Source: Acidobacteriota bacterium (GTDB taxonomy: Bacteria > Acidobacteriota > Vicinamibacteria > Vicinamibacterales > UBA823). From it: a DNA stretch of 64,000 nt. The DNA is taken from NCBI GenBank assembly GCA_002730525.1, contig PCAK01000032.1, positions 1-64,000 on the forward strand. The letters run 5' to 3'. Within the stretch, counting starts at the first letter, position 1; each line of letters begins with the position of its first letter. The notes beneath the pieces were generated by a model. That model did no database searches. It saw only the letters and a list, made by a program, of their open reading frames with translations, and was not told the origin of the DNA. The position numbers and the translations under genes were made by a program. Positions 1-64,000 of this stretch are shown here, piece by piece.

Positions 1-114
1 CGCCTCGATCAGGCGAAGCGGCTCAAGGCGCTCGAGCTAGAGAACCCGCGGCTGAAGAAGCTGGTGGCGGACCAAGCCCTCGACAACGCGATCCTCAAAT
101 GGGATTGGGGTTAG
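1..114 (+). pseudogene. IS3-family transposase OrfA, C-terminal remnant
   Basis: The reading frame is open from the window edge and ends at TAG 112-114. It encodes the coiled-coil tail typical of IS3-family OrfA proteins, with the leucine-zipper-like pattern ALELENPRLKKLVADQALD followed by NAILK. In intact OrfA proteins AILK is followed by a few more conserved residues and the gene then runs into OrfB. Here it changes to WDWG and stops, and no OrfB follows in the next 150 bases. It is therefore read as a decayed end of an insertion sequence. The rest of the element would lie left of the window, so intactness upstream cannot be judged. Confidence 0.7.
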
Positions 115-213
115 CGAATGTCGCAGCGTCTACCTCGAATCACGAAGCGGACAGTGGCTAGTAGTTGGCCAGGGCGCAGGCGACAATGAGGCCAAGAACT
201 CGCATCGGCAGAT

Positions 214-219
214 TATAAT
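214..219 (+). promoter_or_regulatory. Candidate -10 box (TATAAT) before the SelA-like gene
   Basis: A perfect TATAAT lies 54 bases before the ATG at 273 in otherwise GC-rich sequence. No recognisable -35 hexamer stands at 16-19 bases upstream, so this is a weak call. The same hexamer precedes two other exported-enzyme genes in this region (at 5511 and 9431). Confidence 0.3.
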
Positions 220-272
220 TCTCCATTCCATTTCACCAACGATCGACAACGTTTCGAGTCAGGAGATCTCCG

Positions 273-1565
273 ATGGCATCCCAGACAGCGCGACGCGACC
301 GCACCCGGCCCGAAGTGAGCCGCCGGCACTTTCTCGGCGTCGCAACCGCCGGCCTCGGCCTGAGCGCGATGAAGCCGTCGCCCGTGCGAGCGGCGCAGTC
401 GGGCGGCAGCGCGGTCGAGGCGGCGCTCGCCGACAACATCTTCACGAGGAAGTTCGGGATCCAACCGCACCTGGGCGCACATCCGAACATCACCCGGCTA
501 AGCGGCATCCGGTTGGCGCCGGAGGTGACCGACGCAATGCTCGAGGCGAACGAATACTTCGTCGACATGGCCGATCTGACCGAGGCGGCCGGACGCCGCG
601 TGGCGGAAGTGACGGGCGCCGAGGCCGGCCTCGTCTCAGCGGGGGCGGCGTCGGGCCTACTGCTGGGTGCCGCGGCCTGCCTGACCGGCACCGACCGTGA
701 GCGGATGGCGGCGCTGCCGCACCCCACCTGGCCGCGCCGGGAATGTCTCATCCAGTCGGTCCACCGGACGCAGTACGCGCAGGCCTTCCAGGCGGCGGGG
801 ATGACGCTCGTCGAGGTCGAGACGCGCGAACAGCTCCTGAGTGCGCTCGGAGACCGGACGGCGATGATCGTCGCCACGGCCGGCGTCGAGCGCCAGCGTC
901 AGAGCGGGCCGCCGGTACCGAAGCGTGTCGCCACCGAGTGGGGACCGGAGATCATGAGGCCGCAGGAACTCGTCGACGTCGGCAGGCGGGCGGGCGTGCC
1001 GGTTCTGATTGATGCGGCGCCCGACGTGCCGCCGGTCGAGAACCTGACCCGCTTCATCGACATGGGCGCCGATCTGGTGGCGATGAGCGGCGGCAAGGGG
1101 CTGCAGGGGCCGCAGTCGACTGGGCTGCTGGCCGGCCGCGCCGATCTGATCGAGGCCGCCCGGATGCAGAACGCGCCGAACGACGGCATCGGCCGCGGCA
1201 TGAAAGTGGCGAAGGAGGAGATCGTCGGGTTCATCGTCGCCCTCGATCGATTCGTCGAACGGGACCACGCCGCGGTAAGGGCTGAGGTGAACCGGAAAGC
1301 GCGATGGATTGCCGACGAGCTCCAGGGCATTCCCGGGCTGACCGCCGAGTACGCCGTGAATACCGTCGACCTTGGGATCGTCGAGTTGACCTGGGACGAG
1401 AACGTCATCCCGCTGACCGCCCAGGCGCTCCGGGGCGAGTTGATGGACGGCGAGCCGCGGGTCATCATCTTCCGCAACTACGTCTGGACTCAGAACCTGC
1501 GCGACGCCGAACTCGCGCCGGTCGTCCGGCGGCTGCGCGAGGTCTTCACGCAGGCGCGAGCCTAG
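273..1565 (+). CDS. Tat-exported SelA-like PLP-dependent enzyme
   Basis: This is a 430-residue fold-type I PLP enzyme of the L-seryl-tRNA(Sec) selenium transferase (SelA) superfamily. Residues 1-41 form a Tat signal with the twin-arginine motif SRRHFLG and a hydrophobic stretch ending in AQ. The PLP site is visible: the Schiff-base lysine is K275 in MSGGKGLQGPQ, and the cofactor-ring aspartate is probably D247 in VLIDAAPD. True SelA is cytoplasmic, has an N-terminal tRNA-binding domain and forms decamers. This protein lacks that domain and is predicted to be exported, so it is unlikely to make selenocysteinyl-tRNA. Family members outside SelA include lyases and racemase-like enzymes; the substrate is unknown here. 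A related paralogue lies at 5599-7233. Confidence 0.85.
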   Translation: MASQTARRDRTRPEVSRRHFLGVATAGLGLSAMKPSPVRAAQSGGSAVEAALADNIFTRKFGIQPHLGAHPNITRLSGIRLAPEVTDAMLEANEYFVDMADLTEAAGRRVAEVTGAEAGLVSAGAASGLLLGAAACLTGTDRERMAALPHPTWPRRECLIQSVHRTQYAQAFQAAGMTLVEVETREQLLSALGDRTAMIVATAGVERQRQSGPPVPKRVATEWGPEIMRPQELVDVGRRAGVPVLIDAAPDVPPVENLTRFIDMGADLVAMSGGKGLQGPQSTGLLAGRADLIEAARMQNAPNDGIGRGMKVAKEEIVGFIVALDRFVERDHAAVRAEVNRKARWIADELQGIPGLTAEYAVNTVDLGIVELTWDENVIPLTAQALRGELMDGEPRVIIFRNYVWTQNLRDAELAPVVRRLREVFTQARA

Positions 1566-1694
1566 CGATTCGGGTTCGGCTGTAGGCCTCTGTTTTCACA
1601 CGGTGTCGACGCGGGCGTCGGCACCGTGAGACGCTGCTCAGCGTCGACGAGGCCGCGAAGACCTTCACCTACCAGCGCCGGCCGGTCGCGACGC

Positions 1695-2285
1695 TCACTG
1701 GCCGAGAATCCGGTTCCACTCGGCGACCTGTGCCTGCTGCGCGCTGAGCAGCGCGGAGGCGTCGCCCTCGATGACGATCGTCTGCATGACGTCACCCTGG
1801 GCGACGGCGTTGACGACATCCTGCCCCGCGGAGACCTTCCCGAACACCGTGTGCTTGTCGTCGAGGTGCGGCGTCGGCCCGTGGGTGATGAAGAACTGGC
1901 TACCGTTGGTGCCGGGGCCGGCGTTGGCCATCGAGAAGACGCCCGCCGAGTCGTGCCGGCGCGAGGCGTGAAACTCGTCCTTGAAGTTATAGCCCGGGCC
2001 GCCGCGCCCGGTGCCGGTCGGATCGCCGCCCTGGACCATGAAGTTGGCGATGACCCGGTGAAACGTCAAGCCGTCGTAGTAGCCCCGCTGAACCAGATTC
2101 ACGAAGTTCGCCACCGTCACCGGCGCCTCGGCCGGGAAGAGCTCGATCCGGATCTCTCCCTTGGTCGTCGTGAAGACCGCGGTCAGGTCGTTGGCTTGCG
2201 TGGCGGCACTGGGCATGGCGGGGGAACCTCCGATGAGCGCCGCGGCGACCGCAGCAACTGCGAGTTGTCGAATCGTTTGCATCAT
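1695..2285 (-). CDS. Secreted peptidyl-prolyl cis-trans isomerase (cyclophilin)
   Basis: A cyclophilin-type prolyl isomerase of about 196 residues, predicted periplasmic. The N-terminus is a signal peptide ([20 protein letters not shown]). Catalytic-core motifs are clear: FHRVI with the catalytic arginine, [19 protein letters not shown] and [11 protein letters not shown]. The chosen ATG at 2285 has a second ATG directly after it, and a GAGGAG ribosome binding site sits just upstream. A longer GTG start at 2366 would put non-signal sequence in front of the signal peptide and is rejected. The gene is convergent with the SelA-like gene and divergent from the sulfatase. A role in folding exported proteins fits the many secreted products around it. 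Confidence 0.92.
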
Positions 2286-2400
2286 TTCTCCTCGGCCCAT
2301 AATTGCAGGTTTCCGGTGCTCCTGTCGAACATGCGTGTATCCTGTTCCAACTTTGGCCACGCCCACCCTCGGCGCCGAGAAGGCGCTGGAACACTAGCGG

Positions 2401-3801
2401 ATGGAGAAGCGACTGATCGGCACGACCGCCGTCTTAGCGAGCGTCGCGGCCCTGGCGGCCTGCGCGCCGGAAGTGCCAGAGACGGTGTCGGCTGCCCGCC
2501 CGCCGAATATCATTCTGATCTTCGCCGACGATCTGGGCTACGGCGACCTGAGCGGCTTCGGGCACCCGACGATTCACACACCCCGGCTCGACCGGATGGC
2601 GCACGAGGGGGCGAAGCTGACCGCCTTCTACACCGCCGCCCCGGTCTGTACCCCGTCGCGGGCGGCGTTGATGACCGGGCGCTGGCCCGTCCGCGTCGGG
2701 TTGCCCGGCAATCTCGGCCCCGACTCTGAGGGCGGGCTCTCCCTCGAGGAGCGAACGCTTGCTGATGCGTTGAGGGCCGAGGGCTACCGCACCGCGGCGT
2801 TCGGCAAGTGGCACCTCGGCTCGACGCCGGGTTTCTTCCCGACCGAGCGCGGCTTCGATCGGTACGTCGGTCTGCCCTACAGCAACGACATGATGCCGCC
2901 CTGGGTCGATACCGCGCGCCCGCTGCATCTCTACCGCGATACGACGCCGACCGAAGAGCAGCCGGTGGACCAGACGACGCTGACCCGCCGGTACACCGAG
3001 GAAGCGGTGCGCTTCATCCAGGAATCCGGAGACGAGCCGTTCTTCATCTACCTGCCGCACTCGATGCCGCACCTGCCGGTCTACGCCTCGGAGGCATTTC
3101 AGGGGCGCTCCAGGGGCGGGCGCTACGGCGACGTGATCGAGGAGCTGGACTGGTCTGTCGGGCGACTTCTGGATGTCGTGGCGGAGCAGGGGCTGGACGA
3201 GGACACGTTGGTGATCTTCACGAGTGACAACGGCCCCTGGCGGAACATGCCACCGCGGATGTACGAGACCGTGCCGGTCGAGCGATGGCACGCCGGCACC
3301 ACGGGGCCGCTGCGCGGCGCAAAGGGCACGACCCACGAGGGCGGCGCCCGCGTTCCTGCGGTCGTGCGGTGGCCCGGACGGGTGCCGGCCGAACAGGTCA
3401 TCGGGGAGATCGCGACGACGATGGACTTGCACGCCACGATCCTGGAGCTGGCCGGCGCCGATCCGCCGGAGGTGGGCCTCGACGGGGAAGACCTCTGGGC
3501 GGTCCTGACCGCGGGCGCCCCGTCGCCGCATCGCTACTTCCCCTACTTCTGGATCCGCCAACTGGAGGCCGTGCGGGATGCCACCTGGAAGCTGCGGATC
3601 GCGCCGCCGGCCGACGACTGGATCTCGCAGGAACTCCGTACCGGCGACGAGCCGGTGGAACTGGAGCTGTTCAACCTGCGGGACGACCCCTACGAGCAGT
3701 TCGACGTGGCCGCCGAGCACCCCGAGGTCGTCGACCGCCTGCGTGTGCAGATGGTGGCCATCGCGGACGACATCGGCGCGACGCTCGCCTTCACGCCCTG
3801 A
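2401..3801 (+). CDS. Lipoprotein arylsulfatase
   Basis: A 466-residue sulfatase of the arylsulfatase A (alkaline phosphatase superfamily) type that hydrolyses sulfate esters outside the cytoplasm. The signal peptide ends in a lipobox LAAC with Cys21, so the enzyme is probably a lipoprotein. The active-site cysteine that becomes formylglycine is C83 in VCTPSRAALMTGR, the canonical C-x-P-S-R signature. The metal-binding N-terminal block FADDLGYGDLS is present, and so is the later SDNGPW block. A formylglycine-generating enzyme (FGE) or anaerobic SME would be needed and is not in this window. The start is the first ATG. The natural substrate, perhaps a sulfated polysaccharide, cannot be told from the sequence. 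Confidence 0.93.
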   Translation: MEKRLIGTTAVLASVAALAACAPEVPETVSAARPPNIILIFADDLGYGDLSGFGHPTIHTPRLDRMAHEGAKLTAFYTAAPVCTPSRAALMTGRWPVRVGLPGNLGPDSEGGLSLEERTLADALRAEGYRTAAFGKWHLGSTPGFFPTERGFDRYVGLPYSNDMMPPWVDTARPLHLYRDTTPTEEQPVDQTTLTRRYTEEAVRFIQESGDEPFFIYLPHSMPHLPVYASEAFQGRSRGGRYGDVIEELDWSVGRLLDVVAEQGLDEDTLVIFTSDNGPWRNMPPRMYETVPVERWHAGTTGPLRGAKGTTHEGGARVPAVVRWPGRVPAEQVIGEIATTMDLHATILELAGADPPEVGLDGEDLWAVLTAGAPSPHRYFPYFWIRQLEAVRDATWKLRIAPPADDWISQELRTGDEPVELELFNLRDDPYEQFDVAAEHPEVVDRLRVQMVAIADDIGATLAFTP

Positions 3802-3891
3802 ATGGGAGCGCCGGCGGCCCGAAGAATCCAGCCATAATTCTCTTTTCACTGGCTGACGGTTCCAGGTTCAGCCCCCCACAAGGAGATCGCA

Positions 3892-4530
3892 ATGAAGCGT
3901 TTGTTGTTCGGTTCGCTGTTCGCAATGCTCGTGGCCGTCGTGGCCGTGGCCACGCTCGAGGCCCAGTCCACGGCCGGCTGGAAGATTCGCGCCGATCGGA
4001 GCACCAACGCCTCCGATCCGGATGCGGCGGGTGAGATCGAGTTCATGGCAATGGGTGGCGGCTTCCACGCGATCACCCCGCAGGCCGGGGTCTTCTGGCA
4101 TCCGTCAAGTACAGCGAGCGGCTCCTACACGCTCAAGGGCAACTTCACCCTGATGGAGCCGAGCGGACACAACAACTACTACGGTCTCGTCTTCGGGGGC
4201 AGCAACCTCGACAACGCCCAGCAGACGTATATCTATTTCCTCGTCGCGCAGGATGGGACCTGGCTCGTCAAGCACCGCGCCGGTGATGCCGATGTGCACG
4301 AGGTCGCGGAGAAGACTGCCAGCGACGCGGTGAACACGCCGGGCGCCAACGGCCAGTCGGTCAATGCCCTCGAAGTGCGCGTCGGGGCCGACTCGACCGA
4401 CTACGTCATCAACGGGACGGTCGTGCACACGACGCCGAAGACCGGGATGACGTCGGTGACCGACGGGACTTACGGGTTTCGGGTCAACCACCGCCTCAAC
4501 GTGTCGGTGGGCGGCCTCGAGGTGTCGTAG
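3892..4530 (+). CDS. Secreted LamG/DUF1080-like beta-sandwich protein
   Basis: A 212-residue secreted protein of unknown function. It starts with a signal peptide (MKRLLFGSLFAMLVAVVAVATLEAQ) and a good AAGGAG ribosome binding site. The mature part alternates beta-strand-like segments (YTLKGNFTLMEP, YYGLVFGGSNLD, TYIYFLVAQDGTWLVKHR, NALEVRVGADSTDYVINGT, YGFRVNHRLNVSVGGLEV). That layout is typical of concanavalin-A-like domains of the 3-keto-disaccharide hydrolase (DUF1080) or LamG type, which bind or act on sugars. No catalytic residues can be assigned. It follows the sulfatase by 90 bases on the same strand, so the two may act on the same carbohydrate; this is inference. Confidence 0.75.
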   Translation: MKRLLFGSLFAMLVAVVAVATLEAQSTAGWKIRADRSTNASDPDAAGEIEFMAMGGGFHAITPQAGVFWHPSSTASGSYTLKGNFTLMEPSGHNNYYGLVFGGSNLDNAQQTYIYFLVAQDGTWLVKHRAGDADVHEVAEKTASDAVNTPGANGQSVNALEVRVGADSTDYVINGTVVHTTPKTGMTSVTDGTYGFRVNHRLNVSVGGLEVS

Positions 4531-4548
4531 GGCTCTCGGTTCGGCGGG

Positions 4549-5409
4549 TCAGGGCACGACGCGGACGCTGATGGACTCCGCGCCCGGTAAGGGTTCGCCG
4601 TCGCCTCCGGCGACGACGACTCGAAACAGGCCGGGCGCGGGGACGTTGCGATACGAGAATGCGCGGTACCGTACGGACGCGCTGCCGGCGACCATAGCGA
4701 CATCCAGCGGATTGATCCGGTCCGGTCCCGAGGATCGGTCGCCGCTGTCCCACGCGTGCACGAAGACCGTCCCCTCGGTCAGGCGCAGCGCCGAGTAGAA
4801 CCAGATCCGGGGGACGCCGGTGTCGTCGACCGGCAGGCTCGTGAGACTGACCTCGCTGCCGTCCGCGATCGGCGAGAGGCACTCCCGTTCGACGCGGGCG
4901 AGGCAGAACGTACTCTCCGTTACCTGCACGGTGCCGCGCGGCTGCGGCCGTGCCGCCGGCGGTGGCGCGGGCCTGGCAGGATCCTCGCGTGGTGGCGGGG
5001 CGGTCGCCGGCGGCACTGCGGGCTCGACGGGGTCGACCACTTCCGGCGCCGCTCCGGCTTCGACCGTCAGCGGGATCCGTGTCTCCTCGGCCCCTCCCTC
5101 GGGCTGCACGCCCAGCCATCGGGTCTCACCCGCCACGAACAGTGTCGACGGCATTCCGTCGGTCGTCGAGCCGAGGAGTGCCAGGTACCGGCCGTCGACA
5201 TCGACCGACACGGTCTGGACCTCGGCCCACAGCGGCACGCCGCCTTTAGGCTCGGCGTAGATGGCGAAGAGGAGGGTCTGGTCGCCGAATCGGGCGCGGC
5301 CCTCGGCATCGACCGCGATACCGTTGAACGGCAGAAACGTGACGGGCGCCTGGGTCGAGGCGCCGGCTGCGGTACTCAGCACGAACGCGATCAGTGCTAG
5401 GGGCTTCAT
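4549..5409 (-). CDS. Secreted proline-rich protein with DUF2914-like C-terminus
   Basis: A 286-residue secreted protein of unknown function. It has a short signal peptide ending near STQAP, an N-terminal beta domain of about 110 residues, a proline/alanine-rich linker (about residues 130-165) and a C-terminal domain. The C-terminal pattern IWFYSALRL, then FVHAWD, then RYRAFSYRN and FRVVVAGGDGEPL resembles DUF2914, a small all-beta domain found in periplasmic proteins; I rate that match as probable. The N-terminal motif with LFAIYAEPKGGVPLWAEVQ is seen in acidobacterial secreted proteins. It is convergent with the gene at 3892, leaving 18 bases between stops. Confidence 0.75.
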   Translation of the reverse strand: MKPLALIAFVLSTAAGASTQAPVTFLPFNGIAVDAEGRARFGDQTLLFAIYAEPKGGVPLWAEVQTVSVDVDGRYLALLGSTTDGMPSTLFVAGETRWLGVQPEGGAEETRIPLTVEAGAAPEVVDPVEPAVPPATAPPPREDPARPAPPPAARPQPRGTVQVTESTFCLARVERECLSPIADGSEVSLTSLPVDDTGVPRIWFYSALRLTEGTVFVHAWDSGDRSSGPDRINPLDVAMVAGSASVRYRAFSYRNVPAPGLFRVVVAGGDGEPLPGAESISVRVVP

Positions 5410-5510
5410 GGCCGTAGTGTCTAGCCTACCTCACCGCGCCAGGACGACCCGTGCGATCCGGCCGGCGTGCGGTCCCGGTCTCGCGGGCTCGAGGGGACGG
5501 GGCGGGATCA

Positions 5511-5516
5511 TATAAT
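5511..5516 (+). promoter_or_regulatory. Candidate -10 box (TATAAT) before the fused SelA-like gene
   Basis: A perfect TATAAT, in the context ATCATATAATCCCC, lies 88 bases before the preferred start of the SelA-like gene at 5599. No convincing -35 box is present at the usual distance, so this is a candidate only. Confidence 0.3.
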
Positions 5517-5598
5517 CCCCGGGTCCCGGCCAGAGCGGTGCGATGGAGGCTGAGCGCTAATCGTGGTGCAAGGGGAGATGTTCGACAAGGGGATGACG

Positions 5599-7233
5599 AT
5601 GCCAGATCCGACCATCAGTCGGCGCGAGCTGTTTCGCCGAGGGCGCCTCCTCGGCGGCCTGCTGGCGCTGCCGTCGCTGTCACCACGAGCCTGGGCCGGT
5701 CCGGCCTGGGAGCAGGCCGAGCGCGGCGCGGTCGGGGCGCTCGAACCCGGCACGGAGGTCTATCAATCGATCGGCGTCAGGCCGCTCATCAACGCGAGAG
5801 GGACGTTCACGATTCTGAGCGGGTCGCTGATGCTGCCCGAGGTGCGGGCGGCCATCGATGCCGCGTCGCGTCACTACGTGCATCTGGACGAGTTAAACGA
5901 CGCCATCGGCGCGCGACTCGCCGAGTTGACCGGGGCCGGGTGGGGGATGGTGACGTCCGGCTGCGCCGCCGCGCTGACCCATGCCACGGCGGCGTGCGTC
6001 GCGGGCGGCAACCCGGATCTGCACATCCGGATCCCGAACCTCGCCGACTTTCCGAAGGACGAGGTGATCATTCCGAGCCATTCGCGGAACGTCTACGACG
6101 CCGCGGTCCGGGCGGTCGGTGTGCGCGTGATCGAGGTCGCGACGCCGGACGAACTGGAGGCGGCGCTCGGCCCGCGCACGGCGATGATCTATCTGTTCGC
6201 CGGCCCCAGCGCCGATGCGAGCGATCTCAGCCTCGAGGCCATCGCGCCCGTCGCGCGCGCGCGACAGGTGCCGATCCTGGTCGACGCCGCGGCCGAGATT
6301 CTGACGGTGCCGAACGTGCACCTCGAGCGGGGTGCGTCGCTCGTCGGCTACAGCGGGGGCAAGTGCCTCCGAGGGCCGCAGGCGGCCGGCCTCCTGCTCG
6401 GCCGCGAGGATCTCGTCCGCGCGGCGTGGGTCCACAGCGCGCCGCACCACGGCTACGCCCGCAGCATGAAGGTCGGCAAGGAAGAGGCGATCGGGATGCT
6501 GATGGCGGTGGAGATGTGGATGCGGCGGGACCACGACGCGGAGTGGGCCGAGTGGACCCGCTGGCTCGACGAGATCGCGGATCGCGTGAACGCGATCGAC
6601 GGCGTCAGGACCACGGTCGATCAGCCGCGCGGGCTCTCGAACCGGACACCGTCGCTGCGCGTGCTCTGGGATCGCGACCGTCTCGGCGTCTCGGGGGCGA
6701 GGGTCGCCGATGCGCTGTTCGAGGCGGAGCCACGGATCGCGCTCAGCGCCCGGCGCGATCCCGCGACACGACAGCCGAGATCCGTCAGCGACGATGTCGA
6801 TGAGACAGGGGTGTCGATCACCCCCTACATGCTGTCGCCCGGCGATGCCACGATCGTGGCCGACCGGCTGCACGCGCACCTGACCAACCCCGTGCGCGAG
6901 GCGCCGGTCTCACCCGCGGCGCCGGCGGCCGATCTCACCGGCGAGTGGACGGCCGAGATCGAGTTCGCGGCGGGGCGATCGACCCACGCCCTCTATCTGC
7001 ACCAGCAGGGCGGCGCGATCACGGGATCCCATCAAGGTGACTTCGTCACGCGCGATCTTCGCGGGAGTCTCGAGGGGACCGCGCTGCGGTTGCGCAGCGC
7101 GCGCGGTGAGGAGTACGGCGACGCGCTGACATTCACATTCTCCGGCACCGTGATGGAGGACCGGATCTCGGGTAGTCTCGACATGGGCGAATACCTCGGT
7201 GCGACCTGGACGGCCACGCGCAAACGGGCGTGA
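5599..7233 (+). CDS. Tat-exported SelA-like PLP enzyme with C-terminal beta domain
   Basis: A 544-residue enzyme of the SelA-like PLP family. Residues 1-33 form a Tat signal (SRRELFRRGRLLGG, then LLALPSL). The PLP lysine is K255 in YSGGKCLRGPQ, and the ring-binding aspartate is probably D229 in ILVDAAAE. Residues 1-420 match the family. From about residue 430 a second, all-beta domain of about 110 residues begins (LTGEWTAEIEF ... YLGATWTATRK), which the first paralogue lacks. I chose the ATG at 5599 because an AAGGGG site lies 6 bases upstream and the Tat signal then begins correctly; GTG 5563 and ATG 5578 are alternatives. The exported RidA gene follows 33 bases later. The substrate is unknown. 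Confidence 0.85.
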   Translation: MPDPTISRRELFRRGRLLGGLLALPSLSPRAWAGPAWEQAERGAVGALEPGTEVYQSIGVRPLINARGTFTILSGSLMLPEVRAAIDAASRHYVHLDELNDAIGARLAELTGAGWGMVTSGCAAALTHATAACVAGGNPDLHIRIPNLADFPKDEVIIPSHSRNVYDAAVRAVGVRVIEVATPDELEAALGPRTAMIYLFAGPSADASDLSLEAIAPVARARQVPILVDAAAEILTVPNVHLERGASLVGYSGGKCLRGPQAAGLLLGREDLVRAAWVHSAPHHGYARSMKVGKEEAIGMLMAVEMWMRRDHDAEWAEWTRWLDEIADRVNAIDGVRTTVDQPRGLSNRTPSLRVLWDRDRLGVSGARVADALFEAEPRIALSARRDPATRQPRSVSDDVDETGVSITPYMLSPGDATIVADRLHAHLTNPVREAPVSPAAPAADLTGEWTAEIEFAAGRSTHALYLHQQGGAITGSHQGDFVTRDLRGSLEGTALRLRSARGEEYGDALTFTFSGTVMEDRISGSLDMGEYLGATWTATRKRA

Positions 7234-7266
7234 GACCGGGCGATACAAGAGGTGAAGGAGGAGCCA

Positions 7267-7752
7267 ATGGCGGAATCTGATCGACGACTGTTCCTGAAGC
7301 GCGCGCCACTGATGGCCACGGCCGCGGCGGCGGCCGCCGCCGTCCCCGCGGTTGCGGACGCCGCACAGGCCGGGACGCCGCCGGCCAAGCGGGTCCACTG
7401 GCGTGGTGGCCAGCGGCCGGAGCGCCCGCCTCTGTTCAGCGGCGTCGTCTCCTACGGCAACCTGCTGTTCATCTCGGGGATCGGCGCGCACTTTCCGGGC
7501 GACATCAAGGCGCACACCGACCATGTGCTGAACGAGATCGAGGCGCAGCTCGAGGAGGCCGGGTCGTCGATGGCGCAGGTCCTGAAGGTGAACGTCTACC
7601 TGAACGACCTCGCCGACTACGATGGGATGAACGAGGTCTACCAGGGCCGGTTCGGCGCCGAACCCGGAGTGCGCACGACGATCGCGGCCGCGGGTGGCAT
7701 CCCCGGGGGCTCGCTCGTCGAGATCGACTGCATCGCGGTCATCGGCGCATGA
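7267..7752 (+). CDS. Tat-exported RidA family enamine/imine deaminase
   Basis: A 161-residue RidA/YjgF/YER057c family protein. Cytoplasmic RidA proteins hydrolyse reactive enamine or imine intermediates, such as 2-aminoacrylate, released by PLP enzymes. This one carries an N-terminal Tat-like signal (DRRLFLKRAPLMATAA, ending near ADAAQ), so it should act in the periplasm. The conserved core includes LFISGIGAHFPG, VLKVNVYLNDLADY and GVRTTIAAAGGIPGGSLVEIDC. The arginine in GVRTTIA is at the usual carboxylate-binding position. ATG 7267 has an AAGGAGGAG site just upstream, which decides the start over GTG 7252. It sits directly behind an exported PLP enzyme and overlaps the next gene by four bases (ATGA), so all three are probably one operon. 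Confidence 0.9.
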   Translation: MAESDRRLFLKRAPLMATAAAAAAAVPAVADAAQAGTPPAKRVHWRGGQRPERPPLFSGVVSYGNLLFISGIGAHFPGDIKAHTDHVLNEIEAQLEEAGSSMAQVLKVNVYLNDLADYDGMNEVYQGRFGAEPGVRTTIAAAGGIPGGSLVEIDCIAVIGA

Positions 7753-8759
7753 AGAGACTGTTTTCGGCGCTGGCGTTCGTGGCGGTCACTGCCTCGGGCG
7801 GCTTCGCGCAGCAGGCGTCGTTCGACCGCCTGCCGTCGGAGGCGCTGGACGTCGTGCCGCCGTCGTCGCGCGTGATGGGTGTGCCGGGCCGGATGACGGT
7901 CGAGCGGTCGTCATGTCGCTCGGTGCCGCTCGGTGAGGTCCGCCAGCGGATCGTTGACGTGGCGGCGCAGGAATGGGGCTTCTTCGGTTTCAGCCTCGTC
8001 GATCAGACCCAGCCGGTCGAGCAGGGTGGACGGCGCCGGCGGCGATGGCGGCGAACGAGCCCCGAGGAGGCCGGTCGCGTGGCCGGCTCGATCGCCGGCT
8101 ACTGGTCGGTCACGCCCGAGGGGGGGTGGATCGTCGACGCGCAGAACGATTCGTGGAACGGGTCGAACGGTATCGCCTCGCGATGGCGGTATCCGTGGTC
8201 AGCGGCATTCATCTCGTGGGTGATGTGCGAGGGCGGGCTCAGCGACACCGATCAGTTCCGGCGCGCCGTGGCGCATCACTCCTACATCGACCAGGCGATT
8301 CGCGCCCGAAACGCCGAGACGCCGACGGCGGCGTTCACCGCGTACGACATCGGTGAGGCGGCGGTCGCGCCAGGTGACCTGCTGTGCAGTGCCCGCCGGC
8401 CGGCGTACCGTTCGATTGCCGAGCGCCGGCGTCAACTGGGCGAAGGGGCCCGGACCCACTGCGACGTCGTGGTGAAGGTCGATGTGGCACACAACCGCAT
8501 TCTCGCGATCGGCGGCAACGTGCGCGGCGCCGTCAGCCTGAAGCTGATCCCGGCGACAGAGGAGCCAGGTCTCGGCCTCCGCCCCGGGGGCAGCGGGCGC
8601 CGGCTCTTCGCGCACCTGAAGCTCAGGGCCGACGCGGCAAGCCCCGACGCGCTCGATCTCACCCCGACGATGCAGGCGCTGACCTGCGCGGGCAGCCCGC
8701 CGACGGCCTGGCGGGCCGCCGCGAGCCTGGTGAGCGCCGATCGGGCGGCCGTGTGCTGA
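7749..8759 (+). CDS. Secreted DUF2272 domain protein
   Basis: A 336-residue secreted protein with a signal peptide (MKRLFSALAFVAVTASGGFAQ). The central part matches DUF2272, a domain related to NlpC/P60 and CHAP-type amidases. Visible blocks are RQRIVDVAAQEWGFFGF, WSAAFISWVMCEGG, the histidine-rich AVAHHSYIDQAI, VAPGDLLCSARR and THCDVVVKVDV followed by ILAIGGNV. If the fold relation holds, the cysteine in VMCEGG or in the LLCSA block could be functional, but catalysis has not been assigned for this family. Its start overlaps the RidA stop by four bases, pointing to translational coupling with it. Confidence 0.8.
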   Translation: MKRLFSALAFVAVTASGGFAQQASFDRLPSEALDVVPPSSRVMGVPGRMTVERSSCRSVPLGEVRQRIVDVAAQEWGFFGFSLVDQTQPVEQGGRRRRRWRRTSPEEAGRVAGSIAGYWSVTPEGGWIVDAQNDSWNGSNGIASRWRYPWSAAFISWVMCEGGLSDTDQFRRAVAHHSYIDQAIRARNAETPTAAFTAYDIGEAAVAPGDLLCSARRPAYRSIAERRRQLGEGARTHCDVVVKVDVAHNRILAIGGNVRGAVSLKLIPATEEPGLGLRPGGSGRRLFAHLKLRADAASPDALDLTPTMQALTCAGSPPTAWRAAASLVSADRAAVC

Positions 8760-8909
8760 GGTTCGGCCGGCTGTCCGCAACCTGTTGACTCCGATGGCGA
8801 ACGATCATCGATCCGGATCGCCGACTGTAGGTCGGGCGATCGATTCACGGGCGGTGTCCGTCGAACGGCGGGCGCCGCCTTTTCTTGTCTGCCGAAGAAA
8901 CGAGGACTC

Positions 8910-9419
8910 ATGCCGATTCTACTTGTTGCGATGCTCCTCCTGACTCAGGCGGGTTCGACTTCCATCCCGGCCGTCGACCTCGCGGCGGCGACGATCACCG
9001 GCGCCATCGAGGAGATGAAGGTGAGCGGGGTGACCGACACGCCGCTCCGGACCGTCGACGCGGGCGGGCATCACGTTGGCGTGGCGATCGTCCATCGGGG
9101 GATCTCGTCGGGCGTCGTCGCCGGCACGATTCACAGTGAAGTCACCGAGGTCTACACGATTGTCGAGGGCGCGGGAACCCTCGTGACCGGCGGGCGGCTC
9201 CTCGATCCGCAGCTGCGCGAGCTGACGGCGCGCCGGCGGGCAGTGTCGGGGCCCGGGTGGACCGGTCGCGGGATGGAAGGCGCTGTCACACGCCAGGTGC
9301 GCCCGGGCGACATCATCATCATTCCGGCGGGCACGCCGCATTACTTCGCGGAGGTGTCCGAACCGATCACCTACTCGGTCGTGCGGATCGACCCGGGGCA
9401 AGGACTGACGCTGAAGTAG
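8910..9419 (+). CDS. Secreted cupin-domain protein
   Basis: A 169-residue single-domain cupin with a short hydrophobic N-terminus that looks like a signal peptide. Cupin motif 1 is seen as GTIHSEVTEVYTIVEGAGTL, with the metal-ligand candidates His, Glu and the following Glu. Motif 2 is IIIPAGTPHYFAEV with the second histidine. These residues would bind a divalent metal. The enzyme activity cannot be predicted because cupins range from dioxygenases to isomerases and binding proteins. It lies 150 bases after the DUF2272 gene and before a TATAAT-containing gap. Confidence 0.85.
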   Translation: MPILLVAMLLLTQAGSTSIPAVDLAAATITGAIEEMKVSGVTDTPLRTVDAGGHHVGVAIVHRGISSGVVAGTIHSEVTEVYTIVEGAGTLVTGGRLLDPQLRELTARRRAVSGPGWTGRGMEGAVTRQVRPGDIIIIPAGTPHYFAEVSEPITYSVVRIDPGQGLTLK

Positions 9420-9430
9420 GACGGGCCGGA

Positions 9431-9436
9431 TATAAT
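9431..9436 (+). promoter_or_regulatory. Candidate -10 box (TATAAT) before the beta-lactamase-fold gene
   Basis: TATAAT lies 25 bases before the ATG at 9461, in an imperfect palindrome (GGCCGGATATAATCTGGCC). This would give a very short leader. No -35 match is seen at 16-19 bases, so the palindrome could instead be a binding site. Confidence 0.35.
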
Positions 9437-9460
9437 CTGGCCCAACTCACTGGAGGATTC

Positions 9461-10951
9461 ATGAGACACGCGCGCGCGGCCCTCGTCGCCCTCCTTGCCG
9501 TCGGCCTGCTGCTGCCCGGCTCCGCACTCGCCCAGCAGGAGGAGAACTACGACTACTGGCGGTTCAACCGGCAGATGATCCGGTACGGCCAGCAGGCCAT
9601 CTTCATGTGCAACGGGCTGTTCACGTCCGGCCGGACCGTCGAACAGGTCTTCGCTCAGGAACTGGCCTTCCTGCCGCAGCCCGTCGGGACGCCGCACGGC
9701 GGCGACTACGTGATCGACGAAGAGCGCAAGGCCGTGGCGATCGGCGCCGCGGGCGGTACGCCGATCATGCACGCGGCATTCCGCGAAGGGATCGGCTGCG
9801 TCATTCTGGCGCCCGACCAGACATTCGAGGACATCGACAGCCTGCCGAGCCTCGTGCTGCCGCCGCCACCGGGCGACCCGGCCACCATCGCGTGGCCCGA
9901 CGGCGATCTGGTCGCTGACGACCGGTTGCCACCCGGCGTCGATGCGGCCGCGCTCCAGGCGGCCTCCAACTGGGCCTTCGACCGGGAGTCGTCGGAGCAG
10001 GTCACCCTCAGCCTGCTCGTCGTGCGGGATGGCCGGATTCTCCACGAGCGCTACGCGCCCGGAGTGAACGTCGACACGCGGACGCGGACCTGGTCGACGG
10101 CCAAGAGCATCGGCGTCACGCTCATCGGCATGCTGGTCGACGAGGGGCGGATGGCGCTCGATGCGCCGCTCGGCCTCGAGTGGCTCCCGCGCGCGCGGTC
10201 GCCAGAGACCGACCCGCGCAACGCGATCACGCTTCGCCACGTCCTGAACATGTCGAGCGGCCTCGACACGATCGACAACAACCGTCTCGAGTACGCGACC
10301 GGATCGGGCCTGTCCTACTGGGCCGGAGCCAGCTCGATCATCGCCGCGCGCCGCCGCGCGTTGATTCGCGAGCCCGGCACGAACTGGGACTACGAGAACT
10401 ACGACACACTGCTGGCCATCTATGCGATGAAGCTGGCGATCGGCGACGACCAGGAGTACCTGCAGTTCCCGCGTCGTGCGCTGCTCGACCGCATCGGCAT
10501 GCGCAACACGCTCGTGAGCACCGACCGGTTCGGCGACTTCGTCCTGAGTAGCCAGGTCTACACGAACGCGCGCGACCTGGCTCGCTTCGGCCTGCTCTAT
10601 CTCCAGAACGGTGTCTGGAACGGCGAGCGGCTGATCTCGGAGGCATGGATCGACTTCGTCCGGACACCGGCGCCGGCCACCGCCGCGCGCGGCAATCACT
10701 ACGGCGGCCAGTTCTGGCTGGTGCCCGACGACCGCATGGACGTGCCGACGACGGCTTACTCGACCTCGGGCAACCGCGGGCAGTACGTCGTCATCGTGCC
10801 GTCGCACGATCTGGTCATCGTCCGCCGTGGTCTCGACTACGGGCGACAGGGCTTCAGCCGGTGGGACCTGACGCGCGAGGTGCTGAAGGCGCTCGGCCCG
10901 GACGCGACCGAGGAGCAGCCGGCGGACCGGCCGCAGCGGGCCGTTCGATGA
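9461..10951 (+). CDS. Secreted beta-lactamase (class C)-fold serine hydrolase
   Basis: A 496-residue serine hydrolase of the class C beta-lactamase / penicillin-binding-protein fold, with a signal peptide ending at LAQ. The nucleophile motif S-x-x-K is S212-T-A-K215 (WSTAKSIG), and the second motif Y-x-N is Y311-E-N313 (WDYENYD). The third motif, usually KTG or HxG, appears as SGNRGQY. An N-terminal extension of about 150 residues precedes the catalytic domain and has no family match that I recognise. Such proteins include esterases, D-aminopeptidases and 6-aminohexanoate-dimer-type hydrolases, and true beta-lactamase activity is not implied. A GGAGG site precedes the ATG. The next gene starts 11 bases after the stop. 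Confidence 0.9.
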   Translation: MRHARAALVALLAVGLLLPGSALAQQEENYDYWRFNRQMIRYGQQAIFMCNGLFTSGRTVEQVFAQELAFLPQPVGTPHGGDYVIDEERKAVAIGAAGGTPIMHAAFREGIGCVILAPDQTFEDIDSLPSLVLPPPPGDPATIAWPDGDLVADDRLPPGVDAAALQAASNWAFDRESSEQVTLSLLVVRDGRILHERYAPGVNVDTRTRTWSTAKSIGVTLIGMLVDEGRMALDAPLGLEWLPRARSPETDPRNAITLRHVLNMSSGLDTIDNNRLEYATGSGLSYWAGASSIIAARRRALIREPGTNWDYENYDTLLAIYAMKLAIGDDQEYLQFPRRALLDRIGMRNTLVSTDRFGDFVLSSQVYTNARDLARFGLLYLQNGVWNGERLISEAWIDFVRTPAPATAARGNHYGGQFWLVPDDRMDVPTTAYSTSGNRGQYVVIVPSHDLVIVRRGLDYGRQGFSRWDLTREVLKALGPDATEEQPADRPQRAVR

Positions 10952-10961
10952 GGAGGTGGAG

Positions 10962-12023
10962 ATGAACAGGCAGCGACAGATCCGGCCGGCGGCGGCAGTC
11001 GTCGGCGTCGCCATGGTCATGATCGTGGCGTGCGCCGGCGGGGGCACCGCCAGTGCCCAGGCGGTCGCGAACAATCCCTATCACGCGGTCCATGGCTGGG
11101 AGGAGATGCCGAACGGCTGGAAGCTTGGCGTGCCGAGCGGTGTCTTTCCGGATCCCGACGGCGAACACATCTGGATCCTGGCGCGGTGCGGCGCGAACCA
11201 CTGCGCGCAGACCGATCAGGACGCGATCTTCAAGTTCGATCTCGACGGCAACGTCGTGAAGAGCTTCGGCGGCGGGATGTTCTCGTTCCCGCACGGCTTC
11301 TTCCTTGACCACGAGGGCTTCCTCTGGGTGACCGAGGGCGCACCGGCCGGTGACCGGCGCGAGGTCGAGGGGCTGAAGCGGGGCCTGGGCCACCAGGTCT
11401 TCAAGCTCGATCAGGACGGCAACGTAGTGATGACGCTCGGCGAGGCCGGGGTCTCGGGCTACGGGCCACAGCACTTCAACGGTCCGGCCGGCGTCGTCGT
11501 CGCGCCGAACGGCGAGATCTGGGTCTCGGACGGGCACCGCGACGGCAACAACCGGATCGTCAAGTTCACACCGGACGGCGAGTTCATCCTGGAGGTGGGC
11601 GGCGGCGTCGGGTCGCGCAGCGGGGACCCGGGCAAGTTCAACGACCCGCACGACATCACCATGGATGGCCAGGGGCGAATCGTCGTGGCCGACCGCGGCA
11701 ACAGCCGGATCCAGATTTTCGACCAGGAAGGGACGTTGCTGAAGGTCTGGACGCAGTTCGGTCGGCCCAGCACCGTCTTCGTCGACCCGCACGGCACGAT
11801 CTACGCGGGCGACGGGATGTCGGGCGAGCAGTGGAACCCGGGCTGGGAGCGCGGCATCCGGATCGGCGACGTGGCGACCGGCTGGGTGACGGCGTTCATC
11901 CCCGACTCGGAGGCGCCGGTCGGCACCGGCGTCGAATTCCTCGGCGTCGATTTCGACGGCAACATCTATGCGGGCGAGGTCGGCCGTCAGCGGCTGGTCA
12001 AGTACGTCAGGTTCAGGCCGTAG
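10962..12023 (+). CDS. Exported NHL beta-propeller, peptidyl-hydroxyglycine lyase-like
   Basis: A 353-residue exported six-bladed beta-propeller. The N-terminus is a signal with a cysteine in IVACAGGG, so it may be a lipoprotein, or be cleaved at ASAQ. Repeats with NHL character recur, for example FDLDGNVVKSFG, FSFPHGFFLDHEGFLWVTEG, FNGPAGVVVAPNGEIWVSDG and FNDPHDITMDGQGRIVVADR. The layout resembles bacterial proteins annotated as peptidyl-alpha-hydroxyglycine alpha-amidating lyase-like. The three histidines and the calcium/zinc ligands needed for lyase activity cannot be checked without an alignment. A perfect AGGAGG lies 5 bases before this ATG, and the stop of the previous gene is inside that site's first base. 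The two genes are surely co-transcribed. Confidence 0.88.
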   Translation: MNRQRQIRPAAAVVGVAMVMIVACAGGGTASAQAVANNPYHAVHGWEEMPNGWKLGVPSGVFPDPDGEHIWILARCGANHCAQTDQDAIFKFDLDGNVVKSFGGGMFSFPHGFFLDHEGFLWVTEGAPAGDRREVEGLKRGLGHQVFKLDQDGNVVMTLGEAGVSGYGPQHFNGPAGVVVAPNGEIWVSDGHRDGNNRIVKFTPDGEFILEVGGGVGSRSGDPGKFNDPHDITMDGQGRIVVADRGNSRIQIFDQEGTLLKVWTQFGRPSTVFVDPHGTIYAGDGMSGEQWNPGWERGIRIGDVATGWVTAFIPDSEAPVGTGVEFLGVDFDGNIYAGEVGRQRLVKYVRFRP

Positions 12024-12090
12024 ACCTTTGGACGAGGGCGAGGGGGAATGTGATGCGCGAGCGACGGCGCGGTCGACGGCGCTCGTCGCT

Positions 12091-12119
12091 TGACCCGGAA
12101 GCGTCCGAAGATTACTGTA
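12091..12119 (+). promoter_or_regulatory. Possible sigma-70-type promoter before the HisC-like gene
   Basis: TTGACC (12091-12096) and TACTGT (12114-12119) are separated by 17 bases. The -35 box matches 5 of 6 consensus bases; the -10 box keeps T, A and the final T. It would give a leader of about 115 bases before the ATG at 12244. Confidence 0.35.
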
Positions 12120-12243
12120 AACCCTGTGTTTGTTGAGGGATCCGTGCAGACACGGGGCACCGCAGTTGGTTGGGGGCGCCGCAGCGGAAGGGTCGCGGCG
12201 GCCGCGTAATCCGCGAATCTCAAAGATTCTGAGGAGGATCTAG

Positions 12244-13398
12244 ATGTCACTCTCACGTCGCGCGTTCGTTCGTCGACTCGGTATGGGTGGAGCCGGGCTC
12301 GCCACGACATCGTTCATCATCGGCCACGGGCGCGAGGAACTCAGCGCGTTCGGGTTCGATGGGATCGAGTTGGAAGCGGCGATGCAGCGGCAGCGCCAAG
12401 CGATGGACCCCAATGCCATCAAGCTGAGCAGCAACGAGAACCTGCGTGGGCCCAGCCCGAAGGTGATCGAGGTGCTCAGGTCACACCCGTCGACCGCGCT
12501 CGGCCTTGGGTATCCGGTGCCGAGCAGCCGCGCCTTCTCGGCGGCCCTGGCGCGCGCGCACAACGTGGAGCCGCAGAACGTGATCACGGCGACCGGGTCG
12601 GGCGCCATCCTCCAGGCGGCGCAGTGGGCCTACGTGACCGATGACAAGCCGCTGGTTTCCGGCGATCCGTCCTACATGGGGGGCGCGGAGCGGTCGATTC
12701 CGGTCGACGCCGGACTGAACCTCGACCTCGACGGCATGGTGGACGCGGCGACGGGCGCCGGGCTGGTTTTCCTGTGCAACCCGAATAACCCGACGTCGAC
12801 GATTCATCCGCTGTCGGACATCGAGACGGCGGTGCGGACCATCAAGCGCCGGTCCCCGGACACGGCCATCCTGATCGACGAGGCCTACATCCACTACTCC
12901 ACGGCGCCGGGTGTCGGTTCGGGCGACCAGATCTCGGTCGAGTTCCCCGACGTCTTCATGACCCGGACGTTCTCGAAGGCGTTCGGCATGGCCGGCATGC
13001 GGATGGGCTACGGCGTCGGCCAGCCCGAGACGCTGCAGAAGCTCCGACGGGCCTGGGGCCTCGGCAGCATCAACGAGCTGCAGAGTGTTGCCGGCATCGC
13101 CGCCATCGAGGACACGGCGCACATGGACTGGGAGCGGGACGAGAACAAGCGGATCCGCGACTGGACCCTCTCGCAGTTCGAGGAGATGGGCTTCGGCGCC
13201 CCCGACTCGCAGACCAACTTCATCTTCGTCCGGATCGACCGGCCGGCATCAGAGTTCCGGGATGCGTGCCGGGCGAACGGCATCCTTGTCGGGCGCAACT
13301 TTCCGCCGCTGGAGCAGACCCACGCGCGGATCTCGCTGGGCCGGATGGAAGACATGGAGAAGGCGATGGAGGTCTTCAAGAAGGTGCTCGAGACCTAA
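12244..13398 (+). CDS. Tat-exported HisC-like class I/II aminotransferase
   Basis: A 384-residue PLP aminotransferase most like histidinol-phosphate aminotransferase (HisC). The N-terminus is a Tat signal (SRRAFVRRLGMGGAGLATTSF). Family features follow: KLSSNENLRGPSPKV at the substrate entrance, a glycine-rich TGSGAILQ phosphate block, LCNPNNPTS, ILIDEAYIHY with the PLP-ring aspartate, and the PLP lysine in TFSKAFGMAGMRMGYG. True HisC works in the cytoplasm in histidine biosynthesis, so the Tat signal argues for a different, periplasmic amino donor or acceptor. A good AGGAGG site precedes the ATG. No other his gene is nearby. A strong hairpin terminator follows. Confidence 0.88.
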   Translation: MSLSRRAFVRRLGMGGAGLATTSFIIGHGREELSAFGFDGIELEAAMQRQRQAMDPNAIKLSSNENLRGPSPKVIEVLRSHPSTALGLGYPVPSSRAFSAALARAHNVEPQNVITATGSGAILQAAQWAYVTDDKPLVSGDPSYMGGAERSIPVDAGLNLDLDGMVDAATGAGLVFLCNPNNPTSTIHPLSDIETAVRTIKRRSPDTAILIDEAYIHYSTAPGVGSGDQISVEFPDVFMTRTFSKAFGMAGMRMGYGVGQPETLQKLRRAWGLGSINELQSVAGIAAIEDTAHMDWERDENKRIRDWTLSQFEEMGFGAPDSQTNFIFVRIDRPASEFRDACRANGILVGRNFPPLEQTHARISLGRMEDMEKAMEVFKKVLET

Positions 13399-13432
13399 AC
13401 ACCGTTCTGATACCGCGATCGGCAGACCACGA

Positions 13433-13468
13433 GGCCGGACGTCGCACAGCGGCGTCCGGCCTTCGTTT
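13433..13468 (+). terminator. Rho-independent terminator after the aminotransferase gene
   Basis: A perfect 9-bp stem (GGCCGGACG, 13433-13441, with CGTCCGGCC, 13453-13461) encloses an 11-base loop and is followed by TTCGTTTT. The next ribosome binding site begins about 10 bases later, so transcription of the following gene must come from read-through or from a promoter inside this region. Confidence 0.8.
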
Positions 13469-13481
13469 TGAGGAGATACCC

Positions 13482-13970
13482 ATGCGAGCCGCCGCTGTTG
13501 GTGCTCTCATCGCGCTCGCCGGCCCGTGGCTCGCGCCGACCCTCGCGCAGGCGCAGGCGGGGAAGCACGATTCGCTCGCCGAAAGCGGTCCGGTCGGCAG
13601 CATCGTCGCACCAATGGATCTCGATGCGGTGCAGGATGGGTTGACGACCGACGCGCTTCAGCAGGTCGTCGCCGACCGCCTCGACGCGCAGGCAGTGCCG
13701 GTCGATCGCGGCGCCGGACCGCCGCCGCATCTCGAGGTGAGCGTCAATACCGTCAAGGGCGACAGCGGCGTGTACGGCTATTCGATCGACCTCAAGCTGA
13801 GCCAGATCGTCACGGTTCGGGCGACGGGTCGGGAGACCATCGCTGCGACATGGGGGTTCGGCATCGTCGGCACCATCCCGGCGGCGCAGCTACCGACCGT
13901 CGTCGAACAGGTGGCCCGGGCCGTGGACCAGTTCAGCGCCGACTACCTGGCCGTGAACCCGGCGCCATGA
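13482..13970 (+). CDS. Secreted hypothetical protein
   Basis: A 162-residue protein of unknown function with a signal peptide (MRAAAVGALIALAGPWLAPTLAQAQ). The mature part is rich in short polar strands, with HLEVSVNTVKGDSGVYGYSIDLKLSQIVTV in two overlapping strand-like stretches and a C-terminal amphipathic helix (LPTVVEQVARAVDQFSADYL). This arrangement is similar to small periplasmic proteins with a TPM- or DUF-type sandwich, but I do not recognise the family. An AGGAG site precedes the ATG. Its stop overlaps the start of the next gene by four bases (ATGA). Confidence 0.75.
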   Translation: MRAAAVGALIALAGPWLAPTLAQAQAGKHDSLAESGPVGSIVAPMDLDAVQDGLTTDALQQVVADRLDAQAVPVDRGAGPPPHLEVSVNTVKGDSGVYGYSIDLKLSQIVTVRATGRETIAATWGFGIVGTIPAAQLPTVVEQVARAVDQFSADYLAVNPAP

Positions 13971-14971
13971 CGACCACTCTGGACATGCCGATGTCCTGCG
14001 GCGTCGCGTGCCGCGCACTCCTGCCGAGTGCCCTTGTTGCGCTCGTGATGCTGCCCGGCGCGGCCGCGGCGCAGCCGGAACAGTCGGCCGCCGACCCCGT
14101 CGTGCATCTGGCAGTTGTCGACCACGAGCCCGCCAGTGAGATCAGCGGGATCGTCAAGAGCCAGACCTACCCCGATGTCTACTGGGTCCACAACGACAGC
14201 GGCGACGACCCGCGGATCTTCGCGATCGACGGATCGGGCCGGATCGTGATGCCCCGCGGCGCCGAGAGCCGCTTCCACGTCGGTCCGGAATCGACGGCGG
14301 AGGGGCGGCCGCTCTGGCCCGGCCTCCAGATTCTTGCCGCCGCGCACTTCGACTGGGAGGACATCGCGCTCGCCGACGGCCGGCTCTACATTGCCGAGAC
14401 GGGAAACAACGGCAACGCCCGCCGGGACCTGGGGGTCTACGTCGTCAACGAGCCCAACCCGCGCGCGGTACGCGCGGCGCGGATCATCACGTTCCTGCCG
14501 ATCCGGTACCCCGATCAGGATCTCTTCCCGGCCCGACAGTGGCACTTCGACTCCGAGGCCCTGTTCGTGTCGGCGGGGAAGCTCCATTTCGTCACGAAGC
14601 ACCGTCCAGTCGATGAGACAGGTCCGGAACCCGGGGCCAAGCTCTACCGGCTCGACACCGAGCACACCGATCGCGAGAACGTCCTGATGCTCGTCGGCGC
14701 GCGGGACGACCTCGTCTGGCCGACCGCGGCCAGCGTGTCGCCCGACGGTCGGCGCCTGGCTGTCCTCACGCTGGAGGCGCTCTGGCTGTTCGACCAGCCG
14801 TCGACGGGTGGCGACTGGTTCGCCGGGGAACCGCAGCGGATCCCGTTGCCCCAGGCCCGGACCCGCCAGGCCGAAGCCGTCTGCTGGGATGACGCGCGCA
14901 CGTTACGCATCGCCACCGAGCAGCGCGACCTGTTCATCGTTGACCTCGAGGCCGTCACGGCTGAACGGTGA
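13967..14971 (+). CDS. Secreted beta-propeller-like hypothetical protein
   Basis: A 334-residue secreted protein. The signal peptide covers roughly residues 1-36 and ends in AAAQP. The mature sequence has repeated strand motifs typical of beta-propellers (EISGIVKSQ, YWVHNDSGDDPRIFAIDGSG, IALADGRLYIAETGNNGNARRD, HFDSEALFVSAGKLHFVTKH, WPTAASVSPDGRRLAVLTLE, AEAVCWDDARTLRIATE). The D/N-rich turns could bind calcium. No enzymatic motif is certain. It is translationally coupled to the previous gene through an ATGA overlap, so the two products may work together. Confidence 0.8.
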   Translation: MTTTLDMPMSCGVACRALLPSALVALVMLPGAAAAQPEQSAADPVVHLAVVDHEPASEISGIVKSQTYPDVYWVHNDSGDDPRIFAIDGSGRIVMPRGAESRFHVGPESTAEGRPLWPGLQILAAAHFDWEDIALADGRLYIAETGNNGNARRDLGVYVVNEPNPRAVRAARIITFLPIRYPDQDLFPARQWHFDSEALFVSAGKLHFVTKHRPVDETGPEPGAKLYRLDTEHTDRENVLMLVGARDDLVWPTAASVSPDGRRLAVLTLEALWLFDQPSTGGDWFAGEPQRIPLPQARTRQAEAVCWDDARTLRIATEQRDLFIVDLEAVTAER

Positions 14972-14978
14972 GCTCGTC

Positions 14979-15007
14979 TTGACACCATCGTCGCCCAGGA
15001 GTAGAAA
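14979..15007 (+). promoter_or_regulatory. Sigma-70-type promoter candidate in front of a gene remnant
   Basis: A perfect TTGACA (14979-14984) and TAGAAA (15002-15007) are 17 bases apart, the optimal spacing. Only a 14-codon open frame (ATG 15026) and then the arylsulfotransferase-like remnant lie downstream, so this may be the surviving promoter of a deleted gene. Confidence 0.45.
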
Positions 15008-15078
15008 CCAGGGTTACCGAATCAATGAGCAGCCTCTTCGGAAGAGTGTCATGCGGTTTGTCCTAGAAGGCACGTAGG

Positions 15079-15261
15079 TGTCCGCGCGAAGGCGAAATCG
15101 TCTGGGAGTACGTGAACCGGGGCGGTACGATCCGGCCGTCGCCGGTGCCCTATGATTTCACGCCGCAGCTGCGCGCGATGGCCCGGCCGGAGGAACTGGC
15201 GGTGACGCCGCCGGACAATCTGGAGTGGCGGATCACGCCGGACGCACAGCGGCAGCCGTAG
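15079..15261 (+). pseudogene. C-terminal remnant of an arylsulfotransferase-like gene
   Basis: The frame opens after TAG 15076-15078 and ends at TAG 15261 without any start codon. It encodes about 60 residues beginning REGEIVWEYVNRGG, then PSPVPYDFTPQLRAM and WRITPDAQRQP. The GEIVWEYVN pattern is the last blade motif of arylsulfotransferase (ASST)-like beta-propellers. Everything upstream of it is missing. The fragment is best explained as the end left after a deletion; the family call is from memory of the motif only. Confidence 0.5.
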
Positions 15262-15318
15262 CTGTCGCAGGAGTCTGTTCGTGTCAGTTGGGTGGATGCT
15301 CGAGCGATACGACGTCGC

Positions 15319-15426
15319 CTACGAGTTGGCGGTTCGCAAGAGCCAGAGGACTCCCCAGGCCACGACGACGACCAGGACGAGAATCCAGTAGATGGCCTTG
15401 CTCTTGGGCGGTGGGGGACTGGCCAA
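15319..15426 (-). CDS. Possible 35-residue single-pass membrane protein
   Basis: A TTG start at 15426 with AGAGGAG just upstream would give a 35-residue protein: a proline-rich, lysine-containing N-terminus (ASPPPPKSK), one hydrophobic helix (IYWILVLVVVVAWGVLWLL) and a short tail RTANS. The positive residues before the helix suggest a cytoplasmic N-terminus. There is no ATG or GTG in frame, and the spacing from the ribosome binding site is short, so this remains a tentative small gene. It lies convergent to the remnant at 15079-15261. Confidence 0.4.
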   Translation of the reverse strand: MASPPPPKSKAIYWILVLVVVVAWGVLWLLRTANS

Positions 15427-15603
15427 AGCGCTCCTCTGGTCCGACTCCTGCCTGTTGATCGGTGCGCGGGGGCGATCTGACCCGAGTCGTCGTTTCTGAC
15501 AAAGCCCAAAGCCACGACAGGGGCGGTGTCGGCCGGGCGCCTGCTATAGTGCCGGAAGGCCCACGGCGGCGGTCGCGCCGTCCGGTGGCGCCGGAGATTC
15601 CCG

Positions 15604-16551
15604 ATGCGCCGGTCGATCAGGTCGTGCCGTTCGTGCTGGCTGGTGTTCGGCCTGCTCGTCGTGGGACCGAGCGTTGTTGAGGGGCAGCGCCCACCGATCG
15701 ACGATCGAAGCGTGTTCCGCTCGGGCATCGAGTTGGTCTACGTCACCGCCACGGTGGTCGATGCCAACGGCCGTCTGGTCGACGGTCTCACGCAGGACGA
15801 CTTCGAGATCTACGAAGACCGGGACCTTCAGCCAGTCACGTACTTCAGCACCGAGCGCGTCCCGCTCAGCCTCGGCCTCGTCCTCGACATCAGCGACAGC
15901 ATGTACGGGACGCGGATCGACGACGCGCGCGCGGCGCTCGATCGCTTTCTCCTGGATCTGCTGGAACCGACGGACGAAGCGTTTCTTCTGGTCTTCAACC
16001 ACGAGCCGACGCTCACCGCAGAATGGGCGCTCAGGCCGAGTCGGCTGAGCCCCTACCTGGACGACGTGCGCCCCTACGGTGGCACGGCGATGTACGATGC
16101 GATGCTCGAGGCGCTGCCGCTCTTTCGCGGCCGGCGCCATCAGCGGGCAGCGATAGTGCTGGTGTCGGACGGCGCCGACACGGCCTCCGATCACCCGGTG
16201 CGCGAGGTTCGGCAGCGCCTGCGCAGCAGTGACGCGTTCGTCTACGCGATTGCGATCGATGCGAAGGAGAGCATGCCGATCAACGACCGGGTGAACCTGC
16301 AGGCGCTTCGGGAGATGACCGACGAGAGCGGGGGGTATACCGAACTCGTGCTGGACACGGCCGATCTGGCGCCGGCCGCGCGGCGGATCGCCGACGAGTT
16401 GAACCAGCAGTACACGCTGGGGTACAGCCCGTCGAAGGCGCCCGACGGCCGGTATCGACGGATCCGCGTCCGGATCGCCGACCGTGACCACCGGGTCCGG
16501 GCGCGGCAGGGCTACGTCGCCACGCCCCGGGATCCTCGGGGTCCGCGCTGA
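15604..16551 (+). CDS. Secreted VWFA-domain protein of acidobacterial type
   Basis: A 315-residue secreted protein with a signal peptide (WLVFGLLVVGPSVVEGQ). After an N-terminal beta domain (ELVYVTATVVDANGRLVDGL, then DFEIYEDRD) comes a von Willebrand factor A domain. Its metal-ion-dependent adhesion site is DISDSM, with the later threonine in PYGGTAMYDA and aspartate in VLVSDGADT. This two-part layout is the VWFA-related domain abundant in Acidobacteria (TIGR03436). These proteins are thought to mediate adhesion or protein interaction at the cell surface; the partner is unknown. It converges on the ADOP permease, with only 7 bases between their stops. Confidence 0.9.
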   Translation: MRRSIRSCRSCWLVFGLLVVGPSVVEGQRPPIDDRSVFRSGIELVYVTATVVDANGRLVDGLTQDDFEIYEDRDLQPVTYFSTERVPLSLGLVLDISDSMYGTRIDDARAALDRFLLDLLEPTDEAFLLVFNHEPTLTAEWALRPSRLSPYLDDVRPYGGTAMYDAMLEALPLFRGRRHQRAAIVLVSDGADTASDHPVREVRQRLRSSDAFVYAIAIDAKESMPINDRVNLQALREMTDESGGYTELVLDTADLAPAARRIADELNQQYTLGYSPSKAPDGRYRRIRVRIADRDHRVRARQGYVATPRDPRGPR

Positions 16552-16558
16552 CGAGCGG

Positions 16559-18970
16559 CTATTCCTCTCGGAGCGCGATGATCGGGTCGATCTCGGTCGC
16601 GCGGCGCGCGGGCACGATCGACGCCGCCAGGGCCGCGGCGCTCAAGATCACCGACACCCCCACGAACACGACCGGGTCGAGCGGGCTCACCTCGTAGAGC
16701 AGCAACACCATCGAGCGTGTCATCACCGTCGCGGCGACCAGCCCCACGCCGATGCCCAGGCCGACGAGGCCCATGCTGTTCACGACGACCAGCCGGCGGG
16801 CGTCGCTCGATTCCGCACCCAGCGCCATGCGCAGCCCGAGTTCCTTGGTCCGGCGGCTGACCGAGTAGGAGATGACGCCGTAGATGCCGAGTGTGGCGAG
16901 CAGCAGCGCCGTGGCGGCGAAGATCGCCATCAGGACCATGCTCAGCCGCGGCAGCGACACCGCACGTGCCAGCACCTGTCGCATCGTGCTCAGGTCGTAG
17001 ATGGGCTGGCCAGGGTCGACTGCCCAGACCTCACGCCGAATTGTGCTCGCGAACTGTAGCGGATCGGTCTCGGTCCGGAGCACGAGCGCCATGCCGTTGA
17101 GCGTGGTCTGGCGGAACGGTAGGAAGATCTCCGGCCGGGGCTCGCTGTCGAGGCCGTAGTGCTTCAAATCGCCGACGACGCCCACGACCTCGCTGCGACC
17201 GTGCGGGTTCACGAGCACCTTGCCGAGCGGGTCCTCGTCGGGAAAGTACCGCGTCGCCATGGTCTCGTTGATGATGGCCACATGCGGCGCCTCGGCGAGG
17301 TCGCGCTCGTCGAACAGCCGTCCGCTCAGGAGCGGCACTTGCATCGTCGAGAAGTAGCCCGGCGTGGCGATCCGCACATCTGACTGCGGCTCTTCGCCAT
17401 TGGCCGGCTCCGGGCGGCCGTCCACGGTGAACGGCAACGCGAATTCGGTTCCGACCGGATGCATCGGCAGTGCCGAGGCGGCGGACGCCGAGCGGACGCC
17501 TGGCACCGCGCGGAGGCGATCGATCACGCGCTCGAAGAACGTGGCGACCTCGTGCCGCTCCTGGTACTTCGTCTGCGGGAGATAGATCTGCGCCGCGATG
17601 ACGTTGTTGGGCTCGAAGCCCGGAGACACCTGGATCAAGCGGTTGAAGCTCCGGATCATCAGGCCGGCGCCGACGAGTAGCATCAGCGCCATCGCCACCT
17701 CGACGACGACGAGGCCGTTCAAGACGCGCCGAGCCGTGGGACTGCCGGTCGAGCCCGAGGCCTCGTTGAGGGTGCTGTGCAGCCGCGCACGCGATGCCTG
17801 GACCGCCGGCAGCAACCCGAAGGCGACGGCGACCGCCACCGAGATCGCGAGCGCGAAGAGCAGCACGCCACCGTCGAGGCCGATCTGCTCCATGCGCGGC
17901 AGGCTGCCCTCGGGCAGCAGTGGGAGTAGTCGCATGCTCACGAAAGCCAGGAGCAGCCCAAGACCGCCGCCGGCGAGCGCGAGTACCAGGCTCTCCGCCA
18001 GAATCGGGCGGGCCAGTTGCCAGCGGCCCGCACCGAGCGCGGCCCGCACCGCGATCTCCTTCTTGCGGCCCGAGAGACGCGCCAGCATCAGATTGGCGAC
18101 GTTCGCGCAGACGATGAGGAGCAGGAAGCCGACCGCGCCGGTCAGCATCAGCAGCGCGGGTCGCGCTACCTCGACGAGCTGTTCGTGCGCCGCGATCACC
18201 TCGGCGCTCCAGCCAGCGTTGCTGTCGGCGTACTCGGTGGCGATGCGATCGGCGATGACGCGCATCTCCTCCTGCGTCTGCGCTGCGGTCGTGTCGGCGG
18301 TCATCCGGCCGATGACGGTCAGCGACCGCGCCCGTCGCGACCGGCCGTGCATGTCATTCGGATCGAAGGACAGCGGCGTCCAGATCTGCGCGTTGCCGGC
18401 GGGCGGAAACTCGAAATCGGGCGCCATCACGCCCACGATCGTGTAGGGCTCGGCATCGAGCTCCATCGTCTCGCCGAGCACGTCGGGGCGCCCAGCGAAA
18501 TGCCGTTCCCAGAACCGGTGGCTCAGGACGACGACGTGATCCTGGCCGGGCGTTGACTCCTCGCTCGCGAAGGTCCGACCGAGACGTGCCTCGGCGCGCA
18601 GAACCTCGAACAGTGACGGGCGAACCTTCAGGCTGGGAACGTCGAGTGGTTCCTCGCTCGCCGAGAAGGTGTAGTCCTCGTGGCGATACGCAGCCATCGC
18701 CTCGACGTTGCTCGCCTGCTCCTGCCAGTCGCCGTAGGTCGGTATTGAGACCTCTTCGAGGGTGCCGTCCGGGTTGACCTCCCACAGCACCACCAGCCGA
18801 TCGGCGTCGTCGTAGGGCAGCGGGTTCAGCAGGACCGCCTTGGTGACGCTGAAGATCACCGTGTTGGCCCCGATGCCGAGCGTCAGGGTCAGGATTGCGA
18901 CGATGCTGAAGGTCGGCTGATGGGTCAGTGCCCGGGTGGCGTAGCGGAGTTCGGTCAAGAAGCTGCGCAT
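16559..18970 (-). CDS. ADOP-family ABC transporter permease
   Basis: An 803-residue membrane protein of the acidobacterial duplicated orphan permease (ADOP) type, related to MacB and FtsX. It begins MRSFLTELRYATRALTHQPTFSI with a first helix at about residues 20-45. The order is then a periplasmic MacB-type domain, three helices with the FtsX motif (residues 270-400), a second periplasmic MacB domain, and three C-terminal helices with the motif VISYSVSRRTKELGLRMALGA and the final ALREE. Family members normally have no adjacent ATPase and may recruit one in trans, which is the case here. They are often preceded by a PadR regulator; none is visible upstream (18971-19627), where the sequence is degraded instead. 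Confidence 0.93.
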   Translation of the reverse strand: MRSFLTELRYATRALTHQPTFSIVAILTLTLGIGANTVIFSVTKAVLLNPLPYDDADRLVVLWEVNPDGTLEEVSIPTYGDWQEQASNVEAMAAYRHEDYTFSASEEPLDVPSLKVRPSLFEVLRAEARLGRTFASEESTPGQDHVVVLSHRFWERHFAGRPDVLGETMELDAEPYTIVGVMAPDFEFPPAGNAQIWTPLSFDPNDMHGRSRRARSLTVIGRMTADTTAAQTQEEMRVIADRIATEYADSNAGWSAEVIAAHEQLVEVARPALLMLTGAVGFLLLIVCANVANLMLARLSGRKKEIAVRAALGAGRWQLARPILAESLVLALAGGGLGLLLAFVSMRLLPLLPEGSLPRMEQIGLDGGVLLFALAISVAVAVAFGLLPAVQASRARLHSTLNEASGSTGSPTARRVLNGLVVVEVAMALMLLVGAGLMIRSFNRLIQVSPGFEPNNVIAAQIYLPQTKYQERHEVATFFERVIDRLRAVPGVRSASAASALPMHPVGTEFALPFTVDGRPEPANGEEPQSDVRIATPGYFSTMQVPLLSGRLFDERDLAEAPHVAIINETMATRYFPDEDPLGKVLVNPHGRSEVVGVVGDLKHYGLDSEPRPEIFLPFRQTTLNGMALVLRTETDPLQFASTIRREVWAVDPGQPIYDLSTMRQVLARAVSLPRLSMVLMAIFAATALLLATLGIYGVISYSVSRRTKELGLRMALGAESSDARRLVVVNSMGLVGLGIGVGLVAATVMTRSMVLLLYEVSPLDPVVFVGVSVILSAAALAASIVPARRATEIDPIIALREE

Positions 18971-19627
18971 GCGACTCCTGCTGCTCGCGACACACCCCGA
19001 GGATGTGGAGCGCGCCGAGCAATCTGTCTTCGTCTAGGGGCGGTGGATCGCCAGCCAGGATACCACGCGGAGGGCCGTTCTCCGGCCTCATTCCTCGGGC
19101 ATGGCCGCCGACAGGCGCACCAGCGTGACGGCCAGATGCTCGGCTTCGAACTCGGTCCGAACCTACCGCGTCATGTCCATGTGCAGGTCGATCGGCGGCG
19201 AGACGCCGACGGTCAGGACAGCGCGCTTCTCGCCGAACTCCGGGTGGGAGAAGAGGATTTGCCGGGAGCCGACCGGAACCGGCACCGCGTCGAGCGGCGT
19301 CCGCCCGACGGGCTCGCCGTCGATCGACACCTCAGCCCACGGTTCGGCGCGGAGGGTCACCCGCCCTGGCGGAAGGTCGATCGTTCGGGCCACGACCCCA
19401 CCGGGCTCGACGTCCAGCACGTGGTGTTGCCTGACGCCGAGGAGTTCGCTGACCACCTCGACCGTGTGCGAGCCGGACGGCACCATGAACCGGCCGTCCT
19501 CGGTCTTCGAGGCGACTCATGTCCTGCCCTTTACTCTGCGAGAGAGCGCTCGGCCATCGCTCGAACCATCACTGGTGCGGCAGCGGACTGTTGCCGTTTT
19601 ACGGTCTCGGAGCGGGGGAAAGTGTAT
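18971..19627. other. Gap upstream of the ADOP permease
   Basis: Apart from the PEGA fragment (19163-19516), this gap holds no supported gene. Just downstream of the fragment a 24-codon frame ends at 19088 (EFEAEHLAVTLVRLSAAMPEE), which may be another gene tail. The left part has no readable PadR-type regulator. Confidence 0.5.
19163..19516 (-). pseudogene. PEGA-type domain fragment, 5' truncated
   Basis: The frame opens directly after an in-frame TGA and runs to TAG at 19163, encoding about 117 residues. The sequence matches the tail of acidobacterial proteins, often Ser/Thr kinases or sensor proteins, that end in PEGA domains: MVPSGSHTVEVVSE, VTLRAEPWAEVSIDGEPVGRTPLDAVPVPVG and HPEFGEKRAVLTVGVSP. 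PEGA domains are small surface-located beta modules. The N-terminal part is absent and the upstream sequence is unrelated, so this is a fragment left by a deletion or an insertion. An isolated start at ATG 19486 could still make a short product. Confidence 0.6.
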
Positions 19628-20188
19628 TCACCGTGCGCCCCGTGGTCGATAGGCTCTGGCGCTGAGCAGACCCTTCCGACGCAGCGCACTCTTAGCTGCT
19701 CGAACAGACGGAAATATCCCCAGAACCTGTCGTCGGACACCCTCCCAAGAGCAGCCTTCCCGAATCTCCGTCCAATAGGCTTTTCGTCCGTTCGAACTGG
19801 GAACCGGCACGATCACGTAGGCCGCGCCTTCAACGTCTTCAGCGAAGTAGACGGCCAGCTTGCGTCTTGTGTATTGAAGCTTCTCCTCCGGAGAGAACGC
19901 CCCGCCAGTCGCAAGAGCCTTTAGGCGCTTCGCCGAGACTACTCCTTCGAGCGGCCACAGTTCGTCGTAGGCTTCGAAGAACGTCTTTAAGTCCGCTAAT
20001 GGCACGAACCCCCCGGAATCGATCTCATAGGGAAGCTTCGCCTCCTGGGCCTGGGGATCACCTACCGCAGCCGTAAATTGAGCCACGAGGCGGCGCGCGT
20101 TTGAAGCCCGAGAGAGCACTGCCGCTACGACATCATCCTGACTCGGTCGGATGGTGTGTTTGATGTGGCGCACCAACAGCGGCAGCAC
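19628..20188 (-). CDS. Orphan hypothetical protein, AT-richer than neighbours
   Basis: A 186-residue protein that I do not recognise. It has no signal peptide or membrane helix. It starts at a GTG without a clear ribosome binding site, and the frame stays open upstream to about 20230 without another start codon. The mature sequence mixes charged helices (EEKLQYTRRKLAVYFAEDVEG) with a strand-like segment (AYVIVPVPSSNGRKAYWTE) and ends in a basic tail (AKSALRRKGLLSARAYRPRGAR). The DNA is clearly AT-richer than the genes around it, which suggests transfer from another source. It is next to the truncated PEGA fragment, so this segment may be a small insertion. Confidence 0.55.
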   Translation of the reverse strand: MLPLLVRHIKHTIRPSQDDVVAAVLSRASNARRLVAQFTAAVGDPQAQEAKLPYEIDSGGFVPLADLKTFFEAYDELWPLEGVVSAKRLKALATGGAFSPEEKLQYTRRKLAVYFAEDVEGAAYVIVPVPSSNGRKAYWTEIREGCSWEGVRRQVLGIFPSVRAAKSALRRKGLLSARAYRPRGAR

Positions 20189-20418
20189 GACGTCACACCG
20201 AGCGTGCTGCAGGCTCGGAGTGGTATGAGAGGGAACACTGAATTATAGCCGGCGCTTAGGCCATCACCTAGCCTGACCATAGTACGAGGAGGAACTAGTC
20301 GGCGGTGCCAGATGGGCTGTTTCTCCCCCGGGCCGGCGGTGGCGGCCAGCTCCTGAAACTGCGCACGAGTTCGGGCGCCTTCCGGATCGAGGAGTGGCCA
20401 GCGCCTCGACCGGCGGGT

Positions 20419-20913
20419 CTACAAAGACAGCGACGGGGCGTGCCAGGCGCCGAGCAGCCGGCGAAGCAGCGCGAGCTGTCCGAGATGGTAAGCATTGTGG
20501 TCGGCCACTACGAGAGCCTCCCGCAGAACGGTCTGTCCCGTCCCATGTGGAATTCTCGCCGACAGGTCGGTTCCGGGATCGCTGACGAGCTGCTGCATCC
20601 GTTCGCGGTCTTCCGTGAAGCGGGAGATGCTTCCGGCCCACGCCGCGTCATCGGGCGCCGGGCCGTCCGGCGGCCAGTAGTCGTCAGGGAATCGAAGCTC
20701 GACGTAGTCGGGCTTCACGCAGAAGTCGAGGATGTCGCGCTGCGCAATCCGCAGGTGCTCGATCAGCTGCCAGGCCGAGTGCGGCGCGCCGGCGGGTCGC
20801 CGGGTCCGCCCGTCGGCGGGCCAGTCGTCGATGACCGCCTCGAACGTGAGGTGGGCGCCCTTCCCGGACAGTAGCGCGAGGAGGTGCGCGCGAAGGCCGG
20901 CGTCAGTCGTCAT
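20419..20913 (-). CDS. DinB-family protein
   Basis: A 164-residue four-helix-bundle protein of the DinB superfamily (DinB_2 type). Metal-ligand histidines are visible in the expected places: the first in [16 protein letters not shown], and a pair in [13 protein letters not shown]. The tryptophan-rich DDYWPPDG and DAAWAGS segments also fit. DinB proteins bind a divalent metal and some act as thiol transferases or glutathione/bacillithiol-dependent enzymes; the substrate is unknown. It lies downstream of the SDR gene on the same strand, separated by 27 bases. Confidence 0.88.
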
Positions 20914-20940
20914 GGCTCTCGCTCCTCATTCCCATCGGCC

Positions 20941-21723
20941 TCACTCCATGCCCGGTGGTGTGAAGCGCCCGTCGGCGGCGGTCCAGCCGCCGTCGACGAA
21001 GAGCACCGTGCCGGTCACGTAGCTTGCGGCATCCGAGGCCAGGAAGATCACCGGCCCGGCCATCTCGTCGGGCGATGCCCAGCGGCCCAGCACGCTCTTC
21101 GACGCGTAGGCGTCGTACCACTCGCGCTGGGCCTTGATCGGCGCGGTCAGCGGTGTTTCCACGATGCCCGGGGCGACCGCGTTGACGCGGACCCCCGAGG
21201 CCCCCAGTTCGGCGGCGGCCGCGCGCGCGAGCTGTACGAGCCCGGCCTTCGTGGCGGCGTAGACCGACTGACCGGGCTCGACGACCTGAGAGCGGATCGA
21301 TGAGAACAGGACGATACTCCCACCCCCGCTCGCGACCATTGGCCGGGCGACGGCGCGCAGCACATTGAAGTTGCCCTTCAGGTTCAGACCGACCACGGCG
21401 TCGAACTCATCGGGCGTGTAGTCCAGCAACCGCTTGCGTACGTTGATGCTCGGGGTGGAGACAGCGATGTCGACGCGCCCGTGGGCCGCGACGATGGTGG
21501 CGACGGCGGCGTCGACCGCGGCCGGATCGGTGATGTCGACCGCGGCCGATTCAGCCGTCAACCCTTCGCCGCGCGCCGTTTGCGCGACGCGCGCCGCGCC
21601 CTCGCTGTTGACGTCGAGACAGTGCACCGCCGCGCCGTGCCGCGCGCAGCCGAGTGCGACCGCTTCGCCGATTCCCGACGCGGCGCCGATGATGGCGGCG
21701 ACCTTGCCCTCGAGTCCGAACAT
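20941..21723 (-). CDS. Short-chain dehydrogenase/reductase
   Basis: A 260-residue classical SDR. The NAD(P)-binding motif is GAASGIGEA near the N-terminus; a D in HCLDVN suggests NAD preference. Catalytic Ser is in VLFSSIRSQ, and the YxxxK pair is in SVYAATKAG. The C-terminus TVLFVDGGWTA is typical. The ATG at 21723 has a GAGGAAGG site just upstream. A longer reading from 21768 would overlap the symporter and is rejected. It follows the symporter by 14 bases in the same direction, so the two are co-transcribed with the upstream peptidase. The substrate is unknown. Confidence 0.92.
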   Translation of the reverse strand: MFGLEGKVAAIIGAASGIGEAVALGCARHGAAVHCLDVNSEGAARVAQTARGEGLTAESAAVDITDPAAVDAAVATIVAAHGRVDIAVSTPSINVRKRLLDYTPDEFDAVVGLNLKGNFNVLRAVARPMVASGGGSIVLFSSIRSQVVEPGQSVYAATKAGLVQLARAAAAELGASGVRVNAVAPGIVETPLTAPIKAQREWYDAYASKSVLGRWASPDEMAGPVIFLASDAASYVTGTVLFVDGGWTAADGRFTPPGME

Positions 21724-21737
21724 GCGCCTTCCTCGTG

Positions 21738-23141
21738 TCACGTGCCACTCCTTCTCTGTTCGGTCCACGTCCGGGCGGCGCCGACCACCGCCGCGGTCAC
21801 CACCGAGACGACGAGCCCCACCAGTGCGGGCGTGATGACGCTGGTTGATGTCGCCTCCGCGCGCAGCGAGGTCACCAGGAGGGCGCCCACGCCGGTCACG
21901 ATGGCGGCCAGGACTTCCGGTGTGCGGATGCGTGGCAGATAGAGCCCGGCCATCAGCGGCACGAAGAGACTAACGCTGAGCAGCGTATAGAAGATGCTCA
22001 TCGCGTCGACGATCGATTCCGAGACGATGGCTAGCGCGACTCCCAGGCCACCGCCGATGGCTGCGGCCCATCGGGCCACCCGCAGCACCGACGCATCGTC
22101 GGCGTTGGGCGAGAGGTGCCGGCGGTACAGATCCTGGCTGAGCGAGGTGGCGAGCATGAACAGGATCGCGTCGGCCGAACTGACCTCGGCCGAGAACAGC
22201 GCGGCGAGGCCGAGGCTGCCCACGACGGGCGGAACCGACGCCATGAGCAACGTGGGCAGGGCCAGGCCGGGGTTGTCGAGGCCGGGATGCGCCGACCGGG
22301 CCACGGCGCCCAGCAGCGGCGGGACGCACGCGAAGAGCAGGAGGACCACGGCGTTCGCGCCCACGCCGATGCGGACCGCGCGGTCGTCGGCGGCGCTGTA
22401 CACCTTCTGGAGCAATCCCGGCGACACGATGAACGCCGGCACCATCATCGGGACGAGAATCCATCCGCTCCCGGGGCCGCGCCAGACGTTCCACTGGTCG
22501 GCGTCGCCCGCCGCGGTGACGACGTCCCAGCCGCCGACCGCGTCGATCGAGAGCGGAAGCGCCAGCGCGAAGCCGGCCAGCAGGACGACCAACTGAATGA
22601 GGTTGACGCGGGCGGTCGCCGCGATGCCGCCCGCCGAGAAGTAGATCGTCATGACGATGCCGCCAATGAGGCAGCCGGCGGCCTTGGGCAGGCCGATGGC
22701 CGCGTTCAGCACGAACGCCAGAGCCATGAGCTGTGCCGCCAGGATGGCGAGCGTGCCGACCCAGAGCAGCATCGTGATGAGGACGCGGACCTCCGGGCTG
22801 TAGCGCAACTCCAGATAATCGCCGACCGTCCGGAGGTCTTCGCGGGCGGCGATCGCCCTGATGCGGGGACCGATCCAGAATGCCAATGCGATCGACCCGA
22901 GGCCGGCCGACCCGACCCACCACCAGGCGCTGAGGCCGGCAGTGTAGCCGAGGCCCGCGGCGCCGACGGTCGATCCGGCGCCGATGTTGGCGGCGAGCAT
23001 CGTCGAGAAGAGCAGGCCCGGCCCGAGCCTCCGGCCGGCCACGAAGAAGTCGCGCGTGCCGTGGACACGCCGGGCGTACCACAGCCCGGCGCCGACCAGG
23101 CCGGCCGCGTAGACGAGCAGCAGCGTGAGATGGGAATTCAC
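21738..23141 (-). CDS. Sodium:solute symporter (SSS family)
   Basis: A 467-residue integral membrane protein of the solute:sodium symporter family, with about 13 predicted helices. Sequence marks include DFFVAGRRLGPGLLFSTMLA, where the family has the first sodium-site helix, GAGSTVGAAGLGYTAGLSAWWW, and LFSAEVSSADAILFMLATSL. The start is a GTG at 23141 whose GTGA overlaps the stop of the peptidase gene, so the two are translationally coupled. Substrates in this family include sugars, amino acids, carboxylates and peptides. Because the gene is coupled to a DmpA-type aminopeptidase, amino acids or small peptide products are the most likely cargo; this is inference. Confidence 0.9.
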   Translation of the reverse strand: MNSHLTLLLVYAAGLVGAGLWYARRVHGTRDFFVAGRRLGPGLLFSTMLAANIGAGSTVGAAGLGYTAGLSAWWWVGSAGLGSIALAFWIGPRIRAIAAREDLRTVGDYLELRYSPEVRVLITMLLWVGTLAILAAQLMALAFVLNAAIGLPKAAGCLIGGIVMTIYFSAGGIAATARVNLIQLVVLLAGFALALPLSIDAVGGWDVVTAAGDADQWNVWRGPGSGWILVPMMVPAFIVSPGLLQKVYSAADDRAVRIGVGANAVVLLLFACVPPLLGAVARSAHPGLDNPGLALPTLLMASVPPVVGSLGLAALFSAEVSSADAILFMLATSLSQDLYRRHLSPNADDASVLRVARWAAAIGGGLGVALAIVSESIVDAMSIFYTLLSVSLFVPLMAGLYLPRIRTPEVLAAIVTGVGALLVTSLRAEATSTSVITPALVGLVVSVVTAAVVGAARTWTEQRRSGT

Positions 23142-24205
23142 GGGCGCGCGCCGTCGAGGTCGCGCGCCGCGGGATAGCCCGCGAGTCCGGTGGCCTGCCG
23201 GGCCGCCCGGACGATCGCTTCGGCCATGACCTCGGCCGCCAGTGCGCCGATGGACCCGACGTTGGCGGTGCCGTCCCACGCGCCGGTGCCCAGGGCGAAG
23301 ATCGTGTCGCCGTCGCCGGGCGTATGGACCGGCACGATGGCGCGGGCGTACCCGTCATGGGCCATCTGGGCGATCTTCGTCGCTTCGGACTTCGTGAGCG
23401 CGGCGTTGGTGGCAACGACGCCGATGGTCGTGTTCTCGACCGGTCGCGACGTCACCTCCCCCGAGCGCAGCAGGCGGCGCGCGTCGGCGAGCCCCAGACC
23501 GTCCTCGGTCCGGACACCCGCGACGACCGCGCCGGTCGCGGGGTCGATGACGTCGCCGACAGCGTTCACCGCGACCAGTGCAGCGACGACGAGGCCGGTC
23601 TCCAGGCGGATCGATGCGGTCCCGATACCGCCCTTCATCGCGCGGGCCGAGCCCCGTAGCTTGCCGATCGTGGCGCCGGCTCCGGCGCCCACGCTGCCCT
23701 CGACGACGGTCCCCGTCGACGCGGCCATGGCCGCGCGATAGCCGCAGTCGGCCGTCGGACGGATTTCCGGGGCGCCGCCGACGCTGAGATCGAACAGGAT
23801 TGCCGCCGGGACGATCGGCACCGGCGCCAGCCGGGTCGGATAGCCGATGCCGCGCTCCTCGAGGTACCGGACGACGCCGCTGGCCGCATCGAGCCCGAAC
23901 GCGCTACCGCCCGACAGGACGATGCCGTGCACCACGGCGACGGTGTTCACCGGGTCGAGCAGCGCGATCTCGCGACTGCCGGGTGCCCCGCCGCGCACGT
24001 CCACGCCTCCGACCGCGCCGCCCTCGGTCAGGACGACGGTGCACCCGGTGGGGCGCTCGGCCAGCGTGTGGTGTCCGACGCGCACGCCCTCCACGGCCGT
24101 CAGGCCTCGCGGCGCACGCTCGGATTGCGCGCGGATCCCCGGGGCGCCCGCGACGCCGAGGACGACCGCGAGAACGGGCACACCGATCCGGATCGGAGAA
24201 GTCAT
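23138..24205 (-). CDS. P1-family (DmpA/BapA-type) aminopeptidase, secreted
   Basis: A 355-residue Ntn-hydrolase of peptidase family S58 (P1), which includes L-aminopeptidase D-Ala-esterase/amidase DmpA and beta-aminopeptidases. It has a signal peptide ending in IRAQS, so it is periplasmic. The precursor self-cleaves before the nucleophile in the NTTIGVVATNAALTKSEA region. Other blocks are GIVLSGGSAFGLDAASGVVRYLEE, VGAGAGATIGK and GYARAIVPVHTPGDGDTIFALG. The ATG at 24205 gives a proper signal peptide; the longer start at 24262 does not. It heads an operon with the symporter and SDR genes and is divergent from an M20 peptidase. Confidence 0.9.
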   Translation of the reverse strand: MTSPIRIGVPVLAVVLGVAGAPGIRAQSERAPRGLTAVEGVRVGHHTLAERPTGCTVVLTEGGAVGGVDVRGGAPGSREIALLDPVNTVAVVHGIVLSGGSAFGLDAASGVVRYLEERGIGYPTRLAPVPIVPAAILFDLSVGGAPEIRPTADCGYRAAMAASTGTVVEGSVGAGAGATIGKLRGSARAMKGGIGTASIRLETGLVVAALVAVNAVGDVIDPATGAVVAGVRTEDGLGLADARRLLRSGEVTSRPVENTTIGVVATNAALTKSEATKIAQMAHDGYARAIVPVHTPGDGDTIFALGTGAWDGTANVGSIGALAAEVMAEAIVRAARQATGLAGYPAARDLDGARP

Positions 24206-24289
24206 TGGATGGATGATACCCGATGGGTCGCAGCCCCGGGGAACGCCTCGTGGCGCCTCCATCCCGGGCTGCTAGAATGATCGGCGCCC

Positions 24290-25561
24290 GTGCCGACGCC
24301 GCAGCAGCTAGATCGCGTTCTCCGAGAGGTCGATGCGGCCGCCGATCCACTCGTCGAGTTCACCGCGACGCTCGTTCGGATTCCCACCGTCAACCCACCC
24401 GGGGACCACTACGCGGACTGCGCCAGCGTGATCGGCGATCGGTTGACGACGCTCGGCTTCGAGGTCGAACAGATCGAGGCGACCGGACGCCCCGAACACA
24501 CACCGGCACATCCGCGGGTCAATGTGGTCGGCCGCCGGGAGGGCCGTACCGCCCGGCCGCTGCTACACCTCAACGGACACTTCGATGTCGTGCCGGCGGG
24601 TGAGGGCTGGACCGTCGATCCGTTCGCCGGAGTCGTTCGCGACGGCCGTCTCTATGGGCGAGGCAGTGCGGACATGAAGGCGGGGCTGGCCGCGGCGATT
24701 TACGCCGCGGACGCGGTTCGGCGGGCCGGCGTCGATCTGACCGGGACGCTCGAGGTCAGCGGCACCGTCGATGAGGAAAGCGGAGGCATGGCGGGGGTCG
24801 CGTGGCTCGCGGAGCATGGCCGGCTGGCGGCGTCGCGCACCGACTTCGTCATCATTCCGGAGCCGTTCGGTGTCGACCGCATCTGTCTTGGACACCGCGG
24901 TGTCTACTGGTTCGATGTCGTCACCCACGGCCGGACGGCGCACGGCAGCATGCCGTTCCTCGGCGAGAGCGCCATCGATGCGATGAGCCGGGTACTCGAC
25001 GCGGTGCGCGACGAGCTGACGCCGCTGCTGTCCACGCGCGTGACAGCCATGCCCGTCGTCCCGGCCGGTGCCCGCCGCCCGTCGATCAACGTGAACGGCC
25101 TGTTCGGTGGTCAGGGCGACGCGGTCGGGCAGACGCCGTGTGTCGCCGATCGGTGCCTGGCGACGTTCGACCGACGGTTCCTCATTGAAGAGGGGTTCGA
25201 CGCCACGCGGGCGGAGGTGGTGGCGCTGCTGGAACGGGCCGCGGCTCGTGATCCAGGGTTTCAATACGATCTGGTGGACCGGCTCGTCGTCCATCCGGTG
25301 CAGGCCGCGGCGGACGCGCCCCTCGTCACCGCGATCGAGGCGGCCGTCGTCGAGGTGACCGGCGATTCGGCCTCGCGCGTCGCGAGTCCGGGGACCTACG
25401 ACCAGAAGCACGTGGCGCGGCTGGCCGGCGTGGAGCAGTGCGTGGCGTACGGTCCCGGCACCCTGGAACTGGCCCATCAGCCCGACGAGTACTGCGCCGT
25501 CGACGACCTGATCGCCGCCACGAAGGTCATGGCCCTGGCGATCGTGCGACTGGTCGGGTGA
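24290..25561 (+). CDS. M20-family metallopeptidase (ArgE/DapE-type)
   Basis: A 423-residue dinuclear zinc peptidase or deacylase of family M20. The metal-binding motif HFDVVP with its histidine and aspartate, GRGSADMKAG with the bridging aspartate, and DEESGG with the catalytic glutamate pair are all present in the expected order. The dimerisation domain follows (VYWFDVVTHGRTAHGSMPF), and the last ligand is the histidine in LAHQPDEY. It starts at GTG 24290. Family members remove N-acyl groups or cleave short peptides (ArgE, DapE, carboxypeptidase G2). The exact substrate is open, but the neighbouring secreted aminopeptidase suggests peptide or acyl-amino-acid catabolism. It overlaps the next gene by four bases. 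Confidence 0.92.
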   Translation: MPTPQQLDRVLREVDAAADPLVEFTATLVRIPTVNPPGDHYADCASVIGDRLTTLGFEVEQIEATGRPEHTPAHPRVNVVGRREGRTARPLLHLNGHFDVVPAGEGWTVDPFAGVVRDGRLYGRGSADMKAGLAAAIYAADAVRRAGVDLTGTLEVSGTVDEESGGMAGVAWLAEHGRLAASRTDFVIIPEPFGVDRICLGHRGVYWFDVVTHGRTAHGSMPFLGESAIDAMSRVLDAVRDELTPLLSTRVTAMPVVPAGARRPSINVNGLFGGQGDAVGQTPCVADRCLATFDRRFLIEEGFDATRAEVVALLERAAARDPGFQYDLVDRLVVHPVQAAADAPLVTAIEAAVVEVTGDSASRVASPGTYDQKHVARLAGVEQCVAYGPGTLELAHQPDEYCAVDDLIAATKVMALAIVRLVG

Positions 25562-25950
25562 CGATCGAGATGGCGGCCTGGTACGGACCGCTCGCGGATC
25601 TCGTCGTTGCCGCGCACGCGGCGTTCGTGCTCTTCGTCGTCGCCGGCGGCTTGCTCGTGTTCCGCCGTCCGACGATTGCCTGGGTGCACCTGCCGGCGGT
25701 TGCCTGGGGCGTCGGGATCGAGTGGGTCGGTGGCATCTGCCCCCTGACACCCCTGGAGCATTGGCTCCGCGGCCGGGCCGGCGATGTCGGCTACTCGAGC
25801 GACTTCATCCAGCACTACCTGCTGCCGGTTCTCTATCCCGCCGGGCTGACGCGGGAGATCCAGATCGCGCTCGGCGCGGTCGCGCTGGGCGTGAACGTCG
25901 GTCTGTATGCCTGGTGCTGGCGGCGCCGGCGCGCCGGTGCTGTGGGATAA
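25558..25950 (+). CDS. DUF2784 membrane protein
   Basis: A 130-residue membrane protein matching DUF2784. It has four hydrophobic segments: VVAAHAAFVLFVVAGGLLVF, WVHLPAVAWGVGIEWVGGI, a loop with CPLTPLEHWLRGRAG that carries the conserved CPLTPLE signature, and two C-terminal helices after DFIQHYLLPVLYP. GTG 25558 overlaps the stop of the M20 gene (GTGA), giving translational coupling; ATG 25570 is an alternative start. The family function is unknown. Confidence 0.88.
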   Translation: MTIEMAAWYGPLADLVVAAHAAFVLFVVAGGLLVFRRPTIAWVHLPAVAWGVGIEWVGGICPLTPLEHWLRGRAGDVGYSSDFIQHYLLPVLYPAGLTREIQIALGAVALGVNVGLYAWCWRRRRAGAVG

Positions 25951-25999
25951 TGAAGGGTCCGTCGGCGGACAGTCCGAAACATTCCCGCCCGGCCCGCGT

Positions 26000-26752
26000 A
26001 TGCACCTGAAGATGCAGTTCGAATCTGTTCGGCACCCGGTGTGGCCAGACGCCCAGCTGGCGGCGTACCTGGTGGTCGGACTGCTGGCGACTGGCTGCAG
26101 CGGTGACGCTGCTCCCGAGGGAGCGTCGAGCGGTGGTGGCGAGGATCGCGTCGTGGCCGACCACACCGCCGCGGCACCGATCGGCGACCGACCGCGCATC
26201 GTCGTGCTGGGTGACAGCCTGACCGCCGGCCTGGGCGTGAACCCGCACGAGGCGTTTCCGGCCCGTTTGCAGGAGAAGCTCGCCACGGCCGGGTACGCGC
26301 ACGAGATCGTCAATGCCGGTGTCTCCGCGGACACGACCGCCGGAGGCCTGAGAAGGCTGGAGTGGTCGCTGGACGGTGACGTGCGGGTCGTCATCGTGGC
26401 GCTCGGCGGGAACGACGGGCTGCGCGGACTGGCCGTGGACGAGATGAAGCAGAATCTGGCCGAGATCATCGAGGGCGCAGAGGCCTACGGTGCGCGCGTA
26501 CTCCTGACCGGCATGGAGGCGCCGCCGAACTACGGACCGTTCTACACGAAGGCGTTTCGCAACGCGTTTGGCGATCTGGCGGATGCCTTCGACCTCGCCT
26601 TCGTGCCGTTTCTCCTGAACGGCGTGGCGGGCCAGGCAGAGCTGAACCAGGCCGACGGCATCCATCCGAACGCCGAAGGCGCCGGCAAGGTGGCCGATCT
26701 GGTCTGGCTGACGCTCGAACCGATGCTGGAGCAGGGCGGCCCGACGACATGA
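26000..26752 (+). CDS. Lipoprotein SGNH/GDSL esterase (TesA-like)
   Basis: A 250-residue SGNH hydrolase similar to E. coli TesA (acyl-CoA thioesterase I / lysophospholipase L1). The N-terminus has a lipobox LLATGC, so it is a periplasm-facing lipoprotein. Block I is VVLGDSLTAGLG with the catalytic serine, block II is VNAGVSADTTAGGL, block III is ALGGNDGL with the oxyanion asparagine, and block V is DGIHPNAEG with the catalytic aspartate and histidine. The preferred ATG is 26000; ATG 26012 is an alternative. Its TGA overlaps the ATG of the ABC ATPase gene (ATGA), so the esterase, ATPase and permease are one operon. Confidence 0.93.
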   Translation: MHLKMQFESVRHPVWPDAQLAAYLVVGLLATGCSGDAAPEGASSGGGEDRVVADHTAAAPIGDRPRIVVLGDSLTAGLGVNPHEAFPARLQEKLATAGYAHEIVNAGVSADTTAGGLRRLEWSLDGDVRVVIVALGGNDGLRGLAVDEMKQNLAEIIEGAEAYGARVLLTGMEAPPNYGPFYTKAFRNAFGDLADAFDLAFVPFLLNGVAGQAELNQADGIHPNAEGAGKVADLVWLTLEPMLEQGGPTT

Positions 26753-27459
26753 TCGAGCTGCGCGGTGTCTCGAAGACCGTGATGAGCGGCGACCAGCCGC
26801 TCACCATCGTGCATCCCCTCGACCTCCATATCCCGTCGGGGCAGTGCGTGTCGATCGTCGGCCCGTCCGGGAGCGGCAAGTCGACGCTGCTCGGGCTGAT
26901 CGCCGGCCTGGATGCGCCGACGACCGGCGAGATTCTGATCGACGGCGTCGACATCACGCGGCTGGGCGAAGATGCGCTGGCCGGCCTGCGCGGCTCGAAG
27001 ATCGGCTTCGTCTTCCAGTTCTTTCACCTGATCCCGTCGCTCAGCGCGTTCGAGAACATCCTGGTGCCGCTCGAGATCGCCGGCAAGCCTGGCGCGCGGC
27101 AGAAAGCTGAGGGGTTGCTGGAGGAAGTGGGCCTCGTCGATCGGGCGCATCACTATCCGTCGCAGCTGTCGGGTGGGGAGCAGCAGCGGATTGCGATCGC
27201 ACGCGCGCTGGCCAACGACCCGCCGATCCTGCTGGCCGACGAGCCGACGGGCAACCTCGACAGCGCCAACGGGCACCACATCGTCGAGATTCTCCTCGAC
27301 GTGAACCGCCGCCGGAGCACTACTGTGGTCCTGGTGACTCACGACACCGAGCTGGCCGAAATCACCGAGGTGACGCTCACCATGCGCGACGGCCGGACCG
27401 AACGCCGCGAGGCCGCGCGGGCCGACGCGCCAGTCTCCCCAGTCTCGCAGGAAGCGTAG
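26749..27459 (+). CDS. ABC transporter ATPase (YbbA/LolD-like)
   Basis: A 236-residue ATP-binding subunit of the LolD/MacB/YbbA group. Walker A is GPSGSGKST, the signature is [15 protein letters not shown] and Walker B is [12 protein letters not shown]. The Q-loop region [16 protein letters not shown] is typical of the group. It starts inside the TGA of the upstream esterase gene and is followed after 12 bases by its permease, as in the ybbA-ybbP pair of E. coli, where tesA lies next to ybbA in divergent orientation. The likely role is export or release of a lipid or lipoprotein-type substrate; this is inference. Confidence 0.95.
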
Positions 27460-27471
27460 CGCACCGCGCCG

Positions 27472-30024
27472 ATGCCCACGCCAACCACGACGTCGCTCAG
27501 CTTCGTGCTCAAGATGCTGGTGCGTGAGATCCGCGCCTCCTGGAGGCGGCTGGTGTTCTTCTTCGTCTGCGTGGCGATCGGCGTGAGCGCCATCATCGGC
27601 GTCCGTTCCATCATCCAGAGCGCCCGCGACGTGCTGCTGCGCGAGTCGCGGACGCTGCTGGCCGCCGACGTGCTGGTGCAGAGTCGCGAGGCCTGGACCG
27701 ACGAGACCCGAGCGCTCGTCGACGCCCGGCTCGACGCGACGCCCGTTCTCGAGCGCATCGAATCGGTCGAGACGGCGACGATGGTCAGACCGGCCGATCC
27801 GGCCAAGGCCGTCGCGAAGATGGTGGAGCTGCGCGGCGTGGAGCCCGGTTTCCCCTTCTACGGCGAGCTGGAGCTTGCGAACGGCGCGACGTTCGCGCCC
27901 GAGATGCTGGCCGACTACGGTGCGCTGGTGCGGCCGGAACTGCTGGCGCAGCTCGATGTCGTGGTCGGCGACGAGATCGTGATCGGCGACGACGCCTACG
28001 AGATCCGCGGCGTCGTGCTGCTGGAGCCTGGGCATCAGTTGAGTGCCTTCAGCCTCGGTTCGCGGGTGCTGGTGAGCCATGATGCGCTCGTGGAGAGCGG
28101 TCTGCTGGCCTTCGGGAGTCGCGCGCGATATCAGACGCTGGTGCGGATCGACGAGGCGTCGATCGATCCGCTCGTCGATCAGCTCCGAGAAGATTTCGAG
28201 GAGACCCGGCTGCGCGTCTGGTCGTATCACAGCACCGAGAACCGTGTCTCCCGGAACCTGCGCCGGGCCGAGAACTACCTGAGCCTGATCGGCTTCGTCA
28301 TCGTGATTCTCGGCGGGATCGGAGTCTGGAGCGTGACGCGCGTCTTCATCCAGCAGAAGCTCCGAAGCATCGCGATCCTGAAGTGCCTCGGTGCGACGAC
28401 ACCCCAGTTGCTCGCCGTCTACGTCTTGCAAGTAGTGGTGCTCGGCCTTGGCGGCAGCCTGCTCGGTGTCGCGATCGCCAGCGTGGCGCTGCAGGCCGTG
28501 CCGACCAACGTCGTGGAAGGCTACGGCGAGATCACCTACGGTCTGACGACCTCGGCGGTCGTGCAGGGTGCGGGGATCGGCGTGCTGGTCTCCTTGCTGT
28601 TCGCCTTGGTTCCGCTGCTCGATGTCCGCCACGTGAGACCGCTCCTGCTGCTGCGTGAGACCGGCGCCCGCCTGACGACCTCGATCGACTGGGTACGGAT
28701 GGCCGCGATCGGGTTGATCACCGCGGCGCTCGTCCTGGTGGCGAGCTGGCAGGCCGACTCGTGGCGCGTCGGCGCCTACGTGAGTGGCGGGTTCGCCTGC
28801 GTAGCGGTCGTCCTGCACTTCGCGGCGGCCGGGCTGGTTCGGGCCGTCGCGCCGCTCAGTCGGGCCACCTGGTTCCCGCTCAGGCACGCCGTCATCAGTC
28901 TCGGTCGCCCGGGCAACCAGACCCGCACGATTCTCCTGGCGGTGGGGCTCGGCAGCTTCTTTCTCATCGGCGTCCGGGCGCTGCAGGTGAACCTGCTCCA
29001 GGAGTTCGCGCTGGAGATGCGCGAGGACGCGCCCGACATGTTCCTGCTCGACATTCAGCAGGACCAAGCTGACGGCGTGCGTGAACTCCTCGAGGCCGCG
29101 GTCCCGGGCGAGGCCCCGGCCCTGTTGCCGGTGCTGCGCGGGCGGGTGACGGGCGTGGAGGCCGACGAGGTCGATCTGGACGGCGCGGAGGACGTTCGGG
29201 AGCGGGGTTCGCTCGGGCGTGAGTACGTCGTGACCTATCGTGACACGCTCGAGGAGAACGAGCGGTATCTCGACGGCGGGCCATGGAGTGACGATACCTC
29301 CGTGACCGAGGTGTCCATCGAGGAGAGCATCCGCGAGCGGTTCGACATCGACGTGGGGAACACCATCCGCTTCGAGGTGCTCGGTCGGACGATCCGGGCG
29401 CGCGTGGCGAGCGTGCGCGAGGTGCAGTGGAACGACACGCGGCGCGGCGGCTTCATGTTCGTGTTCCGTCCCGATGCGTTTACGACCGCGCCGCATTCCT
29501 ACATTGCCATGGCGCGCGGCCCGAACGAGATGGACGCGCGGGGCCGCCTGCAACGAGACCTCGTGGCCCGCTACTCGAACGTGTCGATCATCGACGTGCG
29601 CGACGTCATGTCAGCCGCCAAGGAGATCATCGACGGTGTGACCCTGGCCATCTCGGTGGTCGGCGCGATCACGGTGTTCACGGGCATGCTCATCCTGATC
29701 GGGTCGGTGGCGATGACGAAGTTTCAGCGTCTCTACGAAGCTGCCATCTTCAAGACGCTCGGCGCCAACAGCCGCACGATCGCCGCAATGCTCTTACTCG
29801 AATACGGCGGCCTGGGCACGCTCGCCGGTCTCGTGGGGTCGGCCGGCGCCGTGATGCTGACGTGGGCGCTCAGCCGCTACCTTCTCGAGATTTCCTGGAA
29901 CCCCGCCTTCGCGCAGAACATCGGCGGCATCGCGATCACCGCGGTCGTCGTCGCTGCCGTCGGCGTGCTGTCGAGCCTCGATGTATTGCGCCGCCGACCG
30001 TTGGCGACGTTGCGCGCCGAGTAA
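27472..30024 (+). CDS. ABC transporter permease, YbbP-like (FtsX superfamily)
   Basis: An 850-residue permease with an N-terminal helix (LVFFFVCVAIGVSAIIGV), a large periplasmic domain, a three-helix FtsX domain at about residues 270-400 (IGFVIVILGGIGVWSVTRVF, then LLAVYVLQVVVLGLGGSLLG), a second membrane and soluble part, and a C-terminal FtsX domain (LAISVVGAITVFTGMLILIGSVAMTK, split here by my reading). The architecture is that of YbbP/MlaE-unrelated duplicated FtsX permeases. Both halves keep the conserved KLRSIAILKCLGA-like and QRLYEAAIFKTLGA motifs that contact the ATPase. It ends the three-gene operon begun by the esterase. Confidence 0.92.
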   Translation: MPTPTTTSLSFVLKMLVREIRASWRRLVFFFVCVAIGVSAIIGVRSIIQSARDVLLRESRTLLAADVLVQSREAWTDETRALVDARLDATPVLERIESVETATMVRPADPAKAVAKMVELRGVEPGFPFYGELELANGATFAPEMLADYGALVRPELLAQLDVVVGDEIVIGDDAYEIRGVVLLEPGHQLSAFSLGSRVLVSHDALVESGLLAFGSRARYQTLVRIDEASIDPLVDQLREDFEETRLRVWSYHSTENRVSRNLRRAENYLSLIGFVIVILGGIGVWSVTRVFIQQKLRSIAILKCLGATTPQLLAVYVLQVVVLGLGGSLLGVAIASVALQAVPTNVVEGYGEITYGLTTSAVVQGAGIGVLVSLLFALVPLLDVRHVRPLLLLRETGARLTTSIDWVRMAAIGLITAALVLVASWQADSWRVGAYVSGGFACVAVVLHFAAAGLVRAVAPLSRATWFPLRHAVISLGRPGNQTRTILLAVGLGSFFLIGVRALQVNLLQEFALEMREDAPDMFLLDIQQDQADGVRELLEAAVPGEAPALLPVLRGRVTGVEADEVDLDGAEDVRERGSLGREYVVTYRDTLEENERYLDGGPWSDDTSVTEVSIEESIRERFDIDVGNTIRFEVLGRTIRARVASVREVQWNDTRRGGFMFVFRPDAFTTAPHSYIAMARGPNEMDARGRLQRDLVARYSNVSIIDVRDVMSAAKEIIDGVTLAISVVGAITVFTGMLILIGSVAMTKFQRLYEAAIFKTLGANSRTIAAMLLLEYGGLGTLAGLVGSAGAVMLTWALSRYLLEISWNPAFAQNIGGIAITAVVVAAVGVLSSLDVLRRRPLATLRAE

Positions 30025-30111
30025 CGCCCGACGGCCGGCTACACGTGCAGCACCCTCCGTGATACCATCAGCAGTTATTGCCCTGAGTAAATCGGGCTCG
30101 GGAGATCGCGA

Positions 30112-30447
30112 ATGAACGTCACTGAATACAAGGACGCGTTGCTGCGCAAGCGCGTGGAGATTCTGTCGGAAGGCAGCGCCAAGCCGCTGCAGACGACGAT
30201 GGACAACAACACGCGACAGGGTGACCTGGCGGATCAGGCCAGCGGCACCAATGAGGTCCACATTCAGCTGAAGCTGAAGCAGACCGATGCGAAGATTCTG
30301 CAGGCGATCGAGGAGGCGCTCCATCGGATCGAAAAGGGCACCTTCGGCGAGTGTCGGGATTGCGGCGAGGAGATCGCTGCAGCGCGATTGAAAGCCATCC
30401 CCTGGACGCGGGTCTGCATTACGTGTAAGGAAAAGCAGAGCGCCTGA
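30112..30447 (+). CDS. DksA/TraR-family zinc-finger transcription factor
   Basis: A 111-residue member of the DksA/TraR family, which binds RNA polymerase in its secondary channel and changes promoter response, with or without ppGpp. It has the coiled-coil tip motif DxxDxA (DLADQA at residues 38-43) and a four-cysteine zinc finger, C81-x2-C84 and C102-x2-C105, in GECRDCGEEI and RVCITCKEK. It is short compared with E. coli DksA (151 residues), as usual for bacteria of this phylum. The folK gene follows 19 bases after the stop. Confidence 0.9.
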   Translation: MNVTEYKDALLRKRVEILSEGSAKPLQTTMDNNTRQGDLADQASGTNEVHIQLKLKQTDAKILQAIEEALHRIEKGTFGECRDCGEEIAAARLKAIPWTRVCITCKEKQSA

Positions 30448-30466
30448 CGGCTCGGCGCGAGGCCTC

Positions 30467-30928
30467 ATGCCCGAGTCGCGGCCGGTCGCCGTCGCCCTTG
30501 GGAGCAACCTCGGTGACCGCCAGGCCCATCTCCACCATGCGGTCGCCCGCTTGGGCCAGGTCCTGTCCGACCTGCGGGTCTCGGGTTTCGTCGAGACGGC
30601 GCCGGAGGGTGGGGCACCCCAGCCGCACTACCTGAATGCGGCCGCAGTGGGGTGGAGCGCCGCGCCGCCGACCGACCTGCTCGCAAGTTTCCTGACGATC
30701 GAGGACGCGGGCGCGAGGACCCGACCGTTTCCGCGCGCGCCCCGCACGCTCGATCTCGATCTGATCCTGGTGGGCGACCTGGTCGTCACCTCTCCCGATC
30801 TCGAACTGCCGCACCCCAGATTTCGCGACCGCCGGTTCGTTTTGGCGCCGCTCGCCGAGATCGCTCCAGACCTCATCGACCCCGTAACGGGACTCACTGT
30901 CACCGAATTGCTCGCACAGCTTCGCTAG
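30467..30928 (+). CDS. folK: 2-amino-4-hydroxy-6-hydroxymethyldihydropteridine pyrophosphokinase
   Basis: A 153-residue HPPK enzyme of folate biosynthesis. It transfers pyrophosphate from ATP to 6-hydroxymethyl-7,8-dihydropterin. Family marks are ALGSNLGDR at the N-terminus, FVETAP, and the signature PRTLDLDLILVGD, which carries the two magnesium-binding aspartates. PHPRFRDRRFVLAPLAEIAPDL closes the active site. The length is normal for the family. It follows the DksA-like gene at close distance, though no folB or folP is visible here. Confidence 0.93.
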   Translation: MPESRPVAVALGSNLGDRQAHLHHAVARLGQVLSDLRVSGFVETAPEGGAPQPHYLNAAAVGWSAAPPTDLLASFLTIEDAGARTRPFPRAPRTLDLDLILVGDLVVTSPDLELPHPRFRDRRFVLAPLAEIAPDLIDPVTGLTVTELLAQLR

Positions 30929-31080
30929 ATCGTCTGAACCGTCGACAGCGACAATGGCTCCGGCGCGCCCTCGCCGCGGCGCTGGCCTCGGGCTTGGTCT
31001 CCGCGCCCGCGGGGAGCCCCCGACCCGGCGCCACCCGCCGGCACCGATGATGAGCCCGGCCGAGCGTGTAGGGCTGCGAG

Positions 31081-32301
31081 CTATTCGAACCTGAGCGATT
31101 CGATCGGGTCGAGGCTGGCGGCCTTGCGGGCCGGGTAGAAGCCGAAGAAGATGCCGGTGATCGCCGCGAATCCAAAGGCCACGACGACCGCGTCGGGCGA
31201 GACAGTCGTCGGCCATTCGAGGAACTGGGTGATCCCCCGCGACAATCCGACGCCCAGGCCGATCCCGATCGAGCCGCCGAACAGGCTCAGGACCATCGCC
31301 TCGACGAGAAACTGGAAGAGCACGTCCTTGCCCTTCGCGCCCACCGCCATCCGGAGACCGATCTCGCGGGTCCGCTCGGTGACCGACACCAGCATGATGT
31401 TCATGATGCCGATACCGCCGACCAGCAGCGACACGCCGGCGATGCTCGCCAGCAGGCTGGTCATCGTGCGGGTCGTTTCGCTCCGGACGCTGGCCATTTC
31501 CTCGAGCGTTCGGACGCGGAAGTCGTCCTCATCGCCGGGAATCAGCTCGTGCTGCACGCGCAGCAGGGCGGCGATCTCTTCGGAGACCGCGATCGTCTCC
31601 GGGGCCGAGAACGCCGAGACGGTGATGCTCTGGATGTAGCGGATCCCGCGCAGCTTCTTTTGCACCGTCGTGTACGGCATGAAGATCGTGTCGTCCTGGT
31701 CCTCGCCGAACGACCCGGGTCCTTTGACCGCCATCACGCCAATCACCTTGAATGGATGCTTCCCGAGCCGGATCGTCTGGCCGACCGGATCGGCCCCCTC
31801 GCCGAAGAGCGTATCGCGCACGATCGTGCCGAGGACCGCCACCTTGGCCGCCGCAGCGACGTCGGTCTCCGAGAAGAAGGTGCCGAACTCGGTCGGCCAG
31901 AACCGGATCAATGGCAGGTCGACGTCGGTGCCCTGGACGCGGGTCGACCAGTTCTGGTTGCCGAAGACGACCTGGGTACGAGTGTTCGTGCCGGCGGCGA
32001 CGTACTGGACGCCCGGCACCTGCTCGCGAATCGCCCGGGCGTCGTCGACCGACAGGGTCGTCGCCGATCCCCAGCCGCGGCGCACGCCGCCCGATGACCA
32101 GTTGCCGGCAGACACGGTGATCATGTTCGTCCCGGCCGACTTGATCTGATCCTCGATCGACTGCTGGGCGCCGCTGCCGAGCGCCACCATCGTGATGACG
32201 GCGGCAACGCCGATGATCATGCCGAGCATCGTGAGGCTCGTCCGCATCTTGTTGCGTCCGAGCGCCTTGATGGCGACCCTGAGAATCATGAAGAGTGACA
32301 T
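31081..32301 (-). CDS. MacB-type ABC transporter permease
   Basis: A 406-residue permease of the MacB type. It has an N-terminal helix (RTSLTMLGMIIGVAAVITMV, preceded by NKM), a periplasmic MacB_PCD domain, and three C-terminal helices with the FtsX motif SVTERTREIGLRMAVGAKG and GGIGIMNIMLV. It begins one base after the stop of the ATPase gene, so it is translationally coupled to it; the ATG at 32301 is preferred over a longer start at 32436. Together with the ATPase, adaptor and TolC-type proteins it forms a tripartite efflux pump of the MacAB-TolC class, with ATPase and permease as separate genes instead of a fused MacB. Confidence 0.94.
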   Translation of the reverse strand: MSLFMILRVAIKALGRNKMRTSLTMLGMIIGVAAVITMVALGSGAQQSIEDQIKSAGTNMITVSAGNWSSGGVRRGWGSATTLSVDDARAIREQVPGVQYVAAGTNTRTQVVFGNQNWSTRVQGTDVDLPLIRFWPTEFGTFFSETDVAAAAKVAVLGTIVRDTLFGEGADPVGQTIRLGKHPFKVIGVMAVKGPGSFGEDQDDTIFMPYTTVQKKLRGIRYIQSITVSAFSAPETIAVSEEIAALLRVQHELIPGDEDDFRVRTLEEMASVRSETTRTMTSLLASIAGVSLLVGGIGIMNIMLVSVTERTREIGLRMAVGAKGKDVLFQFLVEAMVLSLFGGSIGIGLGVGLSRGITQFLEWPTTVSPDAVVVAFGFAAITGIFFGFYPARKAASLDPIESLRFE

Positions 32302-32302
32302 G

Positions 32303-33091
32303 TCAGGCCCCTGTCTTGACCGGCTCGGGTGATTCTCGATCGAGCTCGAGATCCACGTCCGGCGGCAGCGCCGCCATTTCGTCCCGCGCGATCCGGCGAG
32401 TGCCGGTCGCGTGATCCGCCGTGATCTTGCCGTCACGGAAGCCGATGATCCGGCTGCCGTACTCCGCGATATCGCGTTCGTGCGTGATCAGCAGTATCGT
32501 GATTCCACGCTCCGAGTTCAAGGTCTGAAAAATGTCCATCACCTCGACGCTCGTCCGCGAGTCGAGGTTTCCGGTCGGCTCGTCGGCCAGGACGATCGAG
32601 GGCTCGTTGATGAGCGCACGCGCGATCGCGACCCGCTGCTGCTGGCCGCCCGAGAGCTGGTTCGGGTGGTGATGGGCGCGGTCGGCCAGCCCGACCGAGG
32701 CGAGCGCTGCCTCCGAACGCCGATGCCGCTCGGAGGCCCTCATCCCGTTGCCGTTGTAGAGCAGCGGCAGTTCGACGTTGTCGAGTGCCGAGGTGCGCGT
32801 CAACAAGTTGAAGCCCTGGAAGACGAAGCCGATCTTGCTGTTGCGGATGACCGCCAGCTCGTCCTTCGACATCTTCGACACATCCTTGTCGGCCAGGACG
32901 TAGTGGCCGGCCGTCGGCCGATCGAGGCAGCCGAGGATGTGCATGAACGTCGACTTGCCCGACCCGGAGGGGCCGGTCACCGACACGAACTCGCCCGCCT
33001 CGATGTCGACGCTGACGCCGCGGAGCGCGCGCACCTTCACCTCGCCCAGGTCGTAGGTCTTGGTGAGGTCGCGGGTCGAGATGACGGCCAT
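32303..33091 (-). CDS. MacB-type ABC transporter ATPase
   Basis: A 262-residue ATPase of the MacB/LolD group. Walker A is GPSGSGKST, the signature is [15 protein letters not shown] and Walker B is [13 protein letters not shown]. The Q-loop sequence VFQGFNLL is present. It carries a C-terminal extension of about 30 residues ([21 protein letters not shown]) rich in acidic residues, beyond the usual 230. It lies 12 bases after the adaptor gene and its stop is followed by the permease start after one base. Its partner is the permease gene downstream. Confidence 0.95.
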
Positions 33092-33103
33092 GGGATCGGA
33101 ACC

Positions 33104-34651
33104 CTAGCGGCGGCGGCCGCGCTGCGGAATGAGCGGCGAACTCGTGGCGCCGGTTGGCCGGCTGGGCGCGCCCTCAGTCATCGTGATGTTGGTCACCAGC
33201 TCGGTGCCGGGCGGAACCTCGGGCCCGAGCAGCTCCGTGTAGGCGCCGTCACTGACGCCGAGCGTGAGCATCGTCGGCTTCAGCTCGTTCCCTGAAAAGA
33301 TCCAGACCTGCGCCTGCGATTCGGGCGTGGCCAGTGGGCCGAACAGCGCGTCGATCGTCGTGGCGCCGCGCTCGGTCGCCGGCACGGCGTCGACCGGTGC
33401 GGCCCGGTTGCGCCGGCCGGCACGGTCACCCGGTTCAGCGGCCGCACCGCCGCCGCGTCCGCCGCCTTCGGCCTGGAACCGTTGCCGCGCCGCGGCGCGT
33501 TCTTCCTCGGACATGTTCTGGAAGCGCTCCCGTATCTGCTGCCGCCCGCCCGCGTCGCCCCCGCCCTGGCCGGCGCCGGACCCGCCGCTAGGAGGCCCGC
33601 CGCCTTCCGCTGCAGCGGCGGTCTCGGTTCCCGGCGTGCGACCGCCACGACCGCGGCCGGCCGGTTCAGGGGCAGGCATGTTGAGCGCGGCGAACATGTC
33701 ATCGGTCGGCCGGAATCTGAGCGCGGCGTTCGGAATGCGGATCGCGCCGTCGCGCCGGGCGATCTCGAGGGTGACCGTGGCCGTCATGCCGGGCTTGAGC
33801 TTCAGGTCGTTGTTCGGCACGTCGATCTGCGTCGCATAGGTCACGACGTTCTCGACGACGATCGGCTCGAGGCGTACCTGCGAGACCTGGCCCTGAAACT
33901 CTTCCTCCGGATAGGCGTCGACGCGGAACGTGACGACCTGCCCCGGTCGAATCCGCCCGACATCCGATTCGTCGATGTTCGCGTTGACCTTCATCTTGGT
34001 CAGGTCAGCGGCGAGCAGGAACAGGATCGGCGCCGACATGCTGGCGGCGACGGTCTGGCCGACGTCGACGCTGCGCGAGATGACGATGCCGTCGATCGGC
34101 GCGGTGATGATCGTATGCTCGAGATTGACCTGGGCCTGGTTCAGTGAGGCCTGGGCCTGCGTCATCTGAGCGTTCGACGAGCGGAGCTGCGCCTCGGCCG
34201 ATCGCAACTCGACCTGCGCCGCCTCGAGTTCGCTCGCGGGGATGAGGTCGCGCGCCGACAGGCCCTCGGCCCGCGTGAGTTTCGTGCGCGCATCCTCGAG
34301 GCTCACCGTCAGCCGGTCGAGGTCGGCTTCCGCGCGGATCAGGTTGGCGCGCGCCTGTTCGACCTGGGTCTCGAACAGCGACGGTTCGAGCCGGGCGATC
34401 ACCTCGTCGGCCCGGACGATCGAGTTGAAGTCGGCGTGCAACTCCTCGATCTTGCCGGAGACCTGGCTCCCGACCTGGACCGTGGTCACCGCTTCGAGCG
34501 CGCCGGTCGCCCCCACGGTGTCGACGATATCGCCCGTGGAGACGGTCACTGTGCTGACGTCGGGCACGAGATCCGGCTCTCGCAGGTAGGTGTAGACACC
34601 GGCACTCAGAATCAGGCCGGTGAACAGCAAGCCGAGCAGCGTTCGTTTCAT
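33104..34651 (-). CDS. MacA-like periplasmic adaptor with unusual insertion
   Basis: A 515-residue HlyD/MacA-family membrane fusion protein that links the inner-membrane ABC pump to TolC. The N-terminus has a signal anchor (MKRTLLGLLFTGLILSAGVYTYL). The order then is barrel-sandwich strands, the alpha-helical hairpin (residues 90-170, coiled-coil-like), and the rest of the lipoyl and beta-barrel domains. A low-complexity insertion at about residues 325-420 breaks the C-terminal part. It is rich in Gly, Arg, Ala and Glu and contains a charged helix with NMSEEERAAARQRFQ. The standard MacA is about 370 residues. Stop and start with the neighbouring genes are 12 and 1 bases apart. Confidence 0.9.
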   Translation of the reverse strand: MKRTLLGLLFTGLILSAGVYTYLREPDLVPDVSTVTVSTGDIVDTVGATGALEAVTTVQVGSQVSGKIEELHADFNSIVRADEVIARLEPSLFETQVEQARANLIRAEADLDRLTVSLEDARTKLTRAEGLSARDLIPASELEAAQVELRSAEAQLRSSNAQMTQAQASLNQAQVNLEHTIITAPIDGIVISRSVDVGQTVAASMSAPILFLLAADLTKMKVNANIDESDVGRIRPGQVVTFRVDAYPEEEFQGQVSQVRLEPIVVENVVTYATQIDVPNNDLKLKPGMTATVTLEIARRDGAIRIPNAALRFRPTDDMFAALNMPAPEPAGRGRGGRTPGTETAAAAEGGGPPSGGSGAGQGGGDAGGRQQIRERFQNMSEEERAAARQRFQAEGGGRGGGAAAEPGDRAGRRNRAAPVDAVPATERGATTIDALFGPLATPESQAQVWIFSGNELKPTMLTLGVSDGAYTELLGPEVPPGTELVTNITMTEGAPSRPTGATSSPLIPQRGRRR

Positions 34652-34652
34652 C

Positions 34653-36266
34653 CTAGTTGCCTCCGCCCGTCACGATGATGATACCGCCCTGCGCCAGCGA
34701 CGTCCGCTGGGCGCGATCGAATTCGATCCGGGCCTTCTGGTAGTCCAGAATCGCCTGCAGTTCGGCGCGCTGCGCGTCGGCTAGGTCGCGCTGGAACTGA
34801 ACGACGAAAAAGTTTGTCGACGCGCCGACCTCGAACTTGCTCTGCTCGGCGTCGAGCTGCTGCTGGGCCAGCTCACGCGCGGCGGTGGCCGCCTCGATCC
34901 GGCGCAACGAACTCTGGATCTGGAGGCCGGCGTTCGTCACTTCCGTGGCGATCTGGAGCTCCATCTGTTCGATCTGAGCCTGGGTCTGGCGGATCTGCAC
35001 TTGGGCGCGGGCATACGAGGCCTCGGCGGCGCTCTGGCCCAGCGGGTAGCTGAGCGTCATTGCCACGTTCCACGCGGGGAAGTCGTTGCCGATGAGCTGA
35101 TTCAGCGCGTCGCCATACCCGCCCGGAAGGATGTTGTCGACGTCGCCGCCGAGCCCGGATCTGACGAATTGGGTCCCGCCGATCCCCTGCATCGTGTACG
35201 AGGCCCGAACGTCGAGCGCGGGCAGCGTGGTGTCACGCGCGGCGCGGAGATTGATGTCGTTGATGTCCAGTTGCCGGCGCGATCGAGAGATGTCGGTCCG
35301 TTGCGAGAGCGCCGTGCCGACGGCGGCCTCGATGTCGATCGGCGTCGGGTCGAAGGTGGGCCGGTCGACCGGCGTGATCGTCGCTTCCCACAACTCATCG
35401 CCGGTGCCATCGACCAGCAGCCGCTTGAGGATCAGCTCGGCCGTACGCCGGATCTGCAGCGCTTCGGTCAGGACCTGCCGCCGCTGGGCGGCTTCGGCCT
35501 GGGACTGGATGATGTCGATCGGCGCCAGCGTGCCGAGTTCGACGCGGGCCTGGTTGTCCGCGATCAGACTCTCGGCCAGTTCGACGAACTGCTGCTGCAC
35601 GGCGATCGCCTCCGACGCGATGACCAGGTCCCAGTAGGCGCTGCGGACCGCGGCCTCGGTGTTCGTGACCATCCGTCGCAGATCGATGTCGGAGACCTCG
35701 CGATTGATCCGCGTGACCTCCAGCCGCTGGCGCGAGGAGTCGATCTTGAAGCCGCGGAGGAGCGGCTGCGTGTAGATCAGATCGAGGTTCGACCGGTAGC
35801 TCGGGTTGAAGCTGGAGAAGACGCTCGTCGTGCCGTTCCGGTTGTTGCTGAACGCCGCCTCGACTGACGCGCCGCCCCATCGCAGGGCCTGCCCGATGCC
35901 GGCGCTGAAGTTCGTCGAGTCGGTGATGACGCGCTGGCCGCCGTCGAGCTGCGTCGTCGATGGCTGAGCGCGTAAACTGGAGCCAAGGCTGGAGTCGAAC
36001 GTCGGGAGGAACGCCGCGTGCGCCGAGGCGACGTCCAGATCGGCAATTTGCGGATTCAATCGTTGGACGGCCAGATCGAGGTTGTTCTCGAGCGCCCGAC
36101 TCACGGCGTCATCGACCGTGAGTCGAACCGTGCGCCCGGCGGGGCGCTCCTGCGCAGCCGCCGCGGCCTGCTCGACCATGGCCGCAATCCTGGCCTCCGC
36201 GTCATTCTGCGCGGTCGCCGGGACGGCGATTCCCATCAAGACGAGTAGGAGCGTGACGAACTTCAT
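34653..36266 (-). CDS. TolC-family outer-membrane efflux protein
   Basis: A 537-residue outer-membrane factor with a signal peptide (MKFVTLLLVLMGIAVPATAQ). It shows the two-repeat layout of TolC: long helices (LTVDDAVSRALENNLDLAVQRLNPQ as the first repeat start, then SGIGQALRWG) and a second repeat with RARVQIRQTQAQIEQMELQI-like helices. The ATG at 36266 gives a proper signal peptide with a GGAGG site upstream; a start at 36401 would add 45 unrelated residues. It is the first gene of the pump operon and its stop is one base before the adaptor gene. The pump substrate is unknown. Confidence 0.92.
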   Translation of the reverse strand: MKFVTLLLVLMGIAVPATAQNDAEARIAAMVEQAAAAAQERPAGRTVRLTVDDAVSRALENNLDLAVQRLNPQIADLDVASAHAAFLPTFDSSLGSSLRAQPSTTQLDGGQRVITDSTNFSAGIGQALRWGGASVEAAFSNNRNGTTSVFSSFNPSYRSNLDLIYTQPLLRGFKIDSSRQRLEVTRINREVSDIDLRRMVTNTEAAVRSAYWDLVIASEAIAVQQQFVELAESLIADNQARVELGTLAPIDIIQSQAEAAQRRQVLTEALQIRRTAELILKRLLVDGTGDELWEATITPVDRPTFDPTPIDIEAAVGTALSQRTDISRSRRQLDINDINLRAARDTTLPALDVRASYTMQGIGGTQFVRSGLGGDVDNILPGGYGDALNQLIGNDFPAWNVAMTLSYPLGQSAAEASYARAQVQIRQTQAQIEQMELQIATEVTNAGLQIQSSLRRIEAATAARELAQQQLDAEQSKFEVGASTNFFVVQFQRDLADAQRAELQAILDYQKARIEFDRAQRTSLAQGGIIIVTGGGN

Positions 36267-36434
36267 CGGCCTGCCTCCAGCAAGAAAAGGTGCGTGGGCG
36301 TCGACGGGAGCGCGCGGGCGCGGCCGACTCCGCCTGTCTACGGTCTGAGACTCCCGGCAAGCCCGAATTCTTTCACCTGAAACTTGAGTCGACGGCGGCA
36401 CTGGTGGGTCGGGCGCACCCGGTGGCCGACGCGA

Positions 36435-36893
36435 TCACAGGCGCTGACGGTGGTCGCTGGTGCCGGAGTCCCGCTGGCGGCGCTCGTTCCGTCGGCGCTC
36501 GTTGTAGGCGTCGAGAAGTTGGCGCTGCTCGGCGGTCAGGACGCGGTGCATCCGGAAGAGCATCAGCGTTCGAGACTTCCTCAGTTCGGCGCGCGCGGCC
36601 TCCAGATGCTCGAGTTCGTGGGAAACCTCGGGTTCGGAGACTTCGTCACGCTCGAGGAGAGCGTCGAACGCCTTTTCCAGTCGGTTGAATTCGCGCCAGC
36701 CCGAGCGCAGGATCGGAATCTCGGATTCGTAGATCTCGTCGATCCGATTCACCGCGTCGGCGCTGAGCCGGAGTTCCTGCTGCACCTCTTCCGACTGCCA
36801 CCACCGGCTTCGCGACTGCGCCAGCCCATCCGGGCTCTGCGCCAGGACGAGGACGAGGGAGCACGCCGCCACTACCCATGACTTCGTCGTCAT
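36435..36893 (-). CDS. Spy/LTXXQ-like periplasmic protein
   Basis: A 152-residue protein with a signal peptide (MTTKSWVVAACSLVLVLAQ) and an all-helical mature part. The pattern VQQELRLSADAVNRIDEIYE, followed by a charged helix and RMHRVLTAEQRQLLDAYNE, resembles CpxP/Spy-type proteins, whose signature is LTxxQ; here it reads LTAEQ. Spy-like proteins sense or chaperone envelope stress. ATG 36893 has GGTGAG upstream; a start at 36917 is possible. The gene lies between ispH and the efflux operon, in the same direction as the sigma factor pair upstream. Confidence 0.72.
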   Translation of the reverse strand: MTTKSWVVAACSLVLVLAQSPDGLAQSRSRWWQSEEVQQELRLSADAVNRIDEIYESEIPILRSGWREFNRLEKAFDALLERDEVSEPEVSHELEHLEAARAELRKSRTLMLFRMHRVLTAEQRQLLDAYNERRRNERRQRDSGTSDHRQRL

Positions 36894-36952
36894 CCGGATT
36901 CTCACCGTTTCCTGCATATATAGAGGGACGACGACGGCCCCGGGACGGGTGT

Positions 36953-38191
36953 TTACCTGGAATTACTATCCGGGCCCGACCGACCGTTGCCCGCAAATCG
37001 TTCCAAACGCTGCACTACCTGCCCGATGATGGTGTTCGGCGTCGAAGCCCCGGCCGTCAGGCCGACGGCCAGGCGACCGTTTCCGGCGAGCCAGCCATCG
37101 GCGGCGACCTCCTGCTGCCTGCGGGGCAGCGCCACGTTCGACAGCGGCGCGTCGACCGGCCGGTGCCGGATCTCGGTCGGCGAGCAGAGCGATTCGGCGT
37201 CGGCGACGTGAAAGGTCGGTAGATGGGTCGAGCACATGCGCGCCAGGTTCCGGGTGTTGCTGCTGTTGTAGCCGCCGACGACGATCATCAGGTCGAGGCG
37301 CTCTTCGGCGAGAAGGCCCCGAACCGCGTCCTGGCGATCCTGCGTGGCGCTGCAGATCGTGTCGAAGGCCCTGAAGTGACCGTCCAGCGAAGCCTCACCG
37401 TAGCGGTCGATCATCGCCTGGCGGCAGAGTTCGCCGATTTCGAGCGATTCGGACATGAGCATCGTCGTCTGGTTGGCCAGGCCGATCCGCTCGAGGTCGG
37501 TATCGGGGTCGAATCCGTCGGACGCGGTGTTGCCGAACTCGGCGATGAACGCCTCCCGGTCACCGCCCGCCCGCACGTAGCCGCAGACCCGCCGCGCCTG
37601 ATCAAGGTCGAGCACCACCAGAAACCGCCCGGCGGGATACTTCAGCGTCTGCGACGCCGTCGCCCGGGTCTCTTCGTGGTGGACCTTGCCGTGGATGAGT
37701 GCGGTGAAGCCGTCCGAGGCGTATCGCTCGACGTTCTTCCAGACGTTGAGCACCGATCCGCAGGTCGTGTCGATGAGCGTGCAACCGAGGCGATCATATT
37801 CGGCCAACTCCGTGACGGTGACGCCGAAGGCCGGGATGATGATCACGGCGTCTGGTCCCAGCGGCTGACGGGGCTCGTCGGGATCGATCAGAAACCGGAT
37901 CCCCGCCGCGCGGAGTTTCTCGTTGACGTGCGGATTGTGAATGATCTCGCCCGTGAGGTACACCAACTGATCGGGGAACCGCTTGCGAGTCTGGTAGGCG
38001 TAGTCGACCGCGCGATCCACGCCGTAGCAGAACCCGAACTCCTTGGCGAGATGGACGGTGAGTCGGCCCCGGGTCCGTCGGAACCCGTGGCTCGTCATCT
38101 CGTCGACGATGGTGCTGTCGTAGTCGTCCGCCAGAGTGGCGGCGACGGCCTCCTTGAGGTCGAGGCCTTTTCGGAAGATGACGGAGGACAC
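36953..38191 (-). CDS. ispH: 4-hydroxy-3-methylbut-2-enyl diphosphate reductase (long form)
   Basis: A 412-residue IspH (LytB), the last enzyme of the methylerythritol phosphate pathway, which reduces HMBPP to IPP and DMAPP with a 4Fe-4S cluster. The three cluster cysteines are C55 (FGFCYGVDRA), C144 (DTTCGSVLNVW) and C280 (DTICSATQDRQ). The protein is about 100 residues longer than E. coli IspH (316). It belongs to the long type seen in cyanobacteria, plants and several other phyla. The start is a GTG without a clear ribosome binding site, but it is 24 bases from the anti-sigma stop, which suggests co-transcription. Confidence 0.92.
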   Translation of the reverse strand: MSSVIFRKGLDLKEAVAATLADDYDSTIVDEMTSHGFRRTRGRLTVHLAKEFGFCYGVDRAVDYAYQTRKRFPDQLVYLTGEIIHNPHVNEKLRAAGIRFLIDPDEPRQPLGPDAVIIIPAFGVTVTELAEYDRLGCTLIDTTCGSVLNVWKNVERYASDGFTALIHGKVHHEETRATASQTLKYPAGRFLVVLDLDQARRVCGYVRAGGDREAFIAEFGNTASDGFDPDTDLERIGLANQTTMLMSESLEIGELCRQAMIDRYGEASLDGHFRAFDTICSATQDRQDAVRGLLAEERLDLMIVVGGYNSSNTRNLARMCSTHLPTFHVADAESLCSPTEIRHRPVDAPLSNVALPRRQQEVAADGWLAGNGRLAVGLTAGASTPNTIIGQVVQRLERFAGNGRSGPDSNSR

Positions 38192-38215
38192 GTGAATCGA
38201 CGCGGGCTGCGCCGG

Positions 38216-38881
38216 CTATCGGCCCGCGAGCGAGACCTCTTGGATGCGCGGCGTGAGCGCGTCCAACGCGTTGAGCGCCTCGCAGTACTCGGTCGCCAGA
38301 GCGCCGTCGATCTCGGTGAGGATCATCTCGTCGTCGAGCAACCCCTGGGCGCCCCGGAGTGCAACGGCACGTGAGGCGCTCACGAAGGCATCGCCATCCA
38401 TCGTGGCGACGATCGTCTCGGCCGGTCGCGTTCCATCTCCGCGGGTGAAGTCGAGCATCTGGCCGGCGAAGACGCCGACGACCAGGCCCGCGACCATCGC
38501 GGCGGCAAGCCAGCGGTGCTGTTCGAGCGTGCGCGGGACGCTTCGGATCTTGGCAGGGAACCTGAGGACGCGGGCCGGGGCGGCGGAGCCGACGAGCGCG
38601 GCGATTCGACGCGTGATCCGCTGACGCTGCGAGGCCAGGCGCTGCGGCGTCAGCGCGGCGTCAGCATCGCTTCGGGCCACACGCTTCACGTCGCCGAGCA
38701 GAGCCACGAGCTCGTCTCGACGGCGCTGGCAGGGCTCGCACCGGGCCAGATGCTCGGCGGCATCGGCTGACAGGACCATGCCGTCCTCGACCACGCCGAC
38801 GTCCATCGAGCCGAGCATCGCCCACTCGGCCAGCGTGGCGTCGCTGAGATGCCGCCGGTTCTTGAACAGATTCCAAGTCAT
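38216..38881 (-). CDS. Zinc-binding anti-sigma factor
   Basis: A 221-residue transmembrane anti-sigma factor. The ZAS-type zinc motif H-x3-C-x2-C is present as HLARCEPCQRRR, and a single membrane helix (WLAAAMVAGLVVGVFAGQML) follows. The C-terminal domain, predicted periplasmic, would sense the stress. ATG 38881 overlaps the stop of the sigma factor gene by four bases, so it is translationally coupled to it. Binding and release of its cognate sigma factor is the expected function of such pairs. Confidence 0.9.
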   Translation of the reverse strand: MTWNLFKNRRHLSDATLAEWAMLGSMDVGVVEDGMVLSADAAEHLARCEPCQRRRDELVALLGDVKRVARSDADAALTPQRLASQRQRITRRIAALVGSAAPARVLRFPAKIRSVPRTLEQHRWLAAAMVAGLVVGVFAGQMLDFTRGDGTRPAETIVATMDGDAFVSASRAVALRGAQGLLDDEMILTEIDGALATEYCEALNALDALTPRIQEVSLAGR

Positions 38882-39552
38882 GTTCGACTCGCCTCCGTGC
38901 GATCCGCACGACGTTCGATCATCCACCGGTCGCCACCGATGAGCTTCCGCAGCGCGCGGATCGCTCTGAACTGATGGACCCGTACGGTCGATTCGTTGAC
39001 GCCTGTCACTTCACTAATCTCGCGCGCCGTATAGCCTTCGAACACCCCGAGAATCAACACCGTGCGCTGCCGTTCCGGTAGCCACTGGATTGCCGCGGCC
39101 AGATGTTCCCGTCGCTCCCGCGCCAGCAGGACCTCTTCTGGCGTCCGGTCGGCCGATGGTCGACGCTCGGCCAGGTCACGGTCGGACTCACCCGAATCGA
39201 AAATCGGGACCATCCAGCGGCTACGGCGGTTCTGCGCCTTGAGCCGGTCCAGACAGCCGTTGATGACGATCCGTGTGAACCAGACGACGAACGGCAATTC
39301 CTGCCGGAACGACGGCAGGTGCACGAACGCCTTCACGAACGCATCCTGCACCGCCTCGTCGACCTCGGCCACATCGCGCAGATAGTGATACGCGATCCGC
39401 GACGCCCGCCGCTGATGGCTGCCCACCAACTCCTCGAAGCGCTCACGCGCCCGGGCGGTGTCACCCTTGGCGAGCAGAGCCTTGATCTCGCCGGCGGTGA
39501 TGGTATCGCGATCCGTGTCAGCCGATGCTACGGTCGGCGGCTTGTGACTCAT
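38878..39552 (-). CDS. ECF-family RNA polymerase sigma factor
   Basis: A 224-residue sigma factor of the extracytoplasmic function type, SigE/RpoE-like. Region 2 is visible as DEAVQDAFVKAFVHLPSFRQ and FVVWFTRIVINGCLDRLK; region 4 as LPERQRTVLILGVFEGYTAR followed by EISEVTGVNESTVRVHQ and a helix-turn-helix. The linker between them is acidic (DSGESDRDLAERRPSADRTPEE). It starts the operon with its anti-sigma factor. The target promoters are unknown, but the downstream genes ispH, the Spy-like protein and the efflux pump run in the same direction and may belong to its regulon. Confidence 0.94.
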   Translation of the reverse strand: MSHKPPTVASADTDRDTITAGEIKALLAKGDTARARERFEELVGSHQRRASRIAYHYLRDVAEVDEAVQDAFVKAFVHLPSFRQELPFVVWFTRIVINGCLDRLKAQNRRSRWMVPIFDSGESDRDLAERRPSADRTPEEVLLARERREHLAAAIQWLPERQRTVLILGVFEGYTAREISEVTGVNESTVRVHQFRAIRALRKLIGGDRWMIERRADRTEASRT

Positions 39553-39675
39553 AAGTGGTATACGCGCTCCACGCCCAGGCGTTTACTGCGGGTCTGGGGG
39601 CAGCCCGTATCCGCCCATATTACACCGGCGGAGGGGGCACGGCAGCGAGAGGGGGAGAAGGCCGCCGGGCGTCGG

Positions 39676-40737
39676 TCAGGGCGTCGCGGAGCCGGCCCGT
39701 GCGCCGGGCCCGCGGCTCGTCAGGCGCAGCCGCCCCAGATGCTCGAGCCGCGCGCCCGCGTAGTAGTGTCCGAGGATGGCCACGAAGGACTCACCGCGCC
39801 TTGCCCGCGCGATGGCGCCGACCTGGCACAGCCCGACGCCGTGGCCGAAGCCGGTGCCGACGAACGAGAACCGGTTGCCGTCGCGACGAACGTCGAAGCG
39901 CGTGCTCTTGACGGTTCGAGCGCCGAAAGCGGCGGTGAGCACCGCCCGAAGCTCCTCGCCTCGGACCATCGGAGCCCGTTCACCGTCGATCACGACTCGC
40001 GTCGCCCGCCCAGCCACGTCGCGCTCCACCACGTCGATGCGGTCGACGCGGTTGCCGACTCGGGTGCGGGCGTCGCCGTTGAGCGCTTCCCGGAGCTGCT
40101 CAGCCGACAGGTCGAACTGCCAAGGGCGATGCGTGGCCTCCACAGGGTCGGGTACGGCGAGCAGGTAGGGCGGCGTCACGCCCCCCCAGACGATGCCGGC
40201 GTCGCTGGTGTGGCCTCCGCAGTCGGAATGGAACAGCGCCTGAATCGGGCGACCCTCGTACGCCAGGATGACCCCGCGCGTCTCGGCCGCCGCCGCGCGC
40301 GCCATCGACCGGAACCTCTCGGGATAGGCGTCGGGTGGGCGATAGACCTGGCAGTGGGTCTCCGAGCAGAGGTCGAAGCCTTCCCGCGCGTGCCGGCCGA
40401 GATTGGCGACGGCGTAGGTGCGGGCGAGCACGGCCTGCAGCCGGGCCACGTGCGTCGCCGCGACCGCCGGCAACCCGGCCAGCGCCGTCTCGGAGAGGAT
40501 CGATCCGACCACGTAGTCCTCGAGATCGCGGACGACGATCCGATGCCGCCCGTTCTCCGTGACTTGCACCCGCACGACGCGGTCGGGCGGAGCCGGGGTG
40601 GGCCGGGGCGTGGGCGCCACCCGCGGCGGGGGAGTCGTTCCGGAGGCGCAGCCGGCGGCGAGCAGGGCCAGGCCACCGAGGCTCAGCGCAAGCGCCTTGC
40701 GGCGCCAGGACCCGGTCGCATCAGCGGCGCAATTCAT
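39676..40737 (-). CDS. SpoIID/LytB-domain lipoprotein
   Basis: A 353-residue protein with a lipoprotein signal (LLAAGCASG). The SpoIID domain is clear: RVVRVQVTENGRHRIVVRDLE, then YVVGSILSETALAGLPAVA, RTYAVANLGRH, and the motifs ALFHSDCGGHT and VGTGFGHGVGLCQVGA. SpoIID proteins are lytic transglycosylases that cut stem-peptide-free peptidoglycan. The catalytic glutamate expected in the YVVGSILSE block is present. It is divergent from pckA across 182 bases. Confidence 0.9.
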   Translation of the reverse strand: MNCAADATGSWRRKALALSLGGLALLAAGCASGTTPPPRVAPTPRPTPAPPDRVVRVQVTENGRHRIVVRDLEDYVVGSILSETALAGLPAVAATHVARLQAVLARTYAVANLGRHAREGFDLCSETHCQVYRPPDAYPERFRSMARAAAAETRGVILAYEGRPIQALFHSDCGGHTSDAGIVWGGVTPPYLLAVPDPVEATHRPWQFDLSAEQLREALNGDARTRVGNRVDRIDVVERDVAGRATRVVIDGERAPMVRGEELRAVLTAAFGARTVKSTRFDVRRDGNRFSFVGTGFGHGVGLCQVGAIARARRGESFVAILGHYYAGARLEHLGRLRLTSRGPGARAGSATP

Positions 40738-40919
40738 TCGTCGAGGGTATCGGTCGCGGTCGGATCTGAGCTTAGCGCGGGCTACCGGCTCGCCGGTTGA
40801 CTCGCCTGATCGGCACGGCTACGATCACGTGATGTACTCGCGTCGTCCGAGCCCTTCTAGCGACCGTCATTCGATTTCCTTCGTGACTCTCGTCTCTACG
40901 CGTTCGAGGAACATCCGGC

Positions 40920-42515
40920 ATGGCCAATTCGGTTCGACCGGCCCGTGGGCTTGAGGCCCACGGCATCACCGACCCCTCAACCGTCCACTGGAATCTCAGC
41001 ATGCCGGCGCTGGTCGAGCACGCGATCCGGAGGGAGGAAGGGGTCATCGCCGAATCTGGCCCGCTGGTCTGCGAGACGACGCCACACACCGGCCGGTCCC
41101 CACACGACAAGTTCATCGTTCGCGAACCGTCCAGCGCGGACGATGTCTGGTGGGGCTCAGTGAACCGGGCGATCAGTCCGGAGCAGTTCGACCTGTTTCA
41201 TGCGGACCTCGCACGCCACCTCGGCGAGCGGGAGCTGTGGGTGCGCGACGCGTACGCCGGAGCGGATCCGACGTACCGCTTGCCGATCCGCGTGGTGACC
41301 GAGACGGCGTGGCACAGTCTGTTCGCGCATCACATGTTCATCCGCGAGGCCGACCCGGAGCGCCTCGCGACGCATGAGCCGGAGTTCACGGTGCTCAATG
41401 CCCCGTCATTCTCCGCGGATCCCGGCCGCCACGGCACGAACTCGACGACCGCAATCGCGATCCACTTCCAGAAGCGGTTGGTCCTGATAGCCGGAACGGC
41501 CTACGCCGGGGAGATCAAGAAGTCGATCTTCACGGTGATGAACTATCTCCTGCCGCACCGATCGGTGCTGCCGATGCACTGTTCGGCCAACCGCGGAGCT
41601 GACGGTGACGCGGCGTTGTTCTTCGGGTTGTCGGGCACGGGCAAGACGACGCTCTCCAGTGACGTGGAGCGGACGCTGATCGGCGACGACGAGCACGGCT
41701 GGTCGGACGACGGGGTCTTCAATTTCGAAGGCGGTTGCTACGCGAAGCTCATTCGGCTGTCGGCGGAGGCCGAGCCGCAGATCTACGCGACGACCCAACG
41801 GTTCGGCACGCTGCTCGAGAACGTCGTGCTGGACCCGTCGACGCGGCGACTCGATCTCGACGAGGACGCGCTGACCGAGAACACCCGTGGCGCCTATCCG
41901 ATTTCCTACATCGAGAATCACGCCCCATCGGGCCGCGGGGGGCATCCCCGGCACGTCGTCATGCTGACGGCCGACGCATTCGGCGTCCTCCCGCCGATTG
42001 CCCGGCTCACGCCAGCGGGTGCCATGTATCATTTCCTCTCCGGATACACGGCGAAGGTCGCCGGTACCGAGGAGGGTGTCACCGAGCCGGTCGCGGTGTT
42101 CAGCACCTGCTTCGGCGCGCCGTTCATGGTCTGGCACCCCGCCGTCTACGCGAAGCTGCTCGGCGAACGGATTGCCGCTCACGGCGCGACCGTGTGGCTC
42201 GTCAATACGGGATGGACGACCGGCCCGTACGGCATAGGATCGAGGATGTCGATTGCCCATACGCGGGCGATGATCCGAGCCGCGCTGACGGGTGCGCTCG
42301 ATGGCGCCCAGTTCGTGGACGACCCCGTCTTCCGTGTCGCGGTGCCGACGCATTGTCCGGGTGTGCCGGACCAGGTCTTGACGCCGCGCGACACCTGGAG
42401 CCGGCCGAGCGATTACGATGCGTACGCGAGGAAGCTGGCCGCCATGTTCCGCGACAACTTCGACGCGTTCGCCGCGGCCGCCGGTCCGGACGTCGCCGCG
42501 GCCGGGCCGTGCTGA
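40920..42515 (+). CDS. pckA: ATP-dependent phosphoenolpyruvate carboxykinase
   Basis: A 531-residue ATP-type PEPCK, which converts oxaloacetate and ATP to phosphoenolpyruvate, ADP and CO2 in gluconeogenesis. The kinase 1a motif GLSGTGKTT lies at residues 236-244 and the kinase 2 and metal motif LIGDDEHGWSDDGVFN follows. The N-terminal CETTPHTGRSPHDKFIV and RIGDE-type IAFCAGTA-like AGTAYAGEIKKSIFTVMNYLLP are also conserved. The length is normal (about 540). The gene starts with ATG 40920 and is followed by gatB 43 bases downstream in the same direction. Confidence 0.96.
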   Translation: MANSVRPARGLEAHGITDPSTVHWNLSMPALVEHAIRREEGVIAESGPLVCETTPHTGRSPHDKFIVREPSSADDVWWGSVNRAISPEQFDLFHADLARHLGERELWVRDAYAGADPTYRLPIRVVTETAWHSLFAHHMFIREADPERLATHEPEFTVLNAPSFSADPGRHGTNSTTAIAIHFQKRLVLIAGTAYAGEIKKSIFTVMNYLLPHRSVLPMHCSANRGADGDAALFFGLSGTGKTTLSSDVERTLIGDDEHGWSDDGVFNFEGGCYAKLIRLSAEAEPQIYATTQRFGTLLENVVLDPSTRRLDLDEDALTENTRGAYPISYIENHAPSGRGGHPRHVVMLTADAFGVLPPIARLTPAGAMYHFLSGYTAKVAGTEEGVTEPVAVFSTCFGAPFMVWHPAVYAKLLGERIAAHGATVWLVNTGWTTGPYGIGSRMSIAHTRAMIRAALTGALDGAQFVDDPVFRVAVPTHCPGVPDQVLTPRDTWSRPSDYDAYARKLAAMFRDNFDAFAAAAGPDVAAAGPC

Positions 42516-42558
42516 TTCTCCCCGGTGAGACACTGGGCGCGCGAGGGCCTGAAGGCTG

Positions 42559-44001
42559 ATGGAATTCGAACCGGTCATCGGTCTCGAGATTCACGCCCAA
42601 CTGCTGACCCGCACCAAGATCTTCTGCGGGTGCAGCACGCGGTTCGGCGCTCCGGCCAACAGTCACGGCTGTCCGGTCTGCCTCGGTCTGCCCGGAGCCC
42701 TGCCAGTGCTGAATCGTGCCGCGGTCGAACTCGGGATGCGGGCCGCCCTGGCCCTCGGATGCCAGATCGCCGCGACGTCGGTCTTCGCCCGCAAGAACTA
42801 CTTCTATCCGGACCTGCCGAAGGGGTACCAGATCTCTCAGTTCGAGTTGCCGCTCGCGACGGGCGGGCATCTCGCGCTCCCTGGGTCGGGCGTCGAGGTG
42901 GGCCTCACCCGTATCCATCTGGAGGAGGACGCCGGCAAGTCACTCCACGAGGGATTCGCGGATTCCCAGCGGAAGTCCTACGTCGACTTCAATCGGAGTG
43001 GCGTCCCGCTCATCGAGATCGTGACCGAGCCCGACCTGCGCTCGCCGTCGGACGCGAAGTCGTTCTTCACGACGCTGCGGGACATTCTGGTCACGCTGGA
43101 TGTGAACGACGGCAACATGGAGGAGGGGAGCCTTCGGTGCGACGCGAACGTGTCGGTGCGGCCGGCCGGTCAGTCCGCCCTCGGCGTGAAGGCCGAGGTG
43201 AAGAACCTCAACTCCTTCCGATTCCTCGAGCGCGCGCTGGAGCACGAGATCGGCAGGCAGACCGACCTGCTGCGCGCGGGCGACCGGGTCGTCCAGGAGA
43301 CGCGGCTGTGGGACGCCGCGTCCGGCCGCACGGCGGCGATGCGCAGCAAGGAAGAGGCCCACGACTACCGCTACTTTCCCGAGCCCGATCTGCCGCCGCT
43401 GCAGATCGCTCCGCCGTGGATCGACGAGGTCCGGGCGACGCTGCCCGAACTGCCGGCCGAGCGGCGCGCCCGTCTGGTGCGGGACCACGGTCTGACGCGC
43501 GACCAGGCGGAGCAGGTCATGCGCGGTCGGGCCGGGCTGACCGAGTACTTCGAAGAGGTCGTGGCGGCATCTGTTCCTGCCCGGGCGGCCATCAACTGGA
43601 CGCTGGGAGAGGTGACCCGGACGCTGAACGAGGCAGACGACCAGGTCGACGCCTTGCGCCAGCGCGTCCCGCCGGCTGCGCTGGCAGCGCTCGTCGCGCT
43701 GGTCGAGCAGAGCACGATCAGCGGGACCGTCGCCAAGGACGTGTTCGAGCAGATGTATGCCTCGAGGGAATCCGCCGCGACGATCGTGGACCGTGACGGG
43801 CTCGCGCAGATTGACGATGCCGACGCCCTCGAGGTGACGGTGCGCGAGGTGCTGGCGAGCCACGATGATGCCGTGAGCCAGTATCGGGCGGGCAAGCACG
43901 GCGCGCTCGGCTTCCTCGTGGGGCAGATGATGAAGGCGACGCGCGGCAAGGCCAACCCGAAACTGGTCAACGAGCTGCTGCGCAAGGCGATCGATGATTG
44001 A
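42559..44001 (+). CDS. gatB: Asp-tRNA(Asn)/Glu-tRNA(Gln) amidotransferase subunit B
   Basis: A 480-residue GatB, the kinase and tRNA-binding subunit of the GatCAB complex that turns mischarged Glu-tRNA(Gln) into Gln-tRNA(Gln). The N-terminus FEPVIGLEIHAQLLTRTK is the signature. The zinc-binding cysteines are visible in KIFCGCST and HGCPVCLGLPG. The GatB catalytic half continues to about residue 290, and the YqeY-like tail (residues 330-480) contains the tRNA-binding region. gatA and gatC are not in the window, so the operon is split here. Confidence 0.96.
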   Translation: MEFEPVIGLEIHAQLLTRTKIFCGCSTRFGAPANSHGCPVCLGLPGALPVLNRAAVELGMRAALALGCQIAATSVFARKNYFYPDLPKGYQISQFELPLATGGHLALPGSGVEVGLTRIHLEEDAGKSLHEGFADSQRKSYVDFNRSGVPLIEIVTEPDLRSPSDAKSFFTTLRDILVTLDVNDGNMEEGSLRCDANVSVRPAGQSALGVKAEVKNLNSFRFLERALEHEIGRQTDLLRAGDRVVQETRLWDAASGRTAAMRSKEEAHDYRYFPEPDLPPLQIAPPWIDEVRATLPELPAERRARLVRDHGLTRDQAEQVMRGRAGLTEYFEEVVAASVPARAAINWTLGEVTRTLNEADDQVDALRQRVPPAALAALVALVEQSTISGTVAKDVFEQMYASRESAATIVDRDGLAQIDDADALEVTVREVLASHDDAVSQYRAGKHGALGFLVGQMMKATRGKANPKLVNELLRKAIDD

Positions 44002-44267
44002 GCCGAGGCGCGAGCGGCCACTGCAACGTGTCGTCGCCGTAGGTCCGACGCGACGCCTTCACAAACCGTCGCAGCGGGCACTGCTAATGAACGCCTGCGC
44101 GGCCCCAGGCAGTCGACTGGTGTGCGCCTCGGTCGCCAACACCTCGTCCGTGCCGTCCGCTCTTCCTCGGACCCACAGAATATGCAGGGTTTCCGTCTGC
44201 GGATCGTTCGCCACCTGCGCCAAGACGGCAGCGTGGTGGCGGTCGGTGAGGATGCGCCCGCGAAGCT

Positions 44268-44486
44268 CTAGGAGTCCGGTGGTCGAGAGGTCTTCGTGTG
44301 GGGTGATGCCGAGCGCTTGTAGTCCAGGTCGTCGGAGCAGGTGTGCCAGCCGACCGGTCCGCCGTGCTGGCACAACGCCTCGGGCGGCGTCTTCGGCCCG
44401 AGCACTGACGGCCCTGGCTGCGGCGTCGGAGGCTTGGACGTCGGTGTCCGGTCGTCGGGCATAGTGGAACGTGAGTTGTTCTTCAC
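44268..44486 (-). CDS. Small hypothetical protein
   Basis: A possible 72-residue protein. It starts at GTG 44486 with GGAGGGGAG 7 bases upstream, inside the end of the 44487 frame. The sequence is proline- and threonine-rich at first (TPTSKPPTPQPGPSVLGPK) and has two cysteines and histidines (ALCQHGGPVGWHTCS). No family match is known to me. It follows the 44487 frame directly (TAG then GTG), so it could equally be a continuation interrupted by a stop. Confidence 0.35.
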   Translation of the reverse strand: MKNNSRSTMPDDRTPTSKPPTPQPGPSVLGPKTPPEALCQHGGPVGWHTCSDDLDYKRSASPHTKTSRPPDS

Positions 44487-44705
44487 CTACTCGCTCCCCT
44501 CCGTCAGTTCGTCCGCGTTGGTCGGCACCGGGCCGGGCAGGTCGTGCGGGATCTCGACGAGAATCTCCGCGGACAGCGGGAAGTCCGGGATGTCGGGCCA
44601 GGAGGCTTCCATCAGCCAGCCCGCCTTGGTCTGCGGGAAGTTGTGCGGAGATTTCCGTCCAAGCGGGTCGTTCGATTCCACCGGCGACTTCGAGAAGTTG
44701 GGCAT
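44487..44705 (-). CDS. Small hypothetical acidic protein
   Basis: A possible 72-residue protein starting at ATG 44705 with a weak ribosome binding site. Its sequence is well structured for a coding region: PNFSKSPVESNDPLGRKSP, AGWLMEASWPDIPDFPLSA, ending in an acidic tail. It stops at TAG directly before the GTG of the next frame. It has no family match that I recognise. Another, longer open frame overlaps it in the same direction, so the reading is uncertain. Confidence 0.35.
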   Translation of the reverse strand: MPNFSKSPVESNDPLGRKSPHNFPQTKAGWLMEASWPDIPDFPLSAEILVEIPHDLPGPVPTNADELTEGSE

Positions 44706-44800
44706 GTAGTTTCTCTAACGACAGTTCACCTGACTGGTGCCTCTCCCACAAACTCACCGCCTCGCCGGAAAGTTTCGCTTCCGCGCGGTCCCACGCCCTG

Positions 44801-45428
44801 GTCTCGAAGCCCGAAGCGCTCCGCCGGTTCCGCGCGGACTTCGTCGAACTGGCGTCGGTGATCGACGAACTCGACAGCAACCCGCTGCCGGCCTCTTACG
44901 AGGTGCGGCTGCAGTCGGACCCGGCACTCGGGTCGGCGGTCGACGATCTCGCCGACGCGCTGCGGGGCGCGGCCGGGGTCGCCGATGTCCGCTACGATCG
45001 TGAGTTGATCGCGCGGATCTCGATGGCCGTCACCGCGTTGCGCGCCCTCGTCGTGCTCGCGCTGGTCATCGCGGCGGCGCTGACCGTGGCCAACGTCGTC
45101 CGCCTCGCCGGGCACACCCGCCGAGCAGAGCTGGAGATCATGCGACTCGTCGGTGCACCGCTGGCCTACGTGCGGGGGCCGTTCGTCGTCGAGGGGATGC
45201 TGCAGGGCGGGGTCGGAGCGGCGCTGGCGCTCGGGATGCTGTGGGGGGGCGTTCGCGCTGGGCGAGTTCTATTACGGTTCGATGATTGCGACGCTGCTGA
45301 GTGCCACACCGGCGACGTTTCTCCCGATCGAACTGTGTGCCATCTTGCTGGCGGGCGGCTTGGCGGTCGGTTCGGTGGGTGGCATGGTCGGCGCACGGCG
45401 CACGGCTCGGGCCTCGCGCGCGGTTTGA
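44801..45428 (+). pseudogene. ftsX: Cell-division protein FtsX, truncated and frameshifted
   Basis: FtsX homology begins abruptly at about 44801 with LVSKPEALRRFRADFVELA and NPLPASYEVRL, in the extracellular domain. Next come a first visible helix (ALRALVVLALVIAAALTVANVV), the motif GHTRRAELEIMRLVGAP, and then GMLQGGVGAALALGMLWGG. At a run of seven G at 45243-45249 the frame shifts. The remaining C-terminal helices (ATFLPIELCAILLAGGLAVG) and the stop at 45428 continue in a different frame. The N-terminal half, including the first helix and half of the extracellular domain, is missing and replaced by unrelated sequence. An intact copy with ftsE must lie elsewhere if the cell uses FtsEX. Confidence 0.78.
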
Positions 45429-45893
45429 CAGCGCCCGACGGGGGTCCTAGACTGGGAATCACACCTCGGACATGACGAAAAGTCATATGCCATTCGGTCT
45501 TAGCCAGCGGGCGCGCTCGCGGGCTCTCCCCGCGTCGGCTCGAGCGGACTTCTACCGGGAAGAATTCATCAAGCATCAACGCTGCCTCCAGCAGCAGCGC
45601 GAGTACTTTTCAGACGGCGCCATCACGGATGCCGAGACGGCGTTGTCACGAATCCTCGCACAATTGGACCGGCTGTGCTGCAAGGACGACGCCGACGAGG
45701 TCCTCGGCCGGCTGCTGCGGCAGTTCGACTTGGTTACCCGTGTGTCGGCGTCTGCGGATCCACGTAACGTTCACTGACAGATCGCAAACCCGGGGGTGTA
45801 CCGAGTCGCCATCGAGCGTGAGGGCGGAGTGTGTCCGTTCGCATCGGCTCGGTGGTCGACGGCGGCCGTCGCCCGTCTCACGATCACACTGAT
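45429..45893. other. 465-base gap before rnr
   Basis: It contains one possible gene (45472-45777). The rest, on both sides of that frame, shows no other feature I can support. Confidence 0.5.
45472..45777 (+). CDS. Small hypothetical protein
   Basis: A 101-residue possible protein with no known family. It starts at ATG 45472, or at ATG 45487. The predicted helical part YREEFIKHQRCLQQQREYF and ALSRILAQLDRLCCKDDADE is followed by a basic helix VLGRLLRQFDLVTR. No signal peptide is seen and there is no clear ribosome binding site. It sits between the ftsX remnant and rnr, a region with other degraded sequence, so it may itself be a remnant. Confidence 0.4.
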   Translation: MTKSHMPFGLSQRARSRALPASARADFYREEFIKHQRCLQQQREYFSDGAITDAETALSRILAQLDRLCCKDDADEVLGRLLRQFDLVTRVSASADPRNVH

Positions 45894-48155
45894 ATGACAA
45901 CTCTCGACGACCTACTAGAACGTATTCGCACGCGCGTCGACCATCCCGCGACGGTGGCCGAACTTCAACAGGCCCTTCGGATCCCGCGGGATCAGCGGCA
46001 GGGCTTCCAGCGGCGGCTCAAAGCGCTCGTCGCGTCCGGCGCCATGGTGCGTATCCGGGGCAACCGCTACGGGCTGCCCGACAAGATGAACCTGGTGGTG
46101 GGCCGGGTACAGACCAACCCACGCGGGTTCGGTTTCGTGAAGCCCGAGGCGGCGACCGGCGCCGACGAGGACATCTACATTGCCGGGGCCAACCTCAATC
46201 AGGCGATGCACGGCGACCGGGTGGTCACCCGACTGGAACGCCGCGGCCAGGGCGGCCGGACCGAAGGGCGCATCGTCCGGATTCTCGAGCGCCGGGCCGC
46301 GACACTGGTCGGTCGGTACGACACCGACGAGTCCGGCCTCGGTTTCGTCGTGCCGTTCGACCGCCGGATCATCATGGACGTCCACATCCCGGCCAAGGAG
46401 CACGGCACGGCCAAGCGGGGCGACATCGTTGTCGTCGAGCTCACGCGCTGGCCCACCGCGACACGCAACCCGATCGGCCGTGTCACGGAAGTCCTCGGCG
46501 ACCGGGACGCGCCCGGCGTCGACATCGAGATCATCCTGCGCAAGCACGGGATTCCCGACGAGCACGGCGCGGGAGCGGTTCGAGAGGCCGAACAACTCGG
46601 CGCCGAGGTGCGCGACCGCGATCGCCGGGGGCGGACCGACTTTCGCGCGCTGACGACGGTGACGATCGACGGCGAGACCGCCCGCGACTTCGACGATGCG
46701 ATCACGCTCGAACGGCTGCCGAACGGGCATTACTGGCTCGGCGTGCACATTGCCGATGTCTCGCACTACGTGCGGCCCGGCAGTGAACTGGATCGCGAGG
46801 CTCGCGAGCGGGGCACGTCGGTCTACTTCCCGGAGCGGGCGGTGCACATGTTTCCGTCCGCCCTCTCGACCGGGCTCTGCAGTCTCAATCCCCATGTCGA
46901 TCGGCTCGTGCAGTCGTGCCTGATGGAGGTCACCGACCGAGGCAAGGTCGTGCGGCACGAACTGCACGACGGCATCATCCGCAGCGATGCTCGAATGACC
47001 TATACGGAGGTCTCGGCGATTGTGGCCGAGCGCGACGCCGCGATGCGGGAGCAGTATGCCGAGTTGGTCCCGCTGTTCGAGTTGATGCACGACCTGTTCG
47101 AGGTATTGGCCCGCCGCCGCCGCCGCCGTGGCTCGATTGACTTCGATCTGAAGGAGCCCGAGATCGTGCTCGACGACGCCGGGCTGGTCGCCGCCATCAC
47201 GGCGGCCGAGCGGCACGTCGCGCACCGCATCATCGAGGAGTTCATGCTGTTGGCCAACGAGGTCGTGGCGGAGCACCTCGATTCGGCGGAGATGCCGGCG
47301 CTCTACCGGGTGCATGACCCACCCGATTTGACGAAGGTTGCCGAGTTTGAGGAGTTCATCACGACGCTCGGCTACAGCCTTGCGGTTCCCGAAGGGCGGG
47401 TGACCCCGAAGCATTTCCAGCGGCTGGTCGAGCGGATTCGAGGCACGCCGGAGGAGAAGCCGATCGCGTTCCTCATGCTGCGGACGATGCAGAAGGCGCG
47501 GTACGACCCCACCTGCATCGGCCACTTCGGCCTGGCGGCGTCGAGTTACACCCACTTCACGTCGCCCATTCGGCGGTATCCCGACCTCGTCGTCCATCGG
47601 GCGCTGCGGCGCATGCGATCCGGGAAGCTGCCGGTCGCCAAACGCCGAGAGCTGTGCGAGGCGTTGCCCGAACTCGCGACCGGAACCTCCGAGTTGGAGC
47701 GACGGGCCGTAGAGGCCGAGCGCGAGCTGATGCAGTGGAAGAAGGTCAGGTTCATGGCCGACAAGGTCGGCGATGAATTCGAGGGCTACGTCATCGGCGT
47801 CACGTCGTTCGGATTGTTCGTGGAACTGGTCGAGCACTTCGTCGAGGGGCTCGTGCACATTTCGAGCATGGCCGACGACTACTACCGGTTCGTAGAGCGG
47901 GAGCACGTCCTGTTCGGGGAGGCGACCGGGAAGACCTACCGGCTCGGGGATCGGGTTCAGGTGCAGGTCGTCCGCGTCGATTCCGAGCGGCGCCAGGTCG
48001 ATCTGGGTCTCGTCGAGATTCTGGAAGCGGTTCGGGCCTCCGAGCGCAACCGCGGCGCCCGCCGCAGCCGCGTGAAGCCGAAGGCAGAAACGCGAGGGCC
48101 GCGCCCGACCCGCGAGCGTCGCCCGAGCCGCCCGCGGCGCCGGCGCCGGCGCTGA
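45894..48155 (+). CDS. rnr: Ribonuclease R
   Basis: A 753-residue RNase II/RNase R family 3'-5' exoribonuclease. The domain order is an N-terminal winged helix (residues 1-65), two cold-shock domains (to about 220), the RNB catalytic domain with the magnesium-binding aspartates in IDGETARDFDDAITLE (D259-D268), and an S1 domain (GDEFEGYVIGVTSFGLFVEL). The C-terminal tail is strongly basic (RPSRPRRRRRR), as in RNase R of other bacteria. ATG 45894 is chosen because MTTLDDLLERIR begins the winged helix; an upstream start at 45831 adds 21 unlike residues. The selB gene follows after 17 bases. Confidence 0.95.
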   Translation: MTTLDDLLERIRTRVDHPATVAELQQALRIPRDQRQGFQRRLKALVASGAMVRIRGNRYGLPDKMNLVVGRVQTNPRGFGFVKPEAATGADEDIYIAGANLNQAMHGDRVVTRLERRGQGGRTEGRIVRILERRAATLVGRYDTDESGLGFVVPFDRRIIMDVHIPAKEHGTAKRGDIVVVELTRWPTATRNPIGRVTEVLGDRDAPGVDIEIILRKHGIPDEHGAGAVREAEQLGAEVRDRDRRGRTDFRALTTVTIDGETARDFDDAITLERLPNGHYWLGVHIADVSHYVRPGSELDREARERGTSVYFPERAVHMFPSALSTGLCSLNPHVDRLVQSCLMEVTDRGKVVRHELHDGIIRSDARMTYTEVSAIVAERDAAMREQYAELVPLFELMHDLFEVLARRRRRRGSIDFDLKEPEIVLDDAGLVAAITAAERHVAHRIIEEFMLLANEVVAEHLDSAEMPALYRVHDPPDLTKVAEFEEFITTLGYSLAVPEGRVTPKHFQRLVERIRGTPEEKPIAFLMLRTMQKARYDPTCIGHFGLAASSYTHFTSPIRRYPDLVVHRALRRMRSGKLPVAKRRELCEALPELATGTSELERRAVEAERELMQWKKVRFMADKVGDEFEGYVIGVTSFGLFVELVEHFVEGLVHISSMADDYYRFVEREHVLFGEATGKTYRLGDRVQVQVVRVDSERRQVDLGLVEILEAVRASERNRGARRSRVKPKAETRGPRPTRERRPSRPRRRRRR

Positions 48156-48172
48156 CCCCGGTTCACCTTCCC

Positions 48173-50143
48173 ATGAAGACGACGGTCATCGGTACCGCGG
48201 GGCACATCGACCACGGCAAGAGCACGCTCGTGCGCGCGCTGACCGGCACCGACCCCGATCGCTTGAAGGAAGAGAAGGATCGCGGGATCACGATCGACCT
48301 GGGCTTTGCGCACTACGCTCAGCCGGACGGCGCCGTGCTGTCGTTCGTGGATGTGCCCGGACACGAGCGATTCGTCAAGAACATGCTCGCGGGGGTCAGT
48401 GGCATCAACGCAGTCCTCCTCGTCGTGGCGGCCGACGAGTCGGTGATGCCCCAGACGCGCGAGCACTTCGATATCTGTCGGTTGCTCCATGTCGGCCGGG
48501 GCGTCATCGCTCTGACGAAGGCCGATCTGGTCGATGCGGAGACGCTCGAGCTTGCGAAGCTCGAGGTCTCCGAACTGGTGGCCGACTCCTTCCTGGCCGA
48601 CGCGCCGATCGTTCCGGTGTCGGCGGTGGGCGGCGACGGGCTCGACGCACTCAAGTCCGCGCTGGCCGAGGTCACCCGCGACGCGCCCGCGGCGGGCGGT
48701 GCCGGCGCGGTGCGCCTTCCGATCGATCGGGTGTTCTCGATGCGCGGCTTCGGCACCGTGGTCACGGGGACGCTGGCGACTGGACAGTTGAACGTCGATG
48801 GCGAGTTGCTGCTGCTGCCGGCCGGGCGCCGCGTGAAGGTGCGCGGGTTGCAGGTGCACGGTGCGAAGCAGGCGCAGGCCGAGGCGGGCCGGCGGGTCGC
48901 GGTGAATCTCGGGGGTGTCGAGTTGGCGGAGGTCAGTCGTGGCGAGTCGCTCGTCACGCCCGACTGTTTCGAGACGACCCGTCGCTTCGACGGCGTGGTC
49001 GAACTGCTGGCCAGTGCCAAGCCGCTTCGGCACGGCGCACGGGTGCGGTTTCACCATGGCACCAGCGAGGTCCTGGGTCGGGTCGCCGTGTCGGGGCCGG
49101 TCGGCGCCGCGCCCGATTCCGGCTCGGCCGGCCGATCGGTAGCCGACGGCGAGATCACACCGGGGGGAAGCGCCTACGTGCGGGTTCGGCTGGAAGCGCC
49201 GGCGGTGCTGACGCGCGGTGACCGCTACGTCCTGCGGGCCTACTCGCCCTCCATGACCATCGCCGGTGGCGTCGTGCTCGATCCCCAGCCGCCGCGCCTT
49301 GGCGTCCGAACTGTGGGAGGTCGGCGACGGTTCGACCGGCTGAACAGGCCCCCGGAGCTTTCTAGCGTGGACGACCGCTTGCTGGCCGCGGCGCGCGTCG
49401 TCATCGAGGAGCAGGCCGGCCACGGGTTGGAGGTGTCGGCGTTGGTCCGTCGGCTCGGCGCCTCATCCGACGCGCTCGAACGCATCGTCGAGCAGCTCGA
49501 GGCCGACGGCGCAGCGGTGCGAGTCGGGGATCGCCTGGTGGCGCCCGCGGTGCTCGACGCTGGCCGCGACCACTTGCTGGCGGCGCTCTCGACCTACCAC
49601 CGCGACCACCCGCTGTCGGAAGGCTTGCCGCGCGAGGAAGCGCGTGAGCGCCTCTTTCGCCACGCAGACGGCAGCGTCTTCGAGCGCGTGCTGGCAGATC
49701 TGGTCGCCGGCGACCGGATCGCCGCGCGCGGCCACCTCGCGCTGGTCAGCCACCGCGTGTCGCTGTCAGCCGACGAGGAGCGGGCGCGCGACGCGATCGC
49801 CGAGGCGGTGCGTCAGGGCGGCCTGGCCCCACCCGATGCAGCGGGGCTGGCGGCACTGGGGGGCGTCGACGCTGCGGTGGGCAACCGAGTTGTGAAACTG
49901 CTGATCCGCCAGAAAGTGCTCGTGAAGGTGGACGCGCTGGTCTTTCATGCCGAGACGCTGCTGCGCCTCAAGACCGAAGTGTCCGCGTTGAAACCCGAGG
50001 GGAGTGTCGAGCCGGTCCGGGTCGACGTGGGCACGTTCAAGGAGCGCTACGACATCACGCGCAAGTACGCCATTCCGCTACTCGAGTTTCTGGACCGTGA
50101 GCGCGTGACGCGGCGGGTGGGGCAGGGGCGCGTCGTGCTGTGA
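48173..50143 (+). CDS. selB: Selenocysteine-specific translation elongation factor SelB
   Basis: A 656-residue SelB, the EF-Tu-like GTPase that delivers Sec-tRNA(Sec) to in-frame UGA codons. G1 is [12 protein letters not shown], the GTPase switch contains GITIDLGF, G3 is [13 protein letters not shown] and G4 is TKADLVD. After domains 2 and 3, the C-terminal half (from about residue 390) shows the repeated winged-helix layout used to bind the SECIS hairpin ([29 protein letters not shown] at the end, split here by my reading). True selA, selC and selD genes are not in this window; the two exported SelA-like genes are not replacements. Confidence 0.95.
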
Positions 50144-50145
50144 GG

Positions 50146-50298
50146 CTAGTCCTGCGGGTCGTCGCCTTCGCGGGTGGCGTCGCGGAAGTTCCTGATTCCC
50201 CGTCCGATGCCCCGGCCGAGGGCCGGCAGGCGATTGGCACCGAAAATCATCAGGACGATCAGCACGATGACCAGCAGTTCGGCAACGCCAATGCCCAT
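50146..50298 (-). CDS. tatA: Sec-independent protein translocase subunit TatA/E
   Basis: A 50-residue protein too short for most gene callers. It starts with a hydrophobic helix ([20 protein letters not shown]), has the conserved phenylalanine-glycine hinge ([14 protein letters not shown]), and ends in a polar tail ([14 protein letters not shown]). A GGGAG site lies 5 bases upstream of the ATG. This is the TatA/TatE layout, which forms the Tat pore with TatB and TatC. It is convergent with selB, with only 2 bases between the stop codons. Tat export suits the many twin-arginine proteins in this window. Confidence 0.9.
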
Positions 50299-50442
50299 GG
50301 AGGCTCCCTTCGCGACGGTTCGATTCTACCCCGGCTTTTGCCAATCCACGCGCGGAGGCGGTAGACTGCAAGAAAGACGCGGCGCGCCGGACTGAACCGC
50401 TTCGGAGCGTGTCGGCGTGTGGCCGGAGGTTGAGACGGACTC

Positions 50443-50895
50443 ATGTTAGAAGACGATCGCTACACCGTTGGCGTGTTCGAAGATGTCGGCGCCGCGGAGC
50501 GTGTGCTGGCCGCCCTCGCGGCGAAAGAGTTTCCTTCTGACTCGCTGAGCGTGGTCGCCGCCGACGCGCCTGCGGTATCGGCGCTCCTGGAAAAGACCTT
50601 CGGCGACGATGGCGCGACGCTCGACGTGCGCGCCGTCGGCGTGCTCAGGCTGCGTGGATCGATCGTGGACGCGCTACAGGGCGGCGAGGGTGCGCTCGCC
50701 GCGACGGGCATCGCCGCCACGATGAAGCGGGTTGGGTTCCAGGCCCACGACGGCTACATCTACGAAACGCTGACCATGCGGGGTGGCGTGCTCGTCGCCA
50801 TCCGGAGCGAGCCGCGGGCGGCAGATGCGCTCGCGCTGCTGCATGCCTACGGTGGCGGCAACGCCGCAATCGGCGCGTGGACCGGCAGGGTCTGA
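50443..50895 (+). CDS. General-stress-protein 17M-like domain protein
   Basis: A 150-residue protein whose N-terminal half (YTVGVFEDVGAAERVLAALAA, then DSLSVVAADAPAV) resembles the general stress protein 17M/YflT domain, a small alpha/beta module. The second half repeats the pattern less clearly (YETLTMRGGVLVAIRSEPRAADALALL). It has a glycine-rich segment between the two. There is no signal peptide. It may act in stress response or as a regulatory domain; the function is not known. Confidence 0.7.
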   Translation: MLEDDRYTVGVFEDVGAAERVLAALAAKEFPSDSLSVVAADAPAVSALLEKTFGDDGATLDVRAVGVLRLRGSIVDALQGGEGALAATGIAATMKRVGFQAHDGYIYETLTMRGGVLVAIRSEPRAADALALLHAYGGGNAAIGAWTGRV

Positions 50896-51052
50896 CGAGG
50901 CTGGACGCGACCAGAATCGGCAACACGGCGTCCTAAGGAGCATGAGGCGGAATCGGGTCCGGTCGTGGTCCGGGTCGGCGCGGATCGACGATTGAGACTG
51001 AGCGGGCAACTGGTATGGCGCGGAAAGCCGGCATCGGCAGTGGAAGGCGTCG

Positions 51053-52000
51053 GTGACGGCGCGGCTGGTTTCACTCTGGAAGATCGTGTTGGCCGCGTTG
51101 GCGCCCGACCCCGGGACGGCCGCGCCCCACACCTCGCTCCGGTCCGACGACGGTCCACCCGTTCCGATCTTCGGGGCCTCCACACATCCTCAGCGGTTCA
51201 GCCGAGCCTTCGGCGTGTCGGTCGGGAGCCACGTCGCGATCTTCGTGATCGCTGGCTTCATCGCCGCGATGCTGGACGCGCGGCGCGAGACCCCGTTCCT
51301 GCCCGATCTCAGAAGCTTCGACATCGTCTGGGTCCCGATGGAGGGGCCGGGCGGGGGCGGTGGCGGCGGCGGCAACGAGATGCCCGCGCCGCCCCGACAG
51401 GTCGAACTGGAAGGGCCCGACGACACGTCGGTGCCGGTCAGCGCACCGCCCGAACTGGAAGATCCGGAGGTGGAGGACGAGCCGCCTGACGAACCCGAAC
51501 AGGAGATGAACATTCCGGCTCGAACGCTGGCGTCGTCGAACCAGACACTCCCCGGCGTGATGCAGGGGCTGCCGGTCGCGCAGGCGATGTCGCTCTCGCA
51601 GGGGCTGGGCATCGGCGGCGGCGGTGGGACCGGTGAAGGGACGGGGATCGGTCCGGGGACCGGCGCGGGCCTCGGGCCCGGTGAAGGCGGTGGGGCCGGC
51701 GGGGGCGTCTACCGCCCCGGTGCCGGCATCGTTCTGCCGCGACCGATTCGAGAGGTCAAGCCGCAGTACACTGCCGATGCGATGCGGGCCAAGGTGCAGG
51801 GCTCGGTCTGGATCGAGGCCGTCGTCACGCCGGAAGGCACGGTCGGCGACGTGCGCGTGACGAAGTCACTGGACCGCGTCTTCGGTCTCGACGAGGAGGC
51901 GATGCGGGCGGCGCGTCAGTGGCGCTTCGTCCCCGGCACGCGATTCGGCCAGCCGGTGGCGGTGCTGGTCGTGATCGAATTGACGTTCACGCTGCGCTGA
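51053..52000 (+). CDS. TonB-family energy-transducing protein
   Basis: A 315-residue TonB-like protein. It has a cytoplasmic N-terminus of about 55 residues, one membrane helix (VGSHVAIFVIAGFIAAML), a long Gly/Pro/Glu-rich periplasmic spacer (residues 100-215), and a C-terminal TonB domain (REVKPQYTADAMRAKVQGSVWIEAVV, then FGLDEEAMRAARQWRFVPG). The C-terminus couples the proton gradient to outer-membrane receptors. The glycine-rich spacer is unlike the Pro-Lys spacer of E. coli TonB. GTG 51053 is the start. No exbB or exbD is nearby. A two-way terminator follows at 52026. Confidence 0.9.
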   Translation: MTARLVSLWKIVLAALAPDPGTAAPHTSLRSDDGPPVPIFGASTHPQRFSRAFGVSVGSHVAIFVIAGFIAAMLDARRETPFLPDLRSFDIVWVPMEGPGGGGGGGGNEMPAPPRQVELEGPDDTSVPVSAPPELEDPEVEDEPPDEPEQEMNIPARTLASSNQTLPGVMQGLPVAQAMSLSQGLGIGGGGGTGEGTGIGPGTGAGLGPGEGGGAGGGVYRPGAGIVLPRPIREVKPQYTADAMRAKVQGSVWIEAVVTPEGTVGDVRVTKSLDRVFGLDEEAMRAARQWRFVPGTRFGQPVAVLVVIELTFTLR

Positions 52001-52025
52001 GCGCCGGCGCGCGTCGGTACAAGAA

Positions 52026-52064
52026 AAAGGCCTGACGGGCGATCGCCCGCCAGGCCTTTGTTGT
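52026..52064. terminator. Bidirectional terminator between tonB and groEL
   Basis: A long perfect stem is formed by AAAGGCCTG (52026-52034) and CAGGCCTTT (52051-52059), with a second inner stem CGGGCGATCGCCCG between them. T and A runs flank both sides, so it can stop transcription from both directions. The adjacent genes are convergent. Confidence 0.8.
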
Positions 52065-52092
52065 CTATTGAGCCTGGAAGCAGGATTCGGAC

Positions 52093-52127
52093 GTAGGGCG
52101 GGGCTTCAGCCCCGCCATGCGACCTAC
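52093..52127. repeat. REP-like palindrome downstream of groEL
   Basis: GGCGGGGCT (52097-52105) and AGCCCCGCC (52108-52116) form a 9-bp stem with a 2-base loop. An outer arm, GTAGG (52093-52097) with CCTAC (52123-52127), is added by a bulge. The sequence resembles intergenic palindromes that recur in high-GC genomes. Only one copy is seen in this window, so repeat status is inferred from its shape. Confidence 0.5.
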
Positions 52128-52146
52128 GGCTTCCGGCCGTCGGTCC

Positions 52147-54160
<2,014 letters not shown>

Positions 54161-54229
54161 GGCCTCAACTCCACTCTCCCGAATTAGTTATGAGATAGAA
54201 CGTTCCGGGGATCCGGACGCCACGGACTG

Positions 54230-54256
54230 CTAGCAGTCAGCCCGGGCAGCTGCTAA
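54230..54256 (-). promoter_or_regulatory. Degenerate CIRCE-like operator upstream of groES
   Basis: CTAGCAGTC and AGCTGCTAA are separated by exactly 9 bases (54239-54247), the spacing of the CIRCE operator TTAGCACTC-N9-GAGTGCTAA bound by the heat-shock repressor HrcA. Thirteen of 18 arm positions match. The outer TAGCA and TGCTAA bases are kept and the inner GC differs. The position, about 70-95 bases before the groES start, is right. It may be a diverged HrcA site. Confidence 0.5.
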
Positions 54257-54297
54257 TTATGGTGCTGGTGGCAGGTGATGTCAAGCCTGCCGCGGGT

Positions 54298-54555
54298 TCA
54301 GGCGGCCGACTTCGGTGTGCGGGGGCGACGCGCGCCGCGAGCCTTGAGCGGCGCCCGCGTGATCCGGTAGGCGATGATCTTGCGGCTCAGGGTGTTCCGG
54401 TGGATGCCGAGCAGGTCCGCCGCGCGACTCAGGCTGCCTTTTGACCGCGCCAGCGCGCCGGTGATGAAGCGGCGCTCGAACTCCTGGCGCGCCTCTTCGT
54501 AGAGGATGCCTTTCTCGAGCATCTCCCCGATCAATCGGTCGAGTCGTTCACGCAC
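54298..54555 (-). CDS. Fis-type helix-turn-helix protein
   Basis: An 85-residue protein whose central part has the Fis/NtrC C-terminal helix-turn-helix (ALARSKGSLSRAADLLGIHR, then NTLSRKIIAYRIT). The N-terminal helices resemble Fis dimerisation helices. The C-terminus is basic (KARGARRPRTPKS), which would help DNA binding. It starts at GTG 54555. It is shorter than Fis of E. coli (98) and lies between groES and purC, 38 bases downstream of purC in the same direction. The regulatory targets are unknown. Confidence 0.8.
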   Translation of the reverse strand: MRERLDRLIGEMLEKGILYEEARQEFERRFITGALARSKGSLSRAADLLGIHRNTLSRKIIAYRITRAPLKARGARRPRTPKSAA

Positions 54556-54593
54556 GTCTCAGGCTCTTCCCTCGCGCCCCGGCCCGGGGCTGC

Positions 54594-55523
54594 TCAGCCC
54601 AGGTCGCGGCCGCTCAGGGCCCGCAGGGCTTCGATGTACTTCTCGCGGGTGCGGGCCACGACCTTCTCGGGCAGCGAGGGCACCGGCGGCTGCTTGTTCC
54701 AGCTGATCTTCTCGAGATAGTCGCGGACGAACTGCTTGTCGAAGCTGGGTTGTGGCCCGCCCGGTCGGTACTCCGACTTGGGCCAGAAGCGTGAGGAATC
54801 CGGCGTCAGGGCCTCGTCGATCAGGATCACGTTCTGCGCCCCGTCGGATTCCACCAGGCCGAACTCGAACTTGGTATCGGCGACGATGATGCCGCGAGTC
54901 TCCGCGTGTGCCGCACCGAACGCGTAGAGCGCCATCGTGATGTCGCGCAGTGTCGCGATCAGATCCTGGCCGACTAGGCGCCCGGCCTCGGCCTCGCTGA
55001 TGTTGATGTCGTGTCCCGAGTCGGCTTTCGTCGCCGGTGTGAAGATCGGCTCGGGCAGTCGGTCCGACTCCTTTAGTCCGGCGGGCAGCGGCACACCGCA
55101 GACGGCGCCGGTCTGCTGGTAGTCCTTCCAGCCCGAGCCCGAGAGATACCCGCGGGCGACGCACTCGACCAGCACCGGCGCTGTCTTGCGCACCAGCATC
55201 GAGCGCCCCCGGAGTAACTCCGCGTGCGGCCGCAGAACGTCCGGGTAGTCTTCGGGCGTCGTGGAAATCAGATGATTCGGGACGATGTCGCCTGTCTGCC
55301 CGAACCAGAAGGCCGACAACTGGGTCAGCACCTTGCCCTTGTCGGGAATGGCCGAGCCGAGTACGAAATCGAACGCCGAGATCCGGTCGGTCGTCACCAT
55401 CAGCAACGCCTCGCCCACGTCGTACATGTCGCGGACTTTTCCGCGACCGTGTACGGCGATGCCGGGCAGCGCGGTTTCCAGCACCGCGTCCGTTGAGCTG
55501 GGTCCTGAAGGCGTGGATGACAT
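54594..55523 (-). CDS. purC: Phosphoribosylaminoimidazole-succinocarboxamide synthase
   Basis: A 309-residue SAICAR synthase of purine biosynthesis, joining CAIR and aspartate with ATP. The ATP-site motif GRGKVRDMYDVGEALLMVTTDRISAFD (split here: GRGKVRDMYDVGE, then LLMVTTDRISAFD) and the substrate loop RGYLSGSGWKDYQQTG are conserved. Further family blocks are TPATKADSGHDINIS, FEFG followed by ILIDEALTPDSSRFW, and KQFVRDYLE. The ATG at 55523 is preferred to an upstream ATG at 55553. The protein is longer than E. coli PurC (237) and matches the longer fungal and actinobacterial form. Confidence 0.95.
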   Translation of the reverse strand: MSSTPSGPSSTDAVLETALPGIAVHGRGKVRDMYDVGEALLMVTTDRISAFDFVLGSAIPDKGKVLTQLSAFWFGQTGDIVPNHLISTTPEDYPDVLRPHAELLRGRSMLVRKTAPVLVECVARGYLSGSGWKDYQQTGAVCGVPLPAGLKESDRLPEPIFTPATKADSGHDINISEAEAGRLVGQDLIATLRDITMALYAFGAAHAETRGIIVADTKFEFGLVESDGAQNVILIDEALTPDSSRFWPKSEYRPGGPQPSFDKQFVRDYLEKISWNKQPPVPSLPEKVVARTREKYIEALRALSGRDLG

Positions 55524-55807
55524 TCGTGTCGACCTCTGCTGAAAGGAGCCCAAGCTTACTGACGATCGTCCATCGCGGCAAGACCGAAAATGTTGCGGTG
55601 TGCCGCCCGGGTCGTCCGCCCGACGCGTCGGTTCAGCGCTGAGCGATCGCCGACCCGTCGAGCGTCGTCACGGTGCGTCGCCGGCGCATGCCACGGCGTC
55701 GATGCGACGCGATAACTGTCTGGCTTCCATAGATCTGGCGAGGTGGGTATAGTAGCTGCCGTCGGCACGCCGATCCGCGGTGCGTGTGTGCCCGCGAGCC
55801 GTTCTCG

Positions 55808-56869
55808 ATGTCCCGCCATCTTCGTACCATCGCGATCGTCGGTCTGACCGGGGGGTTGCTGGCGTTCTTCCTCCGTGCGGTGGACCCGGCCGTGGTGTGG
55901 CGCGAGATGCGCGGCGGCGATCCCGCGTGGCTCGCCCTGGCCCTGGCGTCGACCGCGTTCCTGCACGTGCTGCGGGCCTGGCGGTGGCAGGTGCTCTTGC
56001 TGCCACTCGGGCTGGCACGATTCACGAACGCACTCAGAACGACGATCATCGGGTTTGGTCTCTCGGCGCTGTTGCCGGCTCGTCCGGGCGAGGTCGTCCG
56101 GCCGTATCTCCTCGCGCGCCGGGAAGGCTTCAGCAAGACCGCCACGTTCACGACCATCGTCGTCGAGCGCTTGTTCGACCTCGTGTCGGTGCTCTTGCTG
56201 TTCGCGGTATCCTCGACATTCTTCGATCCCGGTCTGACTCAGGCAGGCGAGGGCATCCTGACCGCCGTGACGGTCGGCGCCGCGGTCAGCGGGGTGGGCG
56301 CGCTGCTGGCGATCGGACTGGCATTCGCGATCGCCGGCCGGCCGGTCGTGCTCATCCGGTTGATGGGCCCTCTCACGAGGGTCCTCCCGTCGCGCGTGGC
56401 CGACTTTGCCGGCGGGCTGGTCGAGAAGGTCGCCGCGGGATTCTCCGTCGTCAGACAGCCGGGCGCGCTGATCGCCGCGCTCGGCCTGTCGCTCGCGCAC
56501 TGGCTGGTGCTGGCGCTGGGCGTCTGGAGCGCCACGCTCGCCTACGGGTTGCGCGTGCCGTTCTCCGGGTCGTTTCTGCTGCTGGTCCTGCTCACGGTGG
56601 GCGTCGCGGTGCCCAGTCCCGGCGCCGTCGGCGGCTTTCATGCGGCGTTACAGCTCGGGTTGACGGAATTCTTCGCCGCGCCGCCGGATCGGGCGGCGGC
56701 GGCGGCGATCGTCCTGCACGCGATCTCGTACGGGCCGGTCGCGCTGGTCTGCCTGGCGCTTCTGGCGTCCGAAGGGATCACCGTGGGCGCGCTGCGCCGG
56801 GCCGCGAGCGAGGAGGAGACCGCGGCGCCGATGCCGGCTCGCGGGCGAGGAGAGGAGAGCGCGTCGTGA
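55808..56869 (+). CDS. LPG-synthase-type transmembrane protein (UPF0104)
   Basis: A 353-residue membrane protein with about eight helices of the lysylphosphatidylglycerol synthase transmembrane (UPF0104/LPG_synthase_TM) family, without the synthase domain. The hallmark near residue 90 is [23 protein letters not shown], and a later block is [18 protein letters not shown]. In MprF this domain flips lipids; free-standing members are thought to be lipid transporters or glycosyltransferase-related. The ATG at 55808 is preferred. Its TGA overlaps the nrdR GTG by four bases, so it is coupled to nrdR. Confidence 0.87.
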
Positions 56870-57324
56870 AGTGTCCATTCTGCGGTCATCTGGGCGACAA
56901 GGTGGTGGACTCGCGAGAAGGCAAGGAAGGCGAGGTCATCCGTCGTCGGCGAGAGTGTCTCGACTGCGGGCGTCGATTCACGAGCTACGAGCGAATCGAT
57001 GAGATCCCCTACATGGTCGTCAAGAAGGATGGCAGTCGTGAGCGGTTCGAGCGGCAGAAGGTCGTCGCCGGCATGCTCAAGGCGTGCGAGAAGCGGCCGG
57101 TGCAGGTCGCCGCGCTCGAAGCCGTCGCCGATCGCATCGAGTCCGCGCTGCAGGAGCGTCCGGAGAAGGAGATCGCCACGCAGGAAGTCGGTGCCTTCGT
57201 GATGCGGGAGCTGCGGAATCTCGACAAGGTCGCCTACGTGCGCTTCGCCTCGGTCTACCGCCACTTCCGCGACATCGGAGAGTTCATGACCGAGTTGAAG
57301 GACCTGCTAGACACCAAGGATTAG
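56866..57324 (+). CDS. nrdR: Transcriptional repressor NrdR
   Basis: A 152-residue NrdR, the zinc-finger/ATP-cone repressor of ribonucleotide reductase genes. The N-terminal zinc ribbon has the cysteine pairs MKCPFCGHL and [12 protein letters not shown]. The ATP-cone follows ([20 protein letters not shown]), and the C-terminus is [16 protein letters not shown]. The start is GTG 56866, overlapping the previous TGA, with GGAGAGGAG upstream. Length is normal for the family. No nrd reductase gene is in the window. Confidence 0.97.
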
Positions 57325-57383
57325 CCGATGCCGAGGGGCGAAAGCGCTACGCGGGGGCGCGAACCGACTGATACACTGAGCCG

Positions 57384-57977
57384 ATGCTGCTGAGAGGAGC
57401 CGCCGGCCGAGGCGTGTCGTGGCGCGGGGTTCTGACGAACCTCGGTCGAGGCGTGGGCGTGACCCTGTGCGCCCTGCTCGTGCTCGTGCCGGCGCTGGTG
57501 GCCGCCGACCTCGTGCGTGTCCGACCGCTGCATCGCGACGGTCAGATCTTCGTCTCGTTCGAACTGACCGACGCGTTCAGTGAGGAGATGCGCGCCGCCA
57601 TTCGCAGCGGCCTGCCCACGACCTTCTCGTACGACGTCGAACTCCGACGCGCCATCAGGTTCTGGTTCGACAGCACGGTTGCGTCGACGACCGTGGCGGC
57701 GAGCGTGCAGTACGACAATCTGACGCGTCGGTATCATCTGTCGCGCACGCAGGACGGTCGGGTCGACACCTCGGAGGTCGTCGACAATGAGGAGACGGCG
57801 CGCGATACGATGACGACGTTCGACCGGCTGCCGCTCTTCAGCGCCACGCCGCTCGAGGCCAACTCCGAGTACTACCTTCACGTCGATGTGCGTACACGTC
57901 CGCACAATGGCTGGTTCGCCTGGCCGTGGAGTCGGGCGACCGCGTCGGGCAGCGCGAAGTTCACGTTCATTCCGTAG
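57384..57977 (+). CDS. DUF4390 secreted or membrane-anchored protein
   Basis: A 197-residue protein with an N-terminal membrane segment (GVTLCALLVLVPALVAADL). The mature part matches DUF4390, an all-beta domain, with DGQIFVSFELTDAFSEEMRA, LPTTFSYDVELRRA and a C-terminal stretch including YYLHVDVRTRPHNG and WPWSRATASGSAKFTF. It lies just before the sensor kinase gene, only 29 bases apart, an arrangement seen often for this domain with NtrY-like kinases. It may act in signal input, though this is inference. Confidence 0.87.
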   Translation: MLLRGAAGRGVSWRGVLTNLGRGVGVTLCALLVLVPALVAADLVRVRPLHRDGQIFVSFELTDAFSEEMRAAIRSGLPTTFSYDVELRRAIRFWFDSTVASTTVAASVQYDNLTRRYHLSRTQDGRVDTSEVVDNEETARDTMTTFDRLPLFSATPLEANSEYYLHVDVRTRPHNGWFAWPWSRATASGSAKFTFIP

Positions 57978-58006
57978 CGCGAGACGGCGCCGCCGTCACG
58001 TAGAGC

Positions 58007-60322
58007 ATGTCTCCGACGGTTCGCTCGGCAAAGCCGCCCTTTGGCGCTCATGCGGGCTCCAGCCGCCCGCCCTTCCGCGACGACCCTCGGCTGATCCTCG
58101 TCGGGATCGCGCTGCTGCTGGCCGCGCTCGCCGCGATGGTCGTGTTGGCCGAGCGATCCGCCGAGCTGTCTCCCGATTTCCTCAGCGGGGCGGTGCTGTA
58201 CGCGCTGACGGCCGCCGACCTGACGATGCTGGTCGCGCTGGCCTTCGTGCTGGCGCGGAACGTCGTCAAGCTTCTCGTCGAGCGCCGGCGGGCGCTGCCG
58301 TTTGCCCGCTTTCGCGCCAAGCTGGTGGCGGCCATGCTTGGGCTGACGCTGATTCCGGCGGTCCTGGTGCTGATCGTCGGCAGCGAGCTGATTCGCAACT
58401 CCGCCGACCGCTGGTTCAACGCACCGGTCGACGACGTCTTGACTTCGGCCAACGCGGTTGCCAGCGGCTACTATCACGACCGGCAGCTGACGGTGAGCGA
58501 GCACGCCGGCCGAATTGCCGGGTCGCTCGCCGCCGTCGATCTGGCGGCGTCCGATGTCGGCCCGGTGCGTGATCTGATTTCGACGGAGGTCACCGAAGGC
58601 CGAGTCGAGCTGGTGCAGGTCTACCGGGTCGTGGCCGAGTCCGACGACGGGCGGCTCGATGTCGTGCCCGTCGTCGACGTCGCCACATCGAGTCTGCCGC
58701 AGGCGGACGCGCCGGTGTCGGCCGACCGCCTCGCGTCGCGCGTTCTGGCGGGCAGCGCCGAATCGTGGACGGTCGAACCACTGGCCGCGGGCGGCGATCT
58801 CGTGCGCGCGGCCGCGCTGGTGACTGGACCGGATGGCGGCGTGCCACTCGGCGTCGTGGTCGTCAGTTCGCATCTGACGGGCGATGTGGCGGATCACTCG
58901 CGCCGGATCACTCAGGCGTACGAGGCCTACAGTCAGCTGCGCGTCCTCCAGCGTCCGCTGCAGGGCGTCTACCTCTCGTTCTTTCTCATGGTCACGCTGC
59001 TGATTTTGGTGAGCGCGACCTGGATGGGCGTGTACATCGCCAAGCGGATCATGCGGCCCGTCCACCTGCTGTCGGACGGTGCCCGCGCGCTCGAGGCCGG
59101 ACAGCTCGACCATCGGATCGAGCCGGAAACGGCAGACGAGTTTGGTTCGCTGGTCGAGGCGTTCAATTCGATGGCGGGCGGCCTGGCGGTCAGCCAGCGA
59201 AAGCTCGAGCGCTCCCAGGCCGACCTGCGCCGGAAGAATGTCGAGGTCGAAGGGCGCCGGCGCTATATCGAGACGATTCTGGAACGCATTGCCACCGGTG
59301 TCGTCTCGATCGACGCCGATGGCACGGTGGGAACGGTCAACCGGGCGGCCTCGAGGCTGCTCGGCCTCTCCGAGGCCGCGGTCGGGCGGCCGGCCTCGGA
59401 GGTCTTCGACCGCATCGACCTGCGTCCGATGGGCGCCTTGCTGAAGTCGCTGCCGGCTGCCCACGATCCGTCGGCGCGGGAGGTGGCGCTCGAGCGGGAT
59501 GGCAAGGCGATCTATCTCGCGGTCGCCGCAACGACGCTCCAGCGCGCCGGTGCCGGCGAGGGAGGTGGCGGGGCGGTGATGGTGTTTGACGACGTGACAC
59601 CGCTCATCCGGGCCCAGCGCGTGGCAACCTGGCGCGATGTGGCGCGGCGGCTGGCGCACGAGATTCGAAACCCGCTGACGCCGATCCAGCTGTGCGCGGA
59701 ACGGCTCCGGCGACACTTCTCGACCGCGCCACCGCAGGCGCGCGCGCTCGTCGAAGAGTGCAGCGGTACCATTGTCGGCGAGGTCGAATCGCTCAAGGCG
59801 CTCGTCGACGAGTTCTCGCAGTTTGCGCGGATGCCCGCGCCGCGGACGGTGCCGGTCGATCTGCACGCGTTGCTCGACGACGCGCTGCATCTGTACGATG
59901 GGCTCTTCGACGATGTCACGATCGATCGGGCGTTCGCGCCGCAGGTGCCTGCGGTGCGGGCCGACCCGGAGCAGCTGCGACGCGTCGTCATCAATCTTGT
60001 AGACAATGCGATCGAGGTGCTGCGGGGTGCGGCGACGGGCGGCGCGGCGAACAACGGGGACGGCGGCCTCGTCGCGGTGGGCACGGCGCACTCGACCGCG
60101 GATGGCGTCGTTCGGATCACGGTGGCCGACAACGGGCCGGGGATCCCCCCGGGAGATCGGGACAAGCTGTTCATGCCGTACTATTCGACCAAGCAGCGGG
60201 GGAGCGGGCTCGGCCTGGCCATCGTCAGGCGGATCATCGTCGAGCACGGTGGGAACATCGAAGTCAGCGATAACGGCGATCGTGGCTCGACCTTCACAGT
60301 CGAACTCCCGTGCAGTGCGTGA
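58007..60322 (+). CDS. NtrY-like sensor histidine kinase
   Basis: A 771-residue membrane-bound histidine kinase similar to NtrY. It has three or more N-terminal helices (LVGIALLLAALAAMVVLAE, LTMLVALAFVLARNVVKLL, MLGLTLIPAVLVLIVGSEL), an extracytoplasmic part, and a further helix near residue 330 (FFLMVTLLILVSATWMGVYI). HAMP and PAS domains follow. The phospho-acceptor histidine is H551 in ARRLAHEIRNPLTPIQL. The ATP domain shows NLVDNAIEVL, DNGPGIPPGD and GSGLGLAIVRRIIVEHGG. Its partner regulator starts 34 bases later. The NtrY/NtrX pair controls nitrogen or envelope-related functions in other bacteria. Confidence 0.94.
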   Translation: MSPTVRSAKPPFGAHAGSSRPPFRDDPRLILVGIALLLAALAAMVVLAERSAELSPDFLSGAVLYALTAADLTMLVALAFVLARNVVKLLVERRRALPFARFRAKLVAAMLGLTLIPAVLVLIVGSELIRNSADRWFNAPVDDVLTSANAVASGYYHDRQLTVSEHAGRIAGSLAAVDLAASDVGPVRDLISTEVTEGRVELVQVYRVVAESDDGRLDVVPVVDVATSSLPQADAPVSADRLASRVLAGSAESWTVEPLAAGGDLVRAAALVTGPDGGVPLGVVVVSSHLTGDVADHSRRITQAYEAYSQLRVLQRPLQGVYLSFFLMVTLLILVSATWMGVYIAKRIMRPVHLLSDGARALEAGQLDHRIEPETADEFGSLVEAFNSMAGGLAVSQRKLERSQADLRRKNVEVEGRRRYIETILERIATGVVSIDADGTVGTVNRAASRLLGLSEAAVGRPASEVFDRIDLRPMGALLKSLPAAHDPSAREVALERDGKAIYLAVAATTLQRAGAGEGGGGAVMVFDDVTPLIRAQRVATWRDVARRLAHEIRNPLTPIQLCAERLRRHFSTAPPQARALVEECSGTIVGEVESLKALVDEFSQFARMPAPRTVPVDLHALLDDALHLYDGLFDDVTIDRAFAPQVPAVRADPEQLRRVVINLVDNAIEVLRGAATGGAANNGDGGLVAVGTAHSTADGVVRITVADNGPGIPPGDRDKLFMPYYSTKQRGSGLGLAIVRRIIVEHGGNIEVSDNGDRGSTFTVELPCSA

Positions 60323-60356
60323 CCCGGTGCAGGGTGCGGTCTTCGCCTAGCGATTC

Positions 60357-61754
60357 ATGAAAGCGACGGTGCTGGTCGTCGACGACGAAGCGGGTGTGCG
60401 GTCCGCGCTGAGCGGCGTGCTGGAGGACGAGGGCTACGCGGTCGATGCGGTCGACAGCGGTGAGGCGTGCCTCGCGCGGCTCGCGCGGCGGCGCTACGAC
60501 GTCATCATTCTCGACGTCTGGCTGCCGGGCATGGACGGGCTGGAGACCCTGTCCAGGCTCCGCGAGCGCGGGATCGACGCGCAAGTCGTCGTGGTCTCCG
60601 GCCATGGCAACATCGAATCGGCGGTCCGGGCCATCAAGATGGGCGCGTTCGACTTCGTCGAGAAACCGCTCTCCCTCGAAAAGACCGTGCTGGTCGTTCG
60701 CAACGCGCTGCGCCAGCAGCGGCTCGAGGCCGAGAACCGCGCGTTGAGAGCGCACGTTGACCAACGCCTGGTGCTGGTCGGCGAGAGCTACGTGATGACC
60801 CAGCTCCGCGAGCAGATCGCGATGGCGGCGCCGACCAACGGTCGTGTGCTCATTTACGGCGAGAACGGCACGGGCAAGGAGCTCGTGGCGCACAACGTGC
60901 ACGCGCTGAGCCGCCGCCGGTCGGGGCCGTTCGTCGAGGTGAACTGCGCGGCGATTCCGGAAGAGCTGATCGAGAGTGAGTTGTTCGGTCACGTCAAGGG
61001 GGCGTTCACGGGCGCGGTCACCGACCGTCAAGGGCGGTTCGACGCGGCCGACGGCGGGACGATCTTCCTCGACGAGGTCGGGGACATGAGCTTGAAGACG
61101 CAAGCCAAGGTGCTCCGCGTCTTGCAGGAGCAGGTCTTCGAGCCGGTGGGTGGGACGTCCAGCACCAGGGTCGATGTGCGTGTCCTGGCGGCGACGAACA
61201 AGGACCTGCCGGCGGAGATCCGGGAGGGACGATTTCGCGAAGACCTGTTCTTCCGTTTGAACGTCATCCCGATCTTCGTGCCCCCGCTGCGCGAGCGGCA
61301 GACCGACATCCCGTTGTTGGCCGAGCACTTCATGAGCGAGTTCGCGCACGAGCACGGCCGCCGCGTCAAGGTGCTCGATGCCAGCTCGGTGGCTGCGCTC
61401 GGCGCCTACCCATGGCCGGGCAACGTCCGAGAGCTCCGCAACGTGCTCGAGCGGCTGATGATCATGGTGCGCGGTGACACGATCCAGGTGAAGGACCTGG
61501 CGTTTCTTCACGGCGGGCGGGTGGAGACCTCCGGTCTGTTCGATGCGGATGCCGACGCCGCTGACGTCGTGCCGTTGCAGGCCGCCCGGGAGCGCTTCGA
61601 ACGTGAGTACATCCTGCGGGCACTGGCGGCACAACGCGGCAACATGTCGCGCACGGCCCAGGCGCTCGGCGTCGAGCGCAGTAACCTGTATCGCAAGATG
61701 CGAGCGTTCGGGGTGCCACCGGGGCGCAAGAGCGATCCTGACGGCGCGGCGTGA
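60357..61754 (+). CDS. NtrX/NtrC-like sigma-54-dependent response regulator
   Basis: A 465-residue response regulator with the receiver domain (phospho-acceptor D53 in ILDVWLPGMDG), an AAA+ sigma-54-interaction domain and a Fis-type DNA-binding tail. Walker A is GENGTGKE (168-175), and the sigma-54-contact loop GAFTGA is at 215-220. Walker B is in GGTIFLDEVGDMS. The helix-turn-helix near the end is MSRTAQALGVERSNLYRKM. It converts a signal from the kinase upstream into activation of sigma-54 promoters. rpoN is not in the window. It converges on the next gene with 18 bases between. Confidence 0.96.
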   Translation: MKATVLVVDDEAGVRSALSGVLEDEGYAVDAVDSGEACLARLARRRYDVIILDVWLPGMDGLETLSRLRERGIDAQVVVVSGHGNIESAVRAIKMGAFDFVEKPLSLEKTVLVVRNALRQQRLEAENRALRAHVDQRLVLVGESYVMTQLREQIAMAAPTNGRVLIYGENGTGKELVAHNVHALSRRRSGPFVEVNCAAIPEELIESELFGHVKGAFTGAVTDRQGRFDAADGGTIFLDEVGDMSLKTQAKVLRVLQEQVFEPVGGTSSTRVDVRVLAATNKDLPAEIREGRFREDLFFRLNVIPIFVPPLRERQTDIPLLAEHFMSEFAHEHGRRVKVLDASSVAALGAYPWPGNVRELRNVLERLMIMVRGDTIQVKDLAFLHGGRVETSGLFDADADAADVVPLQAARERFEREYILRALAAQRGNMSRTAQALGVERSNLYRKMRAFGVPPGRKSDPDGAA

Positions 61755-61772
61755 CCCCGCCTCGGGTGAGGG

Positions 61773-62684
61773 CTAGCCTTCGAGTCGGCGTTCGAGAATC
61801 TGATCGTCCGGAAACCGTGGCAGACCGAGCTGGTCGAGGTCAACGGCTTCCAGCGCGCCCTCGGGGATCAGGCCGATGAGTTCGCTGCCGGCGATGCCCA
61901 CCCCCAGACGCGCCGCCTCGGCGCGGATCCGCGCCATCACCGTGGCCAGCGAAGTCGTGCGGTAGTCGGTCAGGTTCATCGAGACCTGAGCGACGTGTCT
62001 GTCGGCCAGCCACACGCCCAGCGCTTTCACGCAAGGTAGTCCACCTGTGCTCTCGCGCACCTGTCTCGCGATCTCGCGTGCGGCGTCGTGGTCCGGGGTC
62101 GCCAGGTTGACGTTCCACGCGATGAGCGGCCCCCGCGCGCCGACGGCGCAGGCGCCGGCTGACGGATGGGGTGCCGACGGACCGAAGTCCGGCCGTCCCG
62201 CCGCGTCGTCCATCCGTTCCGAGAGTCTCTCGAACTGTCCGCGCCGCAGTTCCTCGAGTCGGCGCCGGTCAGGATCGTCGGCCGCGGCTTCGTACAGGTA
62301 GACCGGCACGCCGAAGCGGTCCGCAACGGCCCGGCCGACCTCGCGCGCGAGAGCCGCACAGGCGGCGAGGGGAGTGTCACCCAGCGGCACGAACGGCACC
62401 ACGTCGACCGCGCCGATCCGGGGATGCGCGCCGCGATGGCGGCGCAGGTCGATCATTGGAATCGCGGCGGCGAACAGTTCGAGCACCGCAGCCTTCAGCG
62501 CCGTCGCGTCACCGACCATGGTGAAGACCGACCGATGGTGGTCCGCATCGGCCGACTGATCCAACAGTCGGATCCCTGGCACGGCGCGGATCGCCGCCAC
62601 GACGATCGCGATGACGTCGGCTCGTCGTCCTTCGCTGACGTTGGGGATGCACTCGATCGACGACACGCGGCAGTTGTAGCACAT
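61773..62684 (-). CDS. Glutamate formimidoyltransferase
   Basis: A 303-residue enzyme of the FTCD N-terminal family, which moves the formimino group from formiminoglutamate to tetrahydrofolate in histidine degradation. The start region IECIPNVSEGRR is the family signature, and the block HRGAHPRIGAVDVVPFVPLG is present with the catalytic histidine. This protein lacks the cyclodeaminase domain. ATG 62684 is preferred over GTG 62666 and over the longer start at 62774, which adds non-homologous sequence. No other hut genes are nearby. It is divergent from the TPR gene. Confidence 0.88.
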   Translation of the reverse strand: MCYNCRVSSIECIPNVSEGRRADVIAIVVAAIRAVPGIRLLDQSADADHHRSVFTMVGDATALKAAVLELFAAAIPMIDLRRHRGAHPRIGAVDVVPFVPLGDTPLAACAALAREVGRAVADRFGVPVYLYEAAADDPDRRRLEELRRGQFERLSERMDDAAGRPDFGPSAPHPSAGACAVGARGPLIAWNVNLATPDHDAAREIARQVRESTGGLPCVKALGVWLADRHVAQVSMNLTDYRTTSLATVMARIRAEAARLGVGIAGSELIGLIPEGALEAVDLDQLGLPRFPDDQILERRLEG

Positions 62685-62772
62685 CCGATCTCGCCGTGAG
62701 TGCGACGCTGCGCGTCTCCGGTTGACCCACGCGATCCGATGCCGGATAATCGTTTGACCTACCTCGGTCATC

Positions 62773-63603
62773 ATGACTGATTCAGGGCGGCACCACGAGC
62801 CTGAACCCTTCGGAAGCGGGCCCCGCGTCCATCAGGATGCGAAGATCGAAGACCTGCTGCTCGCTGGTCTCGATTTCTATTTCTCCGCTCGGTACGAGGA
62901 AGCGATCCACGTCTGGACTCGCGCGTTGTTCTTCGACCGCGGACACACGCGTGCCCGGGCCTACATCGAGCGTGCCCGACGGGCCCTCGCGGAGCGACAG
63001 CGCGAGGCCGAGGAACTCGTGCACACCGGCGCCGACGCGTTCCGGCGCGGTGACGTCGGGCAAGCACGCTCGCTGCTGGAGTCGGCCGTCGAGCGCGGCG
63101 GCGTCCATGACGACGTCGAGATGCTGCTCAGCCGGCTCGACCGACTCGACCAGGCGCCGGACCGGACGCGGGACCGCGCCAGCGCGCGTGTGCCGTCGGC
63201 GGCGCGGCGGGTGGAGCACGAGACGCCGCCACGATCGAGTCGGGTCCGCAAGCTCGCGTTCGTCGGCGGTGTGCTCGGTCTGGCGGCGGCCGCGCTGGTG
63301 GCGGCGGCATCGTGGGATCGCCTAGAAGGGTTCCTTGGGTTGCCGGCCCCGCCGGCCGCGGGCGCGGTCGTGGTGGACGACGCCTTCCCCCTGCCTCAGC
63401 CGTTGGCCTCGGAGATCGCCTTGGAGCGGGCCCAGACCTTGTACGGCGACGGACGTTTTCACGAGGCGCTTCGGGTGCTCGCCCGCGTGCAGCCGAGCAG
63501 TTCCGTTCGGATCGAGGCCGATGCCCTGCAGACTGTCATTCAGCGGGCGTTGATCGGGAGTGTCGATGAATCATCGACGGCCGCCCCGCCGTCGCGAAGA
63601 TGA
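62773..63603 (+). CDS. TPR protein with one membrane helix
   Basis: A 276-residue protein. An N-terminal TPR-like segment (LLLAGLDFYFSARYEEAIHVWTRALFFDRGHTRA, split here: LDFYFSARYEEAIHVWTRAL, then FFDRGHTRARAYIERARRAL) and a second one follow, then a linker, a hydrophobic helix (LAFVGGVLGLAAAALVAAA) and a last TPR-like piece. The layout suggests a single-pass membrane protein with protein-protein contact roles. Its TGA overlaps the ATG of the next gene by four bases (ATGA), so the two are coupled. Confidence 0.8.
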   Translation: MTDSGRHHEPEPFGSGPRVHQDAKIEDLLLAGLDFYFSARYEEAIHVWTRALFFDRGHTRARAYIERARRALAERQREAEELVHTGADAFRRGDVGQARSLLESAVERGGVHDDVEMLLSRLDRLDQAPDRTRDRASARVPSAARRVEHETPPRSSRVRKLAFVGGVLGLAAAALVAAASWDRLEGFLGLPAPPAAGAVVVDDAFPLPQPLASEIALERAQTLYGDGRFHEALRVLARVQPSSSVRIEADALQTVIQRALIGSVDESSTAAPPSRR

Positions 63604-64000
63604 AATGTCCGAAGTGTGACTACATCGGGTTCGACGCGGCCGAACGCTGCCGGAACTGCGGATACGACTTCGCGCTGACCGAGCACCGCGAGTCGGAGCC
63701 CGATCTGCCGATCCGCACGGGCGACGAGCCGATGGGGCCGATGGTCGACCTGGCGCTCCAGGAGGCGATCGCCAAGTCGGTGCCGGCGGAGTTGCCGGTG
63801 TCGGATTCCGATCTTCCGCTCTTCCTCGATCAGGCGACGCGCGGCGCGTTCGGCGGTGAGCAGGCGCGACCTCGACCCCGGGCGCCGCTGGCGGTGCGGC
63901 GGGCCACCCCCGAAGTCGCGCGTGTCCGGACGGCGGTCACGCGTGCGCGCCGGCAGGCGCCCTCGCTGCAACTCGAAGGGTCCGCGGCGGCCGGCCGCGC
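63600..64000 (+). CDS. Zinc-ribbon protein, N-terminal part (cut by window edge)
   Basis: The first 133 residues of a protein running past the window end. It begins with a zinc ribbon, MKCPKCDYIGFDAAERCRNC, containing two C-x2-C pairs, followed by GYDFAL. A polar low-complexity region with Arg and Ala follows. In Acidobacteria such a zinc ribbon commonly opens RDD-type or other membrane proteins, but the rest is not visible here, so the family call is a guess. It is coupled to the previous gene by an ATGA overlap. Confidence 0.7.
   Translation, partial: MKCPKCDYIGFDAAERCRNCGYDFALTEHRESEPDLPIRTGDEPMGPMVDLALQEAIAKSVPAELPVSDSDLPLFLDQATRGAFGGEQARPRPRAPLAVRRATPEVARVRTAVTRARRQAPSLQLEGSAAAGR

Follow-up and report, generated by a model that had tools for sequence, protein, structure and literature searches.

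Probable recent inactivation of ftsEX by local DNA replacement at a locus from which the gene pair is repeatedly absent in related Acidobacteriota

Main finding

The ftsEX gene pair of an acidobacterial draft genome has, in our judgement, very probably been inactivated recently: 758 bp of unrelated DNA now occupy the place of ftsE and of about the first 84 codons of ftsX, which a replacement removed, and what is seen is an ordinary pseudogene caught early. The window, as we call the whole analysed stretch of 64,000 nucleotides, comes from C32, a 204-kb contig in the 45-contig assembly of genome G000, which totals 3.31 Mb and is 99.2% complete. Within its group, the window is apparently one of several separate losses of ftsEX. 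An earlier sequence-only reading of this DNA overlooked the loss of ftsE at the locus, the repeated absence of ftsEX in relatives and the conserved promoter-like site of the downstream genes.

Organization of the locus

In the same-genus sister genome G001 (Acidobacteria bacterium UBA2161, DCWN01000040.1), the genes are arranged as gatB–ftsE–ftsX–p101–rnr–selB, with an intact FtsE of 235 aa and an intact FtsX of 301 aa encoded at the position that the remnant occupies in the window (loci L039/L118). The window reads gatB, unrelated DNA, the rest of ftsX, p101, rnr (which we take to be of the RNase R type) and selB; the features are listed in Table 1.

Table 1. Features of the ftsEX locus in the window
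Feature	Position	Strand	Basis or remark
gatB, intact, left neighbour	42559–44001	+	matched in 56/60 genomes of the set of relatives, G000 among them
Short intergenic stretch past the gatB stop, still alignable to G001	44002–44023	+	blastn to L039
Unrelated DNA replacing ftsE and 5' ftsX	44024–44781	.	758 bp; some minus-strand codon bias
72-aa minus-strand open frame, the best within the insert	44487–44705	-	same frame continues at 44486–44268 after one TAG
ftsX remnant without start: later outer domain and C-terminal membrane domain	44782–45428	+	PF18075, PF02687
Seven-G run where the remnant frame changes	45243–45249	+	G001 frame open here
Sigma-70-type promoter-like site, overlapping the ftsX stop codon	45425–45453	+	TTGACA-17-TAGACT
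p101, conserved small protein between ftsX and rnr	45472–45777	+	alignment with 12 relatives
rnr, intact right neighbour	45831–48155	+	open frame; orthologs in same order in relatives

On the left side, gatB is 91% identical to its G001 counterpart over codons 1–461, and the blastn alignment to L039 stops shortly after the gene, at 44023; none of the following 758 bp can be aligned to G001. The sequence-only reading had described an insert of about 800 bases at 44002–44800 that truncates ftsX. Its view that the start of the gene is replaced by unrelated DNA holds, but its span does not: comparison with a close relative, the step it had proposed for defining the boundary, confines the unrelated stretch to 44024–44781. 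The corresponding G001 sequence of about 1064 bp, which holds the complete ftsE gene and ftsX up to about codon 84, is gone from the window. Because the whole of ftsE is missing as well, the event is better described as a replacement than as a simple insertion into ftsX.

As a separate observation, the G001 assembly itself is interrupted within the final gatB codons (contigs C34/C25; L105 base 1, L039 base 8120), the two contigs overlapping by 23 bases. This break lies about 107 bp away from the G001 counterpart of the left replacement edge in the window. Perhaps the site varies in the G001 population too.

Further to the right, nearly all 250-base bins at 46250–57900 of the window are 98.8–100% identical to G001, while the flanking bins at 38000–46250 and 58000–64000 are only 81–95% identical. 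Lower-identity bins occur inside the block at ~50750–51500, and a 162-base length difference lies at its right edge. The block looks as if it had been exchanged recently between the two species, or as if one of the two assemblies were chimeric.

The remaining ftsX is very probably a pseudogene

The extracellular-domain profile FtsX_ECD (PF18075) covers the remnant at profile positions 29–96 of 96 only, beginning at base 44783 (positions 30–96 in a second search). Homology had been placed in mid-domain from 44801; the mid-domain start is correct, and the position moves to 44783. The permease model PF02687 matches at positions 2–68 of 120, after which the frame breaks in the seven-G run, just where a frame change had been claimed. 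Over 207 codons the remnant shares 92% amino-acid identity with G001 FtsX and is, at one place, 9 bases shorter in frame. For G001 FtsX codons 1 to ~84, which comprise the start, the cytoplasmic N-terminus and the first transmembrane helix, no counterpart is present in the window. The remnant thus lacks what a functional FtsX would have: the start with the first helix, a complete PF18075, a complete PF02687 in one frame, and the partner FtsE. With an intact ortholog at the same place in G001, no start, a broken frame and ftsE gone, the suggestion of a pseudogene is supported, and a sequencing error in the G run, if real, would leave this verdict unchanged.

Phase variation had also been offered, in which slippage in the G run would turn FtsX on and off. 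A run of seven G does sit at the frame change; a switch, however, needs an otherwise whole gene, and here neither frame encodes a whole protein, since the gene sets in within the outer domain, past its former start and first membrane helix, and FtsE is lacking too. We regard this explanation as unsupported and extremely improbable.

The further proposal of a second, intact copy was not supported by the genome searches. The FtsX_ECD profile found the remnant as its sole match in G000. No protein of this genome exceeds 46% identity to G001 FtsE, the best-scoring match reaching 45%, against yardsticks of 71% and 100% in two positive controls and 63–93% in intact loci of relatives. Twenty-eight further matches fell to the broad FtsX permease family; none of them has a match to the extracellular domain, and they were taken as other transporter proteins. 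In a genome that is 99.2% complete, the searches thus found neither a second FtsX extracellular domain nor an FtsE ortholog.

Age of the break

Compared with G001 ftsX over 207 codons, the remnant carries 45 synonymous and 17 nonsynonymous differences, a dN/dS of 0.129; the neighbouring genes gave 0.146 (gatB, 461 codons) and 0.102 (p101). Against the 17 observed, a remnant that evolved without selection along its entire branch should show about 64–69 nonsynonymous changes. In a crude Poisson calculation with baselines of 0.10–0.15, a count of 17 or fewer becomes unlikely (~7% at most) if selection has been lifted for 20% of the branch; with a baseline of 0.05, the same improbability is reached at 30% of the branch. 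The relaxed-selection test gave a dN/dS that is not raised and is compatible with a break within the last ~20–30% of the branch or less. Since the remnant keeps the dN/dS of an intact gene, the break would be recent, dating back at most ~20–30% of the time since the split from G001.

The replacing DNA

The 758-bp insert has a G+C content of 65%, compared with 68% for the window, and is single-copy in its own genome, where a search returned only the insert itself and eight matches of 32–35 bits (~20–30 bases, E 0.1–0.7). Among 396 genomes of the phylum, with two candidates per genome scored in the rows listed, 18 had a match, its own included; the others were scattered and at most 57 bases long. 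Plasmids yielded two 44-base matches that were not convincing, and phages none. Two stretches of the insert frames gave pattern matches in viral contigs, none of which was confirmed, and no match of the 72-aa frame to genome contigs was confirmed. At the protein level, a search of 198 relatives returned the own genome and five weak matches (29–42% identical, E 9e-4 to 0.009), and tblastn of the six insert frames against the other loci compared gave none at E 0.01. In Pfam, NCBIfam, PHROGs and PADLOC, the 72-aa frame had no family at E 1, and the insert frames reached only E 0.015 and 0.28; Rfam gave no match. No transposase, phage or plasmid gene was recognised in the insert, nor were further copies in the genome. 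One of the matches among the phylum genomes, L098, falls within a gene that by eye resembles a tRNA synthetase, and was set aside as chance. At the edges, no repeat pair flanking both sides was seen; a 13-base direct repeat (12/13) has one copy across the right edge (44776–44788) and the other inside ftsX (44825–44837).

The minus strand bears some coding signal: the best 60-codon open stretch has a codon score of 0.27, above 300 of 300 shuffles, and an open frame runs from 44705 to 44487. This would fit an insert that brought a new minus-strand gene as the selected feature, with the loss of ftsEX as a by-product. The score, however, lies below those of four native gene segments (0.36–0.46), the coding signal moves from one frame to another and is interrupted by a TAG, and no homologs or families were found in the collections searched. 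A selected new gene is very unlikely; the insert may instead be a scrap of some gene without known relatives.

ftsEX is repeatedly absent in relatives

Within the family, gatB adjoins p101 without an ftsE or ftsX match in all six members with a readable locus (G002, G003, G004, G005, G006 and G008); in G007, which is 61% complete, there was no gatB match. To the wider group belong 108 relatives confirmed in a scan of the genome collection by p101 alignment, of which the best 80 loci were analysed. With L159 too short upstream to judge, 79 loci remained: 59 keep ftsX (counted by presence of the gene), 18 are without it and two hold relics. The ftsE gene is in view in 57 of the 59 ftsX-keeping loci, and in L137 and L146 the contig ends first. 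Seventeen of the ftsX-less loci have gatB 97–300 bp before p101, and the eighteenth, L176, has a large unrelated open frame between these genes. As to the relics, in L192 (3413–3892) about the first 31 ftsE codons run in frame into later ftsX, giving an open frame of 159 codons, and in L189 (3036–3720) ftsE codons 1–78 stand beside ftsX from about codon 128 in a different frame.

In the genomes of the 20 loci without intact ftsEX, whose completeness is not given, no FtsX_ECD was found, nor was a full FtsE ortholog, identity being at most 49% among the matches listed (E 1e-30 or better). Both searches detected the two positive controls that keep ftsEX, L118 and L195. Across the relatives set, FtsX_ECD was present in 40 of 60 genomes, the window remnant included, and several of the 20 without the domain are incomplete; the compared genomes are mostly metagenome assemblies.

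A quick GatB tree was built from 57 rows (the window, L118 and 55 loci), leaving out the 24 of 80 loci with fewer than 300 aligned GatB residues, none of them a loss. On this tree the ftsEX trait changes six times, with at least four changes forced by starred branches; shuffled labels gave a mean of 17.2 changes, and 0 of 500 shuffles had as few as six. Long branches were seen for L133, L134 and L186. The number of changes alone does not separate loss from gain; loss is favoured because the pair has a fixed place and because three relics exist (the window, L189 and L192). In the window family, the window and G001 form one pair beside four rows without ftsEX, which implies at least two losses in the family, unless G001 regained the pair.

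These data also bear on a possible assembly artefact, in which a wrong join between gatB and ftsX entered the contig while an intact ftsEX present in the cell was not binned. The genome is a 45-contig draft, the insert has no match in anything searched, amino-acid changes in the remnant are not in excess, just as would be the case in a whole but misassembled gene, and the G001 contig also breaks close to the matching junction. Yet the join lies inside a 204-kb contig, no contig of the nearly complete genome carries an ftsE ortholog, and a real loss is unsurprising given how many relatives have an empty locus or a relic at this position. An assembly error is thus possible but rather unlikely, and less likely than a real loss; it would mean no break at all, where a real loss would mean a recent one.

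Downstream genes

The p101 protein of the window (101 aa) is 47–80% identical to those of 12 relatives and matches no family in Pfam or NCBIfam. Among the family members examined, p101 neighbours rnr, and it is kept when ftsEX is lost. The promoter-like site at the end of ftsX was found once, against 0.2 expected in shuffles. Applying the criteria of at least 5/6 and at least 9/12 letters, a spacing of 16–19 and a position within 130 bp before p101, we located such a site in 74 of 80 loci versus 0.8% of base-shuffled sequences; it occurs in 19 of the 20 loci without intact ftsEX and in 55 of the 60 others (L159 counted among the latter). Judging by this conservation, p101 and rnr are probably transcribed from a promoter of their own, in which case losing ftsEX would not necessarily silence them.

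Discussion

In many bacteria, FtsEX links the cutting of the cell wall to division. We propose that in this group ftsEX became dispensable, was lost repeatedly and was recently lost here by replacement. A deletion with replacement would have taken out ftsE with the region upstream of it and ~84 codons from the beginning of ftsX, leaving unrelated DNA, and the surviving ftsX tail would be a relic whose frame also broke at the G run. The loss may have been one event, after which the cell presumably lives without FtsEX, so that the system seems dispensable in the window lineage. The putative promoter of p101 and rnr could be part of the reason why the loss is tolerated.

More tentatively, and at a confidence that falls short of a preferred reading, daughter-cell separation in this order of Acidobacteriota, probably the Vicinamibacterales, might be independent of FtsEX, with another signal controlling the wall hydrolases; ftsEX would then be a self-contained, promoter-insulated module that is lost repeatedly, and the window a snapshot soon after a loss. 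Counts of Peptidase_M23 are equal in G000 and G001, with five in each. Ten loci were chosen for holding an M23 protein of about 430 aa, three from genomes with the full FtsX domain (G001, G016 and G045) and seven from genomes without it, including G000; the proteins are related to each other and, by eye, do not resemble EnvC.

A literature search of titles and abstract openings found no paper on ftsEX loss in Acidobacteriota. Taken singly, the locus is an ordinary, recently broken gene pair; its interest is mild and lies in the repeated loss to which it belongs. With the pair intact, broken or gone at one fixed place among relatives, this repeated loss offers a natural series for asking what replaces FtsEX.

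Set against the FtsX of FtsEX systems (PF18075 with PF02687), the remnant is alike in being an ortholog of G001 FtsX, at the same place and with both domains recognisable; it differs in its broken frame, in having no partner FtsE and in the missing front part, which comprises the start, the first membrane helix and outer-domain positions 1–28 of 96. The relics of L189 (isolate M_DeepCast_65m_m2_224) and L192 (isolate SAT150) resemble the window in having a broken ftsEX between gatB and p101 and no FtsX_ECD elsewhere. Theirs, however, are internal deletions that join the start of ftsE to later ftsX, and no foreign insert was seen there. Dispensability of FtsEX is described for E. coli (PMC7668044); that case concerns a laboratory deletion in a phylum other than Acidobacteriota.
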